DNA of 64,000 nt from positions 1 through 64,000 of IMG/VR virus record IMGVR_UViG_3300032214_000867; one strand, given 5' to 3'. The position numbers and the translations under genes are program-made. Source of the stretch: a virus. A model generated the notes under the pieces. That model had not been told where the DNA came from. It was given only the letters and a program-made list of their open reading frames with translations, and did not search any database. Position 1 is the first letter of the stretch. The number at the start of each line of letters is the position of its first letter. This document shows, in pieces, positions 1 to 64,000 of this stretch.

Positions 1-2
1 CT

Positions 3-326
3 TTTATGTATCTCGATCCTCCTTATGATATTAAGGATAATCTCTATGGGAACAAAGGATCAATGCACAAAAGATTTGATCACGATAAGTTTGCTGCTGA
101 TTGTGATGCTAATAATATGGACCAGTTGATTAGTTATAATTCTGACCAACTTGTAAAAGATAGGTTTAAGAACTGGAATGCTGCAGAGTTTGATCTGACT
201 TACACAATGCGTTCTGTTGGTGAATATATGCGTGAGCAAAAACAACGTAAAGAACTCTTGCTTTTTAATTATGGAATTGAAGGACTGGTTAAACTCGATC
301 AATCAAACGAAGAAACACCTGATTGA
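3..326 (+). CDS. DNA adenine methylase (D12 class), C-terminal part
   Basis: The gene is cut by the left edge; the frame is open from base 3, so the true start lies outside the window. The visible part begins with YLDPPYD, which contains the DPPY catalytic motif of N6-adenine methyltransferases. Downstream ISYNS, a W/F-rich stretch and LLLFNYG fit the C-terminal half of Dam/D12 enzymes. In the family this methylates adenine in DNA using SAM; in a phage it may protect DNA from host nucleases or mark its own genome (inference). The 3' end overlaps gene 62 by 56 bases. Confidence 0.8.
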   Translation, partial: FMYLDPPYDIKDNLYGNKGSMHKRFDHDKFAADCDANNMDQLISYNSDQLVKDRFKNWNAAEFDLTYTMRSVGEYMREQKQRKELLLFNYGIEGLVKLDQSNEETPD

Positions 327-651
327 TGAAGATCCTTCACTTGAGAAGGAATATGCGCCATATATTATCAATAGGTGTTTTTCTGGGCACGTTGATTGTT
401 TAATGTTTGCAAACGAAATGAATCAATATCATTTCCTCCCAAAGAAGATGCAATATGACTTTTATATAAATAGTCTGAGGAAAAAGAAGAGGTATTCTCC
501 CTGGATCCGACAAGATAAAATCAAAGATCTTGATTATGTCAAACGTTATTATGGTTATAGTAATGAGAAGGCAAAACAAGCTTTGAGGATTCTTACAAAA
601 GAACAACTTACTTTTATTAAATCGAAATTTGAAACTGGAGGATCAAAATGA
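271..651 (+). CDS. 62: Sliding-clamp loader small subunit (gp62-like)
   Basis: A 126-residue protein starting MELKDWLNSIN. In T4, gp62 with gp44 forms the ATP-driven loader of the gp45 clamp onto primer-template junctions. The call rests on the LKDWLNSIN start, the KKKRYSPWIR segment and the position directly before regA, as in T4-like cyanophages. It is shorter than T4 gp62 (about 187 aa), as usual in cyanophages. The ATG at 271 is chosen; an in-frame upstream ATG at 217 would lengthen the overlap with the methylase. The 3' end overlaps regA by 4 bases. Confidence 0.75.
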   Translation: MELKDWLNSINQTKKHLIDEDPSLEKEYAPYIINRCFSGHVDCLMFANEMNQYHFLPKKMQYDFYINSLRKKKRYSPWIRQDKIKDLDYVKRYYGYSNEKAKQALRILTKEQLTFIKSKFETGGSK

Positions 652-1088
652 GTGTAGTTCAAGAACCTGAAGTGAAGTGGACGCCAAGTCAAATGGTTGA
701 AGTGGTTCTCAACGAACCCGATGACTTTTTGAAAGTGCGTGAAACTTTGACTCGTATCGGAGTTGCTTCAAGAAAGGAAAAGAAAATCTATCAGTCTTGC
801 CATATTCTACACAAGCAAGGTAGATATTATCTCGTTCACTTTAAGGAACTGTTTGCTCTTGATGGCAAACACGCAAACCTGACTGTGAATGATGTGCAGC
901 GCCGTAATCGTATTGCCCAACTTCTTGCCGATTGGGGATTGATTACAATTGTTGATCTTGAAAAAATTCAAGATATTGCACCTTTAAATCAAATTAAAGT
1001 TCTTTCTTATAAAGATAAGGGAGAGTGGATTTTGGAAACCAAATATAATATTGGATCCAAAAAGAAAAGAGTAGAAGAAACCGAATGA
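648..1088 (+). CDS. regA: Translational repressor RegA
   Basis: 146 residues. In T4, RegA binds early mRNAs near the start codon and represses translation, including that of the clamp-loader genes. The call follows from the place between 62 and the polymerase module and recognisable segments (ETLTRIGVAS, SCHILHKQGRYYLVHFKELF, NRIAQLLADWGLI). A good Shine-Dalgarno (ggag) precedes the ATG, which overlaps the stop of gene 62. A terminator follows at 1095, so regA ends this operon. Confidence 0.85.
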   Translation: MSVVQEPEVKWTPSQMVEVVLNEPDDFLKVRETLTRIGVASRKEKKIYQSCHILHKQGRYYLVHFKELFALDGKHANLTVNDVQRRNRIAQLLADWGLITIVDLEKIQDIAPLNQIKVLSYKDKGEWILETKYNIGSKKKRVEETE

Positions 1089-1094
1089 TCTTGT

Positions 1095-1119
1095 AGGGAG
1101 TTCAACACTCCCTTTTTTT
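1095..1119 (+). terminator. Intrinsic terminator after regA
   Basis: AGGGAGT / ACTCCCT stem (7 bp) with a 5-base loop and a run of seven T. A TATAAT sits 11 bases further on (1130-1135) and may start hsp20 transcription, but no convincing -35 is seen. Confidence 0.85.
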
Positions 1120-1195
1120 ATGTTTGTTGTATAATTAATATTGGATGCCGAAAGGGTCCACACAACACAAACTCGCTTTTAAAGGAGCTACTATA

Positions 1196-1630
1196 ATGAC
1201 TAACCTCACAAGGTATACTGCTGCGGATCTTCCTGCTTTGATGGAAAGGATCAACAAATACAGTATTGGAATGGATGAATACTTTGATCGTATTTTTCAT
1301 CTACATGAAACTACTACAAACTATCCCCCATACAATCTAGTTCAAATTAGTAATGTGGAATCGCGTCTTGAACTTGCACTTGCTGGATTTAAAAAGAAAG
1401 AAGTTTATGTCTACACACAAGATGGCAAACTTTTTGTGGAAGGTCAGAAGGAAGATAAAGAAACGGAGACCAACTATCTCCACAAGGGTTTGGCTCAACG
1501 AAGTTTTAAGAGAGCGTGGACACTCTCTGATGATACGGAAGTACGATCAGTTGATTTTGAGGATGGGCTTTTGACTGTAACACTTGGTAGAATTGTTCCA
1601 GATCATCATAAGCGCAAAGATTACCTCTAA
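1196..1630 (+). CDS. hsp20: Small heat-shock protein, Hsp20/alpha-crystallin family
   Basis: 144 residues starting MTNLTRYTAAD. The alpha-crystallin domain fills roughly residues 40-140: YPPYNLVQ (family form PYNI), LALAGFKKKEV, then the C-terminal beta-strand region ending DGLLTVTLGR. Hsp20 proteins are ATP-independent holdases, and cyanophages commonly carry one, perhaps to protect capsid or host photosystem proteins (inference). The ATG at 1196 is chosen because AAAGGAG lies about 9 bases upstream. It is monocistronic: a terminator lies on each side. Confidence 0.9.
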   Translation: MTNLTRYTAADLPALMERINKYSIGMDEYFDRIFHLHETTTNYPPYNLVQISNVESRLELALAGFKKKEVYVYTQDGKLFVEGQKEDKETETNYLHKGLAQRSFKRAWTLSDDTEVRSVDFEDGLLTVTLGRIVPDHHKRKDYL

Positions 1631-1661
1631 ATATAATTGAATATCGTCGGCGCTATGCCAC

Positions 1662-1700
1662 GGGAGGTAACTGGCAAAATCCAGTTGACACCTCCCATTT
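1662..1700 (+). terminator. Intrinsic terminator after hsp20
   Basis: Two-part stem: GGGAGGT/ACCTCCC outside and AACTGG/CCAGTT inside, 6-base loop, followed by ATTTTTATT. The 3' arm overlaps the -35 box of the next promoter. Confidence 0.85.
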
Positions 1701-1713
1701 TTATTGCTAGAAT
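1685..1713 (+). promoter_or_regulatory. Sigma-70 promoter embedded in the hsp20 terminator
   Basis: TTGACA (1685-1690), 17-base spacer, TAGAAT (1708-1713). The -35 lies in the 3' arm of the terminator hairpin and the T-tract is in the spacer. It drives the 1737 to polymerase operon. Confidence 0.85.
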
Positions 1714-1736
1714 AGAAACACAGAAATTTTAAGAAA

Positions 1737-2081
1737 ATGACAGTAAAATTAGTTCTATTAAAATCTGGTGAAACCGTAATTGCGGACGTAAAGGAAGTTC
1801 ATCAAGAAGAAAAACTTTATGGATATTTGTTTACCAATCCACAAAGAGTTTTTTATGATTCACCAGTTTTAGTTCCTGAAGAAGAGAAAAATTCAAGCGT
1901 CGTAAATGTATCTTTGACCAAATGGATGCTTCTTTCAAAAAGCAATCAAATGGTAATTCCTTTTGATTGGGTTGTTACTATCGTGGATCCTATTGATTCT
2001 CTTGCAAAAATGTATGATCCAGATGGCACCAATACTGAAGAAGTAATTCAAGAGGAGACTGAAAGTGGAAGCAGCAATTAA
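1737..2081 (+). CDS. Conserved small cyanophage protein, Sm-like fold suspected
   Basis: 114 residues, function unknown. The N-terminus VKLVLLKSGETVIADVKEV, then LYGYLFTNPQRVFYD and LTKWMLLSKSNQMVIPFDWVVTIVDP, give a short all-beta pattern with a K.G..VI motif resembling Sm/LSm proteins. That similarity is an inference from the pattern only. It is the first gene of the polymerase operon and is partly paralogous to the next gene. The acidic tail overlaps the following GTG start by 17 bases. Confidence 0.6.
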   Translation: MTVKLVLLKSGETVIADVKEVHQEEKLYGYLFTNPQRVFYDSPVLVPEEEKNSSVVNVSLTKWMLLSKSNQMVIPFDWVVTIVDPIDSLAKMYDPDGTNTEEVIQEETESGSSN

Positions 2082-2334
2082 AACTATTGTTTTTAAAGAT
2101 GGAACAATAGTTATCTCACAAATTGAAGAAGTTGACTCCGAATTAGGAGATCCGAATTGTAAATTAATTAAACCTTGCGAAATAAAAAAACAAATCACTA
2201 ATGAGGTTTATTTGCAAAACTGGTTATGTGATTATACAAAGCAAGATGAATTTCTAGTTAATTCTGATAGCATTTTAACAATTATCAATCCAAACACTGA
2301 TATTATTAAAAAATATATTGATATTATTTCCTGA
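2065..2334 (+). CDS. Conserved small cyanophage protein, paralogue of the preceding gene
   Basis: 89 residues from a GTG start preceded by AGAGGAG. It repeats the pattern of its neighbour: KTIVFKDGTIVISQIEEVD, then KLIKPCEI, a W in the middle (LQNWLCDYT) and SDSILTIINPN near the end. Function unknown. Its stop overlaps the polymerase start (TGATG), suggesting translational coupling. Confidence 0.6.
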   Translation: MEAAIKTIVFKDGTIVISQIEEVDSELGDPNCKLIKPCEIKKQITNEVYLQNWLCDYTKQDEFLVNSDSILTIINPNTDIIKKYIDIIS

Positions 2335-4835
2335 TGCGATTTTATACTAACGTTCAGATGGTCGGGGACAACTTTCTTGTCCGTGGTTATGAAGATGGTA
2401 AACACTTTATGACCCGTGAGAAGTTTAACCCGACTCTTTTTGTCCCTTCTAATAAAAAAACCAAATATCAAACTTTAAGTGGAGAATATGTAGAATCAGT
2501 CCAACCTGGATCAGTTCGTGATTGTAGGGAGTTTGTTAAAAAGTATGAGAACGTAGAAAACTTTAAAATCTTTGGGAATACTCAGTATATCTATCAGTAC
2601 ATCTCTGATATTTACCCCGAAGAGGAACTTAAATTTGATATCAATAAGATTAAAGTAACTACGATTGATATTGAGGTTGCATCTGAAAATGGTTTCCCTG
2701 ATGTAGAGTCTGCAGCAGAAGAAGTTCTCTTGATCACTGTTCAAGATTATTCTTCAAAACAAATTCATACTTGGGGAAAGGGTCCTTTTCGAAATAATCA
2801 GAAAAATGTTTCGTACCGTTCTTTCTCGTCCGAATATGATCTTCTGAATGATTTCATTCACTGGTGGATGGTCGAAACTAATACACCAGAAGTAGTAACT
2901 GGATGGAACAGTAAACTGTACGATATTCCATACCTCGTGCGACGTATTGATAGAGTTCTTGGTGAAAAACTGATGAAGCGTTTATCTCCTTGGGGTCTTG
3001 TAACTGAAGATGAAACTTATATTGCTGGTCGTAAGCATCTTTGCTATGATATTGGTGGAATCTCACAGTTAGATTATCTTGATCTTTATAAGAAGTTTAC
3101 TTATAAGGCACAGGAATCTTATCGCCTAGATTATATTGCCGAAGTTGAACTTAAGCAGAAAAAACTAGATCACTCCGAGTTTGATACGTTTAAGGACTTC
3201 TACACCAAAGGTTGGCAGAAGTTTGTAGAATACAACATCAAGGACGTGGAACTTGTTGACCGTTTGGAAGACAAGATGAAACTGATTGAACTTGCTCTTA
3301 CGATGGCATACGATGCCAAGGCAAACTATGAGGATGTATTTTCTCAAGTTCGTATGTGGGATACAATCATTTACAACTATCTAAAGAAAAGAAATATTGT
3401 TATTCCTCCTAAAGAGCGTTCTGATAAAGACACCAAGTATGAAGGTGCCTATGTAAAAGAACCAATTCCTGGGATGTATGATTGGGTGGTGAGTTTTGAC
3501 CTTAACTCACTATATCCACACTTGATTATGCAATATAACATTAGTCCTGAAACTTTGGTTGAAGAAAAACATCCATCAGTTAATGTTGATAAAATTCTCA
3601 ATCAAACTATCAACTTTGAGATGTATAAGGACTATGCAGTATGCGCCAACGGTGCGATGTATCGTAAAGATGTTCGTGGATTTCTTCCAGAACTGATGGA
3701 GAAGATCTATAATGAACGTGTGATCTTCAAGAAAAAAATGCTTGCGGCAGAGCAAGAATATGAAAAAACAAAGAACAAAGAATTAGTTAAAGAGATTGCC
3801 CGATGCAATAACATCCAAATGGCACGTAAGATTCAACTTAACTCTGCTTATGGTGCTATTGGTAATCAGTATTTCCGTTATTTTAAACTCGCAAATGCAG
3901 AGGCAATTACCCTTTCTGGTCAAGTTTCAATTAACTGGATCATGAATAAGGTAAATGCTTATCTAAACAAAATTCTTAAGAGTACAGATGTTGATTACGT
4001 TATTGCTTCAGATACTGATTCTCTTTACGTTAATATGGGTCCTTTGGTTGAGAGTGTATACAAAGGAAGAGAGAAAACTACTCAAAGCGTTGTTTCGTTC
4101 CTTGATAAGGTCTGTCAGGTGGAATTTGAAAAATATATTGAAAGTTCTTATAAAGAATTGGCGGAATACGTAAATGCTTATGAGCAGAAAATGATCATGA
4201 AGCGGGAATGTATCGCTGAACGTGGTATTTGGACTGCAAAGAAACGATATATTTTGAGTGTTTGGGATAGTGAAGGTGTTCGTTATGAAGAATCTAAACT
4301 CAAGATCAAAGGTATTGAAGCAATTAAATCTTCTACACCTGCCCCCTGTCGTAAGATGCTAAAAGAATCTTTTAATATCTTAATGAGTGGTACTGAAGAT
4401 GACATGATTAATTTTATTGATCGGTGTCGTGAGGAGTTTAAGTCTCTTCCTCCAGAACAAATTGCATTTCCAAGAACTGCTTCCGATATTCGCAAATATT
4501 ATTCATCTTCTAATATTTACGCTCCTAAAACACCAATTCAAGTTCGTGGTGCATTATTGTTTAATCACTATGTAAAGCAAAAAAATCTCACAAACAAATA
4601 CTCTCTTATCAATAACGGTGAAAAAGTCAAGTTCTTATTTTTAAAAAAACCAAATATTATTCAGGAAAATGTAATTTCTTTCATTCAGCAGTTTCCTACT
4701 GAACTTGGTCTTGACAAATATATTGATTATGAATTACAATTTGAGAAAGCATTCTTGGATCCACTCAAAACAATTTTGAATATTATTGGGTGGAAAGAAG
4801 AAAAAACCGTAAACCTTGAATCATTTTTTTCCTAA
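2334..4835 (+). CDS. 43: DNA polymerase, family B (gp43)
   Basis: 833 residues, slightly shorter than T4 gp43 (898). This is the replicative polymerase with proofreading. Exonuclease motifs: Exo I IDIEVASENG (D112/E114), Exo II TGWNSKLYDIPY (about 189-200), Exo III YNIKDVELVDR (about 300-310). Polymerase motifs: A SFDLNSLYPHLI (D389), B KIQLNSAYGAIGN (about 499-511), C IASDTDSLY (D560/D562). All catalytic residues are present. It is translated in overlap with the small upstream gene and followed by two tiny genes and uvsX in one operon. Confidence 0.98.
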   Translation: MRFYTNVQMVGDNFLVRGYEDGKHFMTREKFNPTLFVPSNKKTKYQTLSGEYVESVQPGSVRDCREFVKKYENVENFKIFGNTQYIYQYISDIYPEEELKFDINKIKVTTIDIEVASENGFPDVESAAEEVLLITVQDYSSKQIHTWGKGPFRNNQKNVSYRSFSSEYDLLNDFIHWWMVETNTPEVVTGWNSKLYDIPYLVRRIDRVLGEKLMKRLSPWGLVTEDETYIAGRKHLCYDIGGISQLDYLDLYKKFTYKAQESYRLDYIAEVELKQKKLDHSEFDTFKDFYTKGWQKFVEYNIKDVELVDRLEDKMKLIELALTMAYDAKANYEDVFSQVRMWDTIIYNYLKKRNIVIPPKERSDKDTKYEGAYVKEPIPGMYDWVVSFDLNSLYPHLIMQYNISPETLVEEKHPSVNVDKILNQTINFEMYKDYAVCANGAMYRKDVRGFLPELMEKIYNERVIFKKKMLAAEQEYEKTKNKELVKEIARCNNIQMARKIQLNSAYGAIGNQYFRYFKLANAEAITLSGQVSINWIMNKVNAYLNKILKSTDVDYVIASDTDSLYVNMGPLVESVYKGREKTTQSVVSFLDKVCQVEFEKYIESSYKELAEYVNAYEQKMIMKRECIAERGIWTAKKRYILSVWDSEGVRYEESKLKIKGIEAIKSSTPAPCRKMLKESFNILMSGTEDDMINFIDRCREEFKSLPPEQIAFPRTASDIRKYYSSSNIYAPKTPIQVRGALLFNHYVKQKNLTNKYSLINNGEKVKFLFLKKPNIIQENVISFIQQFPTELGLDKYIDYELQFEKAFLDPLKTILNIIGWKEEKTVNLESFFS

Positions 4836-4999
4836 TGGATCTGCCTATTAATGACGAAGAATTAAATACAATCGTGAGTGCTTTAACTCTGGGTGGAAAC
4901 ACTGCACTTTATCAAAAATTAAAATTGGTAAAGGAACTTAAAGAACAAGGTTTGCCTTACAAAAAAATACTTCGTGAAGAGTATGGTATGGTAGCATGA
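4835..4999 (+). CDS. Small conserved hypothetical protein
   Basis: 54 residues (MDLPINDEEL...). The ATG overlaps the polymerase stop (TAATG) and the TGA overlaps the next start (ATGA), so both ends fit a translated gene in this packed operon. It looks helical with an amphipathic middle (YQKLKLVKELKEQG). No domain recognised. Confidence 0.7.
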   Translation: MDLPINDEELNTIVSALTLGGNTALYQKLKLVKELKEQGLPYKKILREEYGMVA

Positions 5000-5136
5000 T
5001 AACATTACCAATAACAGATAAAGATCTAATTGTTATTATGGAATTGTTGGAAAGGAACAAAGACAAGCATAAAGACTTGTACGCAAAACTATGGTCGTTT
5101 AAATTTCAAAGGAATACTAAAAATGGATTTTCTTAA
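4996..5136 (+). CDS. Small conserved hypothetical protein
   Basis: 46 residues starting [15 protein letters not shown]-coupled to the gene before it and overlapping the uvsX start by 14 bases. Predicted helix with a basic C-terminal half ([15 protein letters not shown]). Function unknown. Confidence 0.6.
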
Positions 5137-6130
5137 AGATATTGTAAAAGAAATTGGTGGCGAGTATACGCAACTTGCTTCCGATATTGATGAGACTGAG
5201 AGTTATGTTGATACGGGTTCATACATTTTTAATGCACTGGTTTCAGGTAGCATATTTGGTGGTGTATCTGGGAATAAGATTACTGCTATTGCTGGAGAGT
5301 CTTCTACTGGAAAAACTTTCTTCAGCCTCGCCGTTGTTAAGAATTTTCTTGATACCAATCCCGATGGTTATTGTCTCTACTTTGATACTGAAGCTGCTAT
5401 TACTAAATCTCTTTTAGAATCCCGTGGAATTGATACTTCTCGTCTTGTGGTTGTCAATGTTGTTACTGTTGAAGAGTTTCGCGGAACGGCGCTTAAGGCA
5501 GTAGATATGTATATGAAAAAACCAGAAGCAGAACGCAAACCTTGCATTTTTGTGCTAGACTCTTTGGGTATGCTTTCAACCAGTAAAGAGATTAATGATG
5601 CTCTGAATGACAAAGAAGTTCGGGACATGACCAAATCCCAACTGATTAAAGGTGCATTCCGTATGCTTACTCTTAAGTTAGGGCAGGCAAAAATTCCTAT
5701 GATTGTAACTAATCACACATATGATGTGATCGGTGCTTATGTTCCCACAAAAGAAATGGGTGGCGGAAGTGGTCTCAAATATGCTGCTTCTAGTATCATC
5801 TATCTTTCCAAGAAAAAAGAAAAAGACGGAACAGAAATTATTGGAAATATCATTAAAGCAAAAACTGCTAAATCACGTTTAAGTAAAGAAAATAAAGATG
5901 TTGAAGTACGCCTTTATTATGATCATCGTGGTCTTGACCGATATTATGGTCTTCTTGAACTCGGTGAGATTGGTGGACTTTGGAAGAACGTAGCAGGGCG
6001 TTATGAAATGGATGGTAAGAAGATTTATGGTAAGCAAATTCTTGCAAATCCAGAGGAATACTTTACCGAAGAAGTGATGCAAAAACTTGACGAAATTGCC
6101 AAAAAAGAATTCTCTTATGGAACGAATTGA
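5123..6130 (+). CDS. uvsX: Recombinase UvsX (RecA-like)
   Basis: 335 residues. It forms filaments on single-stranded DNA and drives strand exchange for recombination-dependent replication and repair. Walker A GESSTGKT at about 58-65; Walker B-like IFVLDSLG at about 141-148; [10 protein letters not shown] and the glycine-rich loop [12 protein letters not shown] fit the UvsX/RecA DNA-binding loops. The ATG at 5123 is chosen because AAAGGA lies about 9 bases upstream. The stop lies 13 bases inside the helicase gene. Confidence 0.95.
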
Positions 6131-7496
6131 AACTACTATTCTGCGAAACCTTGTATTTAATGAAAACTATTCTAGGAAAGTAATTCCTTTCATTCAACCA
6201 AATTATTTTGAACAAAGAACAGAAAAAGTAGTTTTTCAAGAAGTTGTAAATTTTATTGTAAAATACGGATCTTCTATTACAATTGAAGCACTCAATATTG
6301 AGATTGAGAACCGTACAGATCTATCAGATAGTGAAGTAAAAGAAATCAGAGAAATTTCTAAATCGCTCCATAATTCTATTGTAGACGAACGGTGGTTGTT
6401 AGACACTACCGAAAAATGGTGTCGTGATCGTGCGATTTATCTTGCTCTTATGGAATCAATCCATATTGCAGATGGTAATGATGAAAAGAAAAATAGAGAT
6501 GCTATTCCTAGCATTCTCTCAAATGCTTTAGCAGTATCTTTTGACAATCATATTGGGCATGATTACTTACAAGATTATGAAGAACGATATGAGTCTTACC
6601 ACAAGAAAGAAAATCGTATTCCCTTTGATTTGGAATATTTTAACAAAATTACAAAAGGTGGTCTTCCTAATAAGACTCTTAATATCGCTCTTGCTGGGAC
6701 AGGTGTTGGTAAGTCTCTTTTTATGTGTCATATGGCTAGCTCCTGTGTGCTTGACGGACTTAATGTACTTTACATTACAATGGAGATGGCAGAGGAGAAA
6801 ATTGCTGAACGTATTGATGCAAACCTTCTGAATGTTCCAATCCAACAATTGATTGAACTTCCTCGCCAAATGTTTGAAACTAAAGTTACAAATCTGGCAA
6901 AGAAGACGCAAGGTACTCTTATAATTAAAGAATATCCTACTGCATCAGCACACAGTGGTCACTTCAAATCACTTCTTAATGAACTTGCACTTAAGAAGTC
7001 ATTTAGACCTGATATTATTTTCATTGATTACCTTAATATTTGTGCTTCCAGCAGGTATAAGTCAAACCTTTCTGTCAATTCATATTCGTATATTAAAGCA
7101 ATTGCTGAAGAATTACGGGGACTTGCAGTTGAGTTCAACGTACCAATCGTATCTGCTACTCAAACCACTCGTTCAGGTTATGGTAATAGCGATGTTGAAC
7201 TTACTGATACTAGTGAGTCCTTTGGTCTCCCTGCTACTGCTGATCTTATGTTTGCCCTTATTAGTACTGAAGAGTTGGAAGGACTTGGGCAGATTATGGT
7301 AAAACAATTGAAAAATCGTTATAATGATCCAACGATTTATAAGCGTTTCATTGTGGGTATTGACCGTGCTAAAATGAGATTGTATGATTGTGAGCAGACT
7401 GCTCAAAAAGATATACTTGACTCTGGACAAGATGAAGAGTATAATTATGAAGAAGACAAAAAACCTAAAAAATCATTTGAAGGATTTAAATTTTAA
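6117..7496 (+). CDS. 41: Replicative DNA helicase (gp41, DnaB-like)
   Basis: 459 residues, close to T4 gp41 (475). An N-terminal DnaB-like helical domain precedes a RecA-fold motor: Walker [10 protein letters not shown] at about 192-200, FIDYLNI as Walker [15 protein letters not shown] and [10 protein letters not shown] as the helicase H3/H4 region, and the [15 protein letters not shown] segment typical of DnaB proteins. In T4 it unwinds the fork and works with primase gp61, encoded at 12853. The ATG at 6117 overlaps uvsX; an upstream ATG at 6087 is less likely. Confidence 0.95.
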
Positions 7497-7912
7497 TGGA
7501 AACTCCTAAACACGTTAATTTTGATAAGTATGCAGAGTTTGTGGATGCCGTAACTTCTGATGCATCTAAAGACTTTCTTGCTCTTTCTGACCGCCTAGTT
7601 GCCCTTGATGAAAAAGGTGCGAATATTGAGCGTCTTCTAACTGCTGCTGTTGGTATTAATGCAGAAGGTGGTGAGTTTATGGAAATCGTCAAGAAAATGA
7701 TCTTCCAAGGCAAACCTTATAACGAAGATAATCGTGAACACCTGATTATTGAACTTGGTGATATTATGTGGTATGTTGCTCAAGCATGTATTGCACTTGA
7801 AGTTTCACTTGATGATGTTGTTGCTCGTAATGTTCAAAAACTTCTTAAGCGTTATCCTGAAGGTGCTTTTGATGTTTATTTTTCCGAAAACCGTGCTTCT
7901 GACGACCGATGA
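7496..7912 (+). CDS. mazG: MazG-like nucleotide pyrophosphohydrolase
   Basis: 138 residues. The MazG core is clear: AEGGEFMEIVKK (the ExxE motif) and HLIIELGDIMWYV (the ExxD motif), followed by a helix ending NVQKLLKRYPEG. The family cleaves nucleoside triphosphates to monophosphate and pyrophosphate. Cyanophage MazG has been proposed to affect ppGpp, or to act on dGTP/dCTP, with the role unsettled. TAATG overlap with gene 41 and ATGA overlap with the next gene place it in the replication operon. Confidence 0.9.
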   Translation: METPKHVNFDKYAEFVDAVTSDASKDFLALSDRLVALDEKGANIERLLTAAVGINAEGGEFMEIVKKMIFQGKPYNEDNREHLIIELGDIMWYVAQACIALEVSLDDVVARNVQKLLKRYPEGAFDVYFSENRASDDR

Positions 7913-8091
7913 CTAAAGAAAAACAAGTAACAGTAAAGATGGATGTGCGTTCTGCTGCTGCAGTTCGCCAAATTCTTTTTGAATCTCAAAAAGGTTATAC
8001 TTATGATGAGGTGAGTGTTCCTCCTCGTATTTCTGATATTCGTACCGTAATTTTTAATTTAGATTCTGAAATTGAAAAACAAGTACAATGA
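7909..8091 (+). CDS. Small conserved cyanophage protein
   Basis: 60 residues, ATGA-coupled on both sides. The pattern VTVKMDVRSAAAVRQILFESQKGY followed by PPRISDIRTVIFNLDSEIEK suggests a short alpha/beta protein ending in a helix. Function unknown. Confidence 0.65.
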   Translation: MTKEKQVTVKMDVRSAAAVRQILFESQKGYTYDEVSVPPRISDIRTVIFNLDSEIEKQVQ

Positions 8092-8600
8092 AAATTTACA
8101 GTGAAGTTTTGTCAGAAGATCTTTTAGATCTCTGTAAAAAAGATGTTCTAGAAAAACAAAAACAACTAGTCTGGGGATCTAGTTGTTTTAAGTGGGATCA
8201 CAATTTGCAAAAAAATATTGATGGTGTCTGTTTACATTGCTTTATTACCGACAAAAAAATAAAAAACTTGTTAGAAGCAGAATTATCTATTGCATTTAAA
8301 AATTATGACTACAATGAATTAGATTACCAGTATTACATCTGGGATTCTTATTCTGGAATATCTCCTCATGATGATTCCATTTATAAATTTGGTGCTACAC
8401 TATATTTAAATTCCAACTGTATTTACTCTGGTGGTTTGTTTGTCTGGCAGGATAATGAATGTCCAGAAAATTTTTATCGTTGTCTAAATCCTCAAGAAAA
8501 TATGATGGTTGTAAATGACAACAGAGAGATGCACTTTGTAACAACTATTTCTCCTCATGCTATAGAATATAGATATACTATTCAAATTTGGGGAAGATAA
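8088..8600 (+). CDS. 2-oxoglutarate/Fe(II) oxygenase-like protein
   Basis: 170 residues. HDDSIYKFGATLYLN supplies an HxD iron-binding motif, GGLFVWQD the following strand, MHFVTTISPH the distal histidine, and YRYTIQIWG a basic residue for 2-oxoglutarate. This is the double-stranded beta-helix pattern of prolyl-4-hydroxylase-like enzymes. The substrate is unknown; such genes are common in cyanophages. One of three 2OG-oxygenase-like genes in the window. Confidence 0.75.
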   Translation: MKIYSEVLSEDLLDLCKKDVLEKQKQLVWGSSCFKWDHNLQKNIDGVCLHCFITDKKIKNLLEAELSIAFKNYDYNELDYQYYIWDSYSGISPHDDSIYKFGATLYLNSNCIYSGGLFVWQDNECPENFYRCLNPQENMMVVNDNREMHFVTTISPHAIEYRYTIQIWGR

Positions 8601-8603
8601 ATA
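8596..8603 (+). promoter_or_regulatory. T4-type late promoter-like GATAAATA
   Basis: GATAAATA at the end of the oxygenase gene, 23 bases before tRNA-Ala. Fits the NATAAATA late consensus, but the terminator at 8607 lies between. Confidence 0.35.
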
Positions 8604-8606
8604 TTT

Positions 8607-8625
8607 AACCCTTCGGGGTTTTATT
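8607..8625 (+). terminator. Intrinsic terminator with UUCG loop
   Basis: AACCC-TTCG-GGGTT stem-loop followed by TTATT. Short but capped by the stable UUCG tetraloop; closes the replication operon ahead of the tRNAs. Confidence 0.6.
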
Positions 8626-8696
8626 GGGGAATTAGTTAAACGGTATAACGGGTGCTTTGCAAGCACTTATTAGGAGTTCGATTCTCCTATTCTCCA
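8626..8696 (+). tRNA. tRNA-Ala (anticodon UGC)
   Basis: Complete cloverleaf of 71 nt: acceptor GGGGAAT/ATTCTCC, anticodon stem GGTGC/GCACT with loop TTTGCAA, T arm AGGAG-TTCGATT-CTCCT, discriminator A. No CCA encoded. Confidence 0.9.
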
Positions 8697-8699
8697 TTT

Positions 8700-8772
8700 G
8701 CCCGTGTACTCCAACGGTAGAGAGAGTGGACTTAGAATCCATACAGTGGAAGTTCAAATCTTCTCACGGGCA
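8700..8772 (+). tRNA. tRNA with UAG anticodon (Leu, CUA codons)
   Basis: Acceptor GCCCGTG/CACGGGC, anticodon stem GTGGA/TCCAT with loop CTTAGAA (UAG), T arm GGAAG-TTCAAAT-CTTCT, discriminator A. The variable region is only ACAGT (5 nt), whereas bacterial leucine tRNAs normally have a long variable arm, so amino-acid identity is less certain than the anticodon. Confidence 0.75.
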
Positions 8773-8779
8773 CTAAATA
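8773..8779 (+). promoter_or_regulatory. Late promoter CTAAATA
   Basis: CTAAATA right after the tRNA pair and 14 bases before the ATG at 8793; matches the cyanophage late motif. Confidence 0.5.
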
Positions 8780-8792
8780 CCAGTAAAAAGTT

Positions 8793-9023
8793 ATGAATTC
8801 AATAATTACGAGTATTATTAATTCATTTGAAACTAAATCTAAAACAACTACGACCAGATATAAAGATTTTATTACTCACGTTTACAAAACTTTTGATGAT
8901 AAAATAAAATCTTCTAGGGTAGAAAAAATAAAGAATAAATATAAAAAGATGAGATTAAGTGTTTTAGAATACATAATTACACACGAAAAAGAAATAACAT
9001 TTAAAATTTGTAAACGTAAGTAA
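8793..9023 (+). CDS. Small basic hypothetical protein
   Basis: 76 residues, strongly lysine-rich (KIKSSRVEKIKNKYKKMRL) and predicted mostly helical. It follows a late promoter, so probably a late gene. Its stop overlaps the next start (TAATG). No family recognised. Confidence 0.6.
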   Translation: MNSIITSIINSFETKSKTTTTRYKDFITHVYKTFDDKIKSSRVEKIKNKYKKMRLSVLEYIITHEKEITFKICKRK

Positions 9024-9457
9024 TGAAAAGTTTTTCCCAATTTTTAGAAGAAGCATCTCTAGCATCTTTTCATGCAAAAAGATTAGGTCTTGTTGGAAAT
9101 GGGCATGGAGATTGGCATAATAATAAAACAGGAGAATTTGAAGCAAAAACTATAGGTGGTAGATTACAGTTTTATAATAAAAGGCAGCGACTTGGGATAC
9201 AGGATCCCAGACAAACTTCTAGAGAAAAGAATTTATCAAAATCAACTGTTCAAAATGCCCCAGTAATTGGTGAGCAAGAATTGAGGGAAAAATATATTAG
9301 TGGAGAAATATTTAAAGAGGGAGATATTGTACAAAGTTTAATAACTGGTATGATTGGAAAAATAATTCGTAGGGGTACAAATCATTTAATTTGTGTAACT
9401 GAAGATAGTATTATGTTTAAATCTTGGATAAAAGATGTTGTCGAAACAATTGTTTGA
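9023..9457 (+). CDS. Hypothetical late protein, virion-associated type
   Basis: 144 residues. The N-terminal MKSFSQFLEEA motif is a recurring start of late cyanophage proteins, often virion-associated. The C-terminal 45 residues (FKEGDIVQSLITGMIGKIIRRGTN.. then a FKSWIKDV ending) look like a small beta-barrel of the KOW or SH3 type (inference). Coupled by TAATG to the preceding gene. Confidence 0.6.
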   Translation: MKSFSQFLEEASLASFHAKRLGLVGNGHGDWHNNKTGEFEAKTIGGRLQFYNKRQRLGIQDPRQTSREKNLSKSTVQNAPVIGEQELREKYISGEIFKEGDIVQSLITGMIGKIIRRGTNHLICVTEDSIMFKSWIKDVVETIV

Positions 9458-9469
9458 TATTGAGTAATT

Positions 9470-9477
9470 CATAAATA
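9470..9477 (+). promoter_or_regulatory. Late promoter CATAAATA
   Basis: CATAAATA 33 bases before the ATG at 9510, the spacing seen at other late genes here. Confidence 0.65.
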
Positions 9478-9509
9478 AGTATAGAAAAAAGTAAATTAGA
9501 AAAAATTCC

Positions 9510-10781
9510 ATGGCTGAACAAACAGGTGGTCCTCATCGTGGACATGCTGCTGGTAATACTGATCTTGAAAAGCAGGCATCCCAACTAGCTTCTGATGTTA
9601 AATATAAAGTTAAGCAAAGGATGGGTTCTCAAACTGATATGAATCCTGCACAAGTTTCTAAAGCATATTTGGCACAACTAGCAAGTTCCCCAGCACCATC
9701 AACTGTAAAAGCACTTGCCAGGAAAAAACTCACTGCAGGTGTATCTGAAGAATATGGAATTTCTGAACTTGCAAGAAAATCTACAGTAAATGCTCTCATT
9801 AAAGTTTTTGTTGAGGGTGTTCAAAGAGAGGAAGAAGATCTTACAGAAGCAGAAGAATCTGGGGAAAAGAAATACTGGATAGTTGTTACTGATAAAAAGA
9901 CTGGAAATACATATCGTCGTCAAGCAACTCGTGCAAAGATTTCAGAACTTCGTTCAAATCCTAATATTAGAAGAGTTGAAATCACTGCTTATCATCCAAA
10001 AGAAACTGATGATAAGCAAGGTAAAAAGACTTCAAAGGTAAAATCTGGTAGGGGTCTAGATCCAGTTGGAAGAGAAGACAGTGATGTAAATAACAACGGC
10101 GTTGCAAATGATAAGTCTGATAAGTATCTTCTCAAGCGTCGTGCCGCAATCGGTAATGCAATTTCAACTAGAAAAGAATCTTTAGATCCTGTTGGGCAGG
10201 AAGACGCTGATGTAAATAATAATGGCATCCCAAATGATAAATCTGATAAGTATTTAAAGAAGCGTCGTAAGGTAATTGGAGATGCTATTTCTTCTAAAGG
10301 AACTCAAAAAGAAGAATTTATTGGCGAAGCAAAAAAAGCAAAGAAAAAAACAGGTGATGATAGAATTACTGGTGAAGGAGTTAATAATTCAAAGTATATT
10401 AATGTAAAACCAACAATGGAGCAATCTGAACCTTCAGTTGCTACAAAAAAACCTGAAGATGAAGAAGCAAAGAAGAAACTTAAGTTGAGACAACAACAAG
10501 TTCAAATGGCATTAACACGCCAGCGCCAGACTATGCAATTGCAAAGATCTGGTAGACTTCCTTTAAATTATTCTGAAGATAATACTCAAGAAGGTGATGA
10601 TATCCAAGAAGTTGCCCCTCCAGGATTTGAAGGAACTGTTAAAGCGATGAAGAAGTATCCTGAACTTTCCCAGGGAAAAACTTCAGAAGGTAAAGATAAG
10701 AACATTTATGCTCTTGCTTGGTTTATGAAAAATAAAGGTTACAAGAGTCATAAAACAAAAAGTGGTGCAGATAAAAAATAA
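9510..10781 (+). CDS. Putative virion structural protein with EF-hand-like repeats
   Basis: 423 residues, hydrophilic and lysine-rich. Two copies of a motif LDPVG.ED.DVNNNG..NDKSDKYL.KRR..IG.AIS lie at about residues 183-221 and 225-262. The DVNNNGxxNDKSD core resembles the calcium loop of EF-hand or dockerin domains (D/N at alternating positions), so calcium binding is a reasonable inference. A separate YWIVVTDKKTGNTYRR segment may be a small beta domain. The C-terminus (VKAMKKYPELSQGK...NIYALAWFMKNKGYKSHK) is typical of late cyanophage proteins. A late promoter lies upstream. Confidence 0.6.
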   Translation: MAEQTGGPHRGHAAGNTDLEKQASQLASDVKYKVKQRMGSQTDMNPAQVSKAYLAQLASSPAPSTVKALARKKLTAGVSEEYGISELARKSTVNALIKVFVEGVQREEEDLTEAEESGEKKYWIVVTDKKTGNTYRRQATRAKISELRSNPNIRRVEITAYHPKETDDKQGKKTSKVKSGRGLDPVGREDSDVNNNGVANDKSDKYLLKRRAAIGNAISTRKESLDPVGQEDADVNNNGIPNDKSDKYLKKRRKVIGDAISSKGTQKEEFIGEAKKAKKKTGDDRITGEGVNNSKYINVKPTMEQSEPSVATKKPEDEEAKKKLKLRQQQVQMALTRQRQTMQLQRSGRLPLNYSEDNTQEGDDIQEVAPPGFEGTVKAMKKYPELSQGKTSEGKDKNIYALAWFMKNKGYKSHKTKSGADKK

Positions 10782-10786
10782 AGCAA

Positions 10787-10794
10787 GATAAATA
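10787..10794 (+). promoter_or_regulatory. Late promoter GATAAATA
   Basis: GATAAATA 30 bases before the ATG at 10824. Confidence 0.6.
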
Positions 10795-10823
10795 ATTTTG
10801 ATACTATTTGCATGGAGGACATC

Positions 10824-10997
10824 ATGGATGCAGTTGTAGTAGTGGTAAAACCACTTCTTCTTAAAATTGCTACTCACCCAGCAGTTAAAAATCTTGTGAT
10901 TGAACTTCTTGAAAAATATGTAAAAACAACTGATAATAGTATTGATGATATGGTTCTTACTACAGTTAAAGAACTTTTATTCAAACCACAAGAATGA
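10824..10997 (+). CDS. Small conserved hypothetical protein
   Basis: 57 residues starting MDAVVVVVKPLLLKIATHP. The ATG at 10824 is chosen since GGAGG lies just upstream (10814); the ATG at 10812 overlaps that site. It is hydrophobic at the start, then helical (LVIELLEKYVKTTDN). ATGA overlap with the next small gene suggests a coupled pair. Function unknown. Confidence 0.65.
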   Translation: MDAVVVVVKPLLLKIATHPAVKNLVIELLEKYVKTTDNSIDDMVLTTVKELLFKPQE

Positions 10998-11158
10998 TTA
11001 CTTGTTTTTTAACTAATTGGGGTATAACTATTTTTCTTGGATTATTATTAACTGCTTCAGAGTGGTTAGCAAAAACAAAAAGATTTGAGGAAAATGGTTT
11101 GCTTGATTTAACGACACATTTTTTAAAAACTATTTTGCGAAAGGGAGACAAGAATTAA
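10994..11158 (+). CDS. Small membrane protein
   Basis: 54 residues (MITCFLTNWGITIFLGLLLTAS...) with one membrane helix at about 5-22 and a basic C-terminus. ATGA-coupled to its upstream neighbour. Function unknown. Confidence 0.65.
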   Translation: MITCFLTNWGITIFLGLLLTASEWLAKTKRFEENGLLDLTTHFLKTILRKGDKN

Positions 11159-11172
11159 AAGTCTCCTTTTTT
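11144..11172 (+). terminator. Intrinsic terminator
   Basis: GGAGAC/GTCTCC stem, 11-base loop, then a T-run; overlaps the end of the preceding small gene. Confidence 0.75.
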
Positions 11173-11180
11173 TATAAATA
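11173..11180 (+). promoter_or_regulatory. Late promoter TATAAATA
   Basis: Perfect TATAAATA directly after the terminator T-run, 32 bases before the ATG at 11212. Confidence 0.8.
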
Positions 11181-11211
11181 TCAATAGAAAAAGAATTTAT
11201 AGGTAAGGCAC

Positions 11212-11811
11212 ATGGCTCTTTGGGGCAGTAAAGATTTAGTCGGAAAAGGTGGAACTGTTTGGATAAACCTTTCTAACGAAGTTGTAACAGGAACTGGAAC
11301 TACTTTTTCAACTTCTGGATTTGAAGTTAGTGAAGGTGATGTTATTGTTGTTGGCGCTGGCGCTACTTTTGGACATGCGGTAATATCATCTGTTACAAGT
11401 AATACAGTTGCATCTATTGCTACTACTCAATACTTAATTCCACACCCAACAACTGGAATTATCACAGCAGCATCTTATTATATTACACAAAGACCAATTT
11501 CTTCAATTGAAGATTCTGTTTATCAGGCACCAGAAGTAAGAACATCTGGATTTTCCGCTAATCCTTTAACTAGAACTGTTTTTGGAGTCGATACTGCAGA
11601 AGCAGGTGTTGCCAGAGCTACAACTTTTGGTGGAAAAGCAGGTGCTTTTAGTGTTGGACATGCTGGTTGGGTTGGCGTAACAACTTATGTTGACTGCCAC
11701 GGCAATTTAAGAGTTAAATCTGAAACATTAGTTGCTATGGGTAAAGATTCTGCTGGAAGTGGTGGTATTCAAAATGATAATGATGATGATGTAAGATTCC
11801 CAGATACTTGA
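11212..11811 (+). CDS. Putative virion structural protein
   Basis: 199 residues rich in G, T, S and V with a beta-strand pattern (GGTVWINLSNEVVTGTGTTF, EGDVIVVGAGATFG). The MALWGSKDLVGKGGTV start and the asparagine/aspartate tail (QNDNDDDVRFPDT) resemble a family of late virion proteins in T4-like cyanophages. It has its own perfect late promoter. Exact position in the virion unknown. Confidence 0.65.
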   Translation: MALWGSKDLVGKGGTVWINLSNEVVTGTGTTFSTSGFEVSEGDVIVVGAGATFGHAVISSVTSNTVASIATTQYLIPHPTTGIITAASYYITQRPISSIEDSVYQAPEVRTSGFSANPLTRTVFGVDTAEAGVARATTFGGKAGAFSVGHAGWVGVTTYVDCHGNLRVKSETLVAMGKDSAGSGGIQNDNDDDVRFPDT

Positions 11812-11817
11812 TAATAT

Positions 11818-12189
11818 ATGAGATTTGATGAGTTGAATGAGGGTAACTATTTACTCTTTGCTATAAAATTTTATAATAATCCGCAAGCGGTAACAAAGGA
11901 AGACTTTGACGAAGACTTGAAAAGAATTCGTTATATTAAAAAGTTATTGAGAAAGTATAAAAAAGATGGGGTTTTAAAATCTCATCTTTTGTTGAATCAT
12001 TTAACTGTTCTGTTTAATGTTTTTGATGATGCTGCGGTTCCTCTTCTATTTTATAATTTAGAAAAAGATCTTTGGCCTTCTTTAAAAAGTTTTTTGGTAT
12101 TTTTAAAAAGAGTTCCCGAATATCCCAAATCTAAACTTAATGAAATAGATGAGGACGAATATTGTAGTTCTGTTTTAAATTACATCTAA
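11818..12189 (+). CDS. Conserved cyanophage protein of unknown function
   Basis: 123 residues, mostly helical (MRFDELNEGNYLLFAIKFYNNP...). The pattern of FYNNPQAVTKEDFDEDLKR and LLNHLTVLFNVF is typical of a family found near structural genes in T4-like cyanophages. Overlaps the next start (TAATG). Confidence 0.65.
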   Translation: MRFDELNEGNYLLFAIKFYNNPQAVTKEDFDEDLKRIRYIKKLLRKYKKDGVLKSHLLLNHLTVLFNVFDDAAVPLLFYNLEKDLWPSLKSFLVFLKRVPEYPKSKLNEIDEDEYCSSVLNYI

Positions 12190-12422
12190 TGGACATAGAA
12201 AGGATTATACAAATAGTTCGCCAGTTAAAAGAGGATGCAGTTGTTGGTGGTATGACCACTGGGAGTTCTGGTCCTATTGCTGGATATAGTGAAAAATCAC
12301 CAGCACAAGGTCCAAATGCTGGAATTACACCAAAACTCGGAAAAACACAACGTAGAAATAGTTATGCGACAGGTGGACGTGGATCTCGTTCCATGTGGTT
12401 AAAATATTTAAGAGGAAAATAA
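12189..12422 (+). CDS. Small hypothetical late protein
   Basis: 77 residues. A short helix (MDIERIIQIVRQLKEDA) is followed by a glycine/serine-rich, probably disordered stretch (VGGMTTGSSGPIAGYS) and a basic end. Likely in the same late transcript as its neighbours. Confidence 0.6.
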   Translation: MDIERIIQIVRQLKEDAVVGGMTTGSSGPIAGYSEKSPAQGPNAGITPKLGKTQRRNSYATGGRGSRSMWLKYLRGK

Positions 12423-12424
12423 AA

Positions 12425-12841
12425 ATGTTCTCTCAAGAATCAAAACTAGCGGTTCTTGAATCAAAACTCGGTATTTATGAGGATCTTTCCCGCGAAATGT
12501 TATCAAAATTAGAAGCAGCGGTCGATAAGATCTCCGAAGGTAATTCACGTATTGCTACAATTCTTGCAAAACATGATGAGAGAATAGAACAAAGTATGAA
12601 AAATGATGCACTTCTTGTTAAGATGATAGATGAGATGAAAGAAGATAATGATAAAGAACATAAAGGAATAGAAGAAAGATTTAATAAAATTGATGAAAAA
12701 ATAGAAGATCTTAAGAAATTTAGATGGCAAGCAGGTGGTGTACTTGCCTTTGTAATCGTTCTTATTGGGGTCATTAATGCATTTGTCCCCAAGTTCTTGA
12801 CAGCACAACCCCAGCAGGTTATAATAGAGCGCACGAACTGA
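12425..12841 (+). CDS. Coiled-coil protein with C-terminal membrane anchor
   Basis: 138 residues. About 90 residues of charged coiled coil (heptad-like L/I/M spacing; EDNDKEHKGIEERFNKIDEKIEDL) precede one membrane helix (GGVLAFVIVLIGVINAFV, about residues 105-122) and a short tail. This topology recalls haemolysin XhlA-like or tail-anchored phage proteins; the role is not known. The promoter for gene 61 lies inside its 3' end. The ATG at 12425 is 2 bases after the preceding stop. Confidence 0.65.
   Translation: MFSQESKLAVLESKLGIYEDLSREMLSKLEAAVDKISEGNSRIATILAKHDERIEQSMKNDALLVKMIDEMKEDNDKEHKGIEERFNKIDEKIEDLKKFRWQAGGVLAFVIVLIGVINAFVPKFLTAQPQQVIIERTN
12797..12825 (+). promoter_or_regulatory. 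Sigma-70 promoter for gene 61-nrdA-nrdB
   Basis: TTGACA (12797), 17-base spacer, TATAAT (12820): a consensus promoter inside the 3' end of the preceding gene, 27 bases before the primase ATG. Confidence 0.85.
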
Positions 12842-12852
12842 TACCCTTTATA

Positions 12853-13824
12853 ATGGATTTGATTGACTCTAAGTATATTGGATTAGTTTCATCACGCCTG
12901 CAAAAATTTAAGAGGGTCAAGGCAGATCTCTACAACTTCCGCTGCCCCCTCTGTGGCGATTCGCAGAAGAATAAAAATAAAACAAGAGGGTATATTTACC
13001 CAGTCAAAAACAATACAAACTTCAAGTGCCATAATTGTGGTGCCAGTTTATCCTTTAATAACTTTCTCAAAGAGTTAGATCCCACGCTTCATAAGCAATA
13101 TACACTAGAAAAGTTTAAGGAAGGACATACCGGTAGAAACTTTGTAGTTGAGGAACCCAAGTTTGAATTTACCAAACCAGTTTTCAAAAAAAAACTGGAC
13201 TTACCTAAAGCATCAGAAGTACCTATTGCCAGGGAATATCTGGAAAAGAGAAAATTGAATCCAGAAAAGTTTTATTTTGCTCACAAATTTAAGGAGTGGA
13301 CAAATACTCAAAAACAAACTTTTAGCAACTTTTATAAAGATGAATGTCGCATTATTATACCATTATATGACACTCAAAGTAATTTAATTGGATTTCAAGG
13401 AAGAGCACTCGAATCTTCTCCAAATAAATACATCACCGTTATGATTTCTGATGATGCTCCAAAAATTTATGGACTTGAAAATGTCGATTCTACGAAACCC
13501 ATTTACATTGTTGAAGGACCATTCGATTCCACGTTGGTCGAAAATTCTGTTGCTATGTGTGGGGCCGACGTTGATATTGGGACGTTTGGTTGGAGCGATT
13601 ATATTTACGTTTTTGATAATGAACCACGTAATCGAGAAATCGTCAACCGAATATCAAAAACCATCAGTAGAGGTGACAAAGTAGTTATTTGGCCAACATC
13701 CATTGAGCAAAAAGATATTAATGATATGGTGCTCGCTGGACTTAATGTTATGGATGTGTTAAAATCAAGTATCTATTCAGGTTTAGAAGCAAAAATTAAG
13801 TTTAACAATTGGAAAAAAATATGA
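12853..13824 (+). CDS. 61: DNA primase (gp61)
   Basis: 323 residues, near T4 gp61 (342). The N-terminal zinc finger is RCPLCGDS...FKCHNCGAS (four cysteines, about residues 30-62). A TOPRIM-like region follows: IIPLYDTQSNLIGFQGRAL, then PIYIVEGPFDSTLVENSVAM with its acidic residue and YIYVFDNEPRN. With helicase gp41 it makes RNA primers for lagging-strand synthesis. ATGA overlap with nrdA. Confidence 0.92.
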   Translation: MDLIDSKYIGLVSSRLQKFKRVKADLYNFRCPLCGDSQKNKNKTRGYIYPVKNNTNFKCHNCGASLSFNNFLKELDPTLHKQYTLEKFKEGHTGRNFVVEEPKFEFTKPVFKKKLDLPKASEVPIAREYLEKRKLNPEKFYFAHKFKEWTNTQKQTFSNFYKDECRIIIPLYDTQSNLIGFQGRALESSPNKYITVMISDDAPKIYGLENVDSTKPIYIVEGPFDSTLVENSVAMCGADVDIGTFGWSDYIYVFDNEPRNREIVNRISKTISRGDKVVIWPTSIEQKDINDMVLAGLNVMDVLKSSIYSGLEAKIKFNNWKKI

Positions 13825-16118
13825 GCAACGGAACGAAAGTCGTTAAAAGAGATGGTAAAACTGAATCATTGGATCTTAATAAACTCCATGTTATGGTGGA
13901 GGAATCCTGCAAAGACCTAGCAGGTGTATCAGCATCTCAAGTAGAGATGAAATCAGGCATTCAATTTTATGATGGCATCACTACAGCAGAGATTCAGGAG
14001 ATTCTGATTCGTTCTGCTTCTGACCTGATTGATCTTGATCACCCTAACTATCAATTCGTCGCTGCTCGCCTGCTTCTGTTCGCTCTCCGCAAGCAGTTGT
14101 TTGGTCGTATGCACGAATGCCCTACAGTTAAGCAACACGTGCTTCGCGCAGTTGGTAGAGGTGTCTATGATGCAGAAATTCTTGACCTGTATACTGATGA
14201 AGAATTTGATAAACTTGAGTCGTTTATTGATCATAGTCGTGACTATCTGTTTACTTACGCAGGTCTACGTCAAGTCGTTGATAAGTACCTCGTGCAAGAC
14301 AGAAGTTCTAACGAACTTTATGAAACGCCACAGTTTATGTACCTTTTGATCGCGGCGACAATCTTTTCCAAGTATCCTAAAGAAACACGTTTAGACTACG
14401 TTAGGAAGTACTATGATGCAATCTCAAAGCACAAAATCAACATCCCAACACCAATCATGGCAGGGGTGCGAACGCCACTTAGACAATATGCTAGTTGTGT
14501 TCTTGTTGATGTTGATGACACCCTCGATAGCATCTTTAGTTCTGATATGGCTATCGGCAGATATGTTGCACAAAGGGCGGGAATTGGTATCAACGCAGGT
14601 CGTATCAGGGGCATCAACAGTAAGATACGAGGCGGCGAGGTTCAGCACACGGGTGTTGTACCGTTCCTCAAGAAGTTTGAAGCGACTGTCAGATGCTGTA
14701 CTCAAAATGGCATACGAGGTGGATCAGCTACGGTACACTTCCCCATCTGGCACCAAGAGATAGAAGATATTCTAGTATTAAAAAATAACAAAGGAACTGA
14801 AGATAATCGTGTTCGTAAGTTAGACTACAGTATCCAAATCTCTAAACTGTTCTATGAACGATTCATCCGCAACGAAGAAGTTTCACTCTTTTCTCCCCAC
14901 GCAGTTCCTGGTCTGTATGATGCTTTTGGGACTGATCGATTTGACGATTTGTATGTGGCTTACGAACGAGATCAGTCTATTCCAAGAAAAACTATCGCTG
15001 CTCAAGAACTCTTTCTGGACCTCCTGAAAGAACGTGCAGAAACTGGTCGTATTTACATCATGAATATTGACCATTGCAACTCTCACTCTTCCTTTATGGA
15101 CAAAGTTGAGATGAGTAATTTGTGTCAGGAAATCACTCTTCCTACCAAACCCATTCAACATATTGATGATCCTAATGGTGAAATTGCTTTGTGCATTCTT
15201 TCTGCTATTAATGTTGGCAAAATCAGGGATCTTGAAGATCTTCAAGTTCTTTGCGATCTTGCTGTTAGGAGTCTTGATGAACTCATTGATTTTCAAGGAT
15301 ATCCCGTCAGAGCAGCAGAAATCGCCACCAGAGCACGTCGTTCGCTTGGAGTAGGTTTTATTGGACTTGCACATTATCTTGCCAAGCACGGTGAAAATTA
15401 TGATGATCCTGGTGCTTGGAAATTGGTGCATGATTTAACAGAAGCGTTTCAATATTATTTAATTGATGCAACCGTAAATCTTGCTAAAGAAAAAGGTGCC
15501 TGTGAGTATTCCGACAGAACCAAATATGGTAATGGTATTCTTCCTATAGATACATACAAAAAGGACGTTGATGAAATAGTTCCAAATGAGCTTAAGTATG
15601 ATTGGGAGCATCTTAGAGAACAGGTACTCAAATATGGGGTACGGAACTCAACATTGTCCGCACAGATGCCATCGGAGAGCAGTTCCGTTGTGTCAAATGC
15701 CACAAATGGAATCGAACCACCTAGAGGATACCTGTCCGTTAAGAAGTCGAAAAAAGGTCCGCTCAAGCAGATTGTTCCCCAGTATCAAACACTTAAGAAC
15801 AATTATACGCTTCTGTGGGATATGCCTAGCAATCGTGGTTATATCAATATTGTTGCAGTTATGCAAAAATTCTTCGATCAAGCGATTTCTGGAAACTGGT
15901 CCTATAATCCAGAAAATTACCCAGATAATGAAGTTCCTACTTCAGTAATGGCACAGGACCTTTTAACTACATATAAGTACGGCTGGAAAACCAGCTATTA
16001 TCAAAATACTTATGACCATAAGACTGATGAGGTTGAAGAAACCAAACAGTCACTTGAAGATTTAATTTCTCAACTAGAACAAGCAGAGGAGGAAGATTGT
16101 GAGTCTTGTAAGATTTAA
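13821..16118 (+). CDS. nrdA: Ribonucleotide reductase class Ia, large subunit
   Basis: 765 residues, similar to T4 NrdA (754). Reduces ribonucleoside diphosphates with NrdB. An ATP-cone-like region is at the N-terminus (VVKRDGKTESLDLNKLHVMVEE). The active-site cysteines are visible in YASCVLVDVDD, SNLCQEITLPT and ALCILSAINVG, and the C-terminal redox pair in CESCKI. The Y-Y pair near the C-terminus (TSYYQNTYD) fits the radical transfer path. The start overlaps gene 61 (ATGA). Supplies dNTPs for phage DNA. Confidence 0.97.
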   Translation: MSNGTKVVKRDGKTESLDLNKLHVMVEESCKDLAGVSASQVEMKSGIQFYDGITTAEIQEILIRSASDLIDLDHPNYQFVAARLLLFALRKQLFGRMHECPTVKQHVLRAVGRGVYDAEILDLYTDEEFDKLESFIDHSRDYLFTYAGLRQVVDKYLVQDRSSNELYETPQFMYLLIAATIFSKYPKETRLDYVRKYYDAISKHKINIPTPIMAGVRTPLRQYASCVLVDVDDTLDSIFSSDMAIGRYVAQRAGIGINAGRIRGINSKIRGGEVQHTGVVPFLKKFEATVRCCTQNGIRGGSATVHFPIWHQEIEDILVLKNNKGTEDNRVRKLDYSIQISKLFYERFIRNEEVSLFSPHAVPGLYDAFGTDRFDDLYVAYERDQSIPRKTIAAQELFLDLLKERAETGRIYIMNIDHCNSHSSFMDKVEMSNLCQEITLPTKPIQHIDDPNGEIALCILSAINVGKIRDLEDLQVLCDLAVRSLDELIDFQGYPVRAAEIATRARRSLGVGFIGLAHYLAKHGENYDDPGAWKLVHDLTEAFQYYLIDATVNLAKEKGACEYSDRTKYGNGILPIDTYKKDVDEIVPNELKYDWEHLREQVLKYGVRNSTLSAQMPSESSSVVSNATNGIEPPRGYLSVKKSKKGPLKQIVPQYQTLKNNYTLLWDMPSNRGYINIVAVMQKFFDQAISGNWSYNPENYPDNEVPTSVMAQDLLTTYKYGWKTSYYQNTYDHKTDEVEETKQSLEDLISQLEQAEEEDCESCKI

Positions 16119-16140
16119 AACAAGTTTAGGAGATAAAAAA

Positions 16141-17283
16141 ATGGTTGAATCTATGACCGTTTTTAATTCTCAAGAAGTAGATACCAAAAAGCAACCTATG
16201 TTTTTTGGACAACCACTAGGAATTCAGAGATATGATTCTTACAAGTATCCAATTTTTGATAAACTAACCACACAACAACTGGGTTACTTCTGGAGACCCG
16301 AAGAGGTCTCTCTTCAGAAGGATAGGGGAGATTATCAATCTCTCCGTCCAGAGCAAAAGCATATCTTTACAAGTAATTTGAAATATCAAGTTATGCTCGA
16401 TTCCGTTCAGGGTCGTGGACCTGGTATGGCATTTGCACCATACTGTTCACTTCCTGAATTGGAAGCGTGTATGAAAGTTTGGGAGTTTATGGAGATGATC
16501 CACTCCCGTTCTTATACCTATATCATTAAAAACGTTTATTCAGATCCTTCTGAAGTGTTTGATACGATTCTTAAAGAGGATCGTATTATGGAACGTGCCG
16601 TAAGTGTTACTCAAGCATATAACGACTTCATTAATAGTGCCCATCACTATGACAATTCAAGTGAGTGGATTCACGCATTAGAACAAGTCCCATACGCAAA
16701 AGAGGCAAGGTATGAACTCAAACGTAAACTTTTCCGAGCAGTTGCAAACGTTAATATTCTTGAAGGTATTCGCTTTTACGTCAGTTTTGCTTGCAGTTTT
16801 GCATTTGGCGAACTCAAACTTATGGAAGGAAGTGCAAAAATCATCTCACTAATTGCAAGAGATGAAAATCAGCATTTAGTAATCACTCAAAATATTATGA
16901 ATAAGTGGAAAGAAGGTGATGATCCTGAAATGGCAAGTATTGCTAAAGAAGAAGAGCAATGGGTTTATAAGACCTTTGAAAATGCTGTTAATCAGGAAAA
17001 ACTTTGGGCAGAGTATCTTTTCAAGGATGGATCTATGATTGGTCTAAATGACAAACTGCTACAGCAGTATGTTGAATGGATTGCAAACCGTAGAATGAAA
17101 GCAATTGGTCTTAAACCACTTTATGATATTTCTGCAAAAAATAATCCACTTCCATGGACTGAACATTGGATTTCCTCCAAGGGACTTCAAGTAGCACCTC
17201 AAGAAACGGAAGTTGAATCATACATAGTAGGTGGGATTAAACAAGATGTTACCAAGGATACTTTCTCAGGATTCCAACTATGA
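16141..17283 (+). CDS. nrdB: Ribonucleotide reductase class Ia, small subunit
   Basis: 380 residues. The di-iron/tyrosyl-radical protein partnering NrdA. Iron ligands and the radical tyrosine are visible: MEMIHSRSYTYII (ExxH plus Tyr equivalent to E. coli Y122), EGIRFYVSFA and ARDENQHL (ExxH). The ATG at 16141 is chosen because AGGAG lies about 9 bases upstream; an upstream ATG at 16099 inside nrdA lacks this. The 3' end is overlapped by a small gene in another frame. Confidence 0.97.
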   Translation: MVESMTVFNSQEVDTKKQPMFFGQPLGIQRYDSYKYPIFDKLTTQQLGYFWRPEEVSLQKDRGDYQSLRPEQKHIFTSNLKYQVMLDSVQGRGPGMAFAPYCSLPELEACMKVWEFMEMIHSRSYTYIIKNVYSDPSEVFDTILKEDRIMERAVSVTQAYNDFINSAHHYDNSSEWIHALEQVPYAKEARYELKRKLFRAVANVNILEGIRFYVSFACSFAFGELKLMEGSAKIISLIARDENQHLVITQNIMNKWKEGDDPEMASIAKEEEQWVYKTFENAVNQEKLWAEYLFKDGSMIGLNDKLLQQYVEWIANRRMKAIGLKPLYDISAKNNPLPWTEHWISSKGLQVAPQETEVESYIVGGIKQDVTKDTFSGFQL

Positions 17284-17407
17284 CGAATGGGTAGAACAAG
17301 AAATTGTTAATGCCTATAAAGAAGCAGCAGAATGTGATGAATTTTTGTTCGGTGATTATGATTATGAAAAAGAATGGTTAGGTAAAAAAAATGATGATGT
17401 AATGTGA
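17246..17407 (+). CDS. Small acidic hypothetical protein
   Basis: 53 residues, very acidic (DEFLFGDYDYEKEWL), starting inside the end of nrdB and ending exactly at a terminator. The gap-filling position supports a real gene, but no Shine-Dalgarno is obvious and the family is unknown. Confidence 0.5.
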   Translation: MLPRILSQDSNYDEWVEQEIVNAYKEAAECDEFLFGDYDYEKEWLGKKNDDVM

Positions 17408-17430
17408 GGGTCCTAGGACCCTCTTTTTTT
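17406..17430 (+). terminator. Intrinsic terminator after nrdB
   Basis: Perfect 18-base palindrome GAGGGTCC-TA-centred-GGACCCTC followed by seven T. Confidence 0.85.
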
Positions 17431-17441
17431 ATAAATAAATA
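17430..17441 (+). promoter_or_regulatory. Late promoter TATAAATA(AATA)
   Basis: TATAAATAAATA fused to the terminator T-run, 23-34 bases before the ATG at 17464. Confidence 0.75.
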
Positions 17442-17463
17442 AAAGTAAGAAAAAAAATTAAAA

Positions 17464-18825
17464 ATGAACGCTTTTAACCTATACGAAGCATATTCTGCGG
17501 TTTATAATGAAGATCTGAGAGGAGATATTCTAACTGTAGAAGAAGATTTTGAGTTTATTGACGAACTTTCTGATAATGAACTTGATCAAGTAATGGAAGA
17601 AATTCTTTCAGAAGGTGTAGAACTTTCTGAATGTATTGAAACATTTGATGAAGTTCTTAGTGAAGCAAGAGTGGATATGGCTGCTCGTGCTGCTGCAAGA
17701 AAACAATATGCTGCCACGTCTGAAAAGGCCGCAAAAGAGGCAAGAGGGCGAGCAAAAGAAAAAGAAAAATCAGAACGAAGAGCAGAAAGAGTAGAAAGAA
17801 TTAAATCTTCTGCAAAAAGGGCAGCAGAGAACGTAAAGACAAAGGCAGCAGGAGTTGCCTCTGCCGCCGCTGGAGGCGCCGCTGAGGCGGGTAGAAAGGC
17901 GAAAGAGGGTGTTAAAAAGGTTAGTGGTAAACTCGCCGCTGCTAAGGATAAAATAAAAGGTTTTATGGGTCGTGTGGGTAAAGCAGCAAAAGCAGGTGTT
18001 TCTGCTGCTAAGAAAGAATTTAGTGGTGAGGCAGATAGAGAGGCAAGAGCAAGATCAACTGGCAGAGAAATGAGAAGAGCTGCTAGACGCCATGCTTCTA
18101 AAGATACAAGTGAATTTAGTGGTGGTTCTTCAAAAAAATCAACATGGAAACCTAGTGGTGAAAATGTAAAGCGCACTTTCCCATCTTCTGCTTCTTCTGG
18201 ATCTTCATCATCTGGTAGTAAAAAGTCAACATGGAAACCTAGTGGTGAAAATGTAAAGCGCACTTTCCCATCTTCTGCTTCTTCTGGATCTTCATCATCT
18301 GGTACTAAAAAGTCAACTCTTAAACCTAATGTTTCTGGTAGAAAAGAAGCAGCATCTGGTGGTGGAATTAAATCAAAGTCTGTTTCTGGGGGTAGCGGCG
18401 GACCTTCATCTGCTGGTAGAGCACTTCCACCCAGAGGTGCTACATCAGCAACTGCTTCCGGAAAACCAAGACCAGAATCGCAAAGAATTCTTGCTATGAG
18501 CAGAGCTGCTTCTAGAGGAAGAAAACTTTTAAATAAAGAAGATTTTGAAATTCTTGCTGCATATATTCTTGAAGATTTAATTTCTGAAGGATATGCTAAT
18601 ACTTTTGAAGACGCACTTTATGTTCTCGAATCATTCTCTGATTATGAATTAGGAGAAATTGCAGAGTCTTATTTAGTTGAAGAAAGAGTGGATCTTTATG
18701 ATGTAGTTCTTGAGCATTTGCTCGACGAAGGGTATGCTGACAATGAAGAATCAGCAACTGTAATTATGACAAACATGAGTGAAGAATGGAGAAATGAAAT
18801 TTTGGATCAACTTGTTGATTTTTAG
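17464..18825 (+). CDS. Low-complexity late protein, probable prohead-core/virion type
   Basis: 453 residues. Acidic N-terminal domain (1-65), a long basic K/A/R-rich middle (about 70-215), a serine/glycine-rich repeat region (about 215-345) and an acidic helical C-terminal domain (FEILAAYILEDLISEGYANTFEDALYVLES). The repeat region holds a near-perfect 87-bp tandem duplication. The acidic-basic-acidic layout and late promoter suggest an internal head or scaffold protein, but this is inference. Confidence 0.6.
   Translation: MNAFNLYEAYSAVYNEDLRGDILTVEEDFEFIDELSDNELDQVMEEILSEGVELSECIETFDEVLSEARVDMAARAAARKQYAATSEKAAKEARGRAKEKEKSERRAERVERIKSSAKRAAENVKTKAAGVASAAAGGAAEAGRKAKEGVKKVSGKLAAAKDKIKGFMGRVGKAAKAGVSAAKKEFSGEADREARARSTGREMRRAARRHASKDTSEFSGGSSKKSTWKPSGENVKRTFPSSASSGSSSSGSKKSTWKPSGENVKRTFPSSASSGSSSSGTKKSTLKPNVSGRKEAASGGGIKSKSVSGGSGGPSSAGRALPPRGATSATASGKPRPESQRILAMSRAASRGRKLLNKEDFEILAAYILEDLISEGYANTFEDALYVLESFSDYELGEIAESYLVEERVDLYDVVLEHLLDEGYADNEESATVIMTNMSEEWRNEILDQLVDF
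18139..18312 (+). repeat. 87-bp tandem direct repeat inside a gene
   Basis: Two nearly identical 87-bp copies (starting 18139 and 18226), each encoding STWKPSGENVKRTF plus a serine/glycine tract, followed by a diverged start of a third copy (tcaactcttaaacct). In frame, so copy number could change without breaking the gene. Confidence 0.9.
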
Positions 18826-18848
18826 TATAACATAGATCTAAAGGTAAA

Positions 18849-18874
18849 GGGGGGTTGACAAACCCCCCTTTTTA
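18849..18874 (+). terminator. Intrinsic terminator
   Basis: GGGGGGTT-GACA-AACCCCCC stem-loop followed by TTTTTATT. Confidence 0.9.
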
Positions 18875-18884
18875 TTGCTAGAAT
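18855..18884 (+). promoter_or_regulatory. Sigma-70 promoter embedded in terminator
   Basis: TTGACA (18855-18860, in the loop of the hairpin), 18-base spacer containing the 3' arm and T-tract, TAGAAT (18879-18884). Confidence 0.8.
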
Positions 18885-18903
18885 CGCTTTGCTAGCGTTG
18901 AAG

Positions 18904-18911
18904 GATAAATA
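18904..18911 (+). promoter_or_regulatory. Late promoter GATAAATA
   Basis: GATAAATA 22 bases before the ATG at 18933, just downstream of an early promoter. Confidence 0.55.
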
Positions 18912-18932
18912 ATAGCTCTTAAAGATTACTAT

Positions 18933-19394
18933 ATGAGCTATGAAAATCCTTGGAGATACAATAGCGAAGTATTTGACTCTAATGATATTGGGGAGTACTT
19001 TGGTTTTGTTTATTGTATTACCAATAAGACCACTGGGAGAAAGTATATTGGAAGAAAGTACCTATGGTCTTACAGAACACCACCAGGTAAGAAAAGAAGA
19101 GTAAAGCAAGAGTCAGATTGGAAGAAGTATTATGGATCTTGTCCAGAACTAAAAGAAGATGTTAAAAAGTATGGTAAAGAGATCTTCAGTAGAGAAATAT
19201 TAAGTCTTCATATTGCAAAAGGTGAATGTAATTATGAAGAGACAAAACAACTTTTTTTAAATAATGTACTGAAAGAAGCACTTGACGACGGCACTCCCGC
19301 GTATTACAATAGCAACATACTAGGACGCTATATGCGGAAAGACTATGGAAACTTTGGAGCAAACTCTTCGACAAACTCACGATTGGGCAGTTGA
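18933..19394 (+). CDS. GIY-YIG-like nuclease domain protein
   Basis: 153 residues. EYFGFVYCITNKTTGRKYIGRKYLWSYR matches the start of a GIY-YIG nuclease fold (Y..YxITN..tGk.YIG), followed by basic helices. The segment after YIGRKY contains an unusual PPGKKRRVKQESDWKKYYGS insertion seen in phage putative endonucleases. It could be a homing-type or DNA-processing nuclease; activity is not established. It lies behind tandem early and late promoters and overlaps the next gene. Confidence 0.7.
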   Translation: MSYENPWRYNSEVFDSNDIGEYFGFVYCITNKTTGRKYIGRKYLWSYRTPPGKKRRVKQESDWKKYYGSCPELKEDVKKYGKEIFSREILSLHIAKGECNYEETKQLFLNNVLKEALDDGTPAYYNSNILGRYMRKDYGNFGANSSTNSRLGS

Positions 19395-19521
19395 TAGAAT
19401 TCATACGTTGTCTGAACAAGATCTAGAAGATGCTCGTTCTATTCAATTAGAGTTTAGTGAATGGTTGAATCCTGATATTGAAGATCATGATATATACTCT
19501 TTAGAATATATTGGAGAATAA
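19345..19521 (+). CDS. Small acidic hypothetical protein
   Basis: 58 residues (METLEQTLRQTHDW...), starting 50 bases inside the upstream gene. Acidic and helical (LSEQDLEDARSIQLEFSEWL). Function unknown. Confidence 0.55.
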   Translation: METLEQTLRQTHDWAVDRIHTLSEQDLEDARSIQLEFSEWLNPDIEDHDIYSLEYIGE

Positions 19522-19531
19522 TAAGGGTTAA

Positions 19532-20230
19532 ATGAGTAATAAATTATTTCCAGTTTGTGTAATAGATGATTTTTATACAGATCCTTATGCGGTAAGGGAA
19601 TTTGCACTATCCCAAAAATTTTATCCCAACACTGATGGTAGATGGCCAGGAGCAAGAACTGAACCAATTCATATAATTAATGAAAATTTGTTTCATCACT
19701 TTTGTGAAAAAATTTTATCTATATTTTATGATATGAATCAAATACAAAATTATAGAATAAGTACTTTATTTCAAAAAATTAAACCATTTCATTCCGATAA
19801 GTATAATGAAATTAATAGAGGTTTTATTCATCGGGATGGAGTTTTATTTGGTGGTGTGATATATTTGGATACGGATCCAGAAGAAACGACAGGGACATCA
19901 ATTTATACTTTTAAAAATAAATGGTATTGTAATAATGATTTAGATAATAAGGCAAACAATATTAAGTTTAAAAAATATGGGGGAACAAATTTGACTGATG
20001 ATGATATGATTTCTTGGAATGAAAGTAGAAATCAGTATTTTGAATCGGTTAGAGTTGAAAATGTATTTAATCGTTGCATATTGTTTGATGGAAATAGTTT
20101 TCACGGAGTTCCTTTTTTTGGTACTAAAGAAAGATTAACCCAAGTATTTTTTGTGGAAGATATAATATTTGATACATCTAACAATAAGTCTTCCCCAAAA
20201 TATCCACTTATTAAAGATAATGTTGGGTAA
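19532..20230 (+). CDS. DUF6445-like putative 2OG/Fe(II) oxygenase-related protein
   Basis: 232 residues. The N-terminal VCVIDDFYTDPYAVREFAL and the C-terminal SFHGVPFFG...RLTQVFFVED are characteristic of a family of cyanophage and marine bacterial proteins with a 2OG-oxygenase-like fold. FIHRDGVLFGGVIYLD could give an H.D iron site and SFHG the distal histidine. The substrate is unknown. Confidence 0.65.
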   Translation: MSNKLFPVCVIDDFYTDPYAVREFALSQKFYPNTDGRWPGARTEPIHIINENLFHHFCEKILSIFYDMNQIQNYRISTLFQKIKPFHSDKYNEINRGFIHRDGVLFGGVIYLDTDPEETTGTSIYTFKNKWYCNNDLDNKANNIKFKKYGGTNLTDDDMISWNESRNQYFESVRVENVFNRCILFDGNSFHGVPFFGTKERLTQVFFVEDIIFDTSNNKSSPKYPLIKDNVG

Positions 20231-20233
20231 TTG

Positions 20234-20262
20234 TTGACAAAACCTAAATATTAACTTATTAT
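20234..20262 (+). promoter_or_regulatory. Sigma-70 promoter with a late motif in its spacer
   Basis: TTGACA (20234), 17-base spacer, TATTAT (20257). The spacer contains CTAAATA (20244-20250), a late promoter motif. Drives the lysozyme-like gene at 20392. Confidence 0.7.
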
Positions 20263-20391
20263 GTAAAAATCCCTATTATGAGTAGGGTACTTATTATGAG
20301 TCTTTGATGTGACAATTAGAGCCGTGGAAGATGCCCTTCGAGAGTTGGGTGTACCCCTCTTCTATACGGATGTAGAGTTCAATTAAATTTA
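20263..20391 (+). other. Leader before the lysozyme-like gene
   Basis: Contains a small hairpin CCCTA/TAGGG (20271-20287) and two direct copies of TATTATGAGT (20274 and 20292). A GTG-started 25-codon frame (20309-20386) is open but lacks a ribosome site; not called as a gene. Confidence 0.4.
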
Positions 20392-21021
20392 ATGCAAAAC
20401 ATCTTTACTGTAGCCCTGCCCCTTCTGGCATCGGTTACAACCAATGTGGCAACACTGCCTGTATTTCCTCCTTTGACGACGCCTCCAGCGCCGTTTTCTG
20501 TTATTAAGGAGTTTGATACGACAGCGACCCGAGAGGTTGCTCCCGAAAAGCCAAAAGAGAAAAGGCTAATTTGTAAAGGGTGTTCAGAATATGAACAACT
20601 TGCCTTGGATTTTTTCCAAGATCAAGGAATTAAAGACAGAAACGCCCTTGCTACTATCATGGGCAATATTAAGCAAGAATCTATGTTCGTGCCTAATATT
20701 TGTGAAGGTGGTAGCAGGACTCAGTACCATCACTGCGGTCGTGGTTATGGTCTGATCCAATGGACATCTGCCGATCGTTATTATGGATTGGGTGATTTTG
20801 CTAGGAAGTATGGTGGTTCTCCATCAGCACTCCCAACGCAACTTCGTTATCTAACGACTGAGGTTCAATGGAAACGAATTGTTGACAGGATGAAAACTCC
20901 TGGTAAATCCATCAATCGTTACATGGACTATGCGTATAGTTGGATTGGTTGGGGCATTCATGGTGCCCGCACTTCATATGCTCATGAGTATGCTAACCGA
21001 CTGATCACGGTAGAGGTTTGA
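20392..21021 (+). CDS. Secreted phage lysozyme-like peptidoglycan hydrolase
   Basis: 209 residues. The first about 20 residues (MQNIFTVALPLLASVTTNVA) look like a weak signal peptide or anchor, followed by a proline-rich linker. The catalytic domain (about 65-205) shows NALATIMGNIKQESMFVPN, with the candidate catalytic Glu, and GYGLIQWTSADRY, the pattern of the tail-lysozyme family (Phage_lysozyme2 type). It may serve in lysis or entry. Its own promoter lies at 20234 and a palindrome ends the unit at 21044. Confidence 0.8.
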   Translation: MQNIFTVALPLLASVTTNVATLPVFPPLTTPPAPFSVIKEFDTTATREVAPEKPKEKRLICKGCSEYEQLALDFFQDQGIKDRNALATIMGNIKQESMFVPNICEGGSRTQYHHCGRGYGLIQWTSADRYYGLGDFARKYGGSPSALPTQLRYLTTEVQWKRIVDRMKTPGKSINRYMDYAYSWIGWGIHGARTSYAHEYANRLITVEV

Positions 21022-21043
21022 CACAATAAAATAGTAATTTATG

Positions 21044-21080
21044 GAGGAAAGTTTAAACTTTCCTCTATCCTCTATATAAT
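21044..21080 (+). promoter_or_regulatory. Palindrome and probable promoter
   Basis: A perfect 22-base palindrome GAGGAAAGTTT/AAACTTTCCTC (21044-21065) is followed by TATAAT (21075-21080); a weak -35 TTTAAA lies 17 bases upstream within the palindrome. Same layout as the clear terminator-promoter elements, though the T-run comes only after the -10. Confidence 0.5.
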
Positions 21081-21127
21081 ATTTTTAAAGTGTTATATAT
21101 AAACATATCTTATTTTTGGAGATTATT

Positions 21128-21322
21128 ATGTCTATTACAGTACAACAAATTACTGATGCGGTAACTACTTGGCAAACCGAAGACGAAAAGTTTGTTAGTG
21201 GGAATAGTGCCGCAGGTACACGAGCACGTAAGGCACTTCAGGAACTTTCTAAACTCGTTAAGATTCGTAGAACGGAAATTTCCGAAGAAAAAAATTTGAG
21301 AAAAGCAAATAAAAATTCTTGA
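21128..21322 (+). CDS. Histone H1 (Hc1)-like small DNA-binding protein
   Basis: 64 residues starting MSITVQQITDA with GGAG upstream; the ATG at 21116 is less well placed. SGNSAAGTRARKALQELSKLVKIRRTEISEEKN follows the pattern of bacterial Hc1/H1-like proteins (GN.AAGTRaRKalQel.klak.iR.ei). Such proteins bind DNA non-specifically; a role in packaging or host nucleoid handling is inference. The stop is followed by an AT-rich gap. Confidence 0.65.
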   Translation: MSITVQQITDAVTTWQTEDEKFVSGNSAAGTRARKALQELSKLVKIRRTEISEEKNLRKANKNS

Positions 21323-21353
21323 TTTTTTATTTTTATTTTAATTATTTGTAGAA

Positions 21354-21932
21354 ATGACCGAGTATTATCCAGAAACTCCTATTTTAGAGCATTACTTTAT
21401 TCCTTCTCAAATGAGTAAAGAAATATGTGATAATATAATTAAAGATTTTCTTGAAGAGGAGTATTTGGAAAAATCATGTATCAGTACTAAAGGTAAATTT
21501 ATTCCTCAAGTGAGATTATCATCTCATCGATGGCTTTATACTGATTCTTGGGTTGCTGGAATGCTATCTCATTTTGTTACAGTGGCAAATAAATCTTTTT
21601 TTGATTTTGATTTGGAAGGGTGGCATGATCAGATTCAATTTACTGTGTATCAACCACCTAAAGATCATTACAATTGGCACATTGATGTTATACATAAACC
21701 ACAAAGACATTTTCTTAGAAAATTGAGTATTGTGATGTGTTTGAGTTCTAAAGAGGATTATGGTGGTGGAGAACTTCAATTATTTCATCCAACAAAAAAA
21801 GTAAAAACTTTTAAGCTTGATGTTGGTGATGTAGTTATTTTTCCATCAATAGTTTCTCACAGAGTTAAACCCGTAACTTCTGGTAGAAGAATTTCTTTAG
21901 TTGGGTGGTATGGTGGACCACCTTTTCGTTGA
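21354..21932 (+). CDS. 2OG-Fe(II) oxygenase, PKHD-type hydroxylase-like
   Basis: 192 residues. HYNWHIDVI carries the HxD motif, YGGGELQLFHP the typical PiuC-like strand, DVVIFPSIVSHRVKPVTSGRRISLVGWYGGP the distal His plus Arg that binds 2-oxoglutarate. The complete motif set makes this the clearest 2OG oxygenase in the window. Its target (protein, lipid or DNA) is unknown; T4-like cyanophages often carry several. Confidence 0.88.
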   Translation: MTEYYPETPILEHYFIPSQMSKEICDNIIKDFLEEEYLEKSCISTKGKFIPQVRLSSHRWLYTDSWVAGMLSHFVTVANKSFFDFDLEGWHDQIQFTVYQPPKDHYNWHIDVIHKPQRHFLRKLSIVMCLSSKEDYGGGELQLFHPTKKVKTFKLDVGDVVIFPSIVSHRVKPVTSGRRISLVGWYGGPPFR

Positions 21933-21941
21933 TCTGGATGC

Positions 21942-21970
21942 TTGACAAGGTTGCCACTATCCTCTATAAT
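21942..21970 (+). promoter_or_regulatory. Sigma-70 promoter for the tRNA region
   Basis: TTGACA (21942), 17-base spacer, TATAAT (21965); consensus in both boxes, 40 bases before tRNA-Ile. Confidence 0.85.
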
Positions 21971-22009
21971 ACTCTCATGGGCAGGCGGGGTTCCACTCCA
22001 CTCCCACAT

Positions 22010-22081
22010 GGGATTGTCGCCTATTGGTTAAGGCCCACTGCTTATAACGGTGTGAAGAGGGTTCAATTCCCTCCAGTCCTA
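22010..22081 (+). tRNA. tRNA-Ile (anticodon UAU)
   Basis: Acceptor GGGATTG/CAGTCCT, D stem GCC/GGC, anticodon stem CACTG/CGGTG with loop CTTATAA, T arm GAGGG-TTCAATT-CCCTC, discriminator A. Reads AUA, common in this AT-rich genome. Confidence 0.85.
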
Positions 22082-22107
22082 TTTGGAAGATTTTACTCTT
22101 CCATAAT

Positions 22108-22181
<74 letters not shown>

Positions 22182-22228
22182 TTGGAGATGTATTCTCCAT
22201 AATACACACGAACACACAAGAGTAAATT

Positions 22229-22432
22229 ATGACACCATACGAACTACGATTTGAGATTTTTAAGCAAGCATATGCATTTGCTAACGATAAGTTTAGTATT
22301 GAATATGATACTGCCCGTTGTTGGAATGAAAATTCTATGAATACGGTCAAGATGGATTATCCAGATTTTCCTTCTTATCAAGATGTTGAGTCACTTGCTG
22401 AAAAAATTAATGAGTTTGTAAGTTCTAAGTAG
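22229..22432 (+). CDS. Small conserved hypothetical protein
   Basis: 67 residues (MTPYELRFEIFKQAYAFANDKF...), helical and acidic, embedded among tRNA genes. The sequence type is common in T4-like cyanophages; function unknown. Confidence 0.7.
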   Translation: MTPYELRFEIFKQAYAFANDKFSIEYDTARCWNENSMNTVKMDYPDFPSYQDVESLAEKINEFVSSK

Positions 22433-22440
22433 TAGAACAT

Positions 22441-22512
22441 TCCACAATGGCGCAGCGGTAGCGCAGATGACTGTTAATCATTTGGTCCCTGGTTCGAATC
22501 CAGGTTGTGGAG
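22441..22512 (+). tRNA. tRNA-Asn (anticodon GUU)
   Basis: Acceptor TCCACAA/TTGTGGA, anticodon stem GATGA/TCATT with loop CTGTTAA, T arm CCTGG-TTCGAAT-CCAGG, discriminator G. Confidence 0.93.
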
Positions 22513-22703
22513 TTGGAAGGGTTGGAAATGTTCGATTCTTTCATATTATCACTGCCCTCTAATGCAGTGAAAATCGCAGAAAGTGTCTTCTGCTGGTGAT
22601 GGGCACTCATCACCGTTCCGTAGGTGCCAAATACCCCTCCTGGTTACGACTGGGAGAAGTAAAGAGAAAGAACATAGGTAAAGTTCTTTCCACCTACCAT
22701 ATG
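22513..22703 (+). other. Structured gene-free stretch between tRNAs
   Basis: No convincing reading frame. Four strong hairpins: CACTGC/GCAGTG (22550-22569), GCAGAA/TTCTGC (22576-22593), GGTGATG/CATCACC (22595-22614) and GAAAGAAC/GTTCTTTC (22666-22691). None is followed by a T-run, so they are not terminators. It could be a small RNA or a degenerate tRNA array; I cannot assign it. Confidence 0.5.
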
Positions 22704-22776
22704 CCCTTGTAGCTCAGTTGGTAGAGCACCGCTTTTGTAAAGCGGTTGTCGCAAGTTCAAGTCTTGTCGGGGGCTT
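22704..22776 (+). tRNA. tRNA-Thr (anticodon UGU)
   Basis: Acceptor GCCCTTG/CGGGGGC (with G-T pairs), D stem GCTC/GAGC, anticodon stem CCGCT/AGCGG with loop TTTGTAA, T arm GCAAG-TTCAAGT-CTTGT, discriminator T. Confidence 0.9.
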
Positions 22777-22804
22777 GACATAATACTTATTATGTCTTAT
22801 ACTT
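22776..22804 (+). promoter_or_regulatory. Sigma-70 promoter with palindrome in the spacer
   Basis: TTGACA (22776), 17-base spacer, TATACT (22799). A perfect inverted repeat GACATAATA-CT-TATTATGTC (22778-22797) covers the spacer, an operator-like arrangement. Upstream of tRNA-Gly. Confidence 0.65.
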
Positions 22805-22822
22805 TTCCTATCCGTGTGAAGG

Positions 22823-22854
22823 TAAGTGCTGGGGGAGAAATCTCCCACTTTTGC
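22823..22854 (+). terminator. Possible terminator or processing hairpin before tRNA-Gly
   Basis: AGTG...GGGAGAAATCTCCC...CACT stem-loop followed by only TTTT; immediately precedes tRNA-Gly, so it may instead aid tRNA processing. Confidence 0.4.
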
Positions 22855-22923
22855 GAATGTGGTGTAGCGGTAACATCCCATCCTTCCAAGTTGGTGTCAC
22901 GGGTTCGATCCCCGTCATTCGCT
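22853..22923 (+). tRNA. tRNA-Gly (anticodon UCC)
   Basis: Acceptor GCGAATG/CATTCGC, anticodon loop CTTCCAA on stem CCATC/GTTGG (one T-T mismatch), T arm ACGGG-TTCGATC-CCCGT, discriminator T. Confidence 0.88.
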
Positions 22924-22940
22924 TCTTAACCAAATCTTAG

Positions 22941-22969
22941 TTGACATAAGACTCAAGATGCTCTAAGAT
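22941..22969 (+). promoter_or_regulatory. Sigma-70 promoter for the porin gene
   Basis: TTGACA (22941), 17-base spacer, TAAGAT (22964). A late motif CTAAATA lies further on at 23001-23007. The leader of about 90 bases contains an AAGATTT/AAATCTT inverted repeat (23012-23037). Confidence 0.7.
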
Positions 22970-23065
22970 ACTCTCAATCTTAAGATTTGCTTAAGACTTC
23001 CTAAATAACGAAGATTTGCTTTGTTGTAAATCTTTATATTGTCCTATAGTACATAAAACAATTTT

Positions 23066-24535
23066 ATGAAACTCAAACAACTGATGCTTGCACCTGTTGC
23101 TCTGGGAATGGTTGCTCCTGTTGCTGCGAATGCCGCAGATCTGAATATGGCAGCAGTCAACCAATATGCTTCCTCTGAGCAGGTTACAAGTATTAATCAA
23201 CTCTCTGATGTGCAACCAACCGATTGGGCATATCAGGCACTCAGCAACCTTGTAGAGCGTTATGGTTGCGTTGCTGGTTATCCTAATGGCACTTATGGTG
23301 GTGGTAAGGCAATGACCCGATATGAGGCAGCAGCACTTCTTAATGCTTGCCTTGATCGCGTAACCGAACAAACTGATGAACTGAAGCGTCTTGCCGATGA
23401 GTTCCGTAATGAACTTACTGTAATTCAAGGTTCTGTTACTAAACTGGAAGCACAAGTTGGACAACTTGAAGCAACTCAGTTCTCCACCACAACTAAACTG
23501 CGTGGTGAAGCAAACTTCGTGATCGGTAATGTTGATAATTACAAGACCAAAGGTGGTGATGTAACTCATGCAGCATTCAATTATGATCTGCGTCTGAACC
23601 TGGATACTTCATTCACTGGTAAGGATCTACTCAAAACCCGTCTGCGTTCTGCTAACTTCAGTAGTGATCCTTTCGGTTCTAGTTCTTCTCTGTTTAAACT
23701 TGATAAAGCTGACAACACTTCTAGTGAAGTTGGTAACAACGTAGTTATCGACCGTCTGTACTATCAGTTCCCTGCTTTCAATAACAAAGCAACTCTGACT
23801 GCTGGTGCTGCTGTTCGCAACACTGAGATTGCCTGGGTGCCTTCTGCTTATAAGTCTGGTATTCTTGACTTCTTTGCCGTTGCTGGTACTCCTGGTGTTT
23901 ATAACAAGGCAACTGGTGCTGGTTTCGGTGTTCAGTATGGAAAGAAAGGTCTTGTTGCTGGTGTAAACTACGTTGCACAAGCAGGACAAGATAGTTCTAA
24001 GGGTGAGTTTGATGAGACTGGTGCTCTCAATACTCTTGCACAAATCGGTTATCGTGGTACTAACTGGGGTGCTGCATTTGGTTATCGTTATGGTACTGAA
24101 GGTACTCGTGTTCGTACTTATAACGGTCTTGATGGTTCTTCTGGTACTCTGGTTCCTGGTCAAACTTCCAACGGTTATGCTCTGAACGCATACTGGCAAC
24201 CTAAGAAGTCTGGTATTGTTCCTTCTGTCTCCGCAGGTTATGGTTGGAATACTGTGAGTGGTACTGCTAGTGCTGCTACAGATAGTCAGTCTTGGTTTGC
24301 TGGTTTGACTTGGGATGATGTGTTTATTGATGGTAACTCTGCTGGCGTTGCTATCGGACAGGCACCTACTGGTGAAGATCTTGAAAAGGCAACGATGCTT
24401 GAGATTTTCTACAAGTATCAAGTGTCTGATAACATCAGTGTCACTCCTGCTATTATCTACGGAAGTGATAACCAGCGCCTTGCTGATAACTCCTCTAACT
24501 GGGGTGGTGTAATTCAGACGACTTTCCGTTTCTGA
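23066..24535 (+). CDS. Cyanobacterial-type outer-membrane porin (SLH-OprB, iron-uptake porin family)
   Basis: 489 residues. Signal peptide ending ANAADL (cleavage about residue 23). An SLH domain follows: QLSDVQPTDWAYQALSNLVERYGCVAGYPNGTYGG.KAMTRYEAAALLNACL. A short coiled coil (DELKRLADEFRNELTVIQGSVTKLEAQV) leads to a beta-barrel ending in ..VIQTTFRF, with the terminal F expected of outer-membrane barrels. This is the architecture of major marine picocyanobacterial porins (SomA/SomB type). Codons are more GC-rich than its neighbours, suggesting host origin. It has its own promoter and terminator. Effect on the infected cell (nutrient uptake or receptor change) is unknown. Confidence 0.93.
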   Translation: MKLKQLMLAPVALGMVAPVAANAADLNMAAVNQYASSEQVTSINQLSDVQPTDWAYQALSNLVERYGCVAGYPNGTYGGGKAMTRYEAAALLNACLDRVTEQTDELKRLADEFRNELTVIQGSVTKLEAQVGQLEATQFSTTTKLRGEANFVIGNVDNYKTKGGDVTHAAFNYDLRLNLDTSFTGKDLLKTRLRSANFSSDPFGSSSSLFKLDKADNTSSEVGNNVVIDRLYYQFPAFNNKATLTAGAAVRNTEIAWVPSAYKSGILDFFAVAGTPGVYNKATGAGFGVQYGKKGLVAGVNYVAQAGQDSSKGEFDETGALNTLAQIGYRGTNWGAAFGYRYGTEGTRVRTYNGLDGSSGTLVPGQTSNGYALNAYWQPKKSGIVPSVSAGYGWNTVSGTASAATDSQSWFAGLTWDDVFIDGNSAGVAIGQAPTGEDLEKATMLEIFYKYQVSDNISVTPAIIYGSDNQRLADNSSNWGGVIQTTFRF

Positions 24536-24545
24536 TAGTTTAATA

Positions 24546-24570
24546 GGGGGTTGACAAAACCCCCTTTTTG
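24546..24570 (+). terminator. Intrinsic terminator after the porin gene
   Basis: GGGGGTT-GACAA-AACCCCC stem-loop followed by TTTTTG. Confidence 0.9.
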
Positions 24571-24579
24571 TTGTATTCT
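24551..24579 (+). promoter_or_regulatory. Sigma-70 promoter embedded in terminator
   Basis: TTGACA (24551-24556) in the hairpin, 17-base spacer, TATTCT (24574-24579). Drives the small gene at 24601 and tRNA-Val. Confidence 0.8.
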
Positions 24580-24600
24580 GTGTAAGGAAAGGAAAAACTA

Positions 24601-24765
24601 ATGAAAATTAATCTTTGGTTCTGTAAAGATATGAACCAATGGCGTTGGACTCTTGTTGATGATCATCGCCCAATCATTAAACAAGAATCTGGTCAAAGAG
24701 AAAATCTTCGTGATGCTATGAATGATGTGGCAAATACTGTAGAATACATGATGAGTCAAACTTGA
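24601..24765 (+). CDS. Small conserved hypothetical protein
   Basis: 54 residues (MKINLWFCKDMNQWRWTLVDDHRPI...) with AAGGAAAGG upstream and a promoter just before it. The W-rich start and helical acidic end (LRDAMNDVANTVEYMM) recall small proteins repeated across cyanophages. Function unknown. Confidence 0.75.
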   Translation: MKINLWFCKDMNQWRWTLVDDHRPIIKQESGQRENLRDAMNDVANTVEYMMSQT

Positions 24766-24773
24766 CTTTTATT

Positions 24774-24845
24774 GGGCGATTAACTCAGCGGTAGAGTGGC
24801 TGCCTTACAAGCAGTAAGTCATTGGTTCGAATCCGATATTGCCCA
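24774..24845 (+). tRNA. tRNA-Val (anticodon UAC)
   Basis: Acceptor GGGCGAT/ATTGCCC, D stem ACTC/GAGT, anticodon stem GCTGC/GCAGT with loop CTTACAA, T arm ATTGG-TTCGAAT-CCGAT, discriminator A. Confidence 0.93.
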
Positions 24846-24848
24846 CTT

Positions 24849-24856
24849 TATAAATA
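24849..24856 (+). promoter_or_regulatory. Late promoter TATAAATA
   Basis: Perfect TATAAATA between tRNA-Val and the Dps-like gene, 17 bases before the ATG at 24873. Confidence 0.6.
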
Positions 24857-24872
24857 CCTAAAAAATGGTATA

Positions 24873-25379
24873 ATGGAAACACTATTTAAACTATTAAGTG
24901 ATGCTCAAGCATCACTTTTTGTGTTATTTCATAAAACTTGGATCTATCACTGGAATGTTGTTGGGCAAGATTTTCAGCAACTTCATACTCTTTTTGGTGG
25001 TCAATATGAAACCATGTTTGAAGAGATAGATAGATTATCAGAACATATGAGATACTTAAATGTAAAACCTTTGAGTAGTTTAAATCGTGTTCTTGAGGTT
25101 TCTAAAATCAAAGAGGCATCAAGTTCTGCAAATGCTGAAGGTATGATTTCTGATCTTCTTCAATCAAATATTGATTTCTGTAATATGATGGGTAAAATAT
25201 CTGAAGAAGCAGAAGATCAAAAATCATATGCTACCGCAAATCTAGTTCAAGATTTGATGGAGTCTCATGGCAAGTTTGTTTGGATGCTTCGTGCATTTTC
25301 GGACTCTGGAACAAAAAAAGTTCAAGAAGAAGTAGAAGAAGTTATTGAAGATCAAATAGAAGAAACAATAGAAGAATAA
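24873..25379 (+). CDS. Dps-like ferritin-family protein
   Basis: 168 residues starting METLFKLLSDAQ. The four-helix pattern contains LFHKTWIYHWNVVG, FQQLHTLF and YETMFEEIDRLSEHMR. These supply H26, H38, D53 and E57, matching the inter-subunit ferroxidase ligands of Dps. Dps proteins oxidise and store iron and protect DNA. A highly acidic tail (about 150-168) replaces the basic DNA-binding tail of some Dps proteins, so DNA binding is doubtful. It follows a late promoter and may buffer iron during photosystem damage (inference). Confidence 0.85.
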   Translation: METLFKLLSDAQASLFVLFHKTWIYHWNVVGQDFQQLHTLFGGQYETMFEEIDRLSEHMRYLNVKPLSSLNRVLEVSKIKEASSSANAEGMISDLLQSNIDFCNMMGKISEEAEDQKSYATANLVQDLMESHGKFVWMLRAFSDSGTKKVQEEVEEVIEDQIEETIEE

Positions 25380-25388
25380 TTTAAAATT

Positions 25389-25646
25389 ATGGAAAATATA
25401 AGAATCAGATGCCGCTCCTGTGGTAAGGAGTTAGAAGGGCATCCTACGAAAACTGTGTCTTGTGGTTGTCCGAATATGGCAACTATTCGTGGAGGAGTTA
25501 TTTCTGCAGTTGACTTATCACAGGTTGTTATGCTAAACTCTATGAATAACAAATCTAAAAAAAGTGTTCTTACCAACGAAGATATTGCCTGGCAAGAGGC
25601 AAGAAGACAACGTAAGGTAAGACGTTTAGATTTTGAGATTCGTTGA
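25389..25646 (+). CDS. Small zinc-finger-like cyanophage protein
   Basis: 85 residues. RCRSCGKELEGHPTKTVSCGCPNMA holds a CxxC and a CxC, a likely zinc knuckle, followed by a basic end (WQEARRQRKVRRLD). Family common in cyanophages, function unknown. Ends at a terminator. Confidence 0.7.
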   Translation: MENIRIRCRSCGKELEGHPTKTVSCGCPNMATIRGGVISAVDLSQVVMLNSMNNKSKKSVLTNEDIAWQEARRQRKVRRLDFEIR

Positions 25647-25680
25647 GTTCTAATTTTTTATAAATAAATTAGAACCTTTT
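25647..25680 (+). terminator. Terminator with a late promoter in its loop
   Basis: GTTCTAATTT/AAATTAGAAC 10-bp stem (25647-25675) then CTTTT. The loop contains TATAAATA (25659-25666), 23 bases before the ATG at 25689. Confidence 0.75.
25659..25666 (+). promoter_or_regulatory. Late promoter TATAAATA (in terminator loop)
   Basis: Perfect TATAAATA lying in the loop of the terminator hairpin; positioned for the HNH gene. Confidence 0.7.
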
Positions 25681-25688
25681 GCATTATT

Positions 25689-26045
25689 ATGCCTTATAAA
25701 GATAAAGAAAAGCAAAAAGAAGCACAGCGTCTTTGGGCTCAAAAACAATCCGATGAATTTAAAAAACTTAAATACAAAAGAGAGTATAATAACAAAAAGT
25801 TGATGGTTGAAAAACTCAATCAGTTAAAACTTGAAAAGGGTTGTTGTGAAATTTGTGGAGATTATCATCCACCTTGTTGCTTTGATTTTCATCATATTGG
25901 TGTTGAAGATAAGAAAAAAGAAGTTTCCTACCTTGCTGGAAAGGGATATAAATGGGAAACAATATTGACAGAAGTTGAAAAATGTATTATGATATGTGCT
26001 CCATGTCATCGTAAAATACATGCTGGTTTATTAACTATACTTTAA
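25689..26045 (+). CDS. HNH endonuclease domain protein
   Basis: 118 residues. Basic N-terminus, then CCEICGDYHPPCCFDFHHIGVEDKKKEVSYL and IMICAPCHRKIHAG: a CxxC, the DFHH core and CxxCH.KIH typical of HNH nucleases with a structural zinc. It may be a homing-type or packaging-associated nuclease. Late promoter upstream, tRNA-Ser directly downstream. Confidence 0.85.
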   Translation: MPYKDKEKQKEAQRLWAQKQSDEFKKLKYKREYNNKKLMVEKLNQLKLEKGCCEICGDYHPPCCFDFHHIGVEDKKKEVSYLAGKGYKWETILTEVEKCIMICAPCHRKIHAGLLTIL

Positions 26046-26049
26046 TTTT

Positions 26050-26132
26050 GGAAGGAGTCCGGTTGGTCGAGGACACCGCCTTGAAAGCGGCTGGGTTTAA
26101 AAGCTTCGCAGGTTCGATTCCTGTTCCTTCCG
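26050..26132 (+). tRNA. tRNA-Ser (anticodon UGA)
   Basis: Acceptor GGAAGGA/TCCTTCC, anticodon loop CTTGAAA on stem ACCGC/GCGGC, long variable arm as expected for serine, T arm GCAGG-TTCGATT-CCTGT, discriminator G. Confidence 0.92.
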
Positions 26133-26190
26133 TTACAAATATTATAAAATTTTAGATTTTTTTAATCTATATTTTCGTATCAACACATAG

Positions 26191-26218
26191 TTGACAGGTT
26201 GAAATTACTGATTAGACT
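26191..26218 (+). promoter_or_regulatory. Sigma-70 promoter
   Basis: TTGACA (26191), 16-base spacer, TAGACT (26213). A TAGATT/AATCTA hairpin in a T-rich context lies before it (26153-26169). Confidence 0.6.
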
Positions 26219-26245
26219 AACTAGTAGTATTCAACCTAAAAACCT

Positions 26246-26395
26246 ATGGATCAGCACACCTACGATAATTGGGTGAAGATCAAGGAAACCTTCGAATCTT
26301 CTGGTAACATGGATAATATGTTCTATAAACGAGCAGTTGAAATTGTTAAAACGAGAAGAGATCCTCTTGCAAAGTTTCTTGGTGATGAAAAATGA
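26246..26395 (+). CDS. Small conserved hypothetical protein
   Basis: 49 residues (MDQHTYDNWVKIKETFESSG...VKTRRDPLAKFLGDEK). A promoter lies 28 bases upstream. ATGATG overlap with the next gene. A family of short, helical cyanophage proteins; function unknown. Confidence 0.7.
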   Translation: MDQHTYDNWVKIKETFESSGNMDNMFYKRAVEIVKTRRDPLAKFLGDEK

Positions 26396-26595
26396 TGTAT
26401 GAACAGGAAGAGTTTATTACACGCACAGAAGTCCAGGAGATGATTGATGCAGCAATACGACGACACAACCGTAATGCTTCTATCATTAGCATGTGCGTCG
26501 GTTGGGTGGTTCTTGCTTTATTTGCTGAAGGATTATTGAGGTTGATTGGAGTTATTCCACCATTACTTCCATTTCTTAAAATTACTCTTAATTAA
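26392..26595 (+). CDS. Small membrane protein
   Basis: 67 residues; N-terminal soluble helix (EEFITRTEVQEMIDAAIRRHNR), then one or two membrane segments (IISMCVGWVVLALFAEGLL; VIPPLLPFL). Could start at 26392 or 26395. Function unknown. Confidence 0.65.
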   Translation: MMYEQEEFITRTEVQEMIDAAIRRHNRNASIISMCVGWVVLALFAEGLLRLIGVIPPLLPFLKITLN

Positions 26596-26603
26596 TCTTT
26601 TAT

Positions 26604-26708
26604 ATGGAAAAAGAAAATATAAGTAGCACAATATTTTCGGCAATGACTATTTTTGGTTTTATCGGATTATTCATTTATTGGGGTCTCACTCACGCATATC
26701 CACAATGA
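26604..26708 (+). CDS. Very small membrane protein
   Basis: 34 residues with one membrane helix (FSAMTIFGFIGLFIYWGL). ATGA overlap with the following tiny gene supports translation. The size is reminiscent of small photosystem or cytochrome subunits, but no family match is claimed. Confidence 0.55.
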   Translation: MEKENISSTIFSAMTIFGFIGLFIYWGLTHAYPQ

Positions 26709-26821
26709 TTTTTCATACCGTAGAAGCACTCGCAGCAAGTCCAGTTTGGTTGGGACTTTGTGGATTTGGTATAATTGTAGTTCCTATCATGGGAATTGCA
26801 TATATACATAATAGAAGATAA
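26705..26821 (+). CDS. Very small membrane protein
   Basis: 38 residues with one membrane helix (WLGLCGFGIIVVPIMGIAYI) and a basic end. Coupled by ATGA to the gene before it. Confidence 0.55.
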   Translation: MIFHTVEALAASPVWLGLCGFGIIVVPIMGIAYIHNRR

Positions 26822-26834
26822 TTATTTAATTTAA

Positions 26835-27296
26835 ATGCCAAATGTAAATTATACGATTGCTAGCGATGGTGGTAATCCTCTTCTTCAGGGATCTGGGTGG
26901 ACTGGAACTATAGATGTTCCCAACCTAGCAGTTACTCCAATATCTGCTTTTCCAACATCTGTTAGTGGTGTTTCTGGGGGGTTAACAATAACTTTTACTC
27001 CACATGCAACAAATGGGTTTTATGTTTACCCATCATCTACAGATACTAATCATTATATCACTTTTAGATCCCAAGATATTGCTACCCAATATCCAAATAA
27101 TGGATATAGCCTTGACATATGGTCGGCTGCGTTGTATAATGATATTAATGGGGGAAAAACTTGGCAGGGATTAATTGATGATGGTCCTTATAATTTAAAT
27201 AATACAAAATATACATTATTATATGATTATACCCCAGGAAATCCTACAGCACAAATGTGGTGTAGGGGTGGAAGAATTACATTTACTGCAGGATAA
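26835..27296 (+). CDS. Hypothetical beta-rich protein, possibly virion-associated
   Basis: 153 residues, poor in K/R and rich in T, G, N and Y (MPNVNYTIASDGGNPLLQGSGW...), with beta-strand periodicity. The composition is like fibre or decoration proteins; no catalytic motif is seen. Monocistronic between a small membrane gene and tRNA-Pro. Confidence 0.6.
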   Translation: MPNVNYTIASDGGNPLLQGSGWTGTIDVPNLAVTPISAFPTSVSGVSGGLTITFTPHATNGFYVYPSSTDTNHYITFRSQDIATQYPNNGYSLDIWSAALYNDINGGKTWQGLIDDGPYNLNNTKYTLLYDYTPGNPTAQMWCRGGRITFTAG

Positions 27297-27301
27297 TTTT
27301 T

Positions 27302-27375
27302 CGGGATGTAGCTCAGTTTGGTAGAGCACTCGCTTTGGGAGCGAGTGGTCGTAGGTTCGAATCCTATCATCCCGA
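27302..27375 (+). tRNA. tRNA-Pro (anticodon UGG)
   Basis: Acceptor CGGGATG/CATCCCG, D stem GCTC/GAGC, anticodon stem CTCGC/GCGAG with loop TTTGGGA, T arm GTAGG-TTCGAAT-CCTAT, discriminator A. Confidence 0.94.
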
Positions 27376-27400
27376 TTGTCCAGTTTTTAAATTGGACCAC

Positions 27401-27429
27401 TTGACTAAAGGCAATTTAACTCTTATAAT
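27401..27429 (+). promoter_or_regulatory. Sigma-70 promoter
   Basis: TTGACT (27401), 17-base spacer, TATAAT (27424), 24 bases before the ATG at 27453. Confidence 0.8.
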
Positions 27430-27452
27430 ACTAGAGCACACAATTCAAAACA

Positions 27453-27668
27453 ATGTCTCTGATTCAAAAATTCAAGAAAGATGTTAGCACTCTTCGCCTT
27501 GCTGCTAATGGTGAAATCTACCTTGACGTAAAAAGTCCTAAACTTTATAAAAAAGTTCGGCGTTATTATGAAAACGAAGGTGTAGTATTTTCTGGAGATC
27601 CTTTGGATGATTATGAAATGCTTATGGAGTATCTCTATCAAGATTTAGAAACAATTGAAGTTGCTTGA
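27453..27668 (+). CDS. Small conserved cyanophage protein
   Basis: 71 residues (MSLIQKFKKDVSTLRLAANGEIYLDVKSPKLYKKVRRYYENEGVVF...). Short alpha/beta protein of unknown function with its own promoter. Its transcript would run into the structured RNA and terminator that precede the glycan cluster. Confidence 0.7.
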   Translation: MSLIQKFKKDVSTLRLAANGEIYLDVKSPKLYKKVRRYYENEGVVFSGDPLDDYEMLMEYLYQDLETIEVA

Positions 27669-27673
27669 TAAAA

Positions 27674-27778
27674 TAGACACGGAGAGTCTATAAAAGAACT
27701 GGTGGAGTCAATCCCAATATGCCCGTGATGGAGACACGTTAAAAACCCTGGTGCGGATGGGATAACTCCCGCTCAGTT
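27674..27778 (+). ncRNA. Candidate structured RNA ahead of the glycan cluster
   Basis: A gene-free 105-base stretch with nested helices: hairpin TAGAC/GTCTA (27674-27690); then AACTG/CAGTT (27697/27774), GGAGT/ACTCC (27704/27765), ATCCCA/TGGGAT (27711/27758), and an internal CGTG/CACG hairpin (27724-27738). CACGG in the first hairpin can also pair with CCGTG at 27723, a possible pseudoknot. A terminator-promoter element follows. The wcaG RNA motif is a known cyanophage family upstream of GDP-sugar genes; identity not tested. Confidence 0.6.
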
Positions 27779-27812
27779 TTACATCTGAATAAAATGTAAA
27801 TAATTGCATGAA

Positions 27813-27839
27813 GGCGGGTTGTTTAAACCTGTCTTTTTT
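27813..27839 (+). terminator. Intrinsic terminator before gmd
   Basis: GGCGGGTT/AACCTGTC stem (with G-T pairs), 5-base loop, then TTTTTT. Confidence 0.75.
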
Positions 27840-27847
27840 GCTATAAT
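27819..27847 (+). promoter_or_regulatory. Sigma-70 promoter for the glycan cluster
   Basis: TTGTTT (27819), 17-base spacer containing the terminator 3' arm and T-run, TATAAT (27842). The ATG of gmd follows 23 bases on. Confidence 0.75.
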
Positions 27848-27869
27848 AGAATAATTCATATTATATTTT

Positions 27870-28871
27870 ATGAAAGTTGCATTAATAACAGGTATAACAG
27901 GTCAAGATGGATCATATCTTGCTGAACTTCTTTTAGAAAAAGAATATGAAGTTCATGGTATTGTTCGTAGATCTTCTTTAATTAATACTGATCGTATTGA
28001 CCATATTTACGATCAAATTAAACTTCATTATGGAGATCTTACTGATTCTACAAACTTGGTAAAAGTTATTCAGCAGGTTCAACCTGATGAGATTTATAAT
28101 CTAGGTGCTCAAAGTCATGTAAAAGTATCGTTTGAGATGCCTGAATATACAGGTCAAACTGATGGATTAGGAACTCTTCGCATTCTTGAGGCAGTTCGTC
28201 TTTTGGGAATGGAAAAGAAAACTAGAATTTATCAAGCATCAACTTCAGAAATGTTTGGCGAAGTTCAGGAAATTCCTCAAAAAGAAACCACACCTTTTTA
28301 CCCTCGTTCACCTTATGGAGTTGCAAAAGTTTATGGATACTGGATCGTTAAAAACTATAGAGAGTCATATGGACTACATGCAAATTCTGGAATTCTTTTC
28401 AATCACGAATCCCCTAGAAGAGGAGAAACTTTTGTCACAAGAAAAATCACTCGCGGACTATCACGCATTTCAACTGGGCAACAAGATATACTATATCTCG
28501 GCAACCTGAACGCAAAACGTGACTGGGGACATGCTAAAGACTTTGTAGAAGCAATGTGGTTGATGTTGCAGCAAGATGAACCAGATGATTATGTAATTGC
28601 CACAGGGGAGCAGTATTCAGTTCGTGAGTTTGTTGAGGCAGCAGCACCTTATTTTGGTATGAGTATTGCCTGGGAAGGTGAAGGATTAAATGAGGTTGGT
28701 ATTGATAAACTTACTAAAAGAGAGGTTATAAAAGTTAGTCCTAAATATTTCCGACCTGCTGAAGTAGAGACCTTATTAGGTGATGCCACGAAGGCAAAGA
28801 AAAAATTAGGTTGGGAACCTAAAATTTCATTTGAACAATTAGTTGAGGATATGTGCATTTATGGACAGTAA
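27870..28871 (+). CDS. gmd: GDP-mannose 4,6-dehydratase
   Basis: 333 residues, near full family length. Converts GDP-D-mannose to GDP-4-keto-6-deoxymannose, the branch point for GDP-fucose, GDP-colitose and others. NADP-binding [16 protein letters not shown] at the N-terminus, GIVRRSS, the SEMFGEV strand, and the catalytic YGVAK (YxxxK). [16 protein letters not shown] is the signature that separates Gmd from other SDR epimerases. First gene of the glycan cluster; overlaps the next gene by 11 bases. Confidence 0.97.
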
Positions 28872-29796
28872 TTCTAGAGTATTAGTTGCTGGTGCTAACG
28901 GGATGGTTGGTTCGGCAATTGTGAGAAATCTTGAAAGTAAAGGATATACGAATATTATTAAAGGTACTCGTGATAATGTTGACTTTACAAATCAAGAAGA
29001 AACTGAAAAATATTTTTCTTATGAAAACCCAGAATATGTTTTTCTTTCTGCTGCTAAAGTTGGAGGAATTGTTGCAAATAAAACATATCCAGCACAATTC
29101 ATTTATGATAATTTGATGATACAATCTAATGTCATCAATACTTCTTATAATTTTGGTGTTAAAAAATTAGTTTTTCTTGGATCTTCTTGCATTTATCCAA
29201 AACATTCTAATATTCCTATAACCGAAGATCAACTTTTAACTGGACCATTAGAAAAATCTAATGATGCTTATGCTATTGCTAAAATAGCAGGAATTAGAAT
29301 GTGCGAGGCATATCGCCAACAGCATGGTTTTAATGCTATTTCCTTAATGCCTACTAATCTTTACGGTCCTAATGATAATTTTGACTTTGAAACCTCGCAT
29401 GTTTTTCCTGCAATGATTGCAAAATTTCATGATGCGGTTACAAATCACAGTGAGCACTGGGAAGTCAAACTGTGGGGAGATGGTTCTGCGATGAGAGAGT
29501 TTTTACACGTCGATGATTTGGCAGAAGCATGTTATATTTGTATGCAAAAGTATGAAGATCAAAATCATATTAATATTGGCACTGGTGAAGACGTAACTAT
29601 TAAAGAATTATCTAAAATGATTGCAGAAGTAATTGGTTATAAACGTGATATTAATTGGGATACTGCAAAACCAAATGGTACTCCACGTAAAGTTCTAAAT
29701 GTGGATAAAATTAAATCACTTGGATGGGAACCAAAGATTAGTCTTTTCGAAGGGATCAAAAAAACATATGAATGGTATAAAGAAAATGCAATTTAA
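28861..29796 (+). CDS. wcaG: GDP-L-fucose synthase-like epimerase/reductase
   Basis: 311 residues. Rossmann start [26 protein letters not shown]-like [29 protein letters not shown] and catalytic [13 protein letters not shown] are all WcaG/Fcl signatures. The usual reaction is 3,5-epimerisation and 4-reduction of GDP-4-keto-6-deoxymannose to GDP-L-fucose. ColC of colitose synthesis is a close relative, and the adjacent ColD-like gene makes that an alternative. Overlaps gmd and the next gene. Confidence 0.93.
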
Positions 29797-30940
29797 ATGG
29801 CCGTTAATGAAGAATAATATCACTTTTAGTGATAAATTTAGTCTTGCTAAATTTGTTTTAACTTCTGATCGTTTTACTAACGGTAAAATGGTTAAAAAGT
29901 TTGAAAATGAGTGGAGTAAATGGTTAGGATCAAAATACTCACTCTATGTTTCTTCTGGAAGCACTGCAAATTATTTACTTCTTTCTGCAGTTAAAGAACT
30001 TTATAATTTAAAAGATGGTGATAAAGTTTTAGTTCCATCTTGTACTTGGGTAACTAATGTTGGACCAGTTATTCAATTAGGATTTACTCCTATCTTTTGT
30101 GATATTAATACGAATAATTTTAGTTTTTGTGAAGAAGACCTTGAATTTATTGCAGAAAAACATCCTGATATTAAATTGATATTTGTTACACATTTAATTG
30201 GATTCTCTGCTAACACTGAAAGATATCGCACTCTTTTTCCTAACGCCTTAATTTTAGATGATATATGCGAATCTCATGGATGCAAATCTCCAGATGGATC
30301 TAAAAGAGGATCTGATAGTTTAGGTGCTACATTTAGTTTTTATTTTGGGCATCATATGACAACAATTGAAGGTGGAATGGTGTCTACTAATAATTATGAA
30401 TTGTATGACTTAATGCGTATGAAAAGAAGTCATGGATTGGCAAGGGAATCTACTAGATATCAAGAATATGTGGATCAGTATCCAGATATATCAAATCAAT
30501 TTTTGTTCATAACAGATGGATATAACTTTAGAAATCACGAACTTTGTGCTGTAATTGGACTATCGCAACTGAAAAGACTTGATAAGTATATAGAAATCAG
30601 GAATAAAAATTATCTAAATTTTATAGAATTAGTAAAAAAATATCCAGATAAATTTATTGCACCAAAGTATTATCCAACTTGTAGTAATTTTTGCTTTCCT
30701 TTGTTATGTAAAACAAAAGAGATTGCAGATGATCTAAAACAAAAATTTACAGAGATTGGTATTGAACATAGACCAATTATTAGTGGTAATTTGCTAAAGC
30801 AACCTTTTTTAAAAGGTCATGGTATAACAACAAATAAAGATACATTAACTGTTGAATTTGTTCATAATAATGGAATATATCTTGGAAATAATCACTTTGT
30901 TAGTGAAAAAGAATTAAGGTTACTTGAAAGTGTTTTTTAA
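29786..30940 (+). CDS. DegT-family PLP enzyme, ColD-like 3-dehydratase
   Basis: 384 residues. DegT/DnrJ/StrS fold: YVSSGSTANYLLLSAV, VPSCTWVTNV, ILDDICESHG. At the cofactor position SFYFGHHMTTIEGG, the lysine that normally forms the Schiff base is histidine (H189). That substitution is known in GDP-4-keto-6-deoxy-D-mannose 3-dehydratase (ColD) and RfbH-type enzymes, which remove the C-3 hydroxyl. With gmd and wcaG this suggests a GDP-3,6-dideoxysugar such as colitose (inference). The ATG at 29786 overlaps wcaG. Confidence 0.85.
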   Translation: MQFKWPLMKNNITFSDKFSLAKFVLTSDRFTNGKMVKKFENEWSKWLGSKYSLYVSSGSTANYLLLSAVKELYNLKDGDKVLVPSCTWVTNVGPVIQLGFTPIFCDINTNNFSFCEEDLEFIAEKHPDIKLIFVTHLIGFSANTERYRTLFPNALILDDICESHGCKSPDGSKRGSDSLGATFSFYFGHHMTTIEGGMVSTNNYELYDLMRMKRSHGLARESTRYQEYVDQYPDISNQFLFITDGYNFRNHELCAVIGLSQLKRLDKYIEIRNKNYLNFIELVKKYPDKFIAPKYYPTCSNFCFPLLCKTKEIADDLKQKFTEIGIEHRPIISGNLLKQPFLKGHGITTNKDTLTVEFVHNNGIYLGNNHFVSEKELRLLESVF

Positions 30941-31729
30941 ATGGAATTTTCTATAAATGAATTTGGCAATAATGGGCATTTGGGAAATCAAATGTTTCAA
31001 TATGCATTTGTAAAAGCAATTGCAAAAAAATATAATGCAACTTTCTACATACCTCCAAAAGAAGTATTTGGTAAATTTTATTATCAAAGACTTTTTAGTA
31101 ATGTAGATGAATGCTTTGATATTAAATGTAATAGAGAAATGAAACGGTATCCGAGCATTCATGAAAAATATTTTCATTATGATCAAGATTTAATTAATAA
31201 TATTGAAGGAGATCATAATTTTGTAGGGTTTTTTCAATCCGAAAAATACTTTAAAGATATAGAGGAAGAGTTGCGTTCTGTTGATTTTGTTTTTAAAAAA
31301 GATATACAAGAAGAATGCAAAGAAATAGTTGAAGAATATAAAGGGTCAATAGCATTACATATTCGACGAAATGATTTTGTAACAAATCCTAATCATCCTG
31401 TACAAAGTAATCAATATTATATTGATGCTCTTAATCAATTTCCTCAAGATTTATCTGTTCTTGTTTTTTCTGATGATATTGCATGGTGTAAAAAACAAGA
31501 AATGTTCTCGGACGATAGGTTCTTAATTTCTGAAACTGAAAATGCTTATTTTGATTTGTATATTATGAGTCAATGTGCTTATCATATTATTTGTAATAGT
31601 ACTTTCAGTTGGTGGGGAGCATGGTTAGCAGATAGTAAAAATGTGATTGCCCCTAAAAATTGGTTTTCTGGTGATTGTATTAATCATGATACTAAAGATC
31701 TTTATTTGCCTCATTGGAAGTTACTATGA
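30941..31729 (+). CDS. Glycosyltransferase family 11 (alpha-1,2-fucosyltransferase-like)
   Basis: 262 residues. GT11 motifs: GHLGNQMFQYAFVKAIA at the N-terminus, ALHIRRNDFV (HxRRxD, GDP-sugar contact) at about residue 140, and CNSTFSWWGAWLA near the C-terminus. Would transfer a GDP-linked deoxysugar, probably the product of the upstream genes. Overlaps its paralogue by 4 bases. Confidence 0.92.
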   Translation: MEFSINEFGNNGHLGNQMFQYAFVKAIAKKYNATFYIPPKEVFGKFYYQRLFSNVDECFDIKCNREMKRYPSIHEKYFHYDQDLINNIEGDHNFVGFFQSEKYFKDIEEELRSVDFVFKKDIQEECKEIVEEYKGSIALHIRRNDFVTNPNHPVQSNQYYIDALNQFPQDLSVLVFSDDIAWCKKQEMFSDDRFLISETENAYFDLYIMSQCAYHIICNSTFSWWGAWLADSKNVIAPKNWFSGDCINHDTKDLYLPHWKLL

Positions 31730-32496
31730 ACCTTTATGTTTATTTGATGGGTGGATTGGGAAATCAAATGTTTCAATATGCTGCTGGGATATCTGCTTTA
31801 ACGGAGTATCCCGAATTTACCAATCTTAAGATAGACGCTAGTTTTTATAACAATCAACAAAGAAAAGTAATTGTTGATGGTATGACTGGTAGAGGATATG
31901 ATTTAGATTTGTTTAATATAAAATATAATCAAGTTGAGGAAACACCAGATGGGGCAGTAATGCTCCAAGGTTGGTTTCAAAATATAAAGGAATTTGATAA
32001 CGTCATTGATGATGTGAAGGAACAGTTTACTTTTAAAAATACTTTTCCAGAAAATATACAAACACTATCCGAAAAAATTAAAGATACTGAAGATAGTGTT
32101 TGTATTCATGTTAGAAGGTCTGATTATGTAAATAATCCAACTGCAAATGCACATCATGGTGTTTTAGAACTTGAGTATTATGAAACTGCAAAAAAACTTA
32201 TTGAGGATAGATACAAAAATCCAGTTTATTATGTTTTTTCTGATGATATAGAATGGTGCAAAAATAACTTAACATCAGATTGTGAAATCAATTTTATTGG
32301 TAATGATTATTCTGGGGATCGAGATAGTGGTCACTTACATTTAATGCAGATGTGTAAAAATCATATTATTGCCAATAGTTCTTTTAGTTGGTGGGGTGCA
32401 TTTTTGTCAAAATCTAGATATACAATAGCACCCAAAAAATGGAGACGAGATGGTAATGGTTGTGATATAATATTAGATAACTGGGTAAAATTATGA
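31726..32496 (+). CDS. Glycosyltransferase family 11 (alpha-1,2-fucosyltransferase-like)
   Basis: 256 residues, paralogue of the gene before it. Motifs MGGLGNQMFQYAAGISAL, CIHVRRSDYVNNP, NSSFSWWGAFLS. The ATG at 31726 overlaps the upstream TGA (ATGA). Two GT11 enzymes in tandem suggest two different fucose- or colitose-type linkages. Confidence 0.93.
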   Translation: MNLYVYLMGGLGNQMFQYAAGISALTEYPEFTNLKIDASFYNNQQRKVIVDGMTGRGYDLDLFNIKYNQVEETPDGAVMLQGWFQNIKEFDNVIDDVKEQFTFKNTFPENIQTLSEKIKDTEDSVCIHVRRSDYVNNPTANAHHGVLELEYYETAKKLIEDRYKNPVYYVFSDDIEWCKNNLTSDCEINFIGNDYSGDRDSGHLHLMQMCKNHIIANSSFSWWGAFLSKSRYTIAPKKWRRDGNGCDIILDNWVKL

Positions 32497-33221
32497 AAAA
32501 AGATTTAATAAAAAAAATAATAGAAATTGCGTATATTAAAAGAGAGGGACATATTGCCAGTTCTCTTTCCATACTAGATGTATTGATGGTTTTATATTCT
32601 GATTTTATTAATGAAAAAAATAAATTTGTATTATCAAAGGGACATGCATCTCTTGGTTTGTATGTTGTATTAAATTATTTTAACTTGTTAGAAGAAGATA
32701 TTGATACATTTTGCGATTTTAATTCTTCTCTTGGTGGGCATCCTTCAAATAAAGTAAAGAATGTCGAAAGTTCTACTGGTTCTTTGGGGCATGGATTTCC
32801 ATTTGCACTTGGCATGGCAATGGCAAAAAAAATTAAAAATGAAGATGGAAAAATATTTACTATAATCGGTGATGGAGAATCTAATGAAGGAACTATTTGG
32901 GAAACTGCTTTATTAGCATCTCATCACAAATTGGATAATTTTTGTTGCATTCTTGATCATAATCATTCAACTAATAGAGCTTTGGGTATTGGAAATATGC
33001 TTGAAAAATTTAAATCTTTTGGGTGGGATGTTTCCGAAGTTGATGGGCATAATCAAATAGAATTAAAAGAAGTTTTATCTAAAAACTTTGATCGTCCTCA
33101 TTTTGTTCTGGCAAATACTGTCAAAGGAAAGGGATGTAAAATTATGGAAAGTAATCCAGAATGGCATCATAAATTTCCAACAGAGGAAGAATATTCTAAA
33201 ATATTACATGAAATATTTTAG
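32493..33221 (+). CDS. Transketolase-like subunit, N-terminal (ThDP-binding) half
   Basis: 242 residues. The ThDP/Mg motif GDGESNEGTIWETALLASH sits at about 126-144, with FVLSKGHAS and GSLGHGFPFALGMAMA earlier; these are transketolase N-terminal signatures. Standard transketolase is one chain of about 650 residues; here the two halves are separate genes, separated by a methyltransferase gene. Split transketolases occur in sugar-modification clusters. ATGA overlap with GT11. Confidence 0.88.
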   Translation: MKKDLIKKIIEIAYIKREGHIASSLSILDVLMVLYSDFINEKNKFVLSKGHASLGLYVVLNYFNLLEEDIDTFCDFNSSLGGHPSNKVKNVESSTGSLGHGFPFALGMAMAKKIKNEDGKIFTIIGDGESNEGTIWETALLASHHKLDNFCCILDHNHSTNRALGIGNMLEKFKSFGWDVSEVDGHNQIELKEVLSKNFDRPHFVLANTVKGKGCKIMESNPEWHHKFPTEEEYSKILHEIF

Positions 33222-33249
33222 AATATATAATAAGAACTATTTTTTTTTT

Positions 33250-33999
33250 ATGAAATATAATCACGAGACTCCAATTTGTAATTCTAATATGTCCAAAATT
33301 TTGGATTATTGTAAAGATGTTAAATGCGTTTTTGAAATAGGTGCATATGATGGAGTTGATATAGAAGAAATAAAAGGATTATTTGGAGAGGAATGTCACA
33401 TACATGCATTTGAACCAGATTTTGAATCTTTTCCAATATTAGAAGAATACTATAAATCTGATACTGTTTTTTGTAATAATATAGCATTATCTAATTTTAT
33501 TGGGGAAACTAAATTTGTAAAATGTTACGATCCTGATCTTGTAGACCCAGATACTAATGAATTACGTAGAAATAGACAACATCCGGCAGATTTGTGGTAT
33601 AAAACAATTCAATCTTTACGTTATAATAATGTAAAATTATTGAATGAAAGCGGTCTTAGACCAGGAACTAAAATAATTCATAAAGAATATCCAGTTTCGG
33701 TAACTACAATTGATGAATATTGTAAGGTTAATAATTTAAAACCTGATGTTTTGCTTTTAGATACGCAAGGAAGTGAGTATGAGATCCTTGAGGGTGCTAA
33801 ATCTATACTGAATAGTGTTCAAGCAATATCTACCGAATGGTCGGCAATAGAATTGTATGAAGACCAAAAATTACTTTCTGATATTGAAAATATTTTAGGA
33901 GAATATGGATTTAGATTAGTTGAAAAGGTAGATTTGTGGTGTTTGCCTGGCAATGTATATACTCCAATTCATGGAGATGCTATTTTTGCAAAAGTTTAA
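33250..33999 (+). CDS. FkbM-family methyltransferase
   Basis: 249 residues. VFEIGAYDGVDIEEIKGLF is SAM motif I, CHIHAFEPDFESFPIL motif II, and PDVLLLDTQGSEYEILEGAKSIL the FkbM signature. Likely O-methylates a sugar. The ATG at 33250 is chosen; upstream in-frame codons overlap the transketolase gene. It separates the two transketolase genes, perhaps a later insertion. Confidence 0.88.
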   Translation: MKYNHETPICNSNMSKILDYCKDVKCVFEIGAYDGVDIEEIKGLFGEECHIHAFEPDFESFPILEEYYKSDTVFCNNIALSNFIGETKFVKCYDPDLVDPDTNELRRNRQHPADLWYKTIQSLRYNNVKLLNESGLRPGTKIIHKEYPVSVTTIDEYCKVNNLKPDVLLLDTQGSEYEILEGAKSILNSVQAISTEWSAIELYEDQKLLSDIENILGEYGFRLVEKVDLWCLPGNVYTPIHGDAIFAKV

Positions 34000-34036
34000 T
34001 TAATTTAAAAAAATTACAAAAATTTGAATTGAAAAA

Positions 34037-34909
34037 ATGAGAAAACAATTTGTAAAAACTTTAAAAAATATTCTTTATAATGATGAAAGAACAGTTCTTT
34101 TATTGGGTGATATTGGTGTATATGGATTTAGGGATGAATTGAGAGATATACCTAATAGAGCATATAATATTGGAATTTTAGAACAAAGTACAGTAAGTAT
34201 GGCATCTGGAATGTCTCATTCTGGATTGATTCCTTTTATTCATACTATTGCTCCATTTATGGTTGAGAGAGCATTTGAACAAATAAAGGATGATTTTGGT
34301 TATCAAAATTTAAATGGAAACTTCGTAAGTATTGGTAATTCTTATGATTTTTCTGCTTTAGGATGCACTCACCATTGTCCAGGGGATGTTCAAATTTTAA
34401 TGAGCATTCCTAATATTAAAATTTTTACACCAGGAACAAGTTCAGAATTGAATTATTTAATGAATAAAAATTATGATAAAGGTGTGAATTATTATAGACT
34501 GAGTGAATATGAAAATGATGTTTCTTATGAAACTGATAAAATTTCTGTAATTAAAACAGGATCTAAAGCTACTGTTTTATGTTTTGGTAATAAATTAAAT
34601 GAAACTATAGAAGCATGTAAGGATATTGATGTAACTTTATTATATTCTAATACTGTAACTCCATTTGATGAGCAGACTTTAAAAAACAATTTCAATAAAA
34701 ATATTATAGTTGTTCAACCTTTCTATGTTGGATCTGTTGATAGTTTAATTTCTAAAGTTTTTCAGGATCAGTATTATAGGATATATAATATAGGAATTCC
34801 CAAACAATTCCTAACCAAATATGGATCTAAAAATGAACAAGACATTTATCTTGGATTAGATACTGAAGGAATTTTTAATCAAATAAAAAATATTTTGGGG
34901 AACATTTAA
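34037..34909 (+). CDS. Transketolase-like subunit, C-terminal (pyrimidine-binding) half
   Basis: 290 residues. VLLLGDIGVYGF and AYNIGILEQSTVSMASGMS, whose Glu (E49) should contact the ThDP aminopyrimidine, then PFIHTIAPFMVERAFEQIK and a C-terminal transketolase-type domain (ATVLCFGNKLNETIEAC). It pairs with the gene at 32493. The substrate is not readable from sequence. Confidence 0.88.
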   Translation: MRKQFVKTLKNILYNDERTVLLLGDIGVYGFRDELRDIPNRAYNIGILEQSTVSMASGMSHSGLIPFIHTIAPFMVERAFEQIKDDFGYQNLNGNFVSIGNSYDFSALGCTHHCPGDVQILMSIPNIKIFTPGTSSELNYLMNKNYDKGVNYYRLSEYENDVSYETDKISVIKTGSKATVLCFGNKLNETIEACKDIDVTLLYSNTVTPFDEQTLKNNFNKNIIVVQPFYVGSVDSLISKVFQDQYYRIYNIGIPKQFLTKYGSKNEQDIYLGLDTEGIFNQIKNILGNI

Positions 34910-34911
34910 GT

Positions 34912-35952
34912 ATGATAGATTTAATTTTTGATAATGCACAAAAAAATGTTGATGTTATAGATTTTTCTAAATTAGATAATAAGAGAATTTTATTGACTGG
35001 ATGTAGTGGTTTAATAGGAATTCATTTACTTTCTACATTAAAATTGTTGAAAAGTAAGTATAATATTGATATATATTGCTTGGTTCATGATACTCCAGAA
35101 CCTCCATTTGACGTATTATTTAAAGATTGTTTTGTGGTAAAGGGTGATCTTGTTAAATCTGATAGTGTAGATTATCTTTTAAATATATTTTCAGAAAATC
35201 AAGTTGGTGTTGATTATATTATACATGCTGCAGGATATGCCCAACCAAAGAAGTTTACTGGGGATAAATTAAACACTATTCTTTTGAATACCAAAACAAC
35301 TTCAGATTTGTTCAGGTTATTAAATCCTGGTGGGTCTTTTTTATTTTTGAGTTCAAGCGAACTTTACAGTGGTTTAGATATTGAAAATATTAGTGAAGAT
35401 TTAATAGGAAATACAACTCCAGATCATCCTAGGTCTTGCTATATTGATTCCAAAAGGTGTGGTGAATCAATAGTTCACTCTTTTAAGGAAAAGGGATTCG
35501 ATACAAAAATTGCACGAGTAAGTCTTACTTATGGTCCAGGAACTAAAAAAAATGATTGTAGAGTTATGTCTGATTTTGTAACAAAAGCTCTACAAAATGG
35601 TATAATAAGTTTAATAGATGATGGTCAATCTATTAGAACCTATTGTTATATTTCAGATACCACAGAAATGTTATGGAATATTTTATTGCATGGTAAGCAA
35701 ATTGTATATAATGTTTCCGGAACTTCTAAAGTTTCTATTTTAGAAATGGCAAATAAGATTGGAAAAATATTAGATGCCAAAGTATCTTGCCCCGAAGACA
35801 ATAAAAATTCTCTTCAAGGTAATCCTAAAGTAGTTAATTTAAGTTTAGAAAAATATATAATTGAATTTAATAAAACAGAATTTATTCCTATTGATTATGG
35901 AATAGAAAAAACAGTTGAATGGATTAAATCACTTTATTCAGAGGAATTTTAA
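34912..35952 (+). CDS. NAD(P)-dependent sugar epimerase/dehydratase (extended SDR)
   Basis: 346 residues. RILLTGCSGLIGIHLLSTL is the nucleotide-binding motif; FLSSSELYSG and the catalytic CYIDSKRCGE (YxxxK) follow, then ARVSLTYGPGT and DDGQSIRTYCYISDT. Only 2 bases separate it from the transketolase gene, so it may reduce or epimerise that enzyme's product (inference). Confidence 0.88.
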   Translation: MIDLIFDNAQKNVDVIDFSKLDNKRILLTGCSGLIGIHLLSTLKLLKSKYNIDIYCLVHDTPEPPFDVLFKDCFVVKGDLVKSDSVDYLLNIFSENQVGVDYIIHAAGYAQPKKFTGDKLNTILLNTKTTSDLFRLLNPGGSFLFLSSSELYSGLDIENISEDLIGNTTPDHPRSCYIDSKRCGESIVHSFKEKGFDTKIARVSLTYGPGTKKNDCRVMSDFVTKALQNGIISLIDDGQSIRTYCYISDTTEMLWNILLHGKQIVYNVSGTSKVSILEMANKIGKILDAKVSCPEDNKNSLQGNPKVVNLSLEKYIIEFNKTEFIPIDYGIEKTVEWIKSLYSEEF

Positions 35953-36843
35953 ATGTTACTTTCTATATTGGTGCCTGGAAAAAATGATAATTTTAGAAAA
36001 AGTAATTCTAAAGTTTTAAAATTTAATTTGGAGCAAACAATACATAACATCAAAGATTTGGGTGTTGATGACGTAGAGTTAGTTTTGTGTGACTGGGGAT
36101 CCCCGAAAGAAAAAAGGATAGTAGATGATATTGTTAAAACAAAACATATTAATTTTAAATGTGTATATGTGTCTCCGGAAATAGCACAAAAATATAATGG
36201 GGAATGGAATTATTCTATTGTTCACCCAATCAATACTGCATTCAGACACTCAACAGGTAAGTATGTTATTTTTTGGGATTCTGATTGTTTTCATACGTTG
36301 GAAGATTTCAAAAAACTTTATGAGTTTGTTCAAAATATGGACAAAACTAATGATCTAAAGTTTTACTGGGGATCTAGGCATCATCTTCCGTATAGTAATT
36401 ACTCAAACTTTGATAGACCAAAAGAACTTGAAAATTATTTAATTAATAATTTAAGTAATTTAAAGTTTAATATTGAAGGAACTGAAATGTATAATACTGG
36501 AAATATTCCAGGAATGGAAATGGGTGGATTTTACGGAAATGGAATTTCTATGTTAATGAATAGAATGTTATGGGAAAGTAGTACTGGGTGGTTTGAAGAA
36601 CTTCCATATTGGGGATTTCAAGATGTTGAATTCCACAATAGACTGTTGCAAAGGTATAAGCATGGAGGAGATCTTGCCAAGTTTGGAATTAATTTTTATC
36701 ATTTATTACCTAATGATAATCATATGGATTTTAATAACGATAAGCATCCAAATATGAAGATGAATAAACATCATGGGTCTGAAAAATTTGAAGCCAATCC
36801 TCCTAGTTGGGGTCTTTCTAATGAAATGTTAGAGGTTATTTGA
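35953..36843 (+). CDS. Glycosyltransferase, family 2-like
   Basis: 296 residues. LSILVPGKNDNFRKSN start, VELVLCDWGSPKEK, a DSD metal-binding motif in YVIFWDSDCFHT and a downstream PYWGFQDVEFHNRLLQRY (the ED-like acceptor region of GT-A enzymes). Donor and acceptor unknown. Starts directly at the preceding stop. Confidence 0.82.
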   Translation: MLLSILVPGKNDNFRKSNSKVLKFNLEQTIHNIKDLGVDDVELVLCDWGSPKEKRIVDDIVKTKHINFKCVYVSPEIAQKYNGEWNYSIVHPINTAFRHSTGKYVIFWDSDCFHTLEDFKKLYEFVQNMDKTNDLKFYWGSRHHLPYSNYSNFDRPKELENYLINNLSNLKFNIEGTEMYNTGNIPGMEMGGFYGNGISMLMNRMLWESSTGWFEELPYWGFQDVEFHNRLLQRYKHGGDLAKFGINFYHLLPNDNHMDFNNDKHPNMKMNKHHGSEKFEANPPSWGLSNEMLEVI

Positions 36844-36847
36844 TATA

Positions 36848-37732
36848 ATGATCCGCATAGTAGATGTTCCAGATTCATTTCTTCCAAAAATGCCAATAGA
36901 ATATCCTCCACATCAAGGATCTAATCCTATGATTGAAGAAAGAGCATATTCTTTTTTTGCAACTAAACTGGAAATTCAATCCGAATACATTTATATTCCA
37001 ATTCACTGGACTTCTTGGCACATTAATCCTGGTGGTGAGTTTGGAAAAAATACACAACCTTTGATTAATTTTTGTCAAGAATTAATTCAAAAGCATCCTA
37101 ATGAAAAATTTTTCACTATTGTTCAATATGACGGTGGAACTTTAATTCCTATTGATAATTGTAAGATATTTGCCTCTTCTGGAAATTTTCTTTCTCCCCT
37201 AGGAAAAAATTCAGTTTATGAACCTATTCCATTATTATGCAATCCTCATGATGGAATTCCAAAAGAAGTTAGAGAATATAAGGTTGGATACGTTGGAAAG
37301 GACACTCATCCGATTAGATTTAAAATGAATCAGATTTTATCCAATTTTTCCGGATATAATATTATTGCAAATAATGAATATAATAAAACTGAGGTTTTTC
37401 GTGATGTTTTATATAATTCAGTATTTGCACTTGCTCCAAGAGGGTTTGGACCTGCTTCATTTAGAATGTATGAAGCAATTCAAATGCAGTGTATTCCCAT
37501 TTATATTAGTGATGAGTTTTGGTTGCCTTTTGTTCAAGATATTGAATGGAGTAAAATGAGTTTATTGATTAAAGAAGAGGAAATTGAAACTATTCCCGAG
37601 AAAGTAGATACTTTATTAGAGAGTGGAGAATATCAAAATATGATTGATTATGGACAAGAAATTTATGAAAAATATTTGTCTTTTGATGGGTGTTTAAATA
37701 CTATAGCGCAAAAAATATCAAATTATGATTGA
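36848..37732 (+). CDS. Exostosin-like glycosyltransferase (GT47 type)
   Basis: 294 residues. The C-terminal VFALAPRGFGPASFRMYEAIQMQCIPIYISDEFWLPF is the exostosin/GT47 signature (RG.GP...R.YEA...G.iPVi..d.w.LPF). The N-terminal half has the GT-B Rossmann-like strands. Donor unknown. Overlaps the next gene by 8 bases. Confidence 0.85.
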   Translation: MIRIVDVPDSFLPKMPIEYPPHQGSNPMIEERAYSFFATKLEIQSEYIYIPIHWTSWHINPGGEFGKNTQPLINFCQELIQKHPNEKFFTIVQYDGGTLIPIDNCKIFASSGNFLSPLGKNSVYEPIPLLCNPHDGIPKEVREYKVGYVGKDTHPIRFKMNQILSNFSGYNIIANNEYNKTEVFRDVLYNSVFALAPRGFGPASFRMYEAIQMQCIPIYISDEFWLPFVQDIEWSKMSLLIKEEEIETIPEKVDTLLESGEYQNMIDYGQEIYEKYLSFDGCLNTIAQKISNYD

Positions 37733-38471
37733 TAAAATTTCTTTAGCCATTCCATTTTATAATACCTCTAAATATTTTTTAGAATGTATTAAATACTCTA
37801 TTGATGATGATTTTGTATCTGAAATAGTAGTAAATGATGATCAGTCTAATGAAGAAGAATGGAATAATCTTAACACTATTGTTTCTGAATTAAATAATCC
37901 TAAAATAAAATTATACAGAAATCCTATAAATCTTGGCGGATTTAAAAATAAGTATAAAACTGTCAAGAAAACAACTTCAAATTGGGTTTATCTTCTAGAC
38001 AGTGATAATTATTTGGATATTACTACTTTAAATTTAATTAAAGATATTGAAAATCCAGATGAGAATATTTGTTATTGTCCACAAATAATGGTAATGTTCA
38101 ATGATGATGGTGAAATTCTACGAGAAGTTAATTTTGATTATCCTTATGATAATATAGGTTTTTCCGAGTCAAAAAAATCTATGGGAGATGTAAATTTTCC
38201 TATGTTTTTAAACACTGGTAATTATATTTTTGATAGGGAAAATTATCTTTCTAGAATGTATGACCTTTATACTAGACAAGAAGATCCTTTATCTTGTGAT
38301 TGTATCGCTTTTCAATATAATTGGATGTTGGTAGGTGGATACACAAAAATAGTTTCTAATTTAAAATACTATCATAGATTAAGAAATAATAGTTATTGGA
38401 TGACTTGTGGACATAATTCTGATATTAAAGCTTCTTATTATATAAATTTATTTAATTCTGTTAAAAATTAA
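37725..38471 (+). CDS. Glycosyltransferase family 2
   Basis: 248 residues. ISLAIPFYNTSKYFLECI start, EIVVNDDQSNEEEWN, NLGGFKNKYKTVKKTTSNWVYLLDSDNYL with the DSD motif: classical GT2 fold A. Donor and acceptor unknown. Confidence 0.88.
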   Translation: MIDKISLAIPFYNTSKYFLECIKYSIDDDFVSEIVVNDDQSNEEEWNNLNTIVSELNNPKIKLYRNPINLGGFKNKYKTVKKTTSNWVYLLDSDNYLDITTLNLIKDIENPDENICYCPQIMVMFNDDGEILREVNFDYPYDNIGFSESKKSMGDVNFPMFLNTGNYIFDRENYLSRMYDLYTRQEDPLSCDCIAFQYNWMLVGGYTKIVSNLKYYHRLRNNSYWMTCGHNSDIKASYYINLFNSVKN

Positions 38472-38481
38472 TTACGAAATT

Positions 38482-39270
38482 ATGGAAAATATAAAAAACA
38501 CTATTTTAAATTTTTTGGATTATAATTGGAATGGATCTTGGAAAGAACTAGAAAAATTTGCTGCATTAAAACAAGGTAAGGGGTGGGGATCTGGAACGAT
38601 TGTTGAAGAGGTTGATAATTGTATTTCTTTGTTAAATGATGATCCAAAAATTGTATTGGATATTGGAAGCAATATTGGTCTTTATACACAAGAACTACTT
38701 AAAAGATATCCTGATGCAATTTATTTTTTATTTGAACCATCTGATTATAATATAAACATTCTATCTAATAAATTTTATTCTTGTGATAATGTTTATTGTA
38801 GTTCATACGCATTATCTGATAAAACTACAACAGATGCTTTGTATTCTGACAAACCTGGATCTGGTTTAGCTTCTTTGACAAAGAGAAGATTGAATCATTT
38901 TAATATTGATATGGATTTTGTTCAAAATGTCAAAACAATACGATTTGATGAATTTTTAAAATTGGATGATATTCCAAAAATTCCAGAAATTATTGATTAT
39001 GTGAAAATGGATGTTGAAGGACACGAACTTTCTGTACTAAATGGATTTGGAAATCTAATTGAAAAAATTAAATTAATTCAATTTGAATTTGGCGGTTGTA
39101 ATATAGATACTAAAACTTATTTTCAAGATTTTTGGTATTTCTTTAAAAGTTTTGATTTTTCAATGTATATTATAACTTTTGATGGTCCTCAAAAAATAAA
39201 TCAATATGAAGAATCTTTTGAATTCTTTTCTACTACAAATTATATTGCTTTGAATAATAAATTAAAATAA
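38482..39270 (+). CDS. FkbM-family methyltransferase
   Basis: 262 residues. IVLDIGSNIGLYTQELLKRYPDAIYFLFEPSDYNINIL (SAM motifs I and II), IIDYVKMDVEGHELSVLNGF (FkbM hallmark). Second FkbM enzyme of the cluster, suggesting more than one methylated sugar. Shares its last base with the next start (TAATG). Confidence 0.9.
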   Translation: MENIKNTILNFLDYNWNGSWKELEKFAALKQGKGWGSGTIVEEVDNCISLLNDDPKIVLDIGSNIGLYTQELLKRYPDAIYFLFEPSDYNINILSNKFYSCDNVYCSSYALSDKTTTDALYSDKPGSGLASLTKRRLNHFNIDMDFVQNVKTIRFDEFLKLDDIPKIPEIIDYVKMDVEGHELSVLNGFGNLIEKIKLIQFEFGGCNIDTKTYFQDFWYFFKSFDFSMYIITFDGPQKINQYEESFEFFSTTNYIALNNKLK

Positions 39271-39959
39271 TGAAAATCTGTATTTTAACAATCGCTACAA
39301 ATAAGTATCTTCAATTTGTTGAAGAACTTTACGACTCTATTGAGAAGAATTTTCTTAATGGGCATGAGATTAGTTGTCTTTTGTTTACTGACCATGAAGT
39401 AGAAACATCAGACAACGTAAGAGTTCACTATATTGATCATGAACCTTGGCCTATGCCAACTTTAAAGCGTTATAATTATTTTGTTAAGGAGAAAGAATTC
39501 ATTCTTCAGCACGATTATTGTTTCTATTTTGATGCCGATATGAGAGTTGATAATTTGGTTGGTGATGAAGTTTTAAGTGATCTGGTCGGAACTCAACACC
39601 CGTATCAATCTTTTCATTCTATTGAGAAAATGTCTTATGATAGAAATCCAAAGTCTTTAGCATATGTTCCTTTGGGTGAAGGTAAAAATTATTATGCTGG
39701 TGGATTTAATGGTGGATCTACCAAATCTTTTATTGAAATGTCTGAAGTGATTGCTGATAGAGTTAATAAAGATTTGGAAAAAGATGTAATCGCTTTATGG
39801 CATGATGAAAGTCATATGAACCGATATATGATCGATAATCCTCCTACATTATCATTAACACCATCTTATTGTTTTGCTGAAGAATTTTATGGGACTGATT
39901 ATCCACATGAACCCAAGATTATTGCTTTGAGGAGAAATAAAGATGAACTTAGATCTTAG
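39270..39959 (+). CDS. Glycosyltransferase family 6 (ABO blood-group-like)
   Basis: 229 residues. YYAGGFNGGSTKSFIEMSEV and IALWHDESHMNRYM followed by PTLSLTPSYCFAEEF are GT6 hallmarks, shared with the human A/B transferases (YYxGgFxGGs; WHDESHLNkYl). DAD in YCFYFDADMRV gives a DxD metal site. The family adds alpha-1,3-Gal or GalNAc, usually next to a fucose, which fits the two GT11 genes upstream. Start overlaps the preceding stop. Confidence 0.9.
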   Translation: MKICILTIATNKYLQFVEELYDSIEKNFLNGHEISCLLFTDHEVETSDNVRVHYIDHEPWPMPTLKRYNYFVKEKEFILQHDYCFYFDADMRVDNLVGDEVLSDLVGTQHPYQSFHSIEKMSYDRNPKSLAYVPLGEGKNYYAGGFNGGSTKSFIEMSEVIADRVNKDLEKDVIALWHDESHMNRYMIDNPPTLSLTPSYCFAEEFYGTDYPHEPKIIALRRNKDELRS

Positions 39960-40596
39960 GGAAATACCTTTCTATTACATTAATCTTGAAAATGCAGTAG
40001 AAAGAAAAGAAAAAACAGAAAATCATTTAAAAGCACTTGGTATCAAAAGTATTAATAGGATTAATGCTGTTCCTCATAGTAATGGATTTGCTGGATGTGC
40101 CAGAACCGTAAGTGATTTTTTACATCAGATTACAGAGGGACCTTTTGTTTTAATTGAAGATGATATTGATGTTAAAAGGTGGGATCCGATTATAGAAGTT
40201 CCAGATGATGCCGATGCTCTTTATCTTGGTATTTCTGGATGGGGAAGAATGAATGGACACTCTGGTCCATTTGTTCAGTGGGAGCAAGTTGATGATAATC
40301 TTCTTCGCGTTTATAATATGTTAAGTGGACATGCAATTGTATATCTTTCTGGAGAATGGGTTGAGATGGCAAGGCGTTGCTGTCATCATGCTGGATATGT
40401 GATTGAAAGTTATTATGATGTTCAGATTGCGGAAGTTCAAAGATTTTTTAACATTTATGCTTTAGATGATCCATACTTTTATCAGACCAGTTCTGATGGA
40501 AATCAAAAAGTAACATATGAAAAACTTTCTACTCAACAATCATTAGAGTGTTTATCATACATTCCACAACTGTTTTTACCAGAAAGAATTAACTGA
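39943..40596 (+). CDS. Glycosyltransferase family 25-like
   Basis: 217 residues. PFYYINLENAVERKEKTENHLKALGI (GT25 start), CARTVSDFL and FVLIEDDIDVKRWD (EDD motif). GT25 enzymes add galactose or related sugars in LPS. Overlaps both neighbours. Confidence 0.8.
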   Translation: MNLDLREIPFYYINLENAVERKEKTENHLKALGIKSINRINAVPHSNGFAGCARTVSDFLHQITEGPFVLIEDDIDVKRWDPIIEVPDDADALYLGISGWGRMNGHSGPFVQWEQVDDNLLRVYNMLSGHAIVYLSGEWVEMARRCCHHAGYVIESYYDVQIAEVQRFFNIYALDDPYFYQTSSDGNQKVTYEKLSTQQSLECLSYIPQLFLPERIN

Positions 40597-41543
40597 TGTA
40601 TATTGCTTCTTGCCCTCTTCGAGTTTCTTTATTTGGAGGATCTACAGATAACCCGTACTTTGTTGAAAAGTATGGGTTTGGTTCCGTAATTAGTTTTAGT
40701 TGCAATCTTAAAACTTATATCAGTCTCCATGAGGATAAGTTGGGATACAATATGCAAGGAAGAAAGTATATTGTAAACTATTCCAAAAGAGAAGAAACTG
40801 AATATATTGGTGATATTAAGAATGAGTTGGTTCGGATTGTTCTAAACTACTTTGGATGTTTTCCTTTAACTGTGAGTATGACTAGTGATGCATATTCGCA
40901 GGGTAGTGGTCTTGCTTCATCATCATCTTATATTATTGCTCTGATTAAGTGTATTTCTATGTTTAAAGACTTGCATTTAACTGATATTGAAATCTGTGAA
41001 CTTGCTCTTCAATTGGAGCAAGAGATGAATCCTTACTGTGGATATCAAGATCCTTATGGATGTGGTATTGGTGGATTTAAAAAGATTGATTTTGAAAAAG
41101 GTGGCATCATTAAATATAATTTCTTATCTACAGATTTGTTCAAGAACTATGATGCCCATTTGGTTTTTACTGGTGTAACAAGAAATTCCAAAAATGTTCT
41201 TCAAGATGTAACTGCAAATATTGATAAGTCTTTGCCTTTGTTAAAAACTGTAGATGATGCTTATGGTGCTTTAAGATCAAAGGATTATATTAAGTTTTTG
41301 GATTTGTTAAATTACGGATGGGAACAGAAAAAGGCAACAAGTTCATTGATTACGGAAAATGAGGAAATAAAGAATATTGATAAAGTTCTTACCGATAGTA
41401 AAGAAGTGATTGCTCATAAACTTTGTGGTGCTGGAAATGGTGGTTTCTTTCTTGTATTCTCGGAACCAGATACCTTGAAAATTCCGTATAAATCAATTAA
41501 AATAGATGTAGAACCAAACGGAGTAGTAGGACATAAATTATGA
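40596..41543 (+). CDS. hddA: GHMP-family sugar kinase (D,D-heptose-7-phosphate kinase-like)
   Basis: 315 residues. CPLRVSLFGGSTDNPYF (GHMP motif 1), SQGSGLASSSSYIIAL (ATP loop), and KLCGAGNGGFFLVFS (motif 3). With gmhA next to it, the natural reading is the kinase that phosphorylates D-glycero-D-manno-heptose 7-phosphate at C-1 (HddA); a fucose-type kinase is the alternative. Overlaps both neighbours by a few bases. Confidence 0.83.
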   Translation: MYIASCPLRVSLFGGSTDNPYFVEKYGFGSVISFSCNLKTYISLHEDKLGYNMQGRKYIVNYSKREETEYIGDIKNELVRIVLNYFGCFPLTVSMTSDAYSQGSGLASSSSYIIALIKCISMFKDLHLTDIEICELALQLEQEMNPYCGYQDPYGCGIGGFKKIDFEKGGIIKYNFLSTDLFKNYDAHLVFTGVTRNSKNVLQDVTANIDKSLPLLKTVDDAYGALRSKDYIKFLDLLNYGWEQKKATSSLITENEEIKNIDKVLTDSKEVIAHKLCGAGNGGFFLVFSEPDTLKIPYKSIKIDVEPNGVVGHKL

Positions 41544-42043
41544 ACCCTTTTACGGAATATATTGATGCTCTTCAATCTGCCCATATGGGTAATGAGTTTG
41601 AAAAATTTCAAGAAGCATTTAGGAAATATCCTAGAATTATTGTTCTAGGAAATGGTGGCAGCAATTCAGTTGCCTCTCATATCTCTCAAGATTATATGAA
41701 GTTTCATGGTAAGAAAGTTTCTATTCTTTCCGATCCTTCTATGCTAACGATGTTAACAAATGACTTTGGATATGAGAATGCATATCAAAAGTTTTTAGAA
41801 TATTATGTTGAAGATAATACTCTTGTGGTAATTATGAGCTCTGGTGGTGAGTCAAAAAATATGCTAAACTGTCTAGAGTGGTGTGAAATTAACAAAGTGA
41901 ATTATGGGGTATTAACTGGATTTAGTCCAGATAATAGTATTCGTACCAGAGCAACGAACGCTCTATGGAACTACTACATAAGTAGTGATGATTATGGTGT
42001 TGTTGAGTGTGTTCATCAAATTTTTCTTCATGGAGTTGTATGA
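41540..42043 (+). CDS. gmhA: Phosphoheptose isomerase-like SIS protein
   Basis: 167 residues. One SIS domain: RIIVLGNGGSNSVASHISQDYMK, VSILSDPSMLTMLTNDFGYENAY, VVIMSSGGESKNML, and C-terminal VVECVHQIFLH. GmhA converts sedoheptulose 7-phosphate to D-glycero-D-manno-heptose 7-phosphate. The substrate could be drawn from the host pentose phosphate pathway, which this phage also targets with talC and gnd. Confidence 0.9.
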   Translation: MNPFTEYIDALQSAHMGNEFEKFQEAFRKYPRIIVLGNGGSNSVASHISQDYMKFHGKKVSILSDPSMLTMLTNDFGYENAYQKFLEYYVEDNTLVVIMSSGGESKNMLNCLEWCEINKVNYGVLTGFSPDNSIRTRATNALWNYYISSDDYGVVECVHQIFLHGVV

Positions 42044-42756
42044 GATATTGCTTTGATATTGACGGAACTCTTTGTCATACTCCAAATAATGAAAAGGGTA
42101 AACCAGATTATTTGAATGCCAGACCGTATGGTTTTATGGTTGAGCAAGTTAATCGTTTGTATGATGAAGGAAACTATATTATTTTGCAAACCGCAAGAGG
42201 TAAAGGATCTGGTATAGATCACACAGAATTAACCAAAACTCAGTTAGCAGAATGGGGATATAAGTATCATGAACTATTCCCCATGTTCTGTAAACCAACT
42301 GCAGATATTTTTATTGATGATAAGGCAGTTAATGCCGTAGACTGGGCGGCAAGTCAACCAAAAGTTAAAGGTATTGTTGCTGGAGCATTTGATCTTATTC
42401 ATCCTGGATATATTAGGATGTTTGAAGAGTGTAGGGAATACTGCAATCACCTTACTGTTGCTCTTCATGAAGATCCTTCTTGGGCACGACCAAACAAACT
42501 TCCTCCTGTTCAATCTTTAGAAGACAGAAAGGAGATTTTGAGATCTATTAAATATATTGACGATATTGTAGTTTATCAAGCAGAAGATACATTTTTATCT
42601 TATCTCAAAGACTATGATATTAGATTTTTAGGTGATGACTATAGGGATGAATCTTATACTGGCAAAGACGTTGATATAAAAATTGTTTTTGTTGATAGAA
42701 GTCATGATTATTCGACTACTGAATTAAAAAGAAAAATTGTTAAATCTTGGAGGTAA
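42040..42756 (+). CDS. HAD-type phosphatase fused to nucleotidyltransferase
   Basis: 238 residues, two domains. Residues 1-105: HAD-like, CFDIDGTLCHTP (DxDGT), YIILQTARG, IFIDDKAVNAVDWA. Residues 110-238: cytidylyltransferase-like, GIVAGAFDLIHPGYIRMFEEC, where the usual HxGH reads HPGY, and DRSHDYSTTELKRKI. In the heptose pathway a phosphatase and a nucleotidyltransferase act in sequence after the kinase, and both domains are here in one chain. The nucleotide (A, C or G) is not readable. ATGA overlap with gmhA. Confidence 0.8.
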   Translation: MRYCFDIDGTLCHTPNNEKGKPDYLNARPYGFMVEQVNRLYDEGNYIILQTARGKGSGIDHTELTKTQLAEWGYKYHELFPMFCKPTADIFIDDKAVNAVDWAASQPKVKGIVAGAFDLIHPGYIRMFEECREYCNHLTVALHEDPSWARPNKLPPVQSLEDRKEILRSIKYIDDIVVYQAEDTFLSYLKDYDIRFLGDDYRDESYTGKDVDIKIVFVDRSHDYSTTELKRKIVKSWR

Positions 42757-42760
42757 AAAA

Positions 42761-43657
42761 ATGAAAGCATTAGTGACAGGTGGTGCAGGTTTTATTGGAT
42801 CAAATCTTGTCGATAAACTGGTTGAACTTGGACATGAAGTTGTAGTTATTGATAATGAAAGTGCCGAGTCTAATGAGCAGTTCTATTGGAACGATAAAGC
42901 ACAAAACTATAAGTATGATATTCGTGATTACGCGAATACCCGACCTCTTTATGATGGAGTAGATTTTGTATTTCATCTTGCAGCAGAGTCTAGAATTCAA
43001 CCCGCAATTGAAAATCCGATTGAAGCAGTGAGTCTTAATTCTGTTGGAACCTGTACGGTTCTTCAGTGTTCTCGTGAGGCGGGCGTAAAGCGTGTGATGT
43101 ATTCTTCTACTTCTTCTGGATATGGAATGAATCAATCTCCAAATGTAGAAACACAACCAGATGATTGTTTAAATCCATACTCGGTTTCTAAAGTCAATGG
43201 TGAAAAACTTTGTAAAATGTATACAAGTTTGTATGGTCTCCCTACGATTTCTTTCAGGTATTTTAATGTTTATGGTGAGCGCCAACCTCTTCGCGGTCAA
43301 TATGCTCCTGTAATTGGTATCTTCCTTCGCCAACGTGCTGCTGGAGAACCTCTGACGATTGTTGCCGATGGAAACCAGCGCAGGGATTTTACCTATGTTG
43401 GTGATGTTGTAAACGCAAATATCCTTGCTGCAACTACAGAAGTTGACTCTGATGCATTTGGACAACTTTATAATGTTGGTAATGGTGTCAATTATTCAAT
43501 CAATCAAATTGCCAGAATGATTGATCACCCAACAGTTAATATTCCCCCACGTCCAGGTGAAGCACGAGTAAGTCTTGCTAATAATCAAAAACTTCGTAAG
43601 ACCTTTGGTTGGGAACCTACCGTTAAGGTTGAAGACTGGATTAAGGAGCAACTTTGA
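42761..43657 (+). CDS. NAD-dependent nucleotide-sugar epimerase
   Basis: 298 residues. ALVTGGAGFIGSNLVDKLVELGHEVVVIDN, FHLAAESRIQPAIENP, catalytic PYSVSKVNGEKLC (YxxxK), FRYFNVYGERQPL. Strong GGAGG before the ATG at 42761. Generic UDP-glucose 4-epimerase-like; in context it may act on the NDP-heptose (epimerase role of HldD) or supply another donor. More GC-rich and better codon-adapted than its neighbours. Confidence 0.88.
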   Translation: MKALVTGGAGFIGSNLVDKLVELGHEVVVIDNESAESNEQFYWNDKAQNYKYDIRDYANTRPLYDGVDFVFHLAAESRIQPAIENPIEAVSLNSVGTCTVLQCSREAGVKRVMYSSTSSGYGMNQSPNVETQPDDCLNPYSVSKVNGEKLCKMYTSLYGLPTISFRYFNVYGERQPLRGQYAPVIGIFLRQRAAGEPLTIVADGNQRRDFTYVGDVVNANILAATTEVDSDAFGQLYNVGNGVNYSINQIARMIDHPTVNIPPRPGEARVSLANNQKLRKTFGWEPTVKVEDWIKEQL

Positions 43658-43658
43658 T

Positions 43659-44489
43659 ATGACTGTTCAAATCTTTACAACAGTAGTTAATCGTCCTGAT
43701 TTTGTAGAAATACAAGATAAATTATTCAAAAAATTTTTGAAAGAAGAGTATCAATTTCATGTTGTTGATGACTCTATGGATGAAAATATTTCTCAAGAGT
43801 TTAAAACTATTTGTGAAAAGTACTCAATTCATTATTATCGTAAACCGCAGAGTGAAAGTAAAAAGTTTGATAATCCTTTAGCAGGTGCTCGCCATGCCAC
43901 TGAAACTATTCAGTGGACTTATGATAATCTTATTAAGCAAAATCATTCAAAAGATTTGATTTTATTTTGTGACTCTGACATGTTCTTGTTGGATGATTTT
44001 TCTCTTGAAGAATATATGAATGGTGAAATTATTGCTGGTCATCTTCAAGTTAGGGGACATGTAAGATATATTTGGAATGGACTTATGTTCTTTAACATGG
44101 AAAAAATTTCAGAGATTGATACAGATCTCAATTTCTCCGATGGTGATATTGAGGGTCAACTTACTGATATTGGTGGACACTTGTATCCTTATTTTAAAAA
44201 GTATAATATTAATTTTAAAAGGATTAATGATAGTGGAACTGACGGTGAAGACTATCCAGAGTATCCATCCAAATATAATGGAGTTGAAATTCCAGTATTA
44301 TTAACTTCTGATATGTGGTGTAAACCTGAAGATGGGTACAATTTTGAATTGCACTTGAACGGAACTTTTCTTCATTATCGTGCTGGAACTAACTGGCACA
44401 CTCAAACTAGTTGGAAAACTAAAGAAGATCCTTTAAAACTAAAGGCACAAATTTTTAATCAAATTATAGGAGATTTTATCCATGAGTAA
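43659..44489 (+). CDS. Putative glycosyltransferase, GT-A-like
   Basis: 276 residues. VQIFTTVVNRPDFVEIQ start, YQFHVVDDSMDENIS, and DLILFCDSDMFLLDDF with a DSD motif. A C-terminal FLHYRAGTNWHTQTSW region is seen. Family not identified with confidence. The ATG at 43659 is chosen right after the epimerase stop; upstream codons in this frame overlap the epimerase. Overlaps the next gene by 8 bases. Confidence 0.75.
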   Translation: MTVQIFTTVVNRPDFVEIQDKLFKKFLKEEYQFHVVDDSMDENISQEFKTICEKYSIHYYRKPQSESKKFDNPLAGARHATETIQWTYDNLIKQNHSKDLILFCDSDMFLLDDFSLEEYMNGEIIAGHLQVRGHVRYIWNGLMFFNMEKISEIDTDLNFSDGDIEGQLTDIGGHLYPYFKKYNINFKRINDSGTDGEDYPEYPSKYNGVEIPVLLTSDMWCKPEDGYNFELHLNGTFLHYRAGTNWHTQTSWKTKEDPLKLKAQIFNQIIGDFIHE

Positions 44490-45171
44490 TGTAAATATTG
44501 AAGTTAAAACTGAATATCCAGGAGCTTTTGAATCATTAGATCATTTGTATCCACTAGGATCTGTAAATGATAATTTTAGTTCTTTAGAACTTATTTCTGA
44601 AGTTAGCGAATATTTTGGAATTAATAATCAAATATCTGTTTTGGATTTGGGATGTGCTGGTGGTAAATTTATTTGTGATTTTATTAATCAGGGAGATATT
44701 GGTGTAGGACTTGAAGGCAGCAGTACTGCAATTTCTGGTGCAGGAAAGGTAAATTGGAAAAAATACTATAATAAAAATTTATTTCTTTGTGATATTGGAA
44801 AACCATTTGAAATATTAAATAATGGATCTCGCTTAAATTTTGATTTTATTCATTCTGAAGAAGTTTTTGAACATATACCAGAGCAAGATATTGATTGTTT
44901 ACTTCAAAATATTAAAAATCATATGAAAGAAGAGGCAATTTGTTTGTTTGGTATTTCAATTGTTACAAGTATTCATACTCAACCAGATGGTACTCAAATT
45001 GATTTACATGTAACTAATAAACCTGCAGAATGGTGGATTGAAAAATTTGACAATACTGGATTTAAATTGTGTGAAAATGGTGTAACTCAAGGAAATATTT
45101 ATGGATTTATTTTTAAATCTGTAGTAAGACCTTGTCAGGATACAATTTATTTTTGCCTAGAAAAAAAATAA
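44482..45171 (+). CDS. Class I SAM-dependent methyltransferase
   Basis: 229 residues. ISVLDLGCAGGKFICDFIN is SAM motif I; GVGLEGSSTA motif II; FDFIHSEEVFEHIP motif III and FGISIVTSIH later. Probably methylates a sugar or lipid carrier; substrate unknown. Confidence 0.85.
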   Translation: MSNVNIEVKTEYPGAFESLDHLYPLGSVNDNFSSLELISEVSEYFGINNQISVLDLGCAGGKFICDFINQGDIGVGLEGSSTAISGAGKVNWKKYYNKNLFLCDIGKPFEILNNGSRLNFDFIHSEEVFEHIPEQDIDCLLQNIKNHMKEEAICLFGISIVTSIHTQPDGTQIDLHVTNKPAEWWIEKFDNTGFKLCENGVTQGNIYGFIFKSVVRPCQDTIYFCLEKK

Positions 45172-45203
45172 TTAAAACAAATTTTTACAATGATTGAAAA
45201 AAT

Positions 45204-45986
45204 ATGGTAACTATACTTAAGCAGTGCGGATTGTCTAATAGGATAAAAACTATGTGGAGCGCAGTTCCTTTTCATGATGAAATTTATACCGAATCGGCAT
45301 CAGATGCTTACATATTTCCAGATATTAAATTTACTGATAATACTATAAATCCAATAATTGATTGGAGATTAAAAGTTCTTCCAGAAGAAGAAAAGTATAT
45401 TGATGAATACAAAACTATAGATCTTTTATATGAAAAGACCCCACAATATTTTATAGACAAGTATTTGAAAATTATTGAAAATTTAAAAATTAATCCTGAT
45501 ATATTGGAATATGTTAATGATTTTGTTGAAGACTGGGACAATGAAGTTTTAGGAGTTCATATTAGAACATGGTGGTCTGGTGGAGATAGGAGTTTATGGC
45601 ATCATAATTCTTTATTCGAAGAGCAAATTGAAAAACTTCCAAACGATTTAAAAATATTTTTATGTAGTGATAGTCCAGATACTATAAAACATTTTACTAA
45701 CAAATATGGAGATAGAATTATCTTTCATCCACAAAAACTTCATAATATGGCTTTGATGAATATTAATCCTTATGATCAGCATTATAGTGATATTCAACTT
45801 GTTGTGGATGGTTTTATAGATTGTTTATTGTTGTCAAAGTGTAGTACAATTATTGGAACATGGTGTAGTACATTTACCGAGTGTGCTTGGTGGTTTGGTG
45901 GATGCAAAGCAAAAGTTATTATTCCAGAACCATTAAATTATGATCCAAATTATAATGATAAGTTGTTTTTAAGAAAAGATGGATAA
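45204..45986 (+). CDS. Fucosyltransferase-like GT-B protein
   Basis: 260 residues. GLSNRIKTMWSA, VLGVHIRTWWSGGDRS (HxR donor-phosphate motif), LKIFLCSDSPDT and SKCSTIIGTWCSTFTECAWWFG match the GT11/GT23/NodZ-type fucosyltransferase superfamily pattern. Sequence is divergent from the two GT11 genes. Overlaps the next gene by 8 bases. Confidence 0.7.
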   Translation: MVTILKQCGLSNRIKTMWSAVPFHDEIYTESASDAYIFPDIKFTDNTINPIIDWRLKVLPEEEKYIDEYKTIDLLYEKTPQYFIDKYLKIIENLKINPDILEYVNDFVEDWDNEVLGVHIRTWWSGGDRSLWHHNSLFEEQIEKLPNDLKIFLCSDSPDTIKHFTNKYGDRIIFHPQKLHNMALMNINPYDQHYSDIQLVVDGFIDCLLLSKCSTIIGTWCSTFTECAWWFGGCKAKVIIPEPLNYDPNYNDKLFLRKDG

Positions 45987-46770
45987 AAATAAAGCAGCAT
46001 ATAAACTCAAAGGTCTCCCTGAAATTTATTATATTAATCTGGATGATCAACCAGAGAGAGCAAAGTATATGGAGGACCAATTTAAATATTGGGAGGTTGA
46101 GAAATATACTCGTATTTCTGCATACGATGGGCGTGATGATGATCTAAGTGATATTATTAAAGGTAGATATCCATCTATGATGAACTCTGGTGAAGTTGGG
46201 TGTGTTACCTCTCATCTAAAATGCTTAAAACATTTCTTAGAAAATTCTAATGATCCATGTGTATTAATAATGGAAGATGATTGTGATTTGGACACTGTTA
46301 AGCACTGGTCATTTTCTTGGAAAGATTTTTATTCTAAAATTCCATATGATTATGATGTTATTCAATTAGCAATAATTAATCCGGCTCAAATTCATATGAA
46401 ATTGCATAGAAGATTTGTTAACGATTTTTCAACTGCATGTTATTTAATTACACGACATCATGCACAAAAATTAGTTAATCTTCACTGTAGGGATGATAAG
46501 TATAAGTTAGATAATGGAGTTAAACCTCGTGCGGTTGCTGACGATTTAATTTATAATTCTGGAAATACTTTTTCAATTCCTCTATTCATGTATAAAATTG
46601 AATTGGGTTCTTCTATTCATAAAGATCATATAGATGTTTTTCACAGATCTAGTTACGATGGTCTATGGCAATTTTGGAAAAATGAATCATCTGACGTTAC
46701 GGATTGGAATTCTATTTTTGATTATGATCCTTATTTTGGAACACTTCCTCCAGGTTGGGAAGGAAAATAG
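45979..46770 (+). CDS. Glycosyltransferase family 25 (LPS biosynthesis)
   Basis: 263 residues. EIYYINLDDQPERAKYMEDQFKYW start, RISAYDGRD, GEVGCVTSHLKCLKHFL and VLIMEDDCDLD (EDD motif) are full GT25 signatures. Last gene of the cluster; a terminator-promoter follows. Confidence 0.88.
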   Translation: MDKNKAAYKLKGLPEIYYINLDDQPERAKYMEDQFKYWEVEKYTRISAYDGRDDDLSDIIKGRYPSMMNSGEVGCVTSHLKCLKHFLENSNDPCVLIMEDDCDLDTVKHWSFSWKDFYSKIPYDYDVIQLAIINPAQIHMKLHRRFVNDFSTACYLITRHHAQKLVNLHCRDDKYKLDNGVKPRAVADDLIYNSGNTFSIPLFMYKIELGSSIHKDHIDVFHRSSYDGLWQFWKNESSDVTDWNSIFDYDPYFGTLPPGWEGK

Positions 46771-46806
46771 TAAGCATTTATACTTATAATGTGTGAAAAC
46801 CGTAAC

Positions 46807-46836
46807 AAAGGGGTGCTTGACACCCCTTTCTTTTTG
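46807..46836 (+). terminator. Intrinsic terminator ending the glycan cluster
   Basis: AAAGGGGTG-CTTGA-CACCCCTTT stem-loop (9 bp) followed by CTTTTT. Confidence 0.9.
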
Positions 46837-46845
46837 CTATATAAT
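46817..46845 (+). promoter_or_regulatory. Sigma-70 promoter for the hli-petF operon
   Basis: TTGACA (46817-46822) inside the terminator hairpin, 17-base spacer, TATAAT (46840-46845). Both boxes are consensus. Confidence 0.92.
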
Positions 46846-46872
46846 TCTGTAACAGTTCTTTACAAAACTACG

Positions 46873-47076
46873 ATGACTGTAACGACCAATGAGTATGGCC
46901 AACAAAATATGTGGGCCAAAGAACCTGAAATGGTTTATCAAGAATACAATCGCAAGGGTCTTATGACTCCTATGCAAACTACGGAGATGTACAATGGACG
47001 CTGGGCAATGGTCGGTATTGTTGCTGGGGCTCTTTCTTATGCTCTCACTGGCAAACTCTTTTTCGGCATCTTCTGA
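46873..47076 (+). CDS. hli: High-light-inducible protein
   Basis: 67 residues starting MTVTTNEYG. The C-terminal QTTEMYNGRWAMVGIVAGALSYALTGKLFFGIF is the one-helix chlorophyll-binding ExxNGRxAMxG motif. Hli proteins dissipate excess light and help photosystem II repair in the thylakoid. The ATG at 46873 lies 28 bases after the promoter -10, which rules out the upstream ATG at 46789. Confidence 0.96.
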   Translation: MTVTTNEYGQQNMWAKEPEMVYQEYNRKGLMTPMQTTEMYNGRWAMVGIVAGALSYALTGKLFFGIF

Positions 47077-47083
47077 TAATTGA

Positions 47084-47112
47084 TTGACAATGGCAGAATT
47101 TACGTTTACAAT
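47084..47112 (+). promoter_or_regulatory. Possible sigma-70 promoter before petF
   Basis: TTGACA (47084), 17-base spacer, TACAAT (47107). Good boxes, but it overlaps the 28-codon gene at 47090; both cannot be the sole function of this stretch. Confidence 0.4.
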
Positions 47113-47176
47113 TACTAGTGTTGCCTTCTTCGTACTGTTGGCAGCATCCGTAGAAAAACTTTGTGAAACTTACTAA
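47090..47176 (+). CDS. 28-residue membrane peptide
   Basis: [20 protein letters not shown] then VEKLCETY: one membrane helix with a short charged end. It sits between hli and petF and shares its last base with the petF start (TAATG). Size and topology resemble small photosystem II or cytochrome b6f subunits, but it does not match one I recognise. A promoter-like sequence overlaps its 5' end, so it could also be chance. Confidence 0.5.
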
Positions 47177-47469
47177 TGGCAACCTATAACGTTACCCTTC
47201 AATCTCCTGATGGCACTGAAACTACTATTCAGTGTCCCGATGACCAATACATTCTTGAAGCTGCTGAAGAGGCAGGAGTAGATCTTCCTTCTTCATGTAA
47301 AGCTGGTGCTTGCTCTGCTTGTGCTGGTAAACTGATTAGCGGCACCGTGGACAACGAGGAGCAATCGTTCCTTGATGATGACCAGATTGCTGAAGGTTGG
47401 GTACTCACTTGTGTGGCATATCCTACTAGCGATTGTGTAATCCTTACCGAACAAGAAGAAAATCTGTGA
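47176..47469 (+). CDS. petF: Plant-type [2Fe-2S] ferredoxin
   Basis: 97 residues, full family length. Cluster ligands C41, C46, C49 and C79 in [15 protein letters not shown] and WVLTCVAYP. Carries electrons from photosystem I to FNR, nitrogen assimilation, thioredoxin and bilin reductases, and could also feed the phage ribonucleotide reductase through thioredoxin (inference). Start overlaps the preceding peptide; stop overlaps a downstream GTG. Confidence 0.97.
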
Positions 47470-47477
47470 GTGCTAAT

Positions 47478-47678
47478 ATGTTAGGGCAATTTAACCTTGT
47501 CCTTCAAGAGTTGATTGATAGTGGTGCCTGGGATCGAGATGTAGAACTAGAAGTCAAGATTGCAGGCACTCTTAAAAATGATAAGTTTATCGTTATTAAA
47601 CCTATAAAAGAAAAAATGGTTTGTAATCCAAACCCAGAACTTAAACAACAACACCCTTATCAAGGAGAAACAAAATGA
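47478..47678 (+). CDS. Small conserved hypothetical protein
   Basis: 66 residues from ATG 47478; a GTG at 47466 overlapping the petF stop is an alternative start. MLGQFNLVLQELIDSGAWDRDVELEVKIAGTLKNDKFIVIKP is a short alpha/beta pattern. Overlaps the next hli gene by 4 bases. Function unknown. Confidence 0.65.
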   Translation: MLGQFNLVLQELIDSGAWDRDVELEVKIAGTLKNDKFIVIKPIKEKMVCNPNPELKQQHPYQGETK

Positions 47679-47797
47679 AAAAATTCGGTTTTACCCCTGA
47701 GGCAGAGATCCTCAACGCACGTCTGGCTATGATTGGTTTCGTTGCTGGAGTTGGTGCTTATCTGGTTACTGGACAAATTATTCCTGGTATTTTCTGA
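47675..47797 (+). CDS. hli: High-light-inducible protein, short form
   Basis: 40 residues: PEAEILNARLAMIGFVAGVGAYLVTGQIIPG, the ExxNxRxAMxG one-helix motif. CAAGGAG precedes the ATG. Minimal-length Hli typical of cyanophages; the second hli of the operon. Confidence 0.95.
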   Translation: MKKFGFTPEAEILNARLAMIGFVAGVGAYLVTGQIIPGIF

Positions 47798-47808
47798 TGG
47801 AAGTCAAT

Positions 47809-48336
47809 ATGCGTAAAGAAGGATATCAAGTACCTGAAGTTCAATTTTTGTTCAGGGAAAATGGAGAGTTTGTAAATCGCACATCATCAGAACTTTTTAA
47901 TGGAAAGCGTGTGGTCATTTTTAGTTTGCCTGGTGCTTTCACTCCTACTTGCAGTGCCTATCAGTTACCTGGATTCGAAGAGAGATACGACGACTTTATT
48001 GGTCTTGGCATCGACGATATTTACTGCATCTCTGTTAATGATGGGTTTGTGATGAACGCCTGGGCTAAAGACCAGAATATTGAGAAAGTAACTCTTATTC
48101 CAGATGGAAATGCATATTTTACACGCTCCATGGGAATGCTTGTTAATAAGTCTAATCTTGGTTTTGGTAATCGCTCTTGGCGTTACGCTGCAATTGTAGA
48201 TAATGGAATTATCGAAAAACTTTTTATTGAAGAAGGTTTGCGTGATAATTCTGATGTTGATCCATATGAAGAAACAACTCCAGATAAAGTCCTTGAATAT
48301 GTTTCGGAAAATGTAAAAGTGCCTGCTACTGTTTGA
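47809..48336 (+). CDS. Peroxiredoxin (AhpC/TSA, Prx5-like)
   Basis: 175 residues. VVIFSLPGAFTPTCSAYQLPGFEERYDDF carries the peroxidatic Cys (C48) in the PGAFTPTC motif of Prx5-type enzymes. Reduces peroxides, which fits the photosynthesis block. The ATG at 47809 has GGAAG upstream; the ATG at 47797, overlapping the hli stop, is the alternative. Confidence 0.9.
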   Translation: MRKEGYQVPEVQFLFRENGEFVNRTSSELFNGKRVVIFSLPGAFTPTCSAYQLPGFEERYDDFIGLGIDDIYCISVNDGFVMNAWAKDQNIEKVTLIPDGNAYFTRSMGMLVNKSNLGFGNRSWRYAAIVDNGIIEKLFIEEGLRDNSDVDPYEETTPDKVLEYVSENVKVPATV

Positions 48337-48358
48337 AACAATAAGTAATAATATTTAA

Positions 48359-48390
48359 CTCTGTTGCTAAATAGGCAGCAGAGTTTTTTT
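48359..48390 (+). terminator. Terminator with a late promoter in its loop
   Basis: CTCTGTTGC/GCAGCAGAG 9-bp stem (one G-T) around a loop containing CTAAATA, followed by TTTTTTT. Confidence 0.8.
48367..48373 (+). promoter_or_regulatory. Late promoter CTAAATA (in terminator loop)
   Basis: CTAAATA in the loop of the hairpin, 18 bases before the ATG at 48391. Confidence 0.6.
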
Positions 48391-48561
48391 ATGTTTATGC
48401 CACGTTGTCAACTGACTAAAGAAATTATTAAATGTGAAGTTCTTAAAATGAAAAGGGATTTGGATAATGAATGGATGAATAAATCTGGATATGATCCAAA
48501 ATGGTTAGCACACCAATACCTTAATAAGGTATTGGATAAGATTGAAGAATACTCATATTAA
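48391..48561 (+). CDS. Small conserved hypothetical protein
   Basis: 56 residues (M.MPRCQLTKEIIKCEVLKMKRDLDNEWMNK...), basic and helical; ATG 48397 is an alternative start. Widespread type of late cyanophage protein, function unknown. Confidence 0.6.
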   Translation: MFMPRCQLTKEIIKCEVLKMKRDLDNEWMNKSGYDPKWLAHQYLNKVLDKIEEYSY

Positions 48562-48567
48562 TAAATA
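48560..48567 (+). promoter_or_regulatory. Late promoter AATAAATA
   Basis: AATAAATA overlapping the preceding stop, 26 bases before the ATG at 48593. Confidence 0.6.
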
Positions 48568-48592
48568 CTTTAGTTGCATTCGGGAGAAAGGC

Positions 48593-49264
48593 ATGACATT
48601 AGATCTTCATAATTTTTTCAAATATTATGATGATGGTAATGTGAACCATGTGGCAGCAGTTCAGTGGTTGGAAGATAATCTTCCTGCTCAATTTCTTGAC
48701 GATTCAGAAACAGAATGGATTGGAATTTTTAGAACTAAACCACCTACACCAGAAGTTCTAGCAGTTCCATATTTCAATCAAGTAGACAACTACAGAGATG
48801 CACATAGAACTTGTAATAGTTCATCATGTGCTATGTGCCTTGCTTTCCTCAAGCCAGGAAGCATCAAAGGTGATGATGAATATGTTAAAAAAGTATTTGC
48901 GATTGGTGATACAACCGACCATGCAGTTCAAACTAAAGTTCTTGCTGGATATGGCGTAAAGTCACACTTCAGTTATAATCTTTCTTTTGCTGATATTGAT
49001 AAGAGTCTTGATGCTGGGAAACCTGTTGTTATTGGTATCTTGCATCGCGGTTCTTTATCTAACCCTACTGGTGGACATATGTGTGTAGTCATCGGTAAGA
49101 CTCCAGATGGTAAAGGATACTATGTAAACGATCCATATGGTTCTCTGAATGATAACTATACTGGTCCTGTAACTAACGGTAAAAAAACTATTTACACCAA
49201 AGCAGTTCTTAAGCACCGTTGGTGTCCAGGAGGTAATGATGGCTGGGGAAGAATATTCGATTAA
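48593..49264 (+). CDS. C39-like cysteine peptidase domain protein, putative lysin
   Basis: 223 residues. Residues 1-45 (DLHNFFKYYDDGNVNHVAAVQWLEDNLP) form a module repeated in the lysozyme gene downstream. The rest resembles Peptidase_C39_2: VPYFNQVDN, TCNSSSCAMCLAFL (candidate Cys nucleophile), GGHMCVVIGKT (His) and YYVNDPYGS (Asn/Asp). It may cut peptide cross-links in the cell wall or process a virion protein. Start chosen by GAGAAAGG just upstream; ATG at 48542 is rejected. Confidence 0.75.
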   Translation: MTLDLHNFFKYYDDGNVNHVAAVQWLEDNLPAQFLDDSETEWIGIFRTKPPTPEVLAVPYFNQVDNYRDAHRTCNSSSCAMCLAFLKPGSIKGDDEYVKKVFAIGDTTDHAVQTKVLAGYGVKSHFSYNLSFADIDKSLDAGKPVVIGILHRGSLSNPTGGHMCVVIGKTPDGKGYYVNDPYGSLNDNYTGPVTNGKKTIYTKAVLKHRWCPGGNDGWGRIFD

Positions 49265-49376
49265 ATTTAAAGCAAAGATGCTTAAAGTCATCAAAGAACT
49301 TACAAATAATGGAAAGCATGTTGAAGCAAACGAACTCTATCTAAAATACTTTGGAGGTAAAAATGGCAAGAATTGA
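49236..49376 (+). CDS. Small hypothetical protein between the two lysin genes
   Basis: 46 residues starting MMAGEEYSIKFKAKML, overlapping the end of the peptidase gene and the start of the lysozyme gene. AGGAGG, a perfect ribosome site, lies right before it, but the spacing (2-5 bases) is short. Helical, basic. Function unknown. Confidence 0.6.
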   Translation: MMAGEEYSIKFKAKMLKVIKELTNNGKHVEANELYLKYFGGKNGKN

Positions 49377-50058
49377 TCTTCATAACTTTTTTAAATTTTA
49401 TGATGAAAAAAATCCTAATCATGTAAAGGCAGTTCAGTGGTTAGAAGATAATTTACCAGTCAAATATCTTGAAGATAATATTGATTGGGCGGAGATTTAT
49501 AGGGGAAAAAAGGGTAATGCTGCAGCAGCATCTACATCAGATTCTGCTTCTGCTCCTGCAGCATCTTCTTCACCTGCACCTGTAGGTGGTGATGATGTTC
49601 CACAAATGGGTATTAAATTAATTAAAGAATTTGAAGGATGCCACTTAAATGCATATCCTGACCCTCTAACTGGTGGACTTCCAATCACAATCGGTTGGGG
49701 ATCTACTAGAGATAAGAATGGACAACCATTCCAAATGGGCGATAGTATCACTCAATCAGAAGCAGATGAATTGCTAATTACCCAGTGTAAGAATCAGTTT
49801 CTTCCTGCACTTCGAAAAATTCCACATTGGGGAGAAATGTCAGATGGAAAAAGAGGCGCTTTGCTCAGCTTCGCTTATAATCTTGGTGCTGGTTTCTACG
49901 GTGGTGATAACTTTAACACTATTACTAAACGCTTGAAGAATAAAGAATGGGACTTAGTTCCAGATGCTTTATATCTCTATCGCAATCCTGGATCTAACGT
50001 AGAAGCAGGTTTAGCACGTAGAAGAAAGGCAGAAGGTGAAGCTTGGAAAAAAGGTTAA
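49363..50058 (+). CDS. Lysozyme, glycoside hydrolase family 24, with targeting module
   Basis: 231 residues. Residues 1-45 repeat the DLHNFFKFYD..NPNHVKAVQWLEDNLP module of the upstream lysin; an alanine/serine linker (about 55-78) follows; then a GH24 domain: MGIKLIKEFEGCHLNAYPDPLTGGLPITIGWG with the E-D-T catalytic arrangement, and GALLSFAYNLGAGF, AGLARRRKAEGEAW. It cleaves peptidoglycan during lysis or as a virion enzyme. GGAGG precedes the ATG at 49363. Confidence 0.9.
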   Translation: MARIDLHNFFKFYDEKNPNHVKAVQWLEDNLPVKYLEDNIDWAEIYRGKKGNAAAASTSDSASAPAASSSPAPVGGDDVPQMGIKLIKEFEGCHLNAYPDPLTGGLPITIGWGSTRDKNGQPFQMGDSITQSEADELLITQCKNQFLPALRKIPHWGEMSDGKRGALLSFAYNLGAGFYGGDNFNTITKRLKNKEWDLVPDALYLYRNPGSNVEAGLARRRKAEGEAWKKG

Positions 50059-50106
50059 CCCTACAAACTCACTAAAATGGACCCTCAAAAGAAAAGAGAA
50101 GCTTGT

Positions 50107-50502
50107 ATGAGCCAAATTATTCGTATTGCGATTTTGGGTTGGTCTGCCGCACTTCTTACGGCAAGTTATGCTGGGGCTCTTGCTAAAATGGACCCAACGT
50201 TTATAGCAACAGTATTTACTGCATCTGCCGCAACATTTGGAATTAATACTATGAAGAAAGGTGGAGATGATGATGACGAAAAAAAGTCTGAAGCAAAAAG
50301 AGAGGAGTTTGTAGAAACACCTCCAACTACTGCTTCCGAAGCAGTAGTTGAACCAGTAGTAGAGGCAGTAGTTGAAGAAACAACTGTTGAAGAACCATTA
50401 GTTCAAACTGGTTATAAAGAAGAAACTTCTCTTGAAGAAAGAGTTGAAGCTTTAGAAGCAAAAGTCGATGAAGAAAAACCCTATTCAAGAGGAGATCTCT
50501 AA
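50107..50502 (+). CDS. Membrane protein with acidic tail, candidate holin
   Basis: 131 residues from ATG 50107 (ATG 50077 in frame gives 141). Two membrane segments (IAILGWSAALLTASYAGALA; FIATVFTASAATFGI) with a short turn, then a charged, valine/glutamate-rich tail ending in a coiled coil (SLEERVEALEAKVDEE). A two-helix hairpin directly after two lysin genes suggests a holin, but the acidic tail is unusual. Overlaps the next start (TAATG). Confidence 0.6.
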   Translation: MSQIIRIAILGWSAALLTASYAGALAKMDPTFIATVFTASAATFGINTMKKGGDDDDEKKSEAKREEFVETPPTTASEAVVEPVVEAVVEETTVEEPLVQTGYKEETSLEERVEALEAKVDEEKPYSRGDL

Positions 50503-50609
50503 TGGCAAAATCTGCTAACAAAGGTAAAAAAGGATCTGCTAATAATAAAAAGCAGAATTCTGGAAATGCAACTGCCAAAAAGGCAAAAAATGGAGGTAAG
50601 AAAAAGTAA
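50502..50609 (+). CDS. Very basic lysine-rich peptide
   Basis: 35 residues, mostly K, A, N, G and S (MAKSANKGKKGSANNKK..AKKAKNGGKKK). Both ends overlap neighbours (TAATG), which supports translation. Could neutralise nucleic acid or be an internal peptide; nothing specific is known. Confidence 0.6.
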   Translation: MAKSANKGKKGSANNKKQNSGNATAKKAKNGGKKK

Positions 50610-50782
50610 TGTTACTGGAAATTTTAATTGCTGGTAATATTATAATCGGACCTAATTTATGTCAAATTGATTTTATTCATAAAGGACAACTTTATACTGT
50701 TGAATACAAATGCCAAGAGAATGGAACACTCCAAAGAGGGAGTGTTGGAACGCTCCAATCCACAATATACTCAAAGCCATAG
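50609..50782 (+). CDS. Small hypothetical protein, hydrophobic N-terminus
   Basis: 57 residues (MLLEILIAGNIIIGPNLCQID...). Hydrophobic start may be a signal anchor; C-terminal half is hydrophilic and overlaps the next gene by 73 bases, so expression is plausible but not certain. Confidence 0.5.
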   Translation: MLLEILIAGNIIIGPNLCQIDFIHKGQLYTVEYKCQENGTLQRGSVGTLQSTIYSKP

Positions 50783-50910
50783 ATAATCACACTCGTCTTC
50801 ATATGGAGACGGGTGATTTTTGGCATGAAGAACAGGCCCAGATGTTGAGAAAGTATGTCAAGGATTTGAAAGTCTGGATTCACAAACAAGAAGGATGGTG
50901 GGATGAATGA
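50710..50910 (+). CDS. Small conserved cyanophage protein
   Basis: 66 residues (MPREWNTPKRECWNAPIHNILKAIDNHTRLHMETGDFWHEEQAQML...), helical, with many aromatic and histidine residues. Overlaps the next gene (ATGA). A recurrent cyanophage protein of unknown role. Confidence 0.7.
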   Translation: MPREWNTPKRECWNAPIHNILKAIDNHTRLHMETGDFWHEEQAQMLRKYVKDLKVWIHKQEGWWDE

Positions 50911-51653
50911 AAAAAATCCTAACAGCAATCGGTTTATCACTAACCTTATCATTTCCAGCAATTGCTGCATCACTTGAACCCAAACAACCAACAGTAAGAC
51001 CTTACAGTTTAGAGGCAATGGGTTGTATGATACTTTTGGAATGTACCGAGGGTATTGAAAAATTATCAGAAGAATCTCAATTCTTAAAAAACCAAGACTT
51101 TGATCCATTTAGAGAAGAAATTGTAAGGATAGTAACTTCTCTTAATAAACTAGAAGTTCCTGTTTACGTCGCACCAGAGAGATATTTTACTCCAAGAACG
51201 GTAGGGTTATATAAACCAAACTATAATCGTTTCTTTATTAATGAAACTCTTCTCAAAGATCCAAGAGAATTTTTAGGAACACTTCGTCACGAAGGTTGGC
51301 ATGTTGTTCAGGATTGTATGGGTGGTGGATTGAAAACATCTTTCATGGCACAAGTTCATCAGGATAGTGAAATTCCTGCTTGGATAATGAAGCAAACAAG
51401 ACTTACTTATGAGTCAATGATGCAAAGTCGTGCTGTTCCTTGGGAGGCAGATGCAAACTGGGCAGAAGAACAATCAAATGTAACTGCTGAAAAGTTAGAG
51501 ATGTGTGCGAAAGGTCCTTTATGGGATCAAATTCGCCCAACACCAATGACTATGGATTGGTTGATTGGTTGTGGATATATGAAACCACAGGAAGGAAAGT
51601 ATCCATATTATCCAAATAAAAAAGTAGAGTATTGTACGGAAGGTAAGTATTGA
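50907..51653 (+). CDS. Exported HExxH metalloprotease-like protein
   Basis: 248 residues. Signal peptide (KKILTAIGLSLTLSFPAIAAS, cleavage about residue 21). TLRHEGWHVVQDCMGG contains HExxH (H128-H132), and PWEADANWAEEQ about 60 residues on could give the third zinc ligand (gluzincin-like). Conserved cysteines suggest disulfides in the periplasm. A role in lysis or remodelling of the cell envelope is inference. Shares its last base with the next start. Confidence 0.7.
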   Translation: MKKILTAIGLSLTLSFPAIAASLEPKQPTVRPYSLEAMGCMILLECTEGIEKLSEESQFLKNQDFDPFREEIVRIVTSLNKLEVPVYVAPERYFTPRTVGLYKPNYNRFFINETLLKDPREFLGTLRHEGWHVVQDCMGGGLKTSFMAQVHQDSEIPAWIMKQTRLTYESMMQSRAVPWEADANWAEEQSNVTAEKLEMCAKGPLWDQIRPTPMTMDWLIGCGYMKPQEGKYPYYPNKKVEYCTEGKY

Positions 51654-51805
51654 TGGATCAGTTTCCCTGGGGAGTTGTAATATTATTGTCTTGCGGTCTT
51701 GCCTTCACCGCATATATCATTTACTACATATTAAAGTTAGCAAACGAGGAGATGAAAGATGAAACATTTAAGTCTGATTCTATCAATCACAAGTCTGAGC
51801 ATTAG
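51653..51805 (+). CDS. Small membrane protein
   Basis: 50 residues with one membrane helix (WGVVILLSCGLAFTAYIIYYIL) and a charged tail. Overlaps the next gene by 47 bases in another frame, an arrangement reminiscent of overlapping spanin genes, though no lipobox is seen. Confidence 0.6.
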   Translation: MDQFPWGVVILLSCGLAFTAYIIYYILKLANEEMKDETFKSDSINHKSEH

Positions 51806-51971
51806 TGCTGCAATTGGTGTGGGGGCATACCTGACTTACCAAAAGGCACAGAAAATCTTAGATAATCCAGAAGCATTTGTTGGTACTGTTGTAGAGAAGC
51901 AGGTTAACAAAGCATTTGAGAAACTACCTATCCCTAAACTAAATAATGGGAGTATTAAGTTTCCTTTCTAA
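51759..51971 (+). CDS. Small exported or membrane-anchored protein
   Basis: 70 residues. Hydrophobic N-terminus (LSLILSITSLSISAAIGVGAYL) then a helical segment (AQKILDNPEAFVGTVVEKQVNKAFEKL). GAGGAG precedes the ATG. Starts inside the preceding membrane gene. Function unknown. Confidence 0.65.
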   Translation: MKHLSLILSITSLSISAAIGVGAYLTYQKAQKILDNPEAFVGTVVEKQVNKAFEKLPIPKLNNGSIKFPF

Positions 51972-52384
51972 TGTCAAACCAAGATCCATACATATATCGT
52001 ATTCGCTCAATCCATAAGGTAGTCGATGGAGACACTATTGACGCTGATATTGATTTGGGGTTCGATATATCTCTTACTAAACGGATTCGCCTTGCTGGTA
52101 TTGATACCCCAGAAAGTCGAACATCTGACGCGAACGAAAAGAAATACGGACTTGAATCAAAAGATTGGTTGAAGAAGCGTTGTGAGAATGCAAAAGACAT
52201 TCTTATCAAGACCGAACTTCCAGATTCCACAGAGAAATATGGGAGAATTATAGGTCACTTGTTTATCAATGGCGAAGAGACTTCTCTGAATAATCAGATG
52301 ATTGTTGAAGGATATGCTTGGAATTATGATGGTGGAACAAAGAAAAAGAACTTTGATGAACTTTTAGCAAAAAGGAAAAAGTGA
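51971..52384 (+). CDS. Thermonuclease-like (SNase) nuclease
   Basis: 137 residues. VVDGDTIDADIDLGFDISLTKRIRLAGIDTPESR, then EKYGRIIGHLF and ISLNNQMIVEGYAW-like LNNQMIVEGYAW: the staphylococcal nuclease fold with its catalytic R-E-R set (RLAG, TPE, YGR). No signal peptide, so it acts inside the cell, perhaps in host nucleic-acid breakdown. TAATG overlap upstream, GTGA overlap downstream. Confidence 0.9.
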   Translation: MSNQDPYIYRIRSIHKVVDGDTIDADIDLGFDISLTKRIRLAGIDTPESRTSDANEKKYGLESKDWLKKRCENAKDILIKTELPDSTEKYGRIIGHLFINGEETSLNNQMIVEGYAWNYDGGTKKKNFDELLAKRKK

Positions 52385-52581
52385 TTTACTTTAATATTGT
52401 TAGACTATTCATCATTATCTGGGCTGCATTGATGATTTCTGCTGTTGAGTCTGTTGCGATTAGAACAGAGGGGCAAGTAGAACTAGAGAGTACAAGTCGT
52501 GATGCCTATTCCAAAGTTCTCATTCTTGCAGTTGGTTCTTTTCTTGGTGATGCTGCTTTTAAGTTAAAGAATAAGAAATGA
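52381..52581 (+). CDS. Small membrane protein
   Basis: 66 residues from a GTG start overlapping the nuclease stop. Two hydrophobic stretches (IVRLFIIIWAALMISAVESVAI; VLILAVGSFLGDAAF) and a basic C-terminus (KLKNKK), a topology compatible with a small holin. Overlaps the next gene by 4 bases. Confidence 0.6.
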   Translation: MIYFNIVRLFIIIWAALMISAVESVAIRTEGQVELESTSRDAYSKVLILAVGSFLGDAAFKLKNKK

Positions 52582-52811
52582 AACTTTTTATCTTAGATGC
52601 ATTAATAGTTTTAAGATTATTAACCAATGATGGTATAATGCTTGAGAATAGAAGACCTATTCCTAAGAAACAACCACCAGAAGTATTTCGTTTTGTTAGG
52701 AGACCCGCACGAAAAGGTAGCAAAAAATCTTTACAATTTGATGTTTCTTTGTTAAATAGTAAAGATTTGTTTAAGGTGTTACACAATGACCACGGCACCA
52801 GCAAAGGATAA
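52578..52811 (+). CDS. Small basic hypothetical protein
   Basis: 77 residues (MKLFILDALIVLRLLTNDGIMLENRRPIPKKQPPEVFRFVRRPARKG...), with a proline/arginine-rich middle. Function unknown. Confidence 0.6.
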   Translation: MKLFILDALIVLRLLTNDGIMLENRRPIPKKQPPEVFRFVRRPARKGSKKSLQFDVSLLNSKDLFKVLHNDHGTSKG

Positions 52812-52920
52812 ACGTAAAGAAGAGAAGGATAATATCTTTCTAGAAATTTTTTATAACGTTTTAGTTCAATTGCCAGCAATGATTGTTGTGTGGATTATTT
52901 CTAAATTTACTTCAGATTGA
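52786..52920 (+). CDS. Small tail-anchored membrane protein
   Basis: 44 residues; charged start (TTAPAKDKRKEEKDN) and one C-terminal membrane helix (LVQLPAMIVVWIISKF). Overlaps the preceding gene and runs 9 bases into the 3' end of the convergent minus-strand operon. Confidence 0.6.
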   Translation: MTTAPAKDKRKEEKDNIFLEIFYNVLVQLPAMIVVWIISKFTSD

Positions 52921-53793
52921 AAACTTAGATGATAATTTTTTAGCAATTTTTTTAGCAGGGGCAAAGAGAGACTTAAATCTTTCTTTGCCTTCTTTTGTGA
53001 ACTTATCTTTGATTACATCGTCAATAATAATTTTATTATCAATCTCATAGAGAGCATTGATTTCAACTTGGTCACGGATATATTGTTCTACATTATCAAC
53101 TTGCTCTACTAAACGAGTTCCTTCTGCTGAGTATTCAAAAACATCTACATGCCCACCTTCTGCTAGGACATAATGTAGAACTGGTTTAACTTGTTTGATT
53201 TTAATTTTAAACTTATTCTTTGTTGCTTCTTTTATAAGGGGTTCTGCTGCATTCTTCAGAGCATTCAGAACTGTTGTTGATGCTATTGTGGCAGCAGTTG
53301 TGACTACTGCGACAGCACCAGCCGTAGCAACAAGAGAAGGGTCAGGTAAATTAATATCGATTCCATTTATAGTAAAGGTTGGAGTAGTAGGTTTGTCTGC
53401 TGGTATCTCTGCTTGTACAGATTGTACTGGAACTTGTACGCTCTGTATAAGTTGTTGTGGTATCTCTGGTGGTTTAGTATCTGGTAATCCTCTTTCTTTT
53501 GGTTTTTCTTCCTGTTTTTGTTTTTCTCTTTCTGCTTTTACTGCAGCATCAAACTCTGCTTGAGTTGGAACATTAATGACTGGATACGGTATTCTTGTAT
53601 TTGGCACATCAACAATAGGAACTTCTAACCCACGAACAACTGGTGCTTCAACATCACGAATTGCTGGTTTCTCTATAGTAGAAATTACAGAGGGACCAGC
53701 AATTTTACTGATGTTTGAATTTGGAACATTAATCGGATTATTTCCGATTATAGGTCTTAAACTAGAATTATCAATTGGTTTTATTGGTTCCAT
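52912..53793 (-). CDS. Hypothetical late protein of the minus-strand operon
   Basis: 293 residues. N-terminal half is proline/valine/isoleucine-rich and probably extended (VEAPVVRGLEVPIVDVPNTRIPYPVINVP). A hydrophobic stretch at about 155-180 (VATAGAVAVVTTAATIASTTVLNAL) may span a membrane, followed by a charged C-terminal domain (FKIKIKQVKPVLHYVLAEGGHVDVFEY). No family recognised. Last gene of the operon; overlaps the one upstream of it by 23 bases. Confidence 0.7.
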   Translation of the reverse strand: MEPIKPIDNSSLRPIIGNNPINVPNSNISKIAGPSVISTIEKPAIRDVEAPVVRGLEVPIVDVPNTRIPYPVINVPTQAEFDAAVKAEREKQKQEEKPKERGLPDTKPPEIPQQLIQSVQVPVQSVQAEIPADKPTTPTFTINGIDINLPDPSLVATAGAVAVVTTAATIASTTVLNALKNAAEPLIKEATKNKFKIKIKQVKPVLHYVLAEGGHVDVFEYSAEGTRLVEQVDNVEQYIRDQVEINALYEIDNKIIIDDVIKDKFTKEGKERFKSLFAPAKKIAKKLSSKFSI

Positions 53794-54355
53794 TTACTAC
53801 GTCCTCAACTCGTGGATATTTCACAACAACATCTGCACAAACTTTGTAGTAAGGACTTTCTGGATGGAACATTACTCCATTCTTATATGCTTCACCACAT
53901 TTTAATAATCTTACGAGTTCAAAATCCAATCTTGCCTTATCAGTTTCTACTTGTTGTCTGGCAATTTCAGTTGCTGCTCTTTTTTTACATAATTCCATTA
54001 GATTTCCATCTAATGGAATATTAAGACCAGCAGAAATTCCCCAGTTACCATTGCGAGAAGCAAAACTTTCTGGATCATCACTATTATTGCCACTGTGCAT
54101 TAAAAATGGAGAAACTGAAAATGTTGCTCCTTGACAACTAACTCCACCACCATAAGTATTTACTGCATATGGACCTTGTAATACCTGAACTGCTTGGTTA
54201 GTTACATTACCAGTAGCAGATGCTGAAGGTCCTGCAATATTCGTATTACTTGGTGCTGGAGTGCTTTGTGCGAATGCAGTTCCAGTTGAAATTATTGCGT
54301 AAAGACAGAGATTGATGTAGTGGTTGATTGAGTTTCTGTAGTGCGATCTATCCAT
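53771..54355 (-). CDS. Exported hypothetical protein of the minus-strand operon
   Basis: 194 residues. A hydrophobic segment ending AISTGTAFAQS looks like a signal peptide (cleavage after about residue 29). The mature part is rich in S, N and G (NTNIAGPSASATGNVTNQAVQVLQG) with two cysteine-containing regions (GGGVSCQGATFSVSPF; MELCKKRAATEIARQQVETDKARLDFEL). Exported, role unknown. Confidence 0.7.
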   Translation of the reverse strand: MDRSHYRNSINHYINLCLYAIISTGTAFAQSTPAPSNTNIAGPSASATGNVTNQAVQVLQGPYAVNTYGGGVSCQGATFSVSPFLMHSGNNSDDPESFASRNGNWGISAGLNIPLDGNLMELCKKRAATEIARQQVETDKARLDFELVRLLKCGEAYKNGVMFHPESPYYKVCADVVVKYPRVEDVVNGTNKTN

Positions 54356-54651
54356 GTTTCTTTAGCCACTCCAGGCCCGAGATAGGTTTCACTGAACTGG
54401 AATGGAGCACCTTGAGTCATAATACTGTAGTTTGCTCCCTGTTGAGGAGTGCCAGGAATGTTAATATTAGTTCCAGTCACAGTATATGATGTGCCAGTTG
54501 TATATTCAACTTGGCGAATTGTTTCTATAACTCTTGTAGTTGATTCTGTAGTTGCATTGATTGTGCCTCTGGTAAAGTTAGGCACAACGGATTCTGCTAG
54601 GGCAGGGCAAGAAAACCCTAGCAGGAATAAACCTGCTAGGATATTTTTCAT
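54292..54651 (-). CDS. Exported hypothetical protein of the minus-strand operon
   Basis: 119 residues. Clear signal peptide MKNILAGLFLLGFSCPALAES. The mature part is T/S/N-rich and beta-like; TVTGTNINIPGTPQQG and APFQFSETYLG align with the first gene of the operon, so the two are paralogues. Overlaps both neighbours. Confidence 0.75.
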   Translation of the reverse strand: MKNILAGLFLLGFSCPALAESVVPNFTRGTINATTESTTRVIETIRQVEYTTGTSYTVTGTNINIPGTPQQGANYSIMTQGAPFQFSETYLGPGVAKETWIDRTTETQSTTTSISVFTQ

Positions 54652-55109
54652 TTGAATACGCTTAATTCAATACTACGTTGACCTGTTGCGGTTGTTCCTG
54701 CACCACCAGCAGTAACAGTAGGAACACCAGTTGGGGATAAGGTTCCTGCGAGAGTTCCTTTTTCACCACCAACTTGAGTTACACTATCTCCATAGAGATT
54801 TGGTGTTCCAATAACACCATTAGTGACTGTTTGGGTTGTTACGGGAGTATCTGCAGCATTAAAACTTTCAGAGAAAGTGAATGCTTGACCTGGAGTATTA
54901 ATATCATAGGTTCCAGCACCACCTACACCACCAAAGGATGTGGATTGGATATTGGTTCCCGACGCTGAATATGAAGCACCGATTCGGGTTGATTGAACTG
55001 CAGCACCATCAACTTTCAATTGTACAGAGTCAGTGATTCTTGATGTGATTTCAGCAGCATTAACTGGGATTGCGAAGAATAACGAAAAGGCTAATAGAAG
55101 TCTTTTCAT
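54648..55109 (-). CDS. Exported hypothetical protein, first gene of the minus-strand operon
   Basis: 153 residues. Signal peptide MKRLLLAFSLFFAIPVNAAE. Mature part is low in charged residues and T/G/S-rich (YSASGTNIQSTSFGGVGGAGTYDINTPGQAFTFSESF), resembling fibre or amyloid-like secreted proteins, an impression only. Paralogous to the next gene. A late promoter on the minus strand lies 29 bases upstream. Confidence 0.75.
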   Translation of the reverse strand: MKRLLLAFSLFFAIPVNAAEITSRITDSVQLKVDGAAVQSTRIGASYSASGTNIQSTSFGGVGGAGTYDINTPGQAFTFSESFNAADTPVTTQTVTNGVIGTPNLYGDSVTQVGGEKGTLAGTLSPTGVPTVTAGGAGTTATGQRSIELSVFK

Positions 55110-55137
55110 TTTCTTATATTGTGATAAACACTACAGC

Positions 55138-55144
55138 TATTTAG
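55138..55144 (-). promoter_or_regulatory. Late promoter CTAAATA, minus strand
   Basis: TATTTAG on the + strand reads CTAAATA on the minus strand, 29 bases before the ATG at 55109, the same spacing as other late promoters here. Confidence 0.7.
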
Positions 55145-55165
55145 CAATAAGTTTCTGTATAGGGC

Positions 55166-55200
55166 TTGACACTTCAAGTGCCCTGGTGCTATGATAAATA
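55166..55200 (+). promoter_or_regulatory. Overlapping early and late promoters of psbA
   Basis: TTGACA (55166), 18-base spacer, TATGAT (55190) for sigma-70; the -10 merges into GATAAATA (55193-55200), a T4-type late motif. AGGGC/GCCCT (55161/55180) forms a hairpin around the -35. Both modes would give a psbA leader of about 165 bases. Confidence 0.75.
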
Positions 55201-55366
55201 CATCAACAACGTTAAGGAATGTAACACTTTCTAATGTTTTGTAACTCCCATTAACCGAGACCTATGGGGAGTATAAATTACGTCTCTCATACCCACAATG
55301 GAGGGTGTTGTGGGGAATACCGTAACCATCCAGACCCCCCTGGACTTTTACTTACCCTTTTAACAA
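55201..55366 (+). promoter_or_regulatory. Structured psbA leader with pseudoknot potential
   Basis: Helix CTCCCAT/ATGGGGAG (55245/55264) has a loop whose GAGAC (55257-55261) can pair with GTCTC (55282-55286), an H-type pseudoknot. CCCACAA/TTGTGGG (55292/55308) and TCCAG/CTGGA (55329/55340) follow. No clear Shine-Dalgarno before the ATG. The PhotoRC-II RNA motif is known upstream of psbA in marine phages and may be this; not tested. Confidence 0.6.
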
Positions 55367-56449
55367 ATGACTGCTTCAATCGCTTCACGCCGTTCTGGCG
55401 AAAACCTCTGGGAACAATTTTGCCAGTGGGTAACTTCAACCGATAACCGCCTTTATGTTGGTTGGTTCGGTGTTCTGATGATTCCAACGCTGCTTGCTGC
55501 TGCTACTTGTTTCATCATCGCATTCATCGGTGCTCCCCCTGTGGACATTGATGGTATTCGTGAACCCGTTGCTGGTTCACTCATGTACGGAAACAACATC
55601 ATCTCTGGTGCTGTTGTTCCTTCTAGCAATGCTATCGGTCTACACTTCTACCCCATCTGGGAAGCTGCTTCTCTCGATGAGTGGCTATATAATGGTGGAC
55701 CGTTCCAACTGGTCGTATTCCACTTTCTGATTGGTATCTATGCCTACATGGGTCGCGAATGGGAACTTTCTTACCGACTTGGTATGCGTCCTTGGATTTG
55801 TGTTGCCTACTCTGCACCCGTTGCTGCTGCTAGTGCAGTGTTCCTGGTCTATCCCTTCGGTCAAGGATCCTTCTCTGATGCGATGCCTCTGGGGATTTCA
55901 GGAACTTTCAACTACATGCTTGTTTTCCAGGCGGAACACAACATTCTTATGCACCCTTTCCATATGCTGGGAGTTGCTGGTGTCTTCGGTGGTTCTCTTT
56001 TCTCTGCTATGCACGGATCTCTTGTCACCTCTAGTCTTGTACGTGAGACGACAGAAAATGAGTCACAGAACTACGGATACAAGTTTGGACAAGAAGAAGA
56101 GACCTACAACATTGTAGCTGCTCATGGTTATTTTGGTCGCCTTATTTTCCAATATGCTTCCTTCAATAACTCCCGTAGTCTTCACTTCTTCCTTGCTGCT
56201 TGGCCTGTAGTTGGCATCTGGTTCACCGCTCTTGGTGTTTCTACGATGGCTTTTAACTTGAATGGTTTCAACTTTAACCAGTCAATTCAAGATAGTCAGG
56301 GTCATGTAATTAATACATGGGCAGACATTCTGAATCGTGGTGGTCTGGGTATGGAAGTTATGCATGAACGTAACGCCCACAATTTTCCGTTGGATCTTGC
56401 TGCTGCTGAGTCAACTCCCGTTGCTCTCACCGCTCCTACCATCGGTTGA
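55367..56449 (+). CDS. psbA: Photosystem II reaction-centre protein D1
   Basis: 360 residues, complete. Five membrane helices; [24 protein letters not shown], the iron/quinone region [21 protein letters not shown] and [20 protein letters not shown] are intact, and the C-terminal processing site [12 protein letters not shown] is present. Phage D1 replaces photodamaged host D1 during infection. MGREWELSY has Glu where low-light forms have Gln (residue 130 in standard numbering, 131 here), the high-light D1 type. Strongly host-like codons and GC. Confidence 0.99.
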
Positions 56450-56455
56450 TAAATA
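56448..56455 (+). promoter_or_regulatory. Late promoter-like GATAAATA after psbA
   Basis: GATAAATA at the psbA stop, 117 bases before talC with a terminator in between; low confidence. Confidence 0.25.
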
Positions 56456-56470
56456 AATCATTGTCGTGCA

Positions 56471-56493
56471 AAGGATCCTTCGGGGTCTTTTTT
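56471..56493 (+). terminator. Intrinsic terminator after psbA
   Basis: AAGGATCC-TTCG-GGGTCTTT stem-loop (UUCG loop, some G-T pairs) followed by T. Confidence 0.8.
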
Positions 56494-56529
56494 ATTATGT
56501 CTTCAATTCATAACAAAATCTAACACATC

Positions 56530-56571
56530 AGTAAGAACTCATTATAATTAGTGATGAGTTCTTACTTTTTT
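56530..56571 (+). terminator. Strong hairpin with a -10-like box in its loop, before talC
   Basis: AGTAAGAACTCAT/ATGAGTTCTTACT, a perfect 13-bp stem (56530-56566) followed by T's and the talC ATG at 56572. The 11-base loop starts with TATAAT (56543). It could stop read-through while a promoter within it starts talC; the -35 is weak (CTAACA region). Confidence 0.65.
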
Positions 56572-57231
56572 ATGAAGATCTTTTTAGATACAGCAGATGT
56601 TTCAATGATTAGTCCAGCATATGAGACTGGACTATTAGATGGAGTCACTACAAATCCATCTTTAATTCTTAAGAGTGGAAGGCAACTTATAGAAGTCATT
56701 CAAGAGATTGCAACGGATTTTAAAAACTTAAAAAGTATTTCTGCAGAGGTTGTTGCTGAAACTTCAGAGGAAATGCTTTCACAGGCACAACAATTTTATT
56801 CAATCGCACCAGCAGTTACAATTAAAGTTCCTTGTACCGTAGAAGGACTTAAGGCTTGTAAGTTTCTAACTGATAAAGGAATACAAGTTAATGTAACATT
56901 AGTGTTTTCTGTAGCACAGGCAATTCTTGCATCAAAGGCAGGAGCAACATTCATCTCACCATTTGTTGGACGTTGGATGGACAATTCTATTGATGGAATT
57001 GAACTCATCAAGAACATTCGTAAGGCATTTGATCATTCATTTTCACAAACAGAAATTCTTGCAGCATCTCTTCGTGATGTAAGACAGGTAGAACAGTCTG
57101 CTCTTGCTGGTGCAGATGTCGTTACAATCCCTCCTATTGTATTCTGGGGAATGTATAAGAATATTATGACTGATAAGGGTCTAGAACTCTTTCAGAAAGA
57201 TTGGGAAGAGGTTATTAAAAATCAAAAATGA
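56572..57231 (+). CDS. talC: Transaldolase TalC (fructose-6-phosphate aldolase-like)
   Basis: 219 residues. MKIFLDTADVSMI, GVTTNPSLI, VTIKVPCTVEGLKA (Schiff-base Lys), NVTLVFSVAQAILASKAGATFISPFVGR: full TalC signatures, short family form. Cyanophage TalC redirects host carbon into the pentose phosphate pathway to supply NADPH and ribose for nucleotides. The ATG at 56572 is chosen because it begins right after the hairpin. Confidence 0.97.
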   Translation: MKIFLDTADVSMISPAYETGLLDGVTTNPSLILKSGRQLIEVIQEIATDFKNLKSISAEVVAETSEEMLSQAQQFYSIAPAVTIKVPCTVEGLKACKFLTDKGIQVNVTLVFSVAQAILASKAGATFISPFVGRWMDNSIDGIELIKNIRKAFDHSFSQTEILAASLRDVRQVEQSALAGADVVTIPPIVFWGMYKNIMTDKGLELFQKDWEEVIKNQK

Positions 57232-57434
57232 AATCGGAACATCAGTGCTGGAATTTTGTGATGTCTTCTTTTGCTAGAATTTATGGGGTTCCTGCAATAA
57301 AAGGGCACGAAAGATTTCATGCATTTGCTTTACAATGGTGTGACGATCATAACTATACTTGTGATATTCATCTTGATGATTTAAATAAGGTTGATAGGTA
57401 TTTTAGAGAAGAATATGAATCTTGGGAGGGTTAA
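57228..57434 (+). CDS. Small conserved cyanophage protein
   Basis: 68 residues (MKSEHQCWNFVMSSFARIYGVPAIKGHERFHAFALQWCDDHNY...), with several Cys, His and Trp. Coupled by ATGA to talC and immediately followed by gnd. Function unknown. Confidence 0.75.
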   Translation: MKSEHQCWNFVMSSFARIYGVPAIKGHERFHAFALQWCDDHNYTCDIHLDDLNKVDRYFREEYESWEG

Positions 57435-58469
57435 ATGAAAGTAGGATTAATTGGACTAGGGCGAATGGGCGAAGGAATGTCCCGTCGTATGATGAAAGCA
57501 GGAATAGAAGTCTGGGGTTATCGGAGGAATTATGAGAAAGCAAACGAAGCATATGAAAAGGGATATGTGGATGGAATTGCAACTACTATTGAAAATCTTG
57601 TTAAAGTAGTTAAACAAAATCATAAAGGTGGTCAACAACCAGGCATTTTTCAAATGGTTGTTCCTGCTGAAACAGTAGAGGAGACGATTAATGAGTTACT
57701 ACGATATTGTGGTGAAGGAGATATTATTATTGATCATGGCAATAGCAATTTTAAGGACAGTCGGAAGAGAGCAGAACGACTTGCAAAGCAGGGCATCCAG
57801 TATATTGATTGCGGCACTAGTGGTGGTGTTTATGGTTTGGATCGTGGATACTGTCTTATGGTTGGAGGTGGAGATACTGCAGTCGCCACTTGTGCAAAGA
57901 TATTCTCTGCCCTCTCCCCAGATATTCACTCCTGCCATAGAACGGATCCAACATCTGATGTAACTTCTGCGGAATACGGTTGGTTACATTGTGGAGGTCC
58001 AGGCGCTGGACACTTTGTAAAGATGGTCCATAATGGTATCGAATATGGCATTATGCAAGCATATGCTGAAGGATTTAATATCATCAAGAATGCAAACGCA
58101 GGTGCCAAATATGTCAGAGAAGGAGATGCAGAGGTTGCCCCTATGGCAGACCCAGAGAGTTATTGTTATGATGTTGATGTTGCTGAAGTGGCTGAGTTAT
58201 GGCGTCGTGGTAGTGTGGTTGGGTCTTGGTTACTTGACCTTACTGCTGATGTGTTACGCAGGGATGGTGAGCTTAAACAGTTCTCTGGAGGTGTATCCGA
58301 CAGCGGTGAGGGTCGTTGGACTGTTTCTGCCGCTGTGGACTTGGGGGTTCCCGCTCCTGTCATTACTACTGCACTATTTGAAAGATTTAACTCACGCAAT
58401 CTCGGATCGTTCGGAGCAAAGATTTTAAATGGAATGCGTTACATGTTCGGAGGACATCACGTTAGATGA
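57435..58469 (+). CDS. gnd: 6-phosphogluconate dehydrogenase, short decarboxylating form
   Basis: 344 residues. NADP-binding VGLIGLGRMGEGMSRRM, then IIDHGNSNFKDSRKRAERL, YIDCGTSGGVYGLDRGYCLMVGG and CGGPGAGHFVKMVHNGIEYGIMQAYAEGF (catalytic Lys and substrate residues). Oxidises 6-phosphogluconate to ribulose 5-phosphate with NADPH. Paired with talC for pentose phosphate flux. ATGA overlap with the next small gene. Confidence 0.97.
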   Translation: MKVGLIGLGRMGEGMSRRMMKAGIEVWGYRRNYEKANEAYEKGYVDGIATTIENLVKVVKQNHKGGQQPGIFQMVVPAETVEETINELLRYCGEGDIIIDHGNSNFKDSRKRAERLAKQGIQYIDCGTSGGVYGLDRGYCLMVGGGDTAVATCAKIFSALSPDIHSCHRTDPTSDVTSAEYGWLHCGGPGAGHFVKMVHNGIEYGIMQAYAEGFNIIKNANAGAKYVREGDAEVAPMADPESYCYDVDVAEVAELWRRGSVVGSWLLDLTADVLRRDGELKQFSGGVSDSGEGRWTVSAAVDLGVPAPVITTALFERFNSRNLGSFGAKILNGMRYMFGGHHVR

Positions 58470-58600
58470 TTAGTTCAGAAACACCTTATAAACTTGCAGA
58501 AATAATTCGGGATACTTGGCCTAGTCTTTACAGAAAACCAGAACCATCATATAATAAAGAAAAGCAATTAAATAATGAACGAATACTGGATAGTAACTGA
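58466..58600 (+). CDS. Small hypothetical protein
   Basis: 44 residues (MISSETPYKLAEIIRDTWPSLYRKPEPSYN...), coupled to gnd by ATGA and overlapping the next gene by 26 bases. Function unknown. Confidence 0.6.
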   Translation: MISSETPYKLAEIIRDTWPSLYRKPEPSYNKEKQLNNERILDSN

Positions 58601-58847
58601 AAATAGGACTGGAAGAGTCATCGCTCATTGTGGTGATATTAATGATGCAATTATGATGGTTTCATTTGATCCTCATTATCGTTCATATAGTCGCCATCGT
58701 TTCATTATGGATCAAGTAATTGATATTACTTCAACAACTGATAAGCAACTTCCTGGTCAACAAGGACTTCCTGCCGGACAAATTCAAGTATTAAATTCAT
58801 ATAAAGAAAAACTTCCGCAAGGTGTTGGTAAACCTGTGATTGTATGA
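58575..58847 (+). CDS. Small conserved cyanophage protein
   Basis: 90 residues (MNEYWIVTENRTGRVIAHCGDINDAIMMVSFDPHYRSYSRHRFIMDQVIDI...). A beta-rich first half and proline/glutamine-rich end (GQQGLPAGQIQVLNSYKEKLPQG). Function unknown; overlaps the next gene by 4 bases. Confidence 0.7.
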   Translation: MNEYWIVTENRTGRVIAHCGDINDAIMMVSFDPHYRSYSRHRFIMDQVIDITSTTDKQLPGQQGLPAGQIQVLNSYKEKLPQGVGKPVIV

Positions 58848-59032
58848 ACCATAAAAAACATAAACAATCACAGAATCTCAAAAAGAAAAGGATGTATACA
58901 CCTGAAGGATACGTTGGTGATCCCCCAGATGCAAAATGTCCACATTGCGGAAAATCTGGAAAATCTTGTTCTTATGTAAATAGTTTAAGACGTGCTTGGG
59001 CAAGGAGTGCTTGTGCTAAAAAACATGAATAG
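58844..59032 (+). CDS. Small zinc-finger-like basic protein
   Basis: 62 residues, very basic start (NHKKHKQSQNLKKKRMY), then CPHCGKSGKSCSYVNSLRRAWARSACAKKHE with four cysteines and a histidine: a probable zinc-binding motif. Function unknown. Confidence 0.65.
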   Translation: MNHKKHKQSQNLKKKRMYTPEGYVGDPPDAKCPHCGKSGKSCSYVNSLRRAWARSACAKKHE

Positions 59033-60137
59033 AAAAAAGAAAATTGCAATTGTTGGTGCTGGTAATGCTGCTTGTGCTACAGCATTATGTTTGTATTACC
59101 AAGCATTTGATGGGATAGATAAAATAACAATATATTACGATCCTTCGGTGCCGATAGAAAAAGTTGGACAAGGAACAATTATAAATTTTCCATATTATAT
59201 TTCTAAAGTTCTTGGAATTAACTGGTATTTAAATGATAATATTATAAAGGCAACTTATAAAAGTGGAGTTCTTTATGAAAATTGGGGTAAAAAACAAGAA
59301 AAAATATTTAATCCGTTTCCCATGGATTCTACTGGAATTCATTTTGTTCCTCACTTATTATCAAAAGCTGTTTTGGAGTCTGGGTTATTTGATATAGTTG
59401 AAAGAAATATTGTTGATCCTGAAAAAGAAATAGATTCTGATTATATTTTTGATTGTAGAGGAAAAAATAATAGAAAACCAGATTTATATGAAAATTTAGT
59501 TAATCCTCTTAATCATGTAATTCTCGCTAAAAAATCTGAACCAGATTTAAAATTAAACTATACAAGATGTGTAGCAACTCCTGATGGGTGGACTTTTGTA
59601 ATTCCAAATCAAGATAGTGTATCTTATGGATATTTATTTAATAGTAATATAACTGAATTAAAAAATGCATCTAATAATTTTGTTGAAATGTTTGATGTTG
59701 AACCAAGTATAGAGTTTCAATTTGAAAATTATATTGCTAAAAGTTGTTTTTATGGCGAAAAGACAATATTAAATGGCAATAGATTGTGTTTTTTGGAACC
59801 ACTTGAAGCTACATCAATTGCTTATTACTTAACAGTTGTAGAAAATTGTTTACCTTACATATTTGAAAATTTAAGTAAGGAAAAATGTAATAATCAAATC
59901 AGAAATGAAATGTATAAAATTCAAAATTTTATTTTGTGGCATTATCAATATGGATCAAAATATGATACTCCATTTTGGAGATATGCAAAATCTTTATCAT
60001 TTCAACCAGATTTTGAATTTAAAAGCGCAGTAGAATATGCTGAAAAAAATAACTCTATTATTTGTAGATCTAGTGAAATGCAATATTCGCAGTGGCAAAT
60101 TAACAGCTTTAAAATATGGATTGATGGTAATACATGA
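59025..60137 (+). CDS. Flavin-dependent halogenase-like protein
   Basis: 370 residues. FAD-binding IAIVGAGNAACATALCLY, VGQGTIINFPYYISKVLGI, a lysine-bearing IIKATYKSGVLYENWG where halogenases keep the catalytic Lys, GWTFVIPNQDSVSYGYLF (the WxWxIP region, with Phe for the second Trp) and FLEPLEATSIAYYL (family E/S site). It belongs to the tryptophan-halogenase/FAD-monooxygenase family, but shorter than PrnA (about 540). Whether it halogenates or hydroxylates, and what, cannot be read. Start overlaps the preceding gene. Confidence 0.82.
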   Translation: MNRKKKIAIVGAGNAACATALCLYYQAFDGIDKITIYYDPSVPIEKVGQGTIINFPYYISKVLGINWYLNDNIIKATYKSGVLYENWGKKQEKIFNPFPMDSTGIHFVPHLLSKAVLESGLFDIVERNIVDPEKEIDSDYIFDCRGKNNRKPDLYENLVNPLNHVILAKKSEPDLKLNYTRCVATPDGWTFVIPNQDSVSYGYLFNSNITELKNASNNFVEMFDVEPSIEFQFENYIAKSCFYGEKTILNGNRLCFLEPLEATSIAYYLTVVENCLPYIFENLSKEKCNNQIRNEMYKIQNFILWHYQYGSKYDTPFWRYAKSLSFQPDFEFKSAVEYAEKNNSIICRSSEMQYSQWQINSFKIWIDGNT

Positions 60138-61675
60138 ATAACATGAAATTTATTGGTATTAGGGTATGTGATCATGATTCAAATATCACATATTCTAATG
60201 GGAAAAAAATAAAATATTATAAGTCTGAAAGAGATTATCAAATTAAACATCATGGATTTAAAGATTTAAATCAGTGGAAGAAAATAATAGATATGTGGGA
60301 TGTTTCTCCATCTGATATTGATGCGATTGGAATAGTAATGGATTGTTTTAGATATCCAAATATAGAATGTAGGGAGGAAAAAATTTATGAATTGATTGAT
60401 ATTCCTTTTTTTAATTTTCTTGGATTTGATTGTCCTATTTTTAGAATTAATCATCATTATGCACATACATTAAGTTCTTGGCCTCTTGGTGTTAAAACTG
60501 ATATTGATTTTGTTTTTGATGGATTTGGGGATGATTGGGAGTCTCATTCTATATTTAAAAATAATGAAAGAATTGTTAGGCGTAGTTCTAATGAGTTCCC
60601 AAGTCTTGGGATGGTTCTTGCCGAAATTGGTGTAATTTTAGAAATGCAAGGATTGGGATTAGATTATGCCGGAAAGATTATGGCGATGAAAGGATATGGG
60701 AGATCAAAAAATATTAATAACCAATTTAGTTTTGAGTCATTTGGATTATTAAAATTGTGGGATTATAATTACTGCGCTCACATGAGTAGAAAAATACATA
60801 ATTCTGTTCATGGGGTCGATAAGATTGGAAAGGAATTTCAAGAATTTTTTGATCATATAAGAACATGCCATGAGGAAACCGAAAGAATTTTTGTTAATTA
60901 TTTTAAATCTCATACATCTGAAAATGATGTGATAAGTTATAGTGGAGGAGTTGCTCAAAATACTATTATTAATTCCGAAATTAAAAAAGTTAGACCAAAT
61001 CTTTATATTCCACCCCACTGTAACGATGAAGGGTTATCGTTAGGAATAGTTGAATTTCTTCGTCAATATTATGATCAAGAACCTTTTGATAACACTGGAT
61101 ATCCCTATTGGCAATCGGATGAAAAACCAGAGTCTGATCCTTCAGATGAAACAATTTCTAAAACCGCAAGACTTTTATCTGAAGGTAAAATTGTTGGATG
61201 GTATCAGGGAAATGGTGAAGTTGGATCTAGAGCACTTGGAAACCGTAGTATATTAATGGATCCTTCTGTAAGAAATGGAAAGGAAATATTAAATAAAAAA
61301 GTTAAACGTAGGGAATGGTTTAGACCTTTTGGAGCTTCAATTCTGGAAGAAAAAACTGAAAAGTATTTTGATTGGACTGGACCGTCTCCATATATGCTTT
61401 ATGTAATGGATATAATTAATAAAAAATCTTTTCCTTCAATTACACATGTGGATGGTACTTGCAGAATTCAAACTGTTTCTTCGGATTTAAATTTTTACTA
61501 TAAATTAATATCCGAGTTTAATGAAATTACTGGTATTCCTATGTTGTTAAATACTTCTTTAAATGGTGGTGGAAAACCAATTTGCGGATCAATAAATGGT
61601 GCAGTAGAAATTTTTTCAACAACTGATATTGATGTTCTTGTAATAGGAGATGAGATATATGAAAAAAATTATTAA
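60134..61675 (+). CDS. Carbamoyltransferase, NodU/CmcH family
   Basis: 513 residues, near full length. ASKHA-type N-domain: FIGIRVCDHDSNITYSNG, INHHYAHTLSSWPL (metal-binding HxxxH), DIDFVFDGFGDDWESH, SYSGGVAQNTIINSEI. C-domain: WYQGNGEVGSRALGNRSILMDP and REWFRPFGASILEEK. Transfers carbamoyl groups to sugar or antibiotic hydroxyls. ATGA overlap with the flavoprotein suggests a joint pathway. ATG 60143 is an alternative start. Confidence 0.93.
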   Translation: MNNMKFIGIRVCDHDSNITYSNGKKIKYYKSERDYQIKHHGFKDLNQWKKIIDMWDVSPSDIDAIGIVMDCFRYPNIECREEKIYELIDIPFFNFLGFDCPIFRINHHYAHTLSSWPLGVKTDIDFVFDGFGDDWESHSIFKNNERIVRRSSNEFPSLGMVLAEIGVILEMQGLGLDYAGKIMAMKGYGRSKNINNQFSFESFGLLKLWDYNYCAHMSRKIHNSVHGVDKIGKEFQEFFDHIRTCHEETERIFVNYFKSHTSENDVISYSGGVAQNTIINSEIKKVRPNLYIPPHCNDEGLSLGIVEFLRQYYDQEPFDNTGYPYWQSDEKPESDPSDETISKTARLLSEGKIVGWYQGNGEVGSRALGNRSILMDPSVRNGKEILNKKVKRREWFRPFGASILEEKTEKYFDWTGPSPYMLYVMDIINKKSFPSITHVDGTCRIQTVSSDLNFYYKLISEFNEITGIPMLLNTSLNGGGKPICGSINGAVEIFSTTDIDVLVIGDEIYEKNY

Positions 61676-62570
61676 TGTATTGTTTCTTTCTAGAAATTAT
61701 AAAGAACAACTTTGGGAATATGATTTTATTATGAATGATATTCTTCCTTCGGATGTAGATAAAAATCCATACTTTATGTTTTTGGATGATGTTAGAAACT
61801 CAACAGAAACTTTTGATGTTCTTGTTTATAGTGCTAGAGATCCAAATAATTATCCTTGGGGGTGGATGCCAACTTATGATGAAGTATTGGAATGTGTATT
61901 AAAGACAAAACCAAAAATAATTATTCAATTATCTGATGAATTTAAACATGAAGATTTACAATCTCATAATAAATTGGGAAATTATTGTGAATTATTTTTA
62001 AGACAATATCATCATGAAAATTATTTTTATACTTTAAACACTATTCATATACCACTTGCATATAAAAATGGATTTGACATTAAAAATAAGTCAATCAAAT
62101 CTATAAAAGATAGGAAATATAATTGGAGTTTCGTTGGAACTTATAAATCAGATAGACAAGAATTGATTGATTATTTTTCTGAAATTAAAAATAATAAGTG
62201 TATTGTTCGGGAAGAGAGTGATACTCAAGTCATTTCACCAGATCAACTTGTTGACTATTTTCTTGATTCTATTTTTATTCCTTGTAGTAGAGGATGGTCA
62301 ACTATAGATACTATGCGGTTGTATGAAGCATCTATGTCTGGTGCTATTCCAGTTTTAGTTTCAACTAAAGAAGAATTTGAATTAGTATTTAAATATGAAG
62401 AAAATCCTCCTTGGATTTTTGCTCAAAGTTGGCAAGAAGCATCTAATATTTGTAAAAATCTTTTAGAAAATAAAGATGAGTTGGAAAAAATGCAACAATT
62501 AATTTTGGAGTGGTGGGAAAATAGAATTAACAAAATAAAAAAAATAGTTTACTTTTTAATATCAATTTGA
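61659..62570 (+). CDS. Exostosin-like glycosyltransferase
   Basis: 303 residues. IFIPCSRGWSTIDTMRLYEASMSGAIPVLVSTKEEFE is the exostosin/GT47-type donor-binding pattern; YNWSFVGTYKSDRQELIDYF and ENPPWIFAQSWQEASNICKNLL follow. Start 61659 is chosen since AGGAG lies about 10 bases upstream; 61650 is the alternative. Overlaps the carbamoyltransferase gene by 17 bases, closing a three-gene modification cluster. Confidence 0.78.
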   Translation: MKKIINVLFLSRNYKEQLWEYDFIMNDILPSDVDKNPYFMFLDDVRNSTETFDVLVYSARDPNNYPWGWMPTYDEVLECVLKTKPKIIIQLSDEFKHEDLQSHNKLGNYCELFLRQYHHENYFYTLNTIHIPLAYKNGFDIKNKSIKSIKDRKYNWSFVGTYKSDRQELIDYFSEIKNNKCIVREESDTQVISPDQLVDYFLDSIFIPCSRGWSTIDTMRLYEASMSGAIPVLVSTKEEFELVFKYEENPPWIFAQSWQEASNICKNLLENKDELEKMQQLILEWWENRINKIKKIVYFLISI

Positions 62571-62571
62571 A

Positions 62572-62700
62572 ATGAAAAATTTAGCACATCAAGTTAAAGT
62601 TGTTTTAACACGAGATTCTGATATTACATATAAAGAAGAGTTTAATTATATTTTTATAACTCTAAAAGAAACTATAAAAATACTGCTAAAGATTAAATAA
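62572..62700 (+). CDS. Small hypothetical protein
   Basis: 42 residues (MKNLAHQVKVVLTRDSDITYKEEF...), basic, hydrophobic C-terminal half. Follows the GT gene by 1 base. Function unknown; its stop lies in the late promoter of the next gene. Confidence 0.5.
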   Translation: MKNLAHQVKVVLTRDSDITYKEEFNYIFITLKETIKILLKIK

Positions 62701-62703
62701 ATA
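62696..62703 (+). promoter_or_regulatory. Late promoter AATAAATA
   Basis: AATAAATA within taaataaata, 21 bases before the ATG at 62725. Confidence 0.65.
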
Positions 62704-62724
62704 AGTATAAGTTATCTATTCTTT

Positions 62725-63096
62725 ATGGAATTGTTTCATTCTTCCGAATGTTATTTGTATAATCTTGAAACTACTTCATCAAGTAAAGCAAAAAAAATTT
62801 GGAGAGAAGCAATAAAAGAAAAGTGGGATTATGAATGTGCATATTGTGGATCTAAAAATGACATTACATTAGATCATGTAATTCCTCAAGCATTTGGCGG
62901 TCTTGATATTTCCTCTAATATTGTATCTTGTTGTAAAACTTGCAACCATAATAAAGGGCATAAAAAATGGGATGAATGGTTCTTTGAAAAAGAATTTTTT
63001 TCAGAAAATAGATATAATAAAATAAGATCGTGGATTGGACAGAACCAAGTAAAAGAACTATATCCATATAAAATGAGAAGGAATAATTGTACTTAA
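62725..63096 (+). CDS. HNH endonuclease domain protein
   Basis: 123 residues. WDYECAYCGSKNDITLDHVIPQAFGGLDISSNIVSCCKTCNHNKGHK is a full HNH motif (CxxC, LDHVIP, N, CxxCN..KG). Late promoter upstream, fibre gene downstream. Compatible with a homing nuclease next to a structural gene or a DNA-processing factor. The stop overlaps a further late promoter. Confidence 0.9.
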   Translation: MELFHSSECYLYNLETTSSSKAKKIWREAIKEKWDYECAYCGSKNDITLDHVIPQAFGGLDISSNIVSCCKTCNHNKGHKKWDEWFFEKEFFSENRYNKIRSWIGQNQVKELYPYKMRRNNCT

Positions 63097-63103
63097 ATAA
63101 ATA
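63096..63103 (+). promoter_or_regulatory. Late promoter AATAAATA
   Basis: AATAAATA in cttaaataaata, 46 bases before the fibre ATG at 63150. Confidence 0.6.
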
Positions 63104-63149
63104 TACATAACGGAGAATTTTTTGATTTATCAGCGAGAGAAATCATCTA

Positions 63150-64000
63150 ATGGCAGACATACGGGTTCGTGTAAATTCAGGAAATCAACCAACCGTTAGG
63201 GTCGGCCAAGAAAATGCTGTAAAAATAGTTGCTAGTAGTTCTGGTGCTCAAGGAATACAGGGTTCTCAAGGTGCTAGAGGACTTGATGGTTTATTTACTG
63301 GGCAAGGAGCACAGGGTACTCAAGGAGAACAAGGCACTCAAGGAACCCAAGGACTTTCTGGTGCATATGCAGGTCAAGGTGCTCAAGGAACTCGTGGTGC
63401 TGATGGATATATTGGATCTGATGGATCGCAGGGTGCCCAAGGAACGCAAGGATTGCAGGGACTGCAAGGATCTGGGGGTCTTCAAGGAGGATTAAGTAAT
63501 TTCCAAGGTACTCAAGGACTTCAAGGTAATCAAGGTACTCAAGGATTACAGGGTAATCAAGGATTGCAGGGTAATCAAGGTACTCAAGGACTTCAAGGAT
63601 TGCAAGGTGATCAAGGAGTTCAGGGTATTCAAGGTTCAGGTTCTCAAGGTATTCAAGGACTTCAAGGTGATCAAGGACTTCAAGGCACTCAAGGTGTTGG
63701 GTCCCAGGGTACTCAAGGATTGCAAGGTACTCAAGGTGTTGGGGCACAGGGTGCTCAAGGTCTTCAGGGTGATCAAGGTATTCAAGGCACTCAAGGTGTA
63801 GGTTCTCAAGGTGCTCAAGGCACTCAAGGATTACAGGGTGATCAGGGTACTCAAGGACTTCAAGGATTACAAGGGAATCAAGGATTACAAGGTTCTCAAG
63901 GTTCTCAAGGTTCTCAGGGAACACAAGGACTTCAAGGTGATCAAGGAATACAAGGTACTCAAGGACTTCAAGGTTCTCAAGGTCTTCAAGGTAATCAAGG
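63150..64000 (+). CDS. Collagen-like repeat protein (putative tail fibre), N-terminal part
   Basis: At least 283 residues, cut by the right edge. A 30-residue start (MADIRVRVNSGNQPTVRVGQ...) is followed by more than 200 residues of Gly-X-Gln triplets (GTQGLQGNQG, GSQGIQGLQG) with short breaks (GLSNFQG, GSGSQG). This is a collagen-like triplet in which glutamine takes the place of proline. Such repeats form rods in phage fibres. It follows a late promoter, as expected for a virion protein. No CGATG-type ribosome site is obvious. Confidence 0.85.
   Translation, partial: MADIRVRVNSGNQPTVRVGQENAVKIVASSSGAQGIQGSQGARGLDGLFTGQGAQGTQGEQGTQGTQGLSGAYAGQGAQGTRGADGYIGSDGSQGAQGTQGLQGLQGSGGLQGGLSNFQGTQGLQGNQGTQGLQGNQGLQGNQGTQGLQGLQGDQGVQGIQGSGSQGIQGLQGDQGLQGTQGVGSQGTQGLQGTQGVGAQGAQGLQGDQGIQGTQGVGSQGAQGTQGLQGDQGTQGLQGLQGNQGLQGSQGSQGSQGTQGLQGDQGIQGTQGLQGSQGLQGNQ
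63243..64000 (+). repeat. Degenerate 9-base coding repeat (GGN-xxx-CAA/CAG)
   Basis: Repeated ggt/gga-xxx-caa/cag triplets encoding Gly-X-Gln throughout the fibre gene; the arrays vary in third bases, so it is old rather than newly expanded. Confidence 0.85.

Follow-up and report, generated by a model that had tools for sequence, protein, structure and literature searches.

A cyanophage-borne SLH-OprB porin as a candidate phosphate-uptake gene with a phage-specific RNA leader

A complete cyanobacterial-type outer-membrane porin gene is carried by a T4-like cyanophage contig. The DNA analysed was a stretch of 64,000 nucleotides, positions 1 to 64,000 of the IMG/VR record IMGVR_UViG_3300032214_000867, hereafter the window. 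Comparative sequence analysis suggests that the phage porin is probably a PhoE-like porin for phosphate uptake. A wider proposal is made tentatively: a T4-like cyanophage lineage may have acquired, in a single event long ago, a two-step phosphate cassette of an anion-selective porin and PstS, with the porin expressed through a phage-specific structured RNA leader. The following features surround and constitute the gene.

22853..22923, plus strand: upstream tRNA-Gly(tcc), the closest tRNA on that side in 87 of 221 loci
22941..22969, plus strand: sigma-70-type promoter TTGACA-17-TAAGAT (consensus scan)
22978..22996, plus strand: leader hairpin 1, TCTTAAG-ATTTG-CTTAAGA (fold of 22976-23068; conserved in related leaders)
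23010..23035, plus strand: leader hairpin 2 (fold; a hairpin at the equivalent place covaries in the other leader class, 9 of 10 pairs)
23040..23052, plus strand: 13-nt box TGTCCTATAGTAC, directly before the start codon
23066..24535, plus strand: porin coding sequence, 489 aa, with signal peptide, SLH domain, coiled coil, 16-strand barrel and C-terminal Phe
23066..23134, plus strand: signal peptide, residues 1-23 (by eye from the sequence)
23204..23332, plus strand: SLH domain, residues 47-89 (Pfam)
23483..24532, plus strand: beta-barrel, residues 140-489 (AlphaFold2 model and Foldseek)
24545..24565, plus strand: intrinsic terminator stem-loop (consensus scan)
24774..24846, plus strand: downstream tRNA-Val(tac), the closest tRNA on that side in 55 of 213 loci
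24876..25379, plus strand: ferritin-like/Dps-like gene (Pfam Ferritin 1.7e-21; below the Dps equivalog cut-offs)

The porin and the phages that carry it

The open reading frame is intact, from an ATG start to a C-terminus ending in ...TTFRF. Pfam detected an SLH domain at residues 47-89 (1.9e-7) and OprB at residues 103-473 (4.2e-10), both above cut-off. SLH domains bind the cell wall. NCBIfam model NF033921 (por_somb) matched residues 40-489 (5.9e-82) with a score of 275.8 bits against a cut-off of 100, and the match spans the whole model (1-485). The AlphaFold2 model has a mean pLDDT of 69.6, with residues 1-81 unreliable, and consists of a long helix (85-137) followed by 16 beta strands between 142 and 488. 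The best Foldseek structures were OprB (4gey), OmpF and the SLH porin OmpM1. OmpM1 of Veillonella (8bym) and OprB have the fold of the window porin, with 12-13% identity across it, and for OmpM1 there is a sequence match in the SLH and coil part as well. A23 of the signal peptide is invariant in 70 aligned porins. SLH domain, 16-strand OprB barrel and terminal Phe place the protein in the SLH-OprB (Som/por_somb) family. A PHROGs search with the protein yielded no convincing family. The preliminary description of the gene as a complete cyanobacterial-type outer-membrane porin is borne out by frame, domains and model. A working-type porin is the best explanation of these properties, and its SLH domain and coiled coil are predicted to lie on the periplasmic side.

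The window contig is a T4-like cyanophage. Its 64,819-base record carries phage DNA polymerase, a DnaB-like helicase, primase and psbA, together with ribonucleotide reductase genes recognised by their resemblance to phage records. Over 16-30 kb, the annotated phage most similar to it is Synechococcus phage S-SRM01 (43% covered, 78.9% identity), which was isolated from a reservoir. Its porin (MW015081.1, QPX48248.1) is 70% identical to the window porin over the whole length. The surroundings agree as well: both genes are flanked by tRNA-Gly and tRNA-Val and followed by a Dps-like gene, the window porin being part of a tRNA cluster. The S-SRM01 record annotates the protein as 'porin', a word absent from the main text of the phage paper (PMC8557907).

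The gene is not a one-off. The search in metagenomic contigs that had been suggested retrieved 415 relatives from IMG/VR with the window porin as query, 400 with the S-SRM01 porin and 239 with a host porin; the best 80 of each scan were taken as the phage loci examined. Among 50,697 phage records, S-SRM01 (two records) alone has a full-length porin, at 70%. S-CREM1 and S-PM2 match the window porin in the SLH part only. Their proteins (locus L083, 7935-8813, 292 aa; locus L084, 5932-6771, 279 aa) show SLH and coiled-coil similarity, have no match in the barrel part and are annotated 'iron uptake porin' and 'putative S-layer protein'. Plasmid relatives reach about 36% identity among the matches listed (10 of 29); the tally has one further record in the 60-80% band.

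The porin frame is open in all 234 sources on the viral side, which comprise the window, S-SRM01 and the fetched loci and include some contigs found twice; 161 are distinct by porin and upstream sequence. They hold 229 complete porin copies, which represent 153 different proteins, all with terminal Phe. Protein lengths in this set are shaped by a start rule biased towards 490 aa and do not enter the argument. The dN/dS of phage porins has a median of 0.27 and a maximum of 0.38 (150 random pairs, 64 representatives), which indicates that they are kept under purifying selection. A chance reading frame or a pseudogene is ruled out by the open frames and this ratio. The porin is present in 31 of 31 large phage records, and one of them (G328) has two. 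These records are taken as phage genomes because T4 gp23 shares the contig with the porin in 17 of the 31. On one phage contig, IMGVR_UViG_3300044631_000905, two complete copies of the porin gene are separated by about 15 kb, and pstS is absent.

Promoter and structured leader

The promoter and terminator claimed for the gene were both found (22941-22969 and 24545-24565), at an expectation by chance of 6.2 promoters and 2.2 terminators in consensus scans of the porin region. A comparable promoter is seen by eye at the same place in related loci. A promoter-like site (24551-24579) directed at the downstream region has its -35 element inside the terminator stem-loop.

Between promoter and start codon lies a structured leader (22976-23052 in the window; 14921-15003 in a related locus, L082). 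Promoter, hairpin, TGTCSTWTAGWAC box and start codon form an arrangement common to many related loci. The fold of the window leader (22976-23068), which belongs to class B, gives two hairpins with a z of -3.77. Covariation was measured in class A, to which the S-SRM01 leader with its hairpin and box belongs, whereas the window leader is one of 40 in class B, of which 15 were aligned. Nine of ten stem pairs of the class-A hairpin are changed on both sides among 25 of the 26 class-A leaders (L275 was dropped as misaligned). Covariation occupies 24 cells compared with 6.4 in shuffles; none of 500 shuffles reaches 24, and slid controls are far lower. The Rfam scan of the leader gave no match.

The box consensus TGTCSTWTAGWAC occurs once each in 116 of 306 loci, always directly upstream of the porin, and none of the host loci among the 306 has it. 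Within the window, 16 matches with up to two mismatches compare with 7.8 expected, and the sole exact match is at 23040. A covarying 5' leader hairpin, in two classes, together with a 13-nt box is specific to phage porin genes. An in-frame leader peptide in the box was discarded, since both the reading frame relative to the porin and the stop codons differ between loci (by eye). As speculation, the leader could serve message stability or translational control. It may be used as a marker for related phages in metagenomes.

Host origin and linkage to pstS

In a tree of 101 porins (31 phage representatives and 70 host porins, with control porins from 8 of 20 control loci), the phage porins form one clade (bootstrap/SH-aLRT 100/100; 200 of 200 bootstrap trees). 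This clade is nested inside Cyanobiaceae host porins, in agreement with a quick tree. The phylogeny proposed as a check thus places the window porin inside cyanobacterial porins and not far from them. Relatives of the window porin were found in 287 of 300 sampled host genomes, the best with 62-63% identity; a second phage porin reached at most 67% in 400 genomes. Both samples were drawn from a larger family. The nearest host relatives belong to Cyanobiaceae with genomes of about 1.9-3.9 Mb.

Base composition bears out the more GC-rich codons attributed to the gene only in part. The porin has a GC content of 0.447 versus 0.347 for the window, but its GC3 of 0.304 falls within the range of nearby phage genes (0.15-0.37) and of phage porins (0.25-0.40), far from the 0.67-0.90 of five host porins. 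Codon usage therefore gives no sign of a recent acquisition. The host origin stands by the tree, yet it is neither recent nor private to this phage. The simplest reading is one old acquisition from a host, long kept, although a wider host sampling could break the single clade. Nested in the host tree, carried by phages and under purifying selection, the porin has the properties of a host-derived auxiliary metabolic gene. PstS of T4-like cyanophages, an auxiliary metabolic gene for phosphate acquisition, was likewise taken from hosts.

The host side was examined in 60 porin regions, 20 each in batch A (nearest to the phage), batch B and control paralogue batch C, some of them cut by contig ends. 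A pstS gene follows the porin on the same strand within about 500 bp in 10 of 20 regions of batch A, 5 of 20 of batch B and 0 of 20 of the control. All 15 pstS-linked host porins and all phage porins fall into one 62-row clade (100/100). Linked rows make up 15 of the 31 host rows inside this clade versus none of the 39 outside; the Fisher value of 4e-7 is a guide only, as tree rows are not independent. The window porin thus belongs to the pstS-linked porin clade of Cyanobiaceae. The linked host porins share its domain plan, and their porin-pstS order is that of its phage relatives, at identities of at most 63% to the window porin and 67% to another phage porin. The host group sister to the phage clade (8 rows, weak support of 91/39) has no pstS linkage. 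The preliminary description had compared the gene to the main porins of marine picocyanobacteria. This does not hold: it is most closely related to a single porin group, of which roughly half the members adjoin pstS, in Cyanobiaceae of about 1.9-3.9 Mb, and the best-matching annotated record is the reservoir phage.

The linkage recurs in phages. At least 1.3 kb of downstream sequence is available in 135 distinct phage loci. In 44 of them pstS follows the porin on the same strand, within 300 bp in 33 (median gap 146); for a representative, Pfam and TIGR00975 were used to verify that the gene is pstS. Among the large records, 14 of 31 have a pstS above cut-off and one more has a fragment (15), each about 1.5 kb or less downstream of the porin. 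No pstS is present in the 64.8-kb record of the window or in the complete S-SRM01 genome, so neither has pstS downstream of the porin. Where the window has its Dps-like gene, relatives carry pstS or other genes. Among the 115 phage loci that extend 3 kb beyond the porin, peroxiredoxin (45), Hli-like (44), Dps (42), PstS (41) and ferredoxin (26) genes were counted. Because Dps, peroxiredoxin and Hli-like genes are equally frequent, pstS is regarded as one member of a variable cargo region. An association of PstS and Dps in phages was not found (p 0.23). The porins of the window and a related locus (L002) are 98% identical, while the adjoining Dps-like proteins (24876-25379 in the window) share only 52%, which suggests that cargo genes are exchanged between phages.

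In the PstS tree, where host labels are rough and at least one second copy is labelled as linked, 30 of the 32 phage representatives cluster (SH-aLRT 95), and six PstS of marine cyanophages lie outside this cluster. The other two (L252 and L236) fall with the host PstS L321 and L327. Marine cyanophage isolates differ from the porin phages in gene order also, since in the five annotated isolates examined (L367-L371) pstS is always immediately preceded by a DUF680 gene (T4-GC 241) and not by a porin.

Pore chemistry and function

Four barrel residues, K214, K263, R330 and R348, are basic in nearly all phage porins, mostly basic in hosts of the clade and rarely in the other 39 hosts. Phage and clade porins have also lost a basic position (249) and gained an acidic one (148). 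The median net charge of the barrel is +7 in phage porins, -5 in linked and -4 in unlinked hosts of the clade and -12 in other hosts. The SLH and coil part, taken as a control region, differs little (-4, -4, -3.5 and -3 in the same order). The window barrel has a net charge of -1, below the phage median. By these residues, the phage pore would favour anions; the basic residues fit this but are not proof of it. Iron and phosphate had been named together as nutrients that might enter. Linkage to pstS in hosts and phages and the basic barrel residues favour phosphate over iron.

Regulation by phosphate was considered in the upstream regions. A Pho-box scan (three 8-mers, 11-nt spacing; p<=0.025, 40 shuffles each) gave no excess: it picked out none of the 15 linked host porins, none of the 8 near unlinked ones, none of the 19 controls and 4 of the 60 phage porins, with mean scores close to the shuffles. 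The CTTAAGA repeats in front of the porin are not regarded as a Pho box, as they form an inverted repeat downstream of the promoter and the scan was null. Pho-box prediction in phages is described as unreliable, and cyanophage pstS has been reported under host PhoBR control (PMC10976474).

A precedent for the function comes from Prochlorococcus. PMM0709/phoE of Prochlorococcus MED4, an OprB-type porin, is reported to be strongly induced by phosphorus starvation (PMC5451487), and PhoE is more than 15-fold up in MIT9312 (PMC3349580). Porins near pstS in Prochlorococcus-size genomes were found at 7 of 30 loci and have about 30% identity. For this reason, the window porin is proposed to work like PhoE and not to be PhoE. 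During infection, the phage would make the porin and so add channels while host gene expression is shut down. The porin would sustain the supply of phosphate to the periplasm; uptake from there for phage DNA synthesis would fall to PstS, of phage or host, and to the host Pst transporter. It would act as an outer-membrane auxiliary metabolic gene for phosphate acquisition, in the manner of the starvation-induced PhoE of Prochlorococcus. The window lineage would have lost the adjacent pstS, or never had it, and has the Dps-like gene there instead.

Cyanophage phosphate genes known so far concern the periplasm (pstS) and alkaline phosphatase (phoA). If the two-step cassette is true, phage metabolic takeover extends to the permeability of the outer membrane. 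Phages that supply an outer-membrane channel would control the first step of nutrient entry as well as a surface where other phages meet the cell. The closest precedent is the OmpL that PII viral contigs encode beside amtB, again a virus-encoded porin beside a nutrient-uptake gene, described as a Bacteroidetes-type porin with nitrogen genes and thus unlike the cyanophage porin (PMC8115048). Searches on cyanophage- or phage-encoded porins, porin-pstS and viral porins, covering mainly non-subscription papers, found no paper describing the family. The presence of the porin in the isolate S-SRM01 makes the proposal directly testable.

It is unlikely, although the best of the alternatives, that the phage supplies an ordinary channel with an SLH tether and no substrate preference, which would maintain permeability and envelope while host synthesis stops. 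Such a general replacement would agree with the near-consensus sigma-70 promoter and with the frequent place of the porin in a cluster of genes for the upkeep of the photosynthetic cell (Hli-like, ferredoxin, peroxiredoxin and Dps). It does not account for the origin of the phage copies from the group with all pstS-linked host porins and not from other paralogues, nor for the clade-specific basic residues.

The porin might instead remodel the surface, as the preliminary description also considered, and displace or mask the receptor of competing phages. Superinfection exclusion by a porin has a precedent in the Lc/NmpC porins of lambdoid prophages. The phage barrels are somewhat shorter than those of other host porins (median 354 versus 387 aa), and one record has two porins. 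We consider this improbable: a surface decoy might be expected to diversify, in contrast to the strong conservation (dN/dS about 0.27), and the pstS linkage is left unexplained. We also know of no receptor for phages carrying this porin, which counts against remodelling.

Still less credence is given to a role in iron uptake like that of Slr1908, with the downstream Dps-like ferritin as a partner in handling iron. Slr1908 is reported as an Fe-selective porin under PhoB control (PMC11126600). The NCBIfam name of NF033921 is 'iron uptake porin', and a Dps-like gene is downstream in the window, in S-SRM01 and in 42 of 115 loci. However, the family name is not discriminating, as a control paralogue reaches the same score. 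Dps-like genes mostly lie at a greater distance from the porin (median 775 bp), and the added basic residues are more suited to anions than to cationic iron.

An error of binning or assembly that placed host DNA in a viral contig, an idea to which the host-type family without convincing PHROG match might lend itself, can practically be dismissed in view of the same gene at 70% in the isolate genome S-SRM01, of gp23 on 17 of 31 porin contigs and of host identities that stay within 63% to the window porin (300 genomes) and 67% to the second phage porin (400).

Two further loci were observed in the window. A PhotoRC-II RNA (85.6 bits) lies directly upstream of psbA (55232-56449 together, psbA at 55367-56449), which we take to be a known cyanophage arrangement. 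A gene at 58992-60137 matches a tryptophan halogenase phage family (PHROG 2928, 1.6e-66) and is located near genes for a 6-phosphogluconate dehydrogenase and a Nol-like carbamoyltransferase.

Follow-up and report, generated by a model that had tools for sequence, protein, structure and literature searches.

What role does a structured RNA play at the border between a short viral gene and a long glycan operon? The window analysed here, a 64,000-nucleotide stretch of DNA from a cyanobacterial virus (positions 1 to 64,000 of IMG/VR record IMGVR_UViG_3300032214_000867), has such a border at 27669-27869, a gap between a 71-amino-acid open reading frame and gmd that contains no genes; an earlier note made from the letters alone had put about 105 gene-free bases here. 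The elements of this locus described between 27401 and 46770 all lie on the plus strand. The 71-amino-acid gene (27453-27668; phrog_552, function unassigned, PHROGs E 5e-26) adjoins the RNA and follows a predicted sigma-70 promoter, TTGACT-17-TATAAT (27401-27429), that matches 11 of 12 consensus positions; TTGACC and TATAAT stand at the equivalent position in L174, the closest relative among the matches listed. On the other side, gmd (GDP-mannose 4,6-dehydratase, 27870-28871; Pfam PF16363, E 2.8e-156) opens a glycan cluster of about 19 kb, a run of close-packed open reading frames at 27870-46770 beginning with gmd, an epimerase resembling GDP-fucose synthase, a DegT aminotransferase and two GT11 transferases (family searches covered the cluster genes up to 32496). 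Two transcription units are predicted from this layout. The first would run for about 400 nt from the promoter at 27401 through the small gene and the RNA to a terminator, and the second from a promoter embedded in that terminator through gmd and about 19 kb of genes to the next terminator-promoter composite at 46804. The RNA is thus predicted to form the 3' end of the short unit, with gmd promoted separately from within the terminator; given this separate predicted promoter, the gmd mRNA may lack the RNA altogether.

In order to compare the RNA with its relatives, more than 300 loci were gathered by scanning viral contigs for patterns and phage records for similarity, and 136 wcaG cores, each less than 93% identical to the others, were kept among the matches listed. 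A scan of cell genomes gave 13 matches, 12 of which were GC-rich stretches with neither flanking hairpins nor wcaG features. The remaining one (L330) is a genuine wcaG RNA; its contig was binned as Euryarchaeota TMED129 but may be phage DNA placed in the wrong bin. A cellular origin was rejected on these counts, with 12 of the 13 matches put down to chance, and within the sequences searched the RNA is essentially viral.

The stretch folds better than shuffled versions of it, z being -4.1 when the terminator is included and -2.7 over 27674-27800, and to that extent the structured RNA of the earlier note stands, but the particular fold drawn there finds no support in the relatives. That fold had three nested helices closed by AACTG/CAGTT and a possible pseudoknot of CACGG at 27678 with CCGTG at 27723. 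The closing helix does occur in the minimum-energy fold, yet shows no covariation, with a paired fraction of 0.692 against 0.697 for shuffled partners over 78 loci, and in the unshuffled count half of the loci are satisfied by G-U pairs with conserved letters. Two of the six pairs of the middle helix (27711-27716/27757-27762) are broken in L174 and, by eye, uncompensated. The CAGTT strand overlaps the S1 strand of the covarying pseudoknot described below, and the bases of CACGG and CCGTG fall in two separate hairpin modules, the second of which changes independently in relatives as judged by eye. The nested helices and the CACGG/CCGTG pairing were accordingly set aside as conserved structure; the nested fold could be an alternative state of the window's own molecule. 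The alignment of homologues that the earlier note had called for did reveal covariation, in other places: what is conserved, as read from the relatives, is a chain built from small modules, namely hairpin modules A1 and A2, the wcaG core and an H-type pseudoknot.

Module A1 (27675-27704) has an AGAC/GTCT stem, the loop ACGGAGA, a tail and CUGGUG, and module A2 (27724-27753), detected by the same module finder and family table, has a CGTG/CACG stem, the loop AUGGAGA, a tail and CUGGUG. Between them lies the linker GAGUCAAUCCCAAUAUGCC (27705-27723), with similar linkers in relatives. Many loci have modules of this general form, in which a stem of 4-5 bp closes a 7-nt loop (N-Y-G-G-N-N-N) and is followed by an A-rich tail and CUGGU. 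As the search criteria specified stem pairing, GG and CUGGU but neither the Y of the loop nor the tail base three positions ahead of CUGG, these two positions could be compared, and they are C-G or U-A in 104/105 sequences taken as genuine, which are related and do not amount to a tally of independent events. Three other table entries that do not fit are chance matches with no likeness to the module. Between the two positions mutual information reaches 0.99 bits; the same loop base gives no more than 0.14 with any other tail position. The covarying pair is loop C with tail G in A1 and loop U with tail A in A2. A full loop-tail helix was considered and dropped, the support extending to this single pair. 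In four loci (L105, L187, L247, L272) a third kind of 5' module stands directly before the wcaG core, for example AACCC/GGGUU with GUAGG, or GCAGG/CCUGC, and resembles an H-type pseudoknot.

The structure after the core is, by its strong covariation, a predicted H-type pseudoknot (27773-27800), with S1 formed by UCAG/CUGA (27773-27776 with 27785-27788) and S2 by UUUACAU/AUGUAAA (27778-27784 with 27794-27800). In an alignment of 90 relatives that was built without structure information, and whose pairing count is therefore independent evidence, 93% of the cells of the pseudoknot and core helix are paired and 11 of the 14 pairs have changed on both sides, giving 206 double-change cells compared with 54 for shuffled and at most 34 for slid controls. 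Parsing all loci, a procedure that presupposes the pairing, yields more than 10 types of S1; the usual form has 4 pairs, with 3 nt in the first loop and 5 nt, rich in A, in the third. In the window none of the four S1 pairs is lost, and three differ from the consensus on both sides.

The earlier note had linked this RNA to the wcaG motif, and the link is right in kind. The wcaG core UGGUGCGGAUGGGAUAACUCCCGC (27749-27772), placed by the Rfam alignment and near-invariant in the 90 relatives, is present exactly as UGGUGCGGAUGGG followed by CUCCCGC; the 3' hairpin carries the pseudoknot of the relatives, with all four pairs of S1 and also the S2 stem; and the RNA precedes genes of the exopolysaccharide type, gmd and the glycan cluster. 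RNAs of this type are found ahead of sugar-cluster genes in many cyanophages. The covariance scan that the note had proposed did return wcaG (RF01761) at 27723-27813, with E 3e-4 in the 701 bases of 27400-28100 and 7.3e-6 in the 65-kb record, but at 32.5 bits, below the gathering score of 42; the same model gave no second match in the 65-kb record. The RNA is very probably a divergent wcaG-type variant, and by Rfam's criterion, the gathering score, it is not a wcaG member. The low score probably arises because module A (here A2) replaces the Rfam-type 5' hairpin, as it does in 15 of the 136 listed loci, and because the divergent, AT-rich 3' end has UAAUUGCAUG in place of the UGGCG that follows the 3' hairpin. 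Three loci (L058, L116, L121) have module A at this place and yet score above the Rfam cut-off. L174, which shares both module A and the AT-rich 3' end without UGGCG, had no wcaG match reported by the model even at E 0.01. Part of the RNA class, including the window's RNA and that of L174, is thus missed by the Rfam model.

Downstream of the RNA, the earlier note's terminator and the TATAAT -10 element before gmd are both present. The intrinsic terminator hairpin with its U tract (27810-27839) contains the start of the predicted promoter (27819-27847), whose -35 element TTGTTT (27819-27824) is separated by a 17-nt spacer from the -10 element TATAAT (27842-27847), preceded by TGC, such that the hairpin encloses the -35 and the -10 comes after the U tract. 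Among the 136 listed loci an equivalent terminator was found in 103, a promoter of the form TTGNNN plus a TATAAT-like hexamer in 70, and both in 67; a tRNA gene follows in 20, and in 14 there is no terminator and no tRNA. Pseudoknot and U tract are mostly 43-50 nt apart in the listed loci, and the terminator arms of the window and L174 differ, by eye, in a compensatory manner. The isolates DSL-LC03 and S-SKS1 are examples that carry the same cassette. Terminator hairpins with TTGACA and a -10-like hexamer also occur in the window apart from any wcaG RNA, at 18847-18873, 24545-24569 (with a poor -10) and 46804-46835, the last closing the glycan cluster.

Loci that precede tRNAs are a second context for the wcaG RNA chain; in L315, L316, L314, L313 and L121 the tRNA gene follows the chain, often past a GC hairpin that lacks a U tract. 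The S-CREM1 locus (L312) has manA and abiF RNAs among tRNAs (3568-3782, 3884-3920) a few hundred bases downstream of wcaG, and abiF lies near wcaG in L105 too. PhotoRC-II RNA, known from the psbA regions of cyanophages, occurs in the window at 55232-55328 (85.6 bits).

The genes on the two sides of the RNA behave differently. Upstream open reading frames from 134 listed loci form 25 clusters, of which the four largest have 38, 22, 14 and 10 members, the cluster of 10 being that of the window's 71-amino-acid gene. Downstream, 105 listed loci give 35 clusters, the largest with 37 members, which resemble the window's gmd group in sequence and were read on that ground as dehydratases and epimerases of nucleotide sugars, and the next with 12, nucleotidyltransferase-like. 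Whatever the upstream gene, the genes downstream are mostly sugar-nucleotide or glycosyl enzymes. After an RNA-bearing composite the next gene is of glycan type in 79 listed loci and of another type in 4, compared with 6 and 9 after composites without a wcaG core, a contrast that serves as a guide only, the reference set having been picked by eye from the same loci and several of its six coming from loci found with the module A pattern.

As far as comparison of sequences goes, the modular structure, the pseudoknot, the anatomy of the terminator-promoter and the association with glycan genes are established. Together they suggest that the divergent wcaG-type RNA, with its chained modules, ends a short transcript from the promoter at 27401, that the terminator also serves as the glycan operon's promoter, and that the RNA would act in cis while RNA polymerase sits at the terminator. 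It would thereby tune the amount of upstream transcription that enters the operon, and the embedded promoter would supply the operon's own start. A cis effect at the terminator is favoured because the glycan association spans unrelated upstream families and the distance between pseudoknot and U tract is narrow. Counting against it are gmd's own predicted promoter, a terminator arm that fits its own RNA no better than the RNAs of other loci, the 20 loci in which the RNA precedes tRNAs, and the missing UGGCG in the window. We consider it likely that the RNA and the composite together form a boundary device, and hold the chances of the whole two-unit model, with the RNA acting in cis at the terminator-promoter, to be evenly balanced; its specific proposal of an action on read-through into the operon, which the earlier note had also raised, is tentative.

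Nearly as likely as a cis effect, though still on the unlikely side, is that the chain serves as the stable 3' end of the upstream mRNA or is freed as a small RNA, where it would guard against exonucleases or work in trans, with the glycan operon merely the next unit. This would fit a unit of about 400 nt with its own promoter and terminator, the many loci in which a small gene's stop codon immediately precedes the RNA, and compact pseudoknots with A-rich loops, which suit a protective role. Counting against it is a downstream theme of glycan synthesis that persists across many upstream families.

A metabolite riboswitch, the proposal of 2010, for instance a nucleotide-sugar sensor controlling read-through or translation, would explain a core that is highly conserved and unpaired before sugar genes, and wcaG is listed as a candidate in PMC2864571. 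It is nonetheless improbable. A comparison over 102 loci revealed no conserved RNA-terminator pairing, the terminator arm fitting its own RNA no better than those of other loci (mean -8.40 kcal/mol for own pairs, -8.65 for shuffled), and no aptamer that would exclude the terminator through an antiterminator emerged from the same set. Six pairs of a candidate antiterminator, CCCGCU/GGCGGG, can be drawn by eye in the window; own pairs were not above shuffled in those 102 loci, and the candidate was rejected. The absence of a conserved antiterminator pairing leaves a classical riboswitch platform unsupported, and a plain riboswitch is further disfavoured because the operon promoter is separate, located after the RNA, and because a tRNA class exists, a context that, like the variable number of modules, poorly fits a single ligand-binding site.

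Work on the PeSL cassettes of T4 reportedly proposed a role in recombination and module exchange. That the RNA and terminator-promoter are mainly homology for such exchange, with no function at the RNA level, is highly improbable, as covariation implies selection for RNA structure, even if one cassette sits amid changing upstream and downstream genes, modules are swapped among relatives, and PeSL work exists (cited in PMC4503421); the variation in neighbouring genes is only suggestive of PeSL-like exchange.

Returning to a cis effect at the terminator-promoter, a broader and doubtful extension is that wcaG may be a component of a broader class of phage RNAs, in which chained, interchangeable pseudoknot and hairpin modules would act on RNA polymerase in cis and determine how much transcription passes a terminator-promoter, giving phage glycan operons an RNA-based antitermination system. 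In the literature searched, itself incomplete, no description was found of a chain of interchangeable modules or of its joining to such a composite, and nothing further on tandem pseudoknots in phages or on wcaG function. The 2010 description made wcaG a candidate riboswitch standing ahead of genes of the exopolysaccharide type or high-light genes (PMC2864571), and later annotations place it in cyanophages (PMC9602691, PMC9964418). It has been an unexplained candidate ever since, and viewing it as a modular chain before a terminator-promoter gives concrete functional tests.

Among known systems, EAR (epsC) RNA of Bacillus, which belongs to polysaccharide operons, and put RNA of phage HK022 are antitermination RNAs. 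Like the window's RNA they are structured and stand ahead of terminators, and the polysaccharide context of EAR may be likened to the glycan cluster; Rfam gave no match to EAR (RF01735) up to E 10 in 27400-28100. With wcaG (RF01761; Weinberg 2010, PMC2864571) the window shares the exact core, the order of 5' hairpin and 3' hairpin, and the site before exopolysaccharide-type genes in T4-like cyanophages. It differs in its sub-gathering score, in module A taking the place of the 5' hairpin, in the extra module upstream and in the AT-rich 3' end without UGGCG, and Rfam's nested structure line for the family omits the pseudoknot. A further likeness is to the PeSL cassettes of T4-like phages, reportedly the subject of Arbiol 2010 and Comeau 2014. 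These are composite promoter-terminators according to PMC4503421, which cites them, and, as titles and this citing paper present them, they too join a terminator hairpin to an early-type promoter between gene modules, as the window does at 27810-27847. Compared with that description, the window places its -35 element inside the hairpin and a structured RNA ahead of it.
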